In this document: in pieces, positions 1-16,129 of the stretch
Layout: each line of letters starts with the position of its first letter
Position numbering within the stretch: the first letter of the stretch is position 1
Assembly: GCA_015478675.1 (NCBI GenBank)
Contig: JADMIH010000085.1
Coordinates: 1-16,129, forward strand
DNA from: Chloroflexota bacterium
GTDB taxonomy: Bacteria; Chloroflexota; Chloroflexia; QHBQ01; JADMIH01
Length of the DNA: 16,129 bases
Direction: 5' to 3'
Position numbers and translations under genes: made by a program
Notes under the pieces: generated by a model
Seen by the model: the letters and a program-made list of their open reading frames with translations, nothing else
Told to the model about the DNA's origin: nothing
Databases searched by the model: none

Positions 1-80
1 TATGAAAGCTAGGCCCTCTCTTTACTCAAAATAAGGCTGTGTGTTCCCTCTGACAGAAGATACTCCATCGTATAAAATAC

Positions 81-109
81 GCAACTGTTTCCAAATTGGA
101 AACAGTTGC
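81..109. promoter_or_regulatory. perfect 14-bp-arm palindrome, candidate operator
   Basis: The arms GCAACTGTTTCCAA and TTGGAAACAGTTGC are exact reverse complements around a single central A. A one-base centre makes a poor RNA hairpin loop, so a dimeric repressor site is more likely than a terminator. A -10-like TATAAA lies directly to the left (71-76). A T-rich stretch on the - strand leaves a weak terminator role for the gene ending at 236 possible. The controlled gene may lie left of the window. The remainder of 1-235 shows no supportable gene. Confidence 0.5.
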
Positions 110-235
110 ATGTGCGAACTTACTTCCTTCTAGCTTTGCACATAGAAAGAATGTGTAGGCCCATTACCCTTTGTAGGCCCGAACCCGACCCCACAGACTC
201 TTGGTTCCCCATATGCCCGCCCGCAGGCATTCAAG

Positions 236-898
236 CTAGACAATCTGACTATGGTCTACAAAAACATTGACTTCGGGACCATAATTCTTGATATACCAGG
301 CAAAGACCTCTGGATCAGCGGCCTCGAACATTACCTTCTCCAGCCCCAACGCGCCAATAATTTTGGCCGCCGCGTCCGTGCGCCACGTTTTCACATTTTC
401 GGTGATGCCCTCGGACTCAATCATGATCATATAGGCTCCGGCGTCCAGAAATTTCCTGGCCTGCCCAATGGCCCAATCCACATCCCTCGTACCTTCTGAC
501 GCAAGCTCCTCGGCGGTAGTGGCCCCTCCCGCGCCGAACTGGATACCAACTTCTGGCTTAGCCTTGAGTCCCGCATGCTGCACCTTCTCCACCAATCGCA
601 GCCAGTCATCGACCGGGATAGTGATAAAGCCGCTTGAGATTTCGAGTATATCGAAGCCCACATTGCGGCACTCCTCAATATAGCGATGCACAACCTCGGG
701 TCCCAGCGTAAGCACATGCTCGATGAAGCCTCCAGTGGAGACCAGCACATTGTAGCGATGGGCAAGATCGATGATTTCTTTGAGCTGCTTCTCCGGCATC
801 AGTGTGAAGGAACCGCCCGCGAATTTCAGCGAATCTACATATTCGCCCATTGTTTCCAGTACATCCTCCAGGTATCGCTTGCCCATAGGAGTGTAGTA
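236..898 (-). pseudogene. 3' part of ComA/HSA32-like (phosphosulfolactate synthase family) gene, split by the transposon
   Basis: This fragment codes for residues 30-249 of a ComA-family TIM-barrel protein. Visible family-like blocks are a YVDSLKFAGGSF strand, FDILEISSGFITIP, AKPEVGIQFG with a probable metal or phosphate-site Glu, IMIESEGITE, and FEAADPEVF. Characterised ComA enzymes add sulfite to phosphoenolpyruvate to make phosphosulfolactate for coenzyme M. The plant homologue HSA32 has another role, so the substrate here is uncertain. The missing 29 N-terminal codons lie at 14484-14570. Joining the two parts with one TAGTA copy gives an in-frame 750-bp gene, a normal length for the family. 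The open frame continues into the transposon as far as an ATG at 988, giving a 250-residue chimeric ORF that may or may not be translated. The gene is the second of an operon after the PrpD-like gene at 14603. Confidence 0.88.
894..898. repeat. left 5-bp target site duplication (TAGTA)
   Basis: TAGTA lies immediately before the GGGG tip of the left inverted repeat and is repeated exactly after the right tip at 14479-14483. Five bases is the usual duplication length for Tn3-family transposons. One copy belongs to the Tyr-Tyr codons of the interrupted gene. Confidence 0.95.
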
Positions 899-956
899 GG
901 GGTGATATGCGCGAAGCTGACATGAAGTGCAAAGTAGCCGCCTGGTCGCTTCCAAC
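899..956 (+). repeat. left terminal inverted repeat (IRL, 58 bp)
   Basis: It begins GGGGTGATATGCGCGAAGCT. The first 44 bases are identical to the reverse complement of 14435-14478, and only two mismatches occur over 58 bases. The GGGG tip is typical of Tn3-family ends. At 58 bp it is longer than the common 38 bp; Tn5401 has similarly long ends. Confidence 0.95.
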
Positions 957-1022
957 CAAGCCAAAGACAGATACCACTGAAGTCCCATCCCCCTTGCGTT
1001 TTTCTGCTTTTGCTGGTAGACT

Positions 1023-1070
1023 GACTCGTAGCAGAAAACTCGCAGCAGAAGACGTCTTCTGCTGCGAGTT
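1023..1070 (+). other. left recombinase core site with accessory box (resolution-type site)
   Basis: Three 14-bp boxes lie head to tail: GACTCGTAGCAGAA (1023-1036), AACTCGCAGCAGAA (1037-1050) and, inverted, TTCTGCTGCGAGTT (1057-1070). Boxes two and three form a perfect palindrome around a 6-bp spacer GACGTC (1051-1056). Inverted arms around a short spacer are the expected layout of a tyrosine recombinase core. Box one is an adjacent direct repeat like the DR elements of the Tn4430 internal resolution site. The TnpI-like gene starts 126 bp downstream. Binding by that protein is inferred from position and layout. Confidence 0.8.
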
Positions 1071-1133
1071 GGCGACGGATGCTCCTCTCCGAGGCAATCG
1101 ATTCATGCTCAGATGAGGAGGAAAGCGTTCCGC

Positions 1134-1199
1134 ATGCCCACAAATGAGGATGCACAACTCGTAGCAGAAATTTTTGCAGGGGGAAATGACGAAAAATGA
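1134..1199 (+). CDS. candidate 21-residue leader ORF overlapping the recombinase start
   Basis: An ATG at 1134 follows a strong purine-rich ribosome site GAGGAGG (1115-1121), although the 12-base gap is slightly long. The frame encodes 21 residues starting MPTNEDAQLV. Its TGA (1197-1199) overlaps the recombinase ATG (1196-1198) as ATGA, an arrangement typical of translational coupling. The ORF runs through the extra recombinase-type box at 1156-1169. It may be a coupling leader peptide or chance; a frame this short gives no family evidence. Confidence 0.35.
   Translation: MPTNEDAQLVAEIFAGGNDEK
1156..1169 (+). other. fourth recombinase-type box, upstream of tnpI
   Basis: AACTCGTAGCAGAA matches box one of the left core array (1023-1036) at 13 of 14 positions and lies in the same orientation. 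It sits 26 bp before the recombinase ATG. It could be an accessory DR for directional resolution, an autorepression site, or both. No counterpart was seen at the right end. Confidence 0.65.
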
Positions 1200-2149
1200 C
1201 GGAGCCGTCAAACATCGTTCCCTTTTCGAACACAGGAAGTGAAGACTGGATTCTGAGCTATCAGCAGAGCTGTCTCACGAAGCACGACGAAGCGACTATT
1301 GATGCCTATCTGCGCATCTTGCGCCAGTTCACCTCGTGGGTTGCCAGGCGGCCCGGACATGCCAAACACTTTCAGCCTGACCAGCTCACCGCTACCGTGG
1401 TGGAAGGCTATCTCTCCTTGCTCAAGGAACACGGGTATAGTGTGAGCCATCGCACGCGGGTCAAGTCGGTGATCAAACACTTCTGCCAATGGCTCATCGA
1501 GGAGAAAGAAGCACTCAAGCGCAATCCGACCAGCGGCATCGAAATCAAAGCCCAGCAGACGCTCACGCCTCGTATTCTTTCACCAGATCAGCGCTTTGTG
1601 TTGCGCAACCTGGTCGAGAAAGCTGACGATGTTCGCGGCAAGGCCCTGTTTGCGTTGGGCTATTGGGCAGGCTGTCGTGTGAGTGATGTCGCACACCTGC
1701 TCATGGAGCATACCCATGTGGGTCCCAAGATCGGCTGGCTCCATGTGGGACACAAGGGAGAAAAGTTCCGCGACATCGATCTGCTCAATGAAGCACGCCG
1801 TCCTCTCTATGACTACCTCCAGCACGGTGGTCGTGATCCAGAGAGCATCTACGTCTTCACTTCTCAGAGAAGTCCGCGTCTGTCGGAAGATGGCATTCAT
1901 CATTGGTTTCGCACCCTCAAGCGGCAGGCCAACCATGAGGAATGGGAACTCATCGCTGATCTCTCCTTCCATGATCTGCGGCACGATTTTGCGCATCGAG
2001 CGAGGGAGGCGGGATGGACACTGGAAGAAGTGGCCTACTATCTGGGGCATGTCACGATGAAAGGTACTCCAGCGATTCAGACCACTGTTCGCTACACTCA
2101 GGTGAGCCGAGCACAGGTCAAAGAAAAGTTGAGGCTCTTGAAGGGATAG
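1196..2149 (+). CDS. tnpI: TnpI-like tyrosine site-specific recombinase (cointegrate resolvase)
   Basis: This 317-residue integrase-family protein is expected to resolve the cointegrates made by TnpA replicative transposition. Residues about 15-110 form a SAM-like core-binding domain (DAYLRILRQFTSWVA, GYLSLLKEHGYSVSHRTRVK). The C-terminal domain carries the full catalytic set: Arg161 in AGCRVSDVA, Lys187 in the beta-hairpin HKGEKFRD, His259/Arg262 in HDLRH, His285 in LGHV, and nucleophile Tyr300 in RYTQV. The ATG at 1196 follows AGGGGGA (1178-1184). A palindromic core site and accessory boxes lie directly upstream, as expected for self-regulated resolution. A chromosomal XerC/D is unlikely because the gene lies within transposon ends next to this site. 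It faces inward from the left end, while tnpA is about 9 kb away at the right. Confidence 0.92.
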   Translation: MTEPSNIVPFSNTGSEDWILSYQQSCLTKHDEATIDAYLRILRQFTSWVARRPGHAKHFQPDQLTATVVEGYLSLLKEHGYSVSHRTRVKSVIKHFCQWLIEEKEALKRNPTSGIEIKAQQTLTPRILSPDQRFVLRNLVEKADDVRGKALFALGYWAGCRVSDVAHLLMEHTHVGPKIGWLHVGHKGEKFRDIDLLNEARRPLYDYLQHGGRDPESIYVFTSQRSPRLSEDGIHHWFRTLKRQANHEEWELIADLSFHDLRHDFAHRAREAGWTLEEVAYYLGHVTMKGTPAIQTTVRYTQVSRAQVKEKLRLLKG

Positions 2150-2323
2150 GGAAGACGACACAGCCAAGGCAAGGGACGAGAGGCTTCTTGTGGTTTGTCG
2201 AGTTAATTCTTGCACTTCGACGCTAACTATTCGCCGCTTCTCAGTTCCCACTGAGGCGCTCTGAAGTAGCGCTCTGCACGCGGCGAGATTGACGCGACCA
2301 TGCAAGCTTCCTGTTGTCAGCTT

Positions 2324-3175
2324 TCAGCCGTCTGTTGCCGCCCCAGGCTCGAGCTGGCCATACCAGACCTGCGTTTCATAGTCAATCGTCGCGCTGCCAT
2401 TGACCTGGTGCATCTGGAAGATGACCTCGAGGCTCTCCAGCATCTCGGCGTAGCGTGGGTGGTCAACCCGGGGAGCACTTCCAGCAGAGAAGACGCGGCC
2501 TTTCAGCCCCTCGAAATCGTAGATCTGAGGGTTCTCAAAGGTCTGCAGAGCGAATCTATCGGATCCAAAGAAAGAGGCGATGAGTTCTTGCAAGATCAGC
2601 CCTGGATCTAGTCTCCAGCGATAGACTGGATTCGTTTCTTGCAGGAGGGAGGTGAGATCCTGACCTGTCGCTACCGCCTGCAACCCTTCGCGGGTCAAGT
2701 ACGTCTGCCAAAACTGCTCCAAGGCGACCAGGAACGGTGTCCCTGCGGTTTTTTGCCGGTTCCAGACCAGCACAACCCATCCCCCAGGGGCCAGGATGCG
2801 CGCGAACTCCTTTCTGGCGCGCTCGTGGTCAAACCAATGAAAGGCCTGGCCTGCGGTGACAAAATCAACGCTATGCTCAGCCAGCGAGGTCGCCTCGCTA
2901 CTTCCAGCAAGGCTCGTGAAAGTGGGATACTGCCGTAATACATATTCGGCGGCGATGCGCATCTCTGGATCAGGTTCAATCCCCAGTACCCGGTTGCCGT
3001 TGTTGAGAAACAGTGCAGTCAACATCCCGGTCCCTGAGCCAATATCCGCAACGAGGGCGTGCTGGGTCAGATGACATTCTTTCCGCAGGAGGTCGATGAT
3101 GGCCGCTGGATAGCCTGGACGGTACTTGATGTAGTTCTCGACTCTGCTGCTGAATCGAGGGAGAGCGTTTTCCAT
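2324..3175 (-). CDS. class I SAM-dependent methyltransferase (cargo, first of three by position)
   Basis: This is a 283-residue cytosolic Rossmann-fold methyltransferase. Motif I VADIGSGTG is at 42-50, an acidic ribose-binding residue lies in GIEPDP (65-70), GQAFHWF at 109-115 is the motif IV region, and LAPGGWV is at 128-134. The N-terminal FSSRVENYIKYRPGYP lead is typical of a widespread Methyltransf_11/25 group acting on small molecules. The substrate cannot be read from the sequence. The ATG at 3175 is preceded by AAGGAG (3183-3188). It is the last gene of the - strand cargo run and follows the next methyltransferase after a 188-bp gap, enough space for its own promoter. It shares the HxW-containing motif IV region with that neighbour, so the two may be distant paralogues. 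Confidence 0.88.
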   Translation of the reverse strand: MENALPRFSSRVENYIKYRPGYPAAIIDLLRKECHLTQHALVADIGSGTGMLTALFLNNGNRVLGIEPDPEMRIAAEYVLRQYPTFTSLAGSSEATSLAEHSVDFVTAGQAFHWFDHERARKEFARILAPGGWVVLVWNRQKTAGTPFLVALEQFWQTYLTREGLQAVATGQDLTSLLQETNPVYRWRLDPGLILQELIASFFGSDRFALQTFENPQIYDFEGLKGRVFSAGSAPRVDHPRYAEMLESLEVIFQMHQVNGSATIDYETQVWYGQLEPGAATDG

Positions 3176-3363
3176 CGTCTTTCTCTCCTTCTGGAAAGCT
3201 GTGCTGTATTGCGCCTGGAGATTGCTCGTGGTGAGAATAACACCGGCAGGCCATGTAGTGTGTTTTGCGCTTGTTATTTTCTCTGCTTTTCCAATGATAC
3301 CATGTCTGATGCAAGTACCTAACTCATTCCATATGCAGGGCTAAGACCCCGTTTCGGGAGAGT

Positions 3364-4167
3364 TCACTCGACTTGCTCAGGGTTCACTCCTGTTGCTGGC
3401 CTCCCCCAGATCACCAACCCCATCACGTGCAAGGGGAGGATGCCATCTGGATGATGGTGCAACAGCAGGCTGTGCATTTGCTGGTCAAAGCCAGCGGCTG
3501 ATTGCGGGTCAAGGTATTCCTGCGAGAAATGACTATGCAGGCACTCGATGAAGTCCTCAACCGATTGGAAGAAAGGGACAGAGGTCGTTGCTCTCTCTCC
3601 CTGCTTGTGGAAAAAGCCGCGTGCCTCTAACTCTTGAGCTACGTGAGCCGGGCTGTGGCCTCCCCGCGGCAGAAAGCGGACGCGCAGTTCTCTCATATCG
3701 GCATCCCAGGGCATGGGCAGCGTCTTGCGATAGACGAGAGCGAGAGAGCCAGCAGGGGTCAGGATGCGGCGAAAGAGCGGGAAGGATTTCTCCCACTCCA
3801 GCCAATGAATGCTTGACCCTGCCGTGATCAAGGCATAGGGTGGAGCAAGTTGCACCTCCTCGACCTTCCCATAGATCCACTGTAACCGGGGCGAGTCTCC
3901 GCCTGGAAGCTGCCTGCCTCGCTCAATCATGGGCGATGAGAAATCGACGGCATCCACCCGCCTGGCGAGAGTGACCAGGGGTCGGGCAAGATCGCCGGAG
4001 CCAGACCCGACATCGAGTACGGTCCGCGGCTCATCCGTCAGCAGCGTGGTGAGGATCTCAAACACCTCCTGTGGATATGGGGGACGGTGTCGGTAGGCCT
4101 CGACCACCCGCCGGTCTTTGAACGTGTCAGCGAAGAAGGTGCGAGGGTTCTCTGGTTGCGGGTGCAT
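3364..4167 (-). CDS. class I SAM-dependent methyltransferase (cargo, second of three by position)
   Basis: This 267-residue protein has motif I VLDVGSGSG at 50-58, acidic Asp75 in VDAVD, the motif IV region ITAGSSIHWLEW at about 114-125, and LTPAGSLALV just beyond. The N-terminus (FKDRRVVEAYRHRPPYP) resembles that of the neighbour at 2324-3175, which suggests a common small-molecule methyltransferase group. The C-terminal half may form the substrate cap and gives no recognisable specificity signature. The ATG at 4167 follows AAAGGA (4174-4179). The start lies 40 bp after the 37-residue membrane ORF at 4208-4321, so the two are probably cotranscribed. Confidence 0.88.
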   Translation of the reverse strand: MHPQPENPRTFFADTFKDRRVVEAYRHRPPYPQEVFEILTTLLTDEPRTVLDVGSGSGDLARPLVTLARRVDAVDFSSPMIERGRQLPGGDSPRLQWIYGKVEEVQLAPPYALITAGSSIHWLEWEKSFPLFRRILTPAGSLALVYRKTLPMPWDADMRELRVRFLPRGGHSPAHVAQELEARGFFHKQGERATTSVPFFQSVEDFIECLHSHFSQEYLDPQSAAGFDQQMHSLLLHHHPDGILPLHVMGLVIWGRPATGVNPEQVE

Positions 4168-4207
4168 GGGTGTTCCTTTACTCCGTTTTCTACGGTCATG
4201 GGTGATA

Positions 4208-4321
4208 TCAAGAGGTCGTCACCTCTTCCCTATATTCTTGTCGGGTGCGCGTCACCGCCGCGATCACCCCCACAATGGCTGTGATGATCAATTGGAGGAT
4301 TGGAATACCATAATCGAACAC
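4208..4321 (-). CDS. 37-residue single-helix membrane protein (hypothetical)
   Basis: I chose a GTG start at 4321 because AAGGAGGG (4331-4338) lies 9 bases upstream; an in-frame ATG farther out at 4420 lacks such a site. The protein has one hydrophobic helix (YGIPILQLIITAIVGVIAAV, residues 4-23) and a charged tail (RTRQEYREEV), so it is predicted to insert in the membrane with the basic tail in the cytoplasm. No family is recognised. It ends 40 bp before the methyltransferase at 4167. It may be real or an expressed short ORF; proteomics or conservation would decide. Confidence 0.5.
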   Translation of the reverse strand: MFDYGIPILQLIITAIVGVIAAVTRTRQEYREEVTTS

Positions 4322-4393
4322 TCCTGTCTTCCCTCCTTCGCAATTCTTGCTGAACGACTCCCATGAAAGGCGAGATACGACTCGTTCTTGCCT

Positions 4394-4615
4394 CTTCTCC
4401 TCTCTTTGAGCACTGGGCAAGCATACTCGGTCTCACAAGCGACTGGCTCTCTTTTTTCTCCTCGTCAGCAACCAAGTGAGGCGAGAGGTGATACTCAGGA
4501 GCATGACTCCCCCAAGAACAAGGAAACCGAATTCAGGGCTGATCCAAAACGCCACACCCACGATCATGCCCATCATCCCAAAAACAACTCTTTTTTCGAT
4601 TGGAACAGTCGTCAT
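4394..4615 (-). repeat. diverged direct repeat, copy A (small membrane gene plus 3' flank)
   Basis: This stretch aligns along its length with 6738-6957. It includes the two-helix gene and about 40 bp beyond its stop codon, where CTTCTCCTCTCTTTGA is identical in both copies. The extension beyond the coding region points to duplication of a DNA segment rather than convergence of two proteins. Confidence 0.8.
4433..4615 (-). CDS. two-helix small membrane protein, copy A (hypothetical)
   Basis: This 60-residue protein starts at the ATG at 4615. A GTG four codons upstream is possible, and neither start has a strong ribosome site; the ATG aligns with the start of the paralogue at 6957. It has two hydrophobic segments (VVFGMMGMIVGVAFWI and FGFLVLGGVMLLSI) separated by SPE, then a basic tail LTRRKKRASRL consistent with a cytoplasmic C-terminus. 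It is clearly paralogous to 6772-6957 (shared MGMIVGVAFWISPE and LTRRKK). No known function is recognised. It lies between the SnoaL-like gene and the 37-residue membrane ORF in the same direction. Confidence 0.7.
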   Translation of the reverse strand: MTTVPIEKRVVFGMMGMIVGVAFWISPEFGFLVLGGVMLLSITSRLTWLLTRRKKRASRL

Positions 4616-4699
4616 TTTTCTGCTCACTTTTCTCGCGATTGGAGGACTATTATTCTGCCAGTCTAGATGTTCCTCATTCTTGCGAGGCGTTTCACCAGC

Positions 4700-5140
4700 T
4701 CACGAGCGGGTTTGTCCTGGGGGCGGGACCACCCCAAGCTGGTTCACCAGGCCTAGCATGTCTACGACCCCCCAATCTTCCGCAAACTTGCCATCGACCA
4801 GGCGACTGATGAGAATGCCTGTCACCATTACCTGCCTGCCCGTTGGCGGAATGTTCCAGAGCGGTCCCTTCTGGGTGCCTCGCCATGTATAGCGCGTCGC
4901 AACCTTCTCTCCTTCGGTGATGATCTCCTCAATCGAGATCGAAATGTCGGGGAAGGCGGTACGAACCATGGTGACGAATTGTTTGACGCTCTCGGGACCC
5001 CTCTGCTGCGCCGACGGGTCGGCAGGATTGTGGATGATGTAGTTCGGGGCAAAAAACTGGTCGGCGGCACCGACGTTTCCCTGCGCCCACACCTCCTCAA
5101 ACATGCGGCGGACAAGAGCCTTGTTGTCTTCTAGTGCCAT
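4700..5140 (-). CDS. SnoaL-like / ester cyclase family protein
   Basis: This 146-residue NTF2-fold protein begins at the ATG at 5140, preceded by AAGGAGT (5148-5154); the open frame upstream has no comparable site. Family-like blocks are FEEVWAQGN (14-22), GPESVKQFV (48-56), RTAFPDI (60-66), EGEKVATRYTWRGTQKG (76-92), IPPTGR (97-102) and EDWGVVDMLGLVNQLG (121-136). SnoaL itself closes a polyketide ring by aldol condensation, but most bacterial relatives with this layout have unknown substrates. It follows the Yip1-like gene by 115 bp and sits among methyltransferases, so a shared small-molecule substrate is plausible but not shown. Confidence 0.85.
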   Translation of the reverse strand: MALEDNKALVRRMFEEVWAQGNVGAADQFFAPNYIIHNPADPSAQQRGPESVKQFVTMVRTAFPDISISIEEIITEGEKVATRYTWRGTQKGPLWNIPPTGRQVMVTGILISRLVDGKFAEDWGVVDMLGLVNQLGVVPPPGQTRS

Positions 5141-5255
5141 GGGATGTACTCCTTGTGTTTCTTTTGCTCGATTTACTCGCAGTACGTTGCCTACAGGTTG
5201 CCGGGTGCAGTCCACGTCAGGGGCCTTCCTCCTCCATGGCCTCTCCGACAACGAC

Positions 5256-5996
5256 TCACCGTGTTCCTCTCTCCTCCTTCTTGCGCGTATCTCCACCCCA
5301 CGGAAAGAAATCGGACACGCCAGCAAGAATTTCCCCCTCGGTCAGGAAGAAGAGAGCTACTAGCATCACGACGACGAGGATCAGCATCGGGAGAATGAGG
5401 ACGATGAGCGTGGCCCGGCCCGCACCCAGACGATGGACCGCCATAATGGTGCAGGCATGCAGGACCATCCGGTAGATGAACAAGGCGCCCACCAGGCCTC
5501 CGAGCATCACCACGAGCCAGCCCGTAGCAGGGATCAACAACACGAGACCACTGAGGGTGACCAGGGGGACCGTACAGAGGAGTAAGCAGTACAGGTGCGC
5601 CACAAATGTTCCGTGCCCGCCAGAGCCCTTGCTAAACAGGTAGGCGGTCCCCAGTCCGATGAAGAAGCTCGCCAGCACAAAGGCGATGCCGTTCCAAGGG
5701 GCAGGCAGCAACCCCAGCGGGTGGACAGACCCGATGCCAAGCCGGGCGACGCTATGCAGCGCAGCCGTGGGGATCAGATGCCCGAGCACACTCAGGGTGA
5801 CCGTGATGCTGAGCAGTCCCAGCACTTGGACGAGGGCGATCCCCCAACTCGCTTTAGCAAGCTCTTCGCTCAAGGTGGCGGCCGAGGGGTTGCTGAGGAC
5901 TTTGACGTATTGGACAGGCAGCTGCCAGATGGCCTCCCCCAATGGGAGGGGCCCAGCCACTGCCGGATCATCCTTCGTAAACACCGTCTGGCGCAT
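5256..5996 (-). CDS. Yip1-domain-like integral membrane protein
   Basis: This 246-residue protein has about five hydrophobic helices at roughly 51-75, 100-121, 131-155, 159-177 and 197-218. A soluble N-terminal segment contains PLGEAIWQLPVQYVKVLSNPS, and the C-terminal tail is charged (DTRKKEERGTR). The N-terminal phrase plus five clustered helices is the usual layout of bacterial Yip1-family proteins, whose function is largely unknown. The ATG at 5996 follows AAAGGA (6005-6010). It starts 41 bp after the three-helix protein gene at 6038-6313, suggesting coexpression of the two membrane proteins. The family call rests on topology and partial motif resemblance. Confidence 0.68.
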   Translation of the reverse strand: MRQTVFTKDDPAVAGPLPLGEAIWQLPVQYVKVLSNPSAATLSEELAKASWGIALVQVLGLLSITVTLSVLGHLIPTAALHSVARLGIGSVHPLGLLPAPWNGIAFVLASFFIGLGTAYLFSKGSGGHGTFVAHLYCLLLCTVPLVTLSGLVLLIPATGWLVVMLGGLVGALFIYRMVLHACTIMAVHRLGAGRATLIVLILPMLILVVVMLVALFFLTEGEILAGVSDFFPWGGDTRKKEERGTR

Positions 5997-6037
5997 GCGT
6001 GTGGTCCTTTCTCAACAGGCAAGAGCTGTTGCGTCAA

Positions 6038-6313
6038 TCAGTGCTCATTTCCTTGAGCGGCTGGAGACCGCCGCTGCATAGCGTGGGTGATGCTGGTGCC
6101 TCCTCCGATAATTGCTATTGTTCCAGCTACCCACCATTGGGCATCGAGAAGGACTCCGAAGTAACCGAGGATGGTCAGGCTCAGCAGGGCAGCCCCAATC
6201 AAGGTATCCCATCTCTTCGTCCTCATTCCCTTCCGACGGTAGATGAACGCGGCCACTGCATAAAGCAGGGCAGCAATGACAAGGTAAATGATCAGACCAG
6301 GGTGCAGATTCAT
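6038..6313 (-). CDS. 91-residue three-helix membrane protein (hypothetical)
   Basis: The start is ATG 6313, because GGAGGA (6320-6325) lies 6 bases upstream; the longer frame to 6340 has no matching site. Hydrophobic segments lie at about 7-25 (LIIYLVIAALLYAVAAFIY), 36-56 and 60-76. A basic cytoplasmic loop RRKGMRTKRW separates the first two. No family is recognised. It directly precedes the Yip1-like gene. A 228-bp stretch upstream (6314-6541) holds no gene I can support. Confidence 0.7.
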   Translation of the reverse strand: MNLHPGLIIYLVIAALLYAVAAFIYRRKGMRTKRWDTLIGAALLSLTILGYFGVLLDAQWWVAGTIAIIGGGTSITHAMQRRSPAAQGNEH

Positions 6314-6541
6314 GACATTTCCTCCAGAGGTGATCATCACCCCTGTGCTACTCTCAAAAACACTCCAGACTCAGACCAGGTGGACTGCTCCCGCCCTCTG
6401 GGCAGCGGTGGCCCTTGAGGTGCTCTCATGCTCCGGCTTGCGGGAGAGCAGCGGTGTCGCATCTGCCAGGTGGTGAGCGAACTATGCTCCTTCTGACACC
6501 TCACGGAGTTATCCTTCTGCGCAAGCTTGTACGCCCGCACA

Positions 6542-6640
6542 CTAGAACGGAAGAAAATCAGTCCAATCCAGGCCGGTCTCATCAAGAAACAGACAAGCCA
6601 GCACGAAAACAATCAAGCAAATCAGTAGTATCCATCCCAT
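6542..6640 (-). CDS. 32-residue single-helix membrane microprotein (candidate)
   Basis: An ATG at 6640 with AAAGGA (6650-6655) nine bases upstream opens a 33-codon frame including the stop. The product starts MGWILLICLIVFVLACLFLD, one strongly hydrophobic helix of about 18 residues, and ends with an acidic-aromatic tail (DETGLDWTDFLPF). Net charge is negative, so it does not look like a typical basic type I toxin. It lies between the two-helix copy B and the three-helix protein in the same direction. Its length gives no family assignment; the ribosome site and the uninterrupted helix are the only evidence. Confidence 0.5.
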   Translation of the reverse strand: MGWILLICLIVFVLACLFLDETGLDWTDFLPF

Positions 6641-6737
6641 AAAACATATTCCTTTCATATATCATCAACCGTAGTTCTGCCATATGATAGAATGAACATC
6701 TGGCTGTACTCCACAGCACTGGACGAAGATTGAGTCA

Positions 6738-6957
6738 CTTCTCCTCTCTTTGATCACTGGGAAAGTATGTTCTACCTCAAAAGCGTCTTGTTCTCTTTTT
6801 TTCTCCTTGTCAGCAACCAGGAGAGGCCAGAGATGAGACTCAGGAGCATGACTCCCCCAAGAGCAACGAGACCGAGTTCAGGGCTGATCCAAAACGCTAC
6901 ACCCACTATCATGCCCATTGTGCCAACAGCCACTTTCTTGTCGAATGGAAGAGTCAT
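6738..6957 (-). repeat. diverged direct repeat, copy B (small membrane gene plus 3' flank)
   Basis: This is the partner of 4394-4615, in the same orientation about 2.3 kb away. Identity includes noncoding sequence beyond the stop codon. The two repeats bracket the SnoaL-like, Yip1-like, three-helix and 32-residue genes, so recombination between them could delete that block. Confidence 0.8.
6772..6957 (-). CDS. two-helix small membrane protein, copy B (hypothetical)
   Basis: This 61-residue paralogue of 4433-4615 shares MGMIVGVAFWISPE, LGGVMLLS and the basic tail LTRRKK. It has two hydrophobic helices with a short SPE turn, and by the positive-inside rule both ends are likely cytoplasmic. The ATG at 6957 has only a weak purine stretch upstream (GTGAGG). 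It starts 15 bp after the short OsmC-like gene at 6973-7218, so it is probably in the same transcript. Confidence 0.7.
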   Translation of the reverse strand: MTLPFDKKVAVGTMGMIVGVAFWISPELGLVALGGVMLLSLISGLSWLLTRRKKENKTLLR

Positions 6958-6972
6958 GCCTAGTTAGCCTCA

Positions 6973-7218
6973 CTACTTCTCTACGGGTATGGCTTGAGCA
7001 TCCCGAAGTCGCACCGGTGTCCCCCGCCTCAATGAGTTCGGAATCTCCGCTATACAATCGGTAGAGGTAATCAAGTCAAGCATCTCTGCTCCATTGAAGC
7101 CCAATCCCATGCCTCCCGCCTGCGTTTCGCGGTCGATCGTAAGCGTGCGATGCCCGGCCCATCCTACGGCGACACTGGCGTTCTGAATGGTTCGGATATG
7201 GATAGCGGTTTGTGCCAC
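6973..7218 (-). CDS. short OsmC-like protein, probably C-terminally truncated
   Basis: The start is a GTG at 7218, chosen because AGGAGG (7226-7231) is 7 bases upstream; the ATG at 7266 lacks this. The 81-residue product resembles the N-terminal half of an OsmC/Ohr-fold protein: a beta strand pair (ASVAVGWAGHRTLTIDRE), then GGMGLGFNGAEMLDL, which corresponds to the family's GG.G..P.ELLL block, followed by a helix where a catalytic Cys is expected (TSTDCIAEI, Cys near 55). OsmC proteins reduce organic peroxides with two cysteines and are about 130-140 residues. The second half with the other Cys is missing, so peroxidase activity is doubtful. It may be a decayed copy or a short family variant. 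Confidence 0.5.
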   Translation of the reverse strand: MAQTAIHIRTIQNASVAVGWAGHRTLTIDRETQAGGMGLGFNGAEMLDLITSTDCIAEIPNSLRRGTPVRLRDAQAIPVEK

Positions 7219-7323
7219 GAGACATCCTCCTCTCCGGCTGAACCTTATACCCTGTTGGAGATTCAATCCAACTCCTCCAGCGACTGCATCATTTCCTGGT
7301 GGGTTGCTTTTTCACGGATGGTC

Positions 7324-8148
7324 TTAGCGCCTGATCGCGATGGCTTCCAGGTACTCAGAAGGCACAGCGAGTGTCCCATCTTTTGCACGATTGTAACTCT
7401 CCAGGAGGCTGATCGCCTCACCCGAAAACTGCTCTTGTCTCGTCGCATCCAGGGTCTTGAGGGTTGTGACTATCGGGCCATAGTACGTTCCAAAATGATC
7501 CAACCAATGCGCGGCGGAGCGATAGCGGAAGATGAAATGCCGTTTCGTCGTCTGGAGCGATGCGATTCCATCACCAAAGAGTTCACGCAGTCGCTCCTCG
7601 GTTCCCCATAACGAAGCCGGTTGTAGTCCGGCAGGCGGGGGCACATATTTGCCGATGAGACGGAAGAGGTTACCAATAAACCCGCCTGGTGTCCAGTTCG
7701 CCAGGCCAATCTTCCCACCGGGGCGACAGACCCGCAGCAGCTCGCTCGCCGCTTTTTCCTGATGAGGCGTAAACATCACGCCGAGAGTTGACAACACGAT
7801 ATCAAAAGAGGCGTCGGCAAAGGGAATATTTTCCGCATCTCCCTCCTGGAAGGTGATGGGCAGGCGCTCGGCTTCAGCTCGTCTCTGCCCAACCTCAAGC
7901 AGTGCCGGGACATAGTCGATACCCGTCACTTCACAAAAGCGGCGAGCGGCTGCAATGGCGGTATTTCCACTTCCCGTTGCCACGTCAAGCACGGATTGAC
8001 CCGCATACGGGTCGGTAGCTTCACAAAGCTCCTCGCTAATGACAACCAGTGTCGCGCCAATGACTGAGTAATCTCCCGTTGACCAACTCTTTTGCTGACG
8101 TGCTTTGATCGCCTTCAAGTCAACGGATGGTGATTGATGGGATACCAT
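7324..8148 (-). CDS. class I SAM-dependent methyltransferase, UbiE/Methyltransf_11 type (cargo, third by position)
   Basis: This 274-residue protein has motif I VLDVATGSG at 53-61, acidic Asp78 in TGIDYV, GDAENIPF (103-110), FDIVLS (115-120) and CRPGGKIGLANWTPGG (141-156). The NW.P.G pattern is common in uncharacterised UbiE-like small-molecule methyltransferases. The ATG at 8148 follows AAGGAGA (8155-8161). It is the first gene of the - strand cargo run and is divergent from the STAND regulator, with a shared 174-bp control region. It is less similar to the other two cargo methyltransferases, which share an HxW-containing motif IV region absent here. The substrate is unknown. Confidence 0.9.
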   Translation of the reverse strand: MVSHQSPSVDLKAIKARQQKSWSTGDYSVIGATLVVISEELCEATDPYAGQSVLDVATGSGNTAIAAARRFCEVTGIDYVPALLEVGQRRAEAERLPITFQEGDAENIPFADASFDIVLSTLGVMFTPHQEKAASELLRVCRPGGKIGLANWTPGGFIGNLFRLIGKYVPPPAGLQPASLWGTEERLRELFGDGIASLQTTKRHFIFRYRSAAHWLDHFGTYYGPIVTTLKTLDATRQEQFSGEAISLLESYNRAKDGTLAVPSEYLEAIAIRR

Positions 8149-8196
8149 GGTTCTTCTCCTTTCGTCTTCCTAAGCATAAGGTACATGAGGGTGAAT

Positions 8197-8220
8197 GTCT
8201 CCATTCTTTCGAGTGGAGAC
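8197..8220. promoter_or_regulatory. inverted repeat in the divergent control region, candidate operator
   Basis: GTCTCCA (8197-8203) and TGGAGAC (8214-8220) are exact inverted 7-mers, with centres about 17 bases apart. They sit between the methyltransferase start at 8148 and the regulator start at 8323. The spacing suits a dimeric DNA-binding protein, possibly the regulator itself. Confidence 0.4.
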
Positions 8221-8322
8221 AAGCATGGAAAAAGCAGTGGACATGTCCTGCAAGATAGCGTAGAATAGTTGTGGTCAAGACATGGCCTTCAGAAGGCTCC
8301 TCATCATGCAGGGAACAAGCTC

Positions 8323-10740
8323 ATGAAAGGAAAAGCGAGGTCACTGGATCTCCTGAACGAACGCGAACAAGAGATTGTGCAGCGGCTGGCAAGCGGATTA
8401 TCCGATCAGCAGATTGCCGACGAACTCTTCTTGAGCTTGCATACCGTGAAGTGGTACAATCGCCAGATTTACAGCAAACTGGGGGTCAGAAGCCGGACGC
8501 AAGCGATCGCGTGCGTGAAAGACCTCGGGGTGCTCGAGAGCAGGGACTCGCCGTCGCCGCAAACAGCCTCCTGGATGGGGGGACTTCCCTATCCGCCCAA
8601 CCCGTTCTTTCTAGGCCGAGAAGAGGTGCTGGCCCGCCTGCGCCGCCAGTTGCAGGCGGCTCAGGCAAAGGCCTTCTCACAGCCACAGGCCATCAGCGGG
8701 CTGGGCGGAGTCGGCAAAACCCAGGTGGCCCTCGAATATGCCTACCGGTACGCCCGGGACTACCAGGCCGTCTTTTGGGTGCGAGCCGACAGCCGCGAGG
8801 CGCTGGTGTCCGGTCTCCAGGCGATCGCACGCGCGCTCTCGCTGCCCGAACGAGATGAACGGGATCAGAGCGCCATCGTGGAGGTGGTCAAGGGCTGGTT
8901 ACGCCAGCACACCGGCTGGCTCTTGATCCTGGATAACGCGGATGACCCGGCCCTTGTGCCGGAGTTCCTGCCGACTCCGCTGCGAGGGCACGTGCTGCTC
9001 ACGACGCGCGCCCAGGCCCTGGGCCGGCTGGCCGCGCGCATCGAGATCGAGCCGCTCGACCTGGACACGGCCCCCCTCCTACTCTTGCGGCGAGCCGGGC
9101 TGCTCGCCCTCGATGCTCCGCTCGCCCAGGCCGAGCCAACCGAGTGGCAGGAGGCGGTGCAGCTCGCCCAGGAACTGGGCGGCCTGCCCCTGGCGCTGGA
9201 CCAGGCAGGGGCCTATCTGGAAGAGACCGGGTGCGGCCTGCCGCAGTACCTGGAGCTGTATCGGCGTCATCGGACGGGCCTGCTGCGGCATCGTGGGGGA
9301 GTGGACCCGGACCATCCCGACCCGGTCGCCACCACCTGGTCGCTCTCCTTTGGCCTGGTAGAGAGCCGCAGTGCCCCCGCGGCCGATCTGCTGCGGCTGT
9401 GCGCCGTGCTGCATCCCGACGCCATTCCCGAGGAGCTCTTCCTGCAGGGAGCAGACCACCTGGGACCCGCGCTCGCCGGCCTGGAGAAGAATCCCCTGGC
9501 CTTCAACCAGGCGCTCTCTGTGATCGGGACCTACTCGTTGCTGCGGCGCAACGGCCGCGAGCACACGCTCTCGATGCACCGCCTGCTGCAGGCGGTGCTG
9601 GCCGATGCGATGAGCGAAGAGGAGCGCGAGCTGTGGAGCGAGCGAGCTATTGCCGCGCTCCAGGCGCTCTTTCCCGATATGATGCAGCACGGCTGGGAAC
9701 AGTGGGAACACTGCGGCCGCCTCTTGCCGCATGTGCTCAGCGTTGCGGCGAGCACCGCCCAAGAGGCGCACAGCCTGGACCTGGCCTCTGTGCTGACCAG
9801 GGCGGCAGACTACTTGAGCCAGCGTGCCCAATACGAGCAGGCCGAGCCGCTCTACCAGCGCGCCCTGTCCATGGCTGAAGAGGCGCTGGGGCATGACCAT
9901 CCCCGGGTGGCCTTCCCCCTTTCTGGGCTGGCCGATCTCTATCGCGAACAGGGCCGGTATGAGCAAGCCGAGCCACTCTACCGAAGAGCGCTGCACCTCT
10001 GGGAGCAGGAGCCTGCGGAAGTGCATCCCGAGCTTGCGGCTCTGCTCAACGACCTGGCCATCCTCTATGCTGAACAAGGCCAGTACCAGCAGGCCGAGCC
10101 GCTCTTGCAGCGGGCCCTGCACCTCGATGAGCAGATGTTCGGCCAGAAACATCGCAAGACCGCCACCCGCCTCAACAATCTGGCCGGTCTCTATCTGGAT
10201 CAAGGCAACCGAAAGCTCGCGGAGCCGCTCTTGCAGCGGGCCCTGCACCTCAGTGAGGAGATGTTGGGGCCGGAACATCCCGAGGTCGCCTTTCCTCTCA
10301 CCAACCTGGCCGACCTCTATCGCGAACAAGGCGACTACCAGCGAGCCGAGCCACTCTACCAGCGCGCGCTGCACCTCTGGGAGCAGGCGTTGGGGAGCTC
10401 CCACCCCCGGGTCGCCTTCCCCCTGGGCGGGCTGGCCGACCTCTACCTCGCACAGGGCCGCTACGGCGAGGCGGAGCCGCTCTACCAGCGCGCGCTCGCC
10501 ATTCGCTACCAGCAGCGAGGGACGCAGCATCTGGAAACGGCTGACAGTCTGCATGGGCTCGCGCGTCTGCACGAACGACGCAACCAGCCGGAGCAGGCCC
10601 TTGAACTCTATCAGCAGGCCCTGCGCATCCGCGAACAGTACCTGGGGCCAGAGCACTCCAAGACCCTGGAAACCCGCGCCTGCTACGCTCATCTCTTGCG
10701 CCTGTGTGGGCGCCTGGAGGAAGCCGCGGCCCTGGGCTAG
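8323..10740 (+). CDS. STAND regulator: N-terminal LuxR-type HTH, NB-ARC ATPase, C-terminal TPR array
   Basis: This 805-residue protein starts at ATG 8323, with a purine stretch AGGGAA just upstream; a TTG at 8269 is less likely. Residues about 8-64 form a LuxR/GerE helix-turn-helix (LNEREQEIVQRLASGLSDQQ...HTVKWYNRQIYSKLGVRSRTQ). Next is an NB-ARC ATPase: Walker A GLGGVGKT (126-133), Walker B LLILDNADD (200-208), LLTTRAQ, and GLPLAL (287-292). MHRLLQAVL closes the winged-helix part. Seven 42-residue kinesin-light-chain-type TPRs (about 494-787) end the protein. STAND proteins are usually held inactive with ADP and oligomerise on ligand binding by the repeat domain. It is divergent from the cargo run, which suggests it controls it. 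LuxR HTHs of LAL regulators are C-terminal, so this order is reversed. It appears more GC-rich than its neighbours. Confidence 0.93.
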   Translation: MKGKARSLDLLNEREQEIVQRLASGLSDQQIADELFLSLHTVKWYNRQIYSKLGVRSRTQAIACVKDLGVLESRDSPSPQTASWMGGLPYPPNPFFLGREEVLARLRRQLQAAQAKAFSQPQAISGLGGVGKTQVALEYAYRYARDYQAVFWVRADSREALVSGLQAIARALSLPERDERDQSAIVEVVKGWLRQHTGWLLILDNADDPALVPEFLPTPLRGHVLLTTRAQALGRLAARIEIEPLDLDTAPLLLLRRAGLLALDAPLAQAEPTEWQEAVQLAQELGGLPLALDQAGAYLEETGCGLPQYLELYRRHRTGLLRHRGGVDPDHPDPVATTWSLSFGLVESRSAPAADLLRLCAVLHPDAIPEELFLQGADHLGPALAGLEKNPLAFNQALSVIGTYSLLRRNGREHTLSMHRLLQAVLADAMSEEERELWSERAIAALQALFPDMMQHGWEQWEHCGRLLPHVLSVAASTAQEAHSLDLASVLTRAADYLSQRAQYEQAEPLYQRALSMAEEALGHDHPRVAFPLSGLADLYREQGRYEQAEPLYRRALHLWEQEPAEVHPELAALLNDLAILYAEQGQYQQAEPLLQRALHLDEQMFGQKHRKTATRLNNLAGLYLDQGNRKLAEPLLQRALHLSEEMLGPEHPEVAFPLTNLADLYREQGDYQRAEPLYQRALHLWEQALGSSHPRVAFPLGGLADLYLAQGRYGEAEPLYQRALAIRYQQRGTQHLETADSLHGLARLHERRNQPEQALELYQQALRIREQYLGPEHSKTLETRACYAHLLRLCGRLEEAAALG
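9802..10683 (+). repeat. seven tandem 126-bp coding repeats (TPR units)
   Basis: Each unit encodes 42 residues patterned LADLYREQGxYxxAEPLYQR then ALHLxEx...G..HP.VA. Units two to five share long near-identical DNA, for example GCCGAGCCGCTCTACCAGCG, so they could expand or contract by slippage or unequal exchange. Confidence 0.9.
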
Positions 10741-10847
10741 CTGGCCACGGCTTTGCGCTGGAAGTTCATATGTCAGGACTTTTCCAGTTCTTGCTGAGAG
10801 GTCTTCCCCGCCCATGAGGCATGAGTCATCCCAGATGCTGAAGCATG

Positions 10848-10923
10848 GCTCAGGTGAAGCGGGTTCATCTTGGCCTATTAGTCCATGAACAGAGGCGAGC
10901 GTGCCTGAAAACACCACCTGAGC
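10848..10923 (+). other. candidate structured RNA or multi-stem inverted repeat
   Basis: The 10741-11029 gap holds nested inverted repeats. GCTCAGGTG (10848-10856) pairs exactly with CACCTGAGC (10915-10923). Inside these, GTTCAT (10863-10868) pairs with ATGAAC (10885-10890), and AGGC/GCCT (about 10893-10906) forms a short third stem. Drawn together they make a three-way junction. It is followed about 100 bases later by a strong ribosome site and ORF at 11030. No known riboswitch class is recognised, and chance is possible. The rest of this gap shows no supportable gene. Confidence 0.3.
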
Positions 10924-11029
10924 GGTAGCCAGCCGGGAAAGTGTGATTGCCTGCCCTCCCCAGCAACAACGTTTCTCAATCCAGAGGTCGGCATTGTTTC
11001 AAGGGAGCCGAACCCAAAGGAGGTATCAG

Positions 11030-11167
11030 ATGAAAGACCGACCTGAATTCGCCTTGGTTCTGGGGAGATTCTTTTGCTCTTCCGAGAGGCGCTTCTTTAT
11101 GCGGACAGTTCTTCCTCAATCCTCATTCGTTCAGAGAGATCCAAGCGGAACAGGCCATACGGGGTGA
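11030..11167 (+). CDS. SD-led short ORF running into the tnpA 3' end, possibly a truncated gene start
   Basis: AAAGGAGGT (11016-11024) is a near-perfect ribosome site 5 bases before ATG 11030. The frame codes 45 residues beginning [18 protein letters not shown]. Its last 71 bases are antisense to the end of tnpA (11097 onward), and the sequence there looks like random out-of-frame translation. The likely reading is that a cargo gene's 5' end was fused to the transposase module and lost its remainder, near 11090. No family is recognised from the first 20 or so residues. Confidence 0.3.
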
Positions 11168-14096
11168 CATGACTATAGATCAGCGGCGTGAGCGCTCGCA
11201 GATCCTCCTTCTTCATCCGCTGGAACTGCTGCGGTTCAGCGAGCACGCGCTGAATCAGCAAGGTATTCACGTAGACCAGGCAAATTTGCAGGAGGTGCAA
11301 GGATAAGGCAGCGACTTCTTGCTCGTCGAGACGATTGGTCGCAAAATCCCCACTGTGCCCGTAAAAGATGAAGCTATTGGCAGAGTTCCAGTTTTCAATC
11401 ACATTGAGGCCTTCGTGAATCTCCCGGCGCAGGGCTTCTGATTGTAAGTAGTGACAGAGGAAAATGGTTTTGATGGCCCGGCCGAGCTCGGCAAAGGCCC
11501 GGTACGTGGGATGTTGCAACTCTGTTTGCGTAAAACGGCGTAAGATCGCCTCCGTCTCAGCAGTTCCGAGTCGCAGGGCGGTGGCGTATTTGATCATCTG
11601 GTCGTACTGCTCTTTAATCAGATCCCAGTCGATGGGACGCGTGAGAATGGGCTGAAGATTGGGATAGGCGTCAGGCTCCCCGCTCACGGGACGGGCGAGC
11701 TTCTGGGCATAGATGTTTTTGAGGCGAGGCATGAGTTGGAAGCCCAACAGATGACAGAATCCGAAGGCCACCTCGTTCTGCCCGTGGGTATCCACAAACT
11801 GCTTTTCGACCTTCATCTGGGTACAATGCCGCAGCACGCCTTTGATCATCGCCGCCACCTCGGAAGACGAACAGGTTTTGAGCTGGGAGTAGATACAGGT
11901 GGCATGCTTTTCGACGTGCCAGTAAATCATCACCCCTTTGCCCCCATACCGTAAGTGCCACTCGGTCATCAAGTTTTGGTCCCAGGCCCCGAACTGCGTG
12001 GAGTCCGAGGCGCAGGTGGTCGTGCCTTCTCCCCAGATGTGGGGCTGGCGCACCTGGAAAATGGCGTTGGCCACATCGATAATCGCAGCCCGCAAATGCT
12101 CCTGGTGGATGTAGCGGCGACGGGTGTAGATCAGCTCGTTGTAGCTTTGCCCATGCTCCCCCTGACTGATGCGCTTGAGTCCCGTATTGGTGCCCATCCC
12201 ATAGAAACATAACAGCAAGCGTTTTTGCAAGACCTCCCGATCAAGTACCTCGCGAGAAGCGGGGCTTTTGAAGTGCTGGGTGAAGCCGATGCGCAGCTCT
12301 GCCTCCTTGAGAATATCCAGCAGCGAGGTCACGCCCCAGCGTTTGCTGATTTCGGCTTTGAGCTTGCGCAGGTGGTGCGGCTCGGGTTGCGCTATGAGCG
12401 GCGTCAGGCTGATCCAGCCGCCCTTTTTGTTGAGGAGGCGCACCTGGGAGGACAGTTTCGGCACGGCCTGGTCAAACGACGTCAGCGCCTCGATCATCTG
12501 TTGGCGCAGGGTGGTGATAAACTCCTCGGCCTTTTCAGGTTGCTCTAACGCCTGGTAGTACTCCGTGCGCTTGTCGTCGAAGTCCTTGGGCAAGTCATCA
12601 TCGGGGTTGCGGTATTTGTTAGCCCCAACGACCCATAACTCACGACAGCGCAGCTTCTCCTGGAGCGCATCGAGCACACAGAGTTCGTAGTTGACACGCT
12701 TAATGCGCTGCTCCCCCTCCTTATCTTTTTCCAGCACCAGGTCGCGCCACATCGGACGGACGACCCCGGCAATGGGGACCGTTTCGTCAACCGGATAATA
12801 GACGCTGGGAGTTCCCGCGTAGCGTTTGACCAGGACAAGCGCGTCTGCGACAGGGCGGTGCGCCGTGTTGTTGGAACGCACATCGAGCATGTTGACTAAA
12901 ATCGGCACCATACGCCGATAATGATCGCGGTAGGAGGCGCGCATGCGCTGGTAGACCTGCTCATGATACTCTCCCTTCGCCTGGTACTCTTTGAGAACGG
13001 CTTTGCATTTCTCCTCGCTCATGACCGGAAAAATGCCTGCCCGAATGGTCTTCTCTGGCCCCGCCAGTGCTGCTTCGGCGACTTGACGGAGCAGCCGCTG
13101 CTTGCCCTCCACGGTTTGGATCTCATCAAGATACTGCTTCTTGACGTGCTTTTCGGCCTTGGCCCCAATGCGGCGGATGACCAGCAGCAGGAGATCGACC
13201 AGGCTATCGGTCACTTCTCCCGTCCGCTGCTGGCAAAAGGCCGCCAGCAGCGTGTAACGTGTCGCATCAGGATGGCGGCGCAGTTCGTAGAGCGTTTCCG
13301 TGGCAGCCCGTTCTCGATAGAGCGTGATCACTTTGGGGGAGACCTTTTCAAAGAGATCGGCAGGAAGAGCTAACTGCAAGAGCACGCGCACCTTGTCGAT
13401 TTCGTGCAGCACGCTTTCCAAACCAACCGCTCCGGGGCTGGTTTTTAAGTCCGGCCAGGTGATGGGAGTCCGCCGCGCCTCCACCGCTGTGAGTGGCGGC
13501 TCATCATCCTGGGCCTGTTCTTCCTCTTCGGCAACGGCGACGCTGCGCGCCAGCAAGTCATCGAGCAGTGTGCAGGTTGACGGAGGAAGACGCTGCATGG
13601 TCTCAGCAAAGAGCTGCTGCTCATAGGTGTGACAGCCGGAGCGAATCAGCCGTTCGAGGCGGTCGGTCGTGGGTGGCTCGATCTTGCGTTCGCGAAAGCG
13701 TGTGGTCACTACCACCTTGAGATGCTCCAGGTTTTGATCACCAGCAAGGATGTGTGTAATGAGCCAACTCGTCATCTCCTCCGTATCGAGGTTGGTGGCC
13801 TCCCGAAACGCGAGATGCTCTCGAATCTGTGTCCGGTGCCCTTTCACCGTGCGTCCCTCCCAGTCATACTGGGCATACAAGGCCGCATCGAGCTTGAGTT
13901 GGTGAGCAACATAGTCCACCACAGATCGGGCAATGTCGTGCTTGGCGGGAGGGAAACGCCCCTCATATTGGAAGCATTTGAGTAAGAGCGCACAGCCAAG
14001 GCGGGTCGGGCCCGTCTTATTGGCAAGGAATTCCAGATCGTCTTCAACCAGGGTAAAGTGTTCAATCAGTTCTTCGATGTCCCATTGGCGTTTCAT
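11097..14096 (-). CDS. tnpA: Tn3-family DDE transposase TnpA
   Basis: This is a 999-residue transposase that binds the 58-bp ends and drives replicative transposition through a cointegrate. The start at 14096 gives [20 protein letters not shown], matching the usual Tn3-family N-terminus; an in-frame ATG six codons upstream (14114) is also possible, and neither has a strong ribosome site. Catalytic residues fall in order: Asp698 in CASDSTQFG, Asp769 in [12 protein letters not shown], and Glu901 in [12 protein letters not shown]. Supporting family blocks are [20 protein letters not shown] near the N-terminus, [12 protein letters not shown] before the first Asp, and [14 protein letters not shown] near the end. 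Length is standard (about 960-1000), so it looks intact. It faces inward from the right end. The 210 bp between its start and the right core site should hold its promoter, but no clear -35/-10 pair was seen. Confidence 0.97.
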
Positions 14097-14306
14097 TGGC
14101 CTTCGTCTCTCCATTTCTTCTAATAAGGAAGGACTGGCAGCAAAGACAGGACTGGCGTCATCTTTTATCTGTCGAGGTGCGCTTTCTCATGTCCTGCTTA
14201 CTCTATCCACAGCAAACGCGAACGAGCATCGAGAAACGGGGAGAAAGGACTTTTATGCTAGTGATTCGTGAAGAAATACCCTGTTATGAAGAGAAGTAGG
14301 GAAGTG

Positions 14307-14354
14307 AACTGGCAGCAGAAAGCACCTTCTGCCGCCAGTTTTCTGCTGCGAGCC
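14307..14354 (-). other. right recombinase-type core array, mirrored copy of the left site
   Basis: Reading inward from the right tip there is box A' (14341-14354), box B' (14327-14340), a 6-bp spacer (14321-14326) and inverted box C' (14307-14320). Arms AACTGGCAGCAGAA and, reversed, AACTGGCGGCAGAA differ at one base. The array begins and ends at exactly the same distance from its transposon tip as the left array (172 bp in total). The spacer reads GGTGCT inward against GACGTC at the left, so productive recombination between the two is doubtful. A role in binding TnpI near the end, as reported for Tn5401, is plausible. Confidence 0.75.
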
Positions 14355-14420
14355 AGTCTACCAGCAAGGTGGGGAAAATGCAAGTGGGAAGCGCTTTAAG
14401 CGATATTTGCTCCTGAACGA

Positions 14421-14478
14421 GTTGGAAGCAACCGGGCGGCTACTTTGCACTTCATGTCAGCTTCGCGCATATCACCCC
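14421..14478 (-). repeat. right terminal inverted repeat (IRR, 58 bp)
   Basis: The reverse complement starts GGGGTGATATGCGCGAAGCT and differs from the left repeat at only two of 58 positions. Beyond 58 bp the two ends diverge for about 40 bp, then become similar again through the recombinase-type boxes. Confidence 0.95.
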
Positions 14479-14483
14479 TAGTA
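14479..14483. repeat. right 5-bp target site duplication (TAGTA)
   Basis: This is an exact match to 894-898. On the - strand the duplication plus the first transposon base creates an in-frame TAG, which stops the interrupted gene after 30 codons. Confidence 0.95.
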
Positions 14484-14570
14484 AGGACCGCGGATCTCGG
14501 TGATACCGCGTGTGCGGGGTTTGCCCTCGCGCTCGTTCATGCGAATAAATGGAAATGCTCGCTCATTCAT
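14484..14570 (-). pseudogene. 5' part of the split ComA/HSA32-like gene
   Basis: The ATG at 14570 follows GAGAGGT (14576-14582) and lies 32 bp after the PrpD-like stop codon, so the two genes form an operon. The 29 codons begin MNERAFPFIRMNEREG and continue KPRTRGITEIRGP. A KPR..G.T block is the usual N-terminal signature of ComA-family proteins. The next residues, YYTPMGKRY, are found across the transposon at 236-898. As it stands the frame ends in TAG at the TSD/IR junction, giving a 30-residue peptide without the barrel. Confidence 0.9.
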
Positions 14571-14602
14571 AGTATTACCTCTCATTCTCAACTTAATGGA
14601 TA

Positions 14603-15976
14603 TTAATGCGTGCGTGCAAAAGACGCGCTTAATACCTCGGTCAACTGCTCTACTCCTTTCGTTTCCAGGTGAGCCACCGTCTCTATGATGGCCGCACGCT
14701 GTGTGGCGTTGGTATAGGGAGTTGCGAGACGCTCAAACTTGGCGGTGGCCTTCTCCCACGCCATCGGGCGTGTATAAAACCCCTCGTAGTCCTGCTTCTC
14801 TATGTCAAACGTCCGACCGTCTTTGAGCATGATCTGTATACGGCAAGGCATCTCGGCGGGGAAGCGTTTGCTCAGTGCCGCGTTGGGCTGGATAGTTACT
14901 TTGCGTAGCAGGCTCTGTACATCCTCTCGCACAATGCGTTCTGGCTGATACTGTGCAGGGGAAACATCGCCGTCCAGAAGCGCAACCGCCACCATGTAGG
15001 GCAAGCTGTGATCGGCCTCTTCCTTGGTACGCACACGTTGCTTGTCTCCCTCTTCACCACCACCAATGATGTGATACGCGACATCAAAAATGTCGATTCT
15101 GACGCTCTCAATCTCCTCTGGACGCACATGCCGGGCCGCACGTAGCTCCAGAACGCCTTCAAGTGCGGACTGCGAATGAAACTCAGCATTGTACTTCTTC
15201 ACACTGGTGCGCCGCACGGCCTCAAGGTTCTCTTGCGTCCAGTCCAGCTCGAAAGGCCCGGTGATGGCATCCATCAGGCCCTTGTTGCCCTCGAAGACTT
15301 CCAGCGGACCGGTAACGCCACGCATAGCGAGGAAGGTGGCGTGGGTAGCACCGAAAGCGGTGTTGGGATAGGCCAGTCCTTTCCAGTGGGAGAGGCTTCC
15401 CGTGCGGGTGACGCGCAAGGCATTGTAGGCTGTTCCGCTCATCGCGACAGCGTTCGCGATCTCGTTCTGGTTAAGGCCCAGTCCCTTAGCCACTCCAGCG
15501 GCCACCGCGTAGGCCCCTTGGGTCGTGTGATCAAAGCCCTTCGCCCGCACCGGGGCGACATCTGAGAGACGGCACTGCACCTGGTAGGCGAGTGCCAGGG
15601 CTGTCAGGAATTCCCTGCCATTCTTGTGTGCGTACTCGCTGGCCGCCAATACCGCTCCGATATTGTCGCTGGGGTGGCAGGTCTCATTTTTAGCAATGTA
15701 GCTGTCGTTGTAGTCCAGGTAACGTATAAGGGCCGAGTTGTAGAAAGCGGCGCGGTCGGGAGCAGTTTTCCCCCCACCGATCAGCGTTACCAGAGGCTTG
15801 CCGCCGAAGTCTTCAATCTGGGCCTGCAACATCTTGATGGGTGGCCCCTCAATCGCTCCAAGAGCACAGCCGAGGGCATCCAATATGCGAATCTTGAGTT
15901 GATGGCAAGCTCCCTCTGAAAGGTCTTCATACGTCATACGCCTGACGAAAGCCGCCAGTTGTTCGACCTGAGTCAT
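14603..15976 (-). CDS. MmgE/PrpD family protein (dehydratase/decarboxylase-like)
   Basis: This 457-residue cytosolic protein is of the family containing 2-methylcitrate dehydratase and cis-aconitate decarboxylase. Family blocks are ILDALGCALGAIEGP (31-45), SALIRYLDYNDSY (81-93), HPSDNIGAVLAASEYA (101-116), GFDHTTQGAYAVAAGVAKGL (147-166) and GSLSHWKGL (193-201). Asp91, His150 and Lys199 correspond in order and spacing to the conserved active-site Asp, His and Lys. The ATG at 15976 follows GAGGGAG a few bases upstream; a TTG start at 16042 would add 22 residues but has no such site. It is the first gene of the operon whose second gene, ComA-like, is split by the transposon. The exact substrate is unknown; pairing with a ComA homologue suggests C3-C6 carboxylate metabolism, by inference. 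Confidence 0.9.
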   Translation of the reverse strand: MTQVEQLAAFVRRMTYEDLSEGACHQLKIRILDALGCALGAIEGPPIKMLQAQIEDFGGKPLVTLIGGGKTAPDRAAFYNSALIRYLDYNDSYIAKNETCHPSDNIGAVLAASEYAHKNGREFLTALALAYQVQCRLSDVAPVRAKGFDHTTQGAYAVAAGVAKGLGLNQNEIANAVAMSGTAYNALRVTRTGSLSHWKGLAYPNTAFGATHATFLAMRGVTGPLEVFEGNKGLMDAITGPFELDWTQENLEAVRRTSVKKYNAEFHSQSALEGVLELRAARHVRPEEIESVRIDIFDVAYHIIGGGEEGDKQRVRTKEEADHSLPYMVAVALLDGDVSPAQYQPERIVREDVQSLLRKVTIQPNAALSKRFPAEMPCRIQIMLKDGRTFDIEKQDYEGFYTRPMAWEKATAKFERLATPYTNATQRAAIIETVAHLETKGVEQLTEVLSASFARTH

Positions 15977-16067
15977 TTCTCCCTCTTTTCTCCAGCCTCG
16001 ACGAACTCGCGAAGCATCATCGTACTGTTCATCTTGTATCAATCTCTGTAACTATCAATATATCCAT

Positions 16068-16098
16068 AGTATAAACAGGGCTTATGCGTTCTCCCCAA
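16068..16098 (-). promoter_or_regulatory. weak candidate promoter of the PrpD-like operon
   Basis: On the - strand a -10-like TATACT (16068-16073) lies 19 bases from a poor -35 TTGGGG (16093-16098), about 90 bases before the ATG at 15976. The spacing is long and the -35 weak. The AT-rich stretch around 16048-16075 is the best promoter candidate in this leader. Confidence 0.28.
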
Positions 16099-16129
16099 GA
16101 GAGAGGGATAAGAGATGGAGAGCCGCGTC

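Follow-up and report, generated by a model that had tools for sequence, protein, structure and literature searches.

A cargo-carrying Tn3-family transposon of a Chloroflexota bacterium with TnpI-type site arrays at both ends

A 13,580-bp, cargo-carrying Tn3-family transposon (positions 899-14478) lies after codon 29 of a ComA-like gene in a soil bacterium of the Chloroflexota, with TAGTA on either side, and its genes for the tyrosine recombinase TnpI and the DDE transposase TnpA are located at opposite ends, each behind an array of candidate TnpI sites. We believe that this is probably a TnpI-type Tn3 transposon with a doubled irs array, which would allow TnpI both to resolve cointegrates and to act on tnpI and tnpA; binding, repression and resolution are predictions. 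The insertion event itself is ordinary; the less ordinary part of the element is the two-ended design of TnpI sites, which was absent from the preliminary description of this DNA. All positions refer to the window, that is, the entire stretch of 16,129 nucleotides that was analysed.

The insertion and the interrupted host gene

The element boundaries are apparent from a direct reading of the letters. The two copies of TAGTA, at 894-898 and 14479-14483, adjoin terminal inverted repeats (TIRs; 899-956, forward strand, and 14421-14478, reverse strand) that agree at 56 of 58 positions, including all of the first 38 (38/38), and that have the GGGG tips of the 38-bp type of Tn3 TIRs, with GGGG starting at 899 and CCCC running up to 14478. 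The duplication can be neither shifted nor extended, because the bases at 893 and 14478 (G and C) do not match, nor do those at 899 and 14484 (G and A), so that the ends at 899 and 14478 are exact; the chance of a five-base match at fixed tips is about 1 in 1,024. The 5-bp target duplication expected of the Tn3 family is thus represented by TAGTA and is confirmed by the empty sites described below. Both the duplication beside the GGGG-type tips and the limits of the element at base resolution had been proposed in the preliminary description, and both hold.

When 236-898 is joined to 14484-14570, the resulting 750 nt on the reverse strand form 249 open codons and a stop, exactly as had been claimed, and AGAGG precedes the ATG of the restored gene. 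The joined frame and the alignment of relatives assign 236-898 to the 3' part of the gene (PF02679, E 6.7e-70) and 14484-14570 to its 5' 29 codons, including the start codon. The earlier name, ComA-like, stands at the level of this Pfam family, whereas the archaeal equivalog for phosphosulfolactate synthase (ComA), TIGR03849, gave 80.6 bits for the fragment ORF against a cut-off of 280, and a phosphosulfolactate synthase activity of the split gene is only putative. Upstream of the ComA-like gene, and colinear with it in relatives, lies an MmgE/PrpD-like gene (14603-16042, reverse strand; PrpD model, E 2.6e-44, below the cut-off).

A search with the fragment 236-895 against 47 genomes of the class reached through genome G002 (E up to 0.001) yielded homologues of the joined gene in 21 genomes, two of them weak. 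We aligned the joined flanks to 20 loci from 20 genomes (L081-L100), leaving out the weak match in G017. In 17 of these loci, the alignment passes through the junction, gap-free over the 55 columns printed around it, and no insertion is present at that point in any of the 17; of the remaining three, L098 and L099 match part of the gene, ending before the junction, and the distant homologue in L100 had no match by BLAST. The best empty site, L082 in genome G045, shows 89% identity over 2,241 aligned positions, from the ComA-like gene into the MmgE/PrpD-like gene. The alignment between these two genes is in one piece in 9 of the 17 loci and in two pieces in 8, and because all 17 loci align across both genes, they constitute a conserved pair. 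An alternative with no insertion involved, in which the arrangement would be an assembly join or a conserved locus of long standing, is extremely improbable: the exact target duplication and the matching TIRs speak against this possibility, and the uninterrupted gene in the relatives rules it out. Thus, the empty site that the preliminary description proposed to look for does exist, and neither of the two observations that it named as damaging to its case, a split arrangement conserved in diverged relatives or a joined gene without homologues, was made.

The earlier suggestion that the insertion is recent is supported by the pattern of substitutions. The comparison of the window fragment with G045 reveals 6 non-synonymous and 52 synonymous changes (dN/dS of 0.026), within the range of 0.024 to 0.045 obtained for four intact-copy controls (reference L083), so that the broken fragment shows no relaxation of selection. 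If all 6 non-synonymous changes were neutral and postdate the insertion, then, by a hand estimate, the insertion would account for about 5% of the period elapsed since divergence from G045; the estimate fails if the ComA-like fragment is still used, for which a fusion ORF starting at 988 leaves room. This ORF of 250 codons (236-988) arises because the left end of the element can be read outward in the frame of the broken gene, and its ATG at 988 follows AAGGGGG.

tnpI, tnpA and family membership

The tnpI gene (1196-2149, forward strand) encodes a tyrosine recombinase of 317 aa (Phage_integrase, E 2.1e-21) in which we recognize stretches that presumably contain the catalytic R, K, H-x-x-R, H and Y; none of the NCBIfam recombinase cut-offs is reached. 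The tnpA gene (11097-14114, reverse strand) encodes a Tn3-family DDE transposase of 1005 aa, for which relatives point to a start 18 nt downstream, with the DDE_Tnp_Tn3 domain (PF01526, E 4.7e-138) spanning residues 600-989 and stretches that we take to carry the catalytic D, D and E; the protein is of the size, about 1000 aa, that is expected of this family. Residues 10-991 of TnpA align to the solved structure of the Tn4430 transposase (7qd8/7qd4) with an E-value of about 2e-68. Full-length relatives of TnpA are 66-93% identical within the class of G002, followed by those from Saccharibacillus, Paenibacillus and others at 57% or less.

In its sequence layout, the element has the features of the TnpI-type (Tn4430-type) transposons, namely, a tyrosine recombinase gene with an adjoining irs that consists of IR1, IR2 and two DRs. 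It departs from this type in gene order: tnpI and tnpA are not colinear but convergent, with tnpI on the forward strand from 1196, tnpA on the reverse strand from 14114, and about 9 kb of cargo in between.

Two TnpI-type arrays

The 13-bp half-site ACTCGCAGCAGAA and its variants with up to two mismatches occur four times at the tnpI end (1024, 1038, 1057 inverted, and 1157), three times at the tnpA end (14341 inverted, 14327 inverted, and 14308), and nowhere else in the window. At both ends, the order from the tip inward is the same, a direct repeat followed by a palindromic core of IR1, a 6-nt spacer and IR2, with IR1 at bp 140. The left array (1024-1069, forward strand) comprises DR at 1024-1036, IR1 at 1038-1050, the spacer GACGTC at 1051-1056 and IR2 at 1057-1069, and the right array (14308-14353, reverse strand) comprises DR at 14341-14353, IR1 at 14327-14339, the spacer GGTGCT and IR2 at 14308-14320. 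The fourth, DR2-like half-site, detected by the half-site scan at 1157-1169 on the forward strand, is found only at the tnpI end.

When the 16-kb window was scanned for the DR-IR1-spacer-IR2 layout, two arrays only, one per end, reached a score of at least 28. In 1,017,697 bp of loci L001-L080, no array with a score of at least 31 was found, and at a score of at least 28, seven loci matched, two of which (L001 and L002) are arrays of the same family in Ktedonobacter racemifer, the other five being repeat-like by eye. As a further reference, 25 other Tn3 elements were picked by judgement from the TIR pairs of L001-L080, with nested palindromes and others left out and with L004, L005 and L078 among them resembling a single 7,866-bp element; their ends score 17-25, none above the shuffled maximum of 26.

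Directly outside the DR, the alignment of element ends reveals inward-reading promoter-like sequences, TTGCGT-17-TAGACT toward tnpI (994-1022, forward strand) and TTGCAT-17-TAGACT toward tnpA (14355-14383, reverse strand); a strict sigma-70 consensus scan found no promoter at either end, so that these assignments rest on the end alignment. The pattern TTGNNT-17-TANANT is present in 8 of 8 tnpI ends and, counting that of the window, in 3 of 7 tnpA ends; of the other four, one departs from it by a single letter, and the three from G021 lack it. A promoter doubled at every end was accordingly rejected: across the group, only the array is constant, and the doubled promoter is no general rule. No Rfam family reached its gathering score in the window.

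Recurrence of the design in Ktedonobacteria

The same design recurs in Ktedonobacteria, in elements with other 5-bp flanks, for which the preliminary description had proposed to look. One element on contig C42 of genome G021 (143648-151900, L148) is 8,253 bp long, is flanked by AAATA as a target duplication and encodes TnpA and TnpI with 93% and 92% identity, respectively, to those of the window; another on the same contig (115777-124931, L147) spans 9,155 bp between ATGGA and ATGAA, which are alike in four of five positions. The third, in K. racemifer DSM 44963 (NZ_ADVG01000001.1; G001:C10:237828-255075), is 17,248 bp long with TTGAT on both sides. Like the element in the window, the K. racemifer element has tnpI (61%) and tnpA (70%) convergent at opposite ends with an array at each, but its tip at the tnpI end is GAGG, and its TIR at the tnpA end is interrupted by an insert (7899-10000 of L001) that carries a gene for a serine recombinase of 569 aa.

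Among 33 TIR-like hits in the fetched loci, we used the 15 that adjoin close copies of tnpA or tnpI, the rest being miniature elements, fragments, distant copies or unplaced; 11 further loci contributed no new TIR-like end. The array is present at all 15 chosen ends with scores of 28-37, compared with a maximum of 24 in 2,000 random sequences, and in 13 of the 15, it is located at bp 139/140, counted from the tip. All 5 of the nearest tnpI ends and 0 of the 5 nearest tnpA ends have the fourth half-site; at the stringency used, it was not seen at the ends from K. racemifer and G027. Three TIR-like ends next to distant or fragmentary tnpA copies (L106, L111 and L140) lack the array, and the loci of several tnpI relatives with 48-58% identity (L122, L123, L174, L180-L184 and L190) yielded none, which indicates that the design is limited to the nearer family members. 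The two K. racemifer arrays have the motif in one and the same diverged form, CTCGTACTAGA, and this change of the two in step argues for one protein reading both.

Several arrangements in the same genomes deserve mention in their own right. In another region of the K. racemifer genome (L160 and L162; G001:C10 445144-481851), a tnpA with a TIR and an array and a tnpI with an array are convergent over 36.7 kb, and no TIR was found beyond tnpI. The neighbouring elements L146 and L147 (G021:C42 105878-124931) share ATGAA as the left flank of one and the right flank of the other, with mismatched inner flanks, as if two elements had recombined, although chance could also account for this pattern. 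Finally, G024, G027 and G029 contain six TIR pairs of the family type, 289-323 bp in size (L151-L155 and L158), which look like miniature relatives and resemble the miniature elements outlined in PMC4133298; in their case, mobility is putative and a mobilising transposase is assumed. Five of the six have an array with a score of at least 27 at one end only.

Origin of the irs

Relatives of TnpI with 57-63% identity are encoded on plasmids of Nostoc, Rubrobacter, Bacillus and Paenibacillus (among the 15 listed of 200 matching records), and these plasmids of other phyla led us to reject the possibility that TnpI is lineage-specific. The tnpI gene of Rubrobacter radiotolerans lies behind one core and one distal half-site, as discerned by eye, and is colinear with a tnpA of only 24% identity; in Nostoc sp. 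ATCC 53789, a four-site array, also by eye, precedes the recombinase, next to a DDE transposase and an ATPase. Both arrays fall below the scan threshold of 28. From these examples, it seems that tnpI moves together with the irs on its side, the recombinase and its own irs appearing to form a portable unit, and that the array at the tnpA end is the added feature. On Nostoc plasmids (L211 and L215), a close TnpI relative (63%) is encoded beside a DDE transposase and an AAA ATPase, a neighbourhood which suggests that the recombinase and its site are common to unrelated transposition systems.

Proposed mechanism and alternatives

In the established Tn3 pathway, TnpA cuts the tips of the element and makes a cointegrate. 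As a member of this family, the transposon in the window is predicted to have entered the ComA-like gene by replicative transposition, in which TnpA would have joined donor and target and the tyrosine recombinase TnpI would have split the cointegrate at the core site. Under the reading that we favour, TnpI would bind both arrays and repress both tnpI and tnpA, resolution would occur at the complete four-site array beside tnpI, and the array at the tnpA end would be used by TnpI mainly as an operator or as a helper of TnpA at that tip. In the window, each gene would then possess a promoter and a TnpI operator of its own. As a pattern, the two-ended TnpI design is well supported; the mechanism is what we infer from it.

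The array at the tnpA end could alternatively be a second working site, at which TnpI inverts the 13-kb interior or swaps tips (the TIR together with the outer segment) between ends or between elements. The outer segments indeed retain no memory of end type, with a mean identity of 53.0% in 49 same-type pairs and 52.6% in 56 cross-type pairs, but an inner identity of more than 55% is reached by same-type pairs only (3 of 49 against 0 of 56), a combination that suggests exchange or conversion between ends. The two G023 ends seem to fit this picture as well, with 99% identity outside the core, background identity inside it and the spacer GATGCT in both. However, these ends are located on two contigs with mismatched flanks, and their IR1 arms differ at 3 of 13 positions even though the outer parts are 99% alike, which gene conversion explains better than a crossover in the spacer. 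Furthermore, the elements in the window, L148 and L147 each have unlike core spacers at their two ends, an expected obstacle to left-right exchange, and some same-type pairs show similar sequence on either side of the core, which is what plain descent predicts (71 and 71% for Kr1_I/G27_I, 60 and 67% for win_A/G21a_A). Taken together, the differing spacers, the core differences in G023 and the agreement of same-type pairs on both sides speak against routine crossing over, and we regard a second working site of this kind as unlikely. End swapping by TnpI was demoted as the main reading on the grounds that the spacers differ and that the G023 cores differ more than the outer parts.

A more mundane and still somewhat unlikely explanation is that TnpI plays no part beyond a single irs and that the ends stay matched through ordinary gene conversion or homologous recombination, for which the long inverted repeats would serve as substrate. 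The TIRs are long, and identity drops at the edge of the core, where homology ends anyway, in accord with this explanation. It nevertheless leaves unaccounted for both the position of the array at 139/140 bp in most of the chosen ends, with the intervening 85 bp at background in many pairs, and the motif change shared by both K. racemifer ends. The boldest version of exchange, which we consider quite doubtful, treats each end as an exchangeable cap composed of the TIR, the outer segment and the TnpI array, with TnpI recombining caps between ends and between co-resident elements, and so homogenising the caps and re-capping cargo; if true, this would be a transposon that maintains its matching ends by site-specific recombination.

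Cargo

The cargo of the element in the window includes, on the reverse strand, two class I methyltransferases (2324-3175, Methyltransf_11, E 1.1e-17, and 3364-4167, Methyltransf_25, E 1e-11), a SnoaL-like cyclase (4700-5326; SnoaL, E 5.2e-37 over residues 71-197) whose true start is probably downstream, a Yip1-domain membrane protein (5256-5996; E 4.7e-07, just above the Pfam cut-off), a small ORF with no family found in profile searches (6038-6340) and a UbiE-like methyltransferase (7324-8148; Methyltransf_25, E 3.2e-23), as well as, on the forward strand, a LuxR-HTH/NB-ARC/TPR regulator (8269-10740; FxSxx_TPR, 424 bits against a cut-off of 300). None of the scanned cargo proteins reached the cut-off of an NCBIfam resistance model, the nearest being the Erm rRNA methylase with 23.2 bits against 212. 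Among 8 cargo proteins scanned with PADLOC, there were partial matches to a mad2 methyltransferase region and to TPR and CARF models, and we claim no defence role. The cargo differs among family members while the ends are constant: in G021, one element carries a sigma-70 factor, a zf-HC2 protein and a kinase-HEAT protein, and the other a lipase-like gene. The interior of the element is a free cargo slot.

The LuxR/NB-ARC/TPR gene (8159-10695) looks chimeric, with a switch near 8575-8584: the segment 8159-8574 is about 79-80% identical to loci in G001, G034 and G035 and 72% identical to one in G033, and the segment 8584-10695 is 73% identical to G003. The stretches 7090-7234 and 8159 onward are 77 bp apart in K. 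racemifer (L166) and about 920 bp apart in the window, where 7235-8158, with the methyltransferase gene 7324-8148, fills the gap. In addition, a block is duplicated at 4394-4610 and 6738-6955, about 2.34 kb apart, with 81-86% identity; it codes for a small, probably membrane, protein.

Comparison with known TnpI-type elements and implications

According to the catalogue outlined in PMC7157771, tnpI is present in only 3 of 190 Tn3 elements, in all of them as tnpI> tnpA>. As summarized there, the irs of Tn4430 lies beside tnpI and consists of IR1, IR2, DR1 and DR2, and in Tn5401, TnpI modulates the expression of both tnpI and tnpA through the irs. With Tn4430, the element in the window shares the DDE Tn3 transposase, the tyrosine recombinase and, going by that summary, an irs of IR1, IR2, DR1 and DR2 next to tnpI; in Tn4430, however, tnpI and tnpA are colinear, there is one irs and there is no known passenger, whereas here the genes converge, a second, three-site array precedes tnpA and about 9 kb of cargo is carried. 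TnpI-type resolution is likewise common to Tn5401 and TnBth4, but those elements have a single half-site near each end, rather than a DR with a palindromic core, and the order tnpI> tnpA> instead of two separated genes. In short, Tn4430 and Tn5401 place colinear tnpI and tnpA behind one irs, and here each gene lies behind its own array at a fixed distance from the TIR. In the portions of the literature on TnpI/Tn3 elements, Ktedonobacter transposases, TIMEs and resolvase shuffling that were covered (including PMC7157771, PMC4133298, PMC9689679 and PMC3236041), we found no description of the two-array design; the primary papers on Tn5401 may hold a fuller precedent.

The verified empty site gives exact element ends that can be used for naming and for transposition tests. 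The ktedonobacterial group, in which tnpI and tnpA occupy opposite ends and each is preceded by a TnpI array, extends the known Tn3 designs. In this natural system, one can ask how a resolvase may in addition control the expression of the transposase and whether it is the difference in spacers that makes two inverted cores tolerable.
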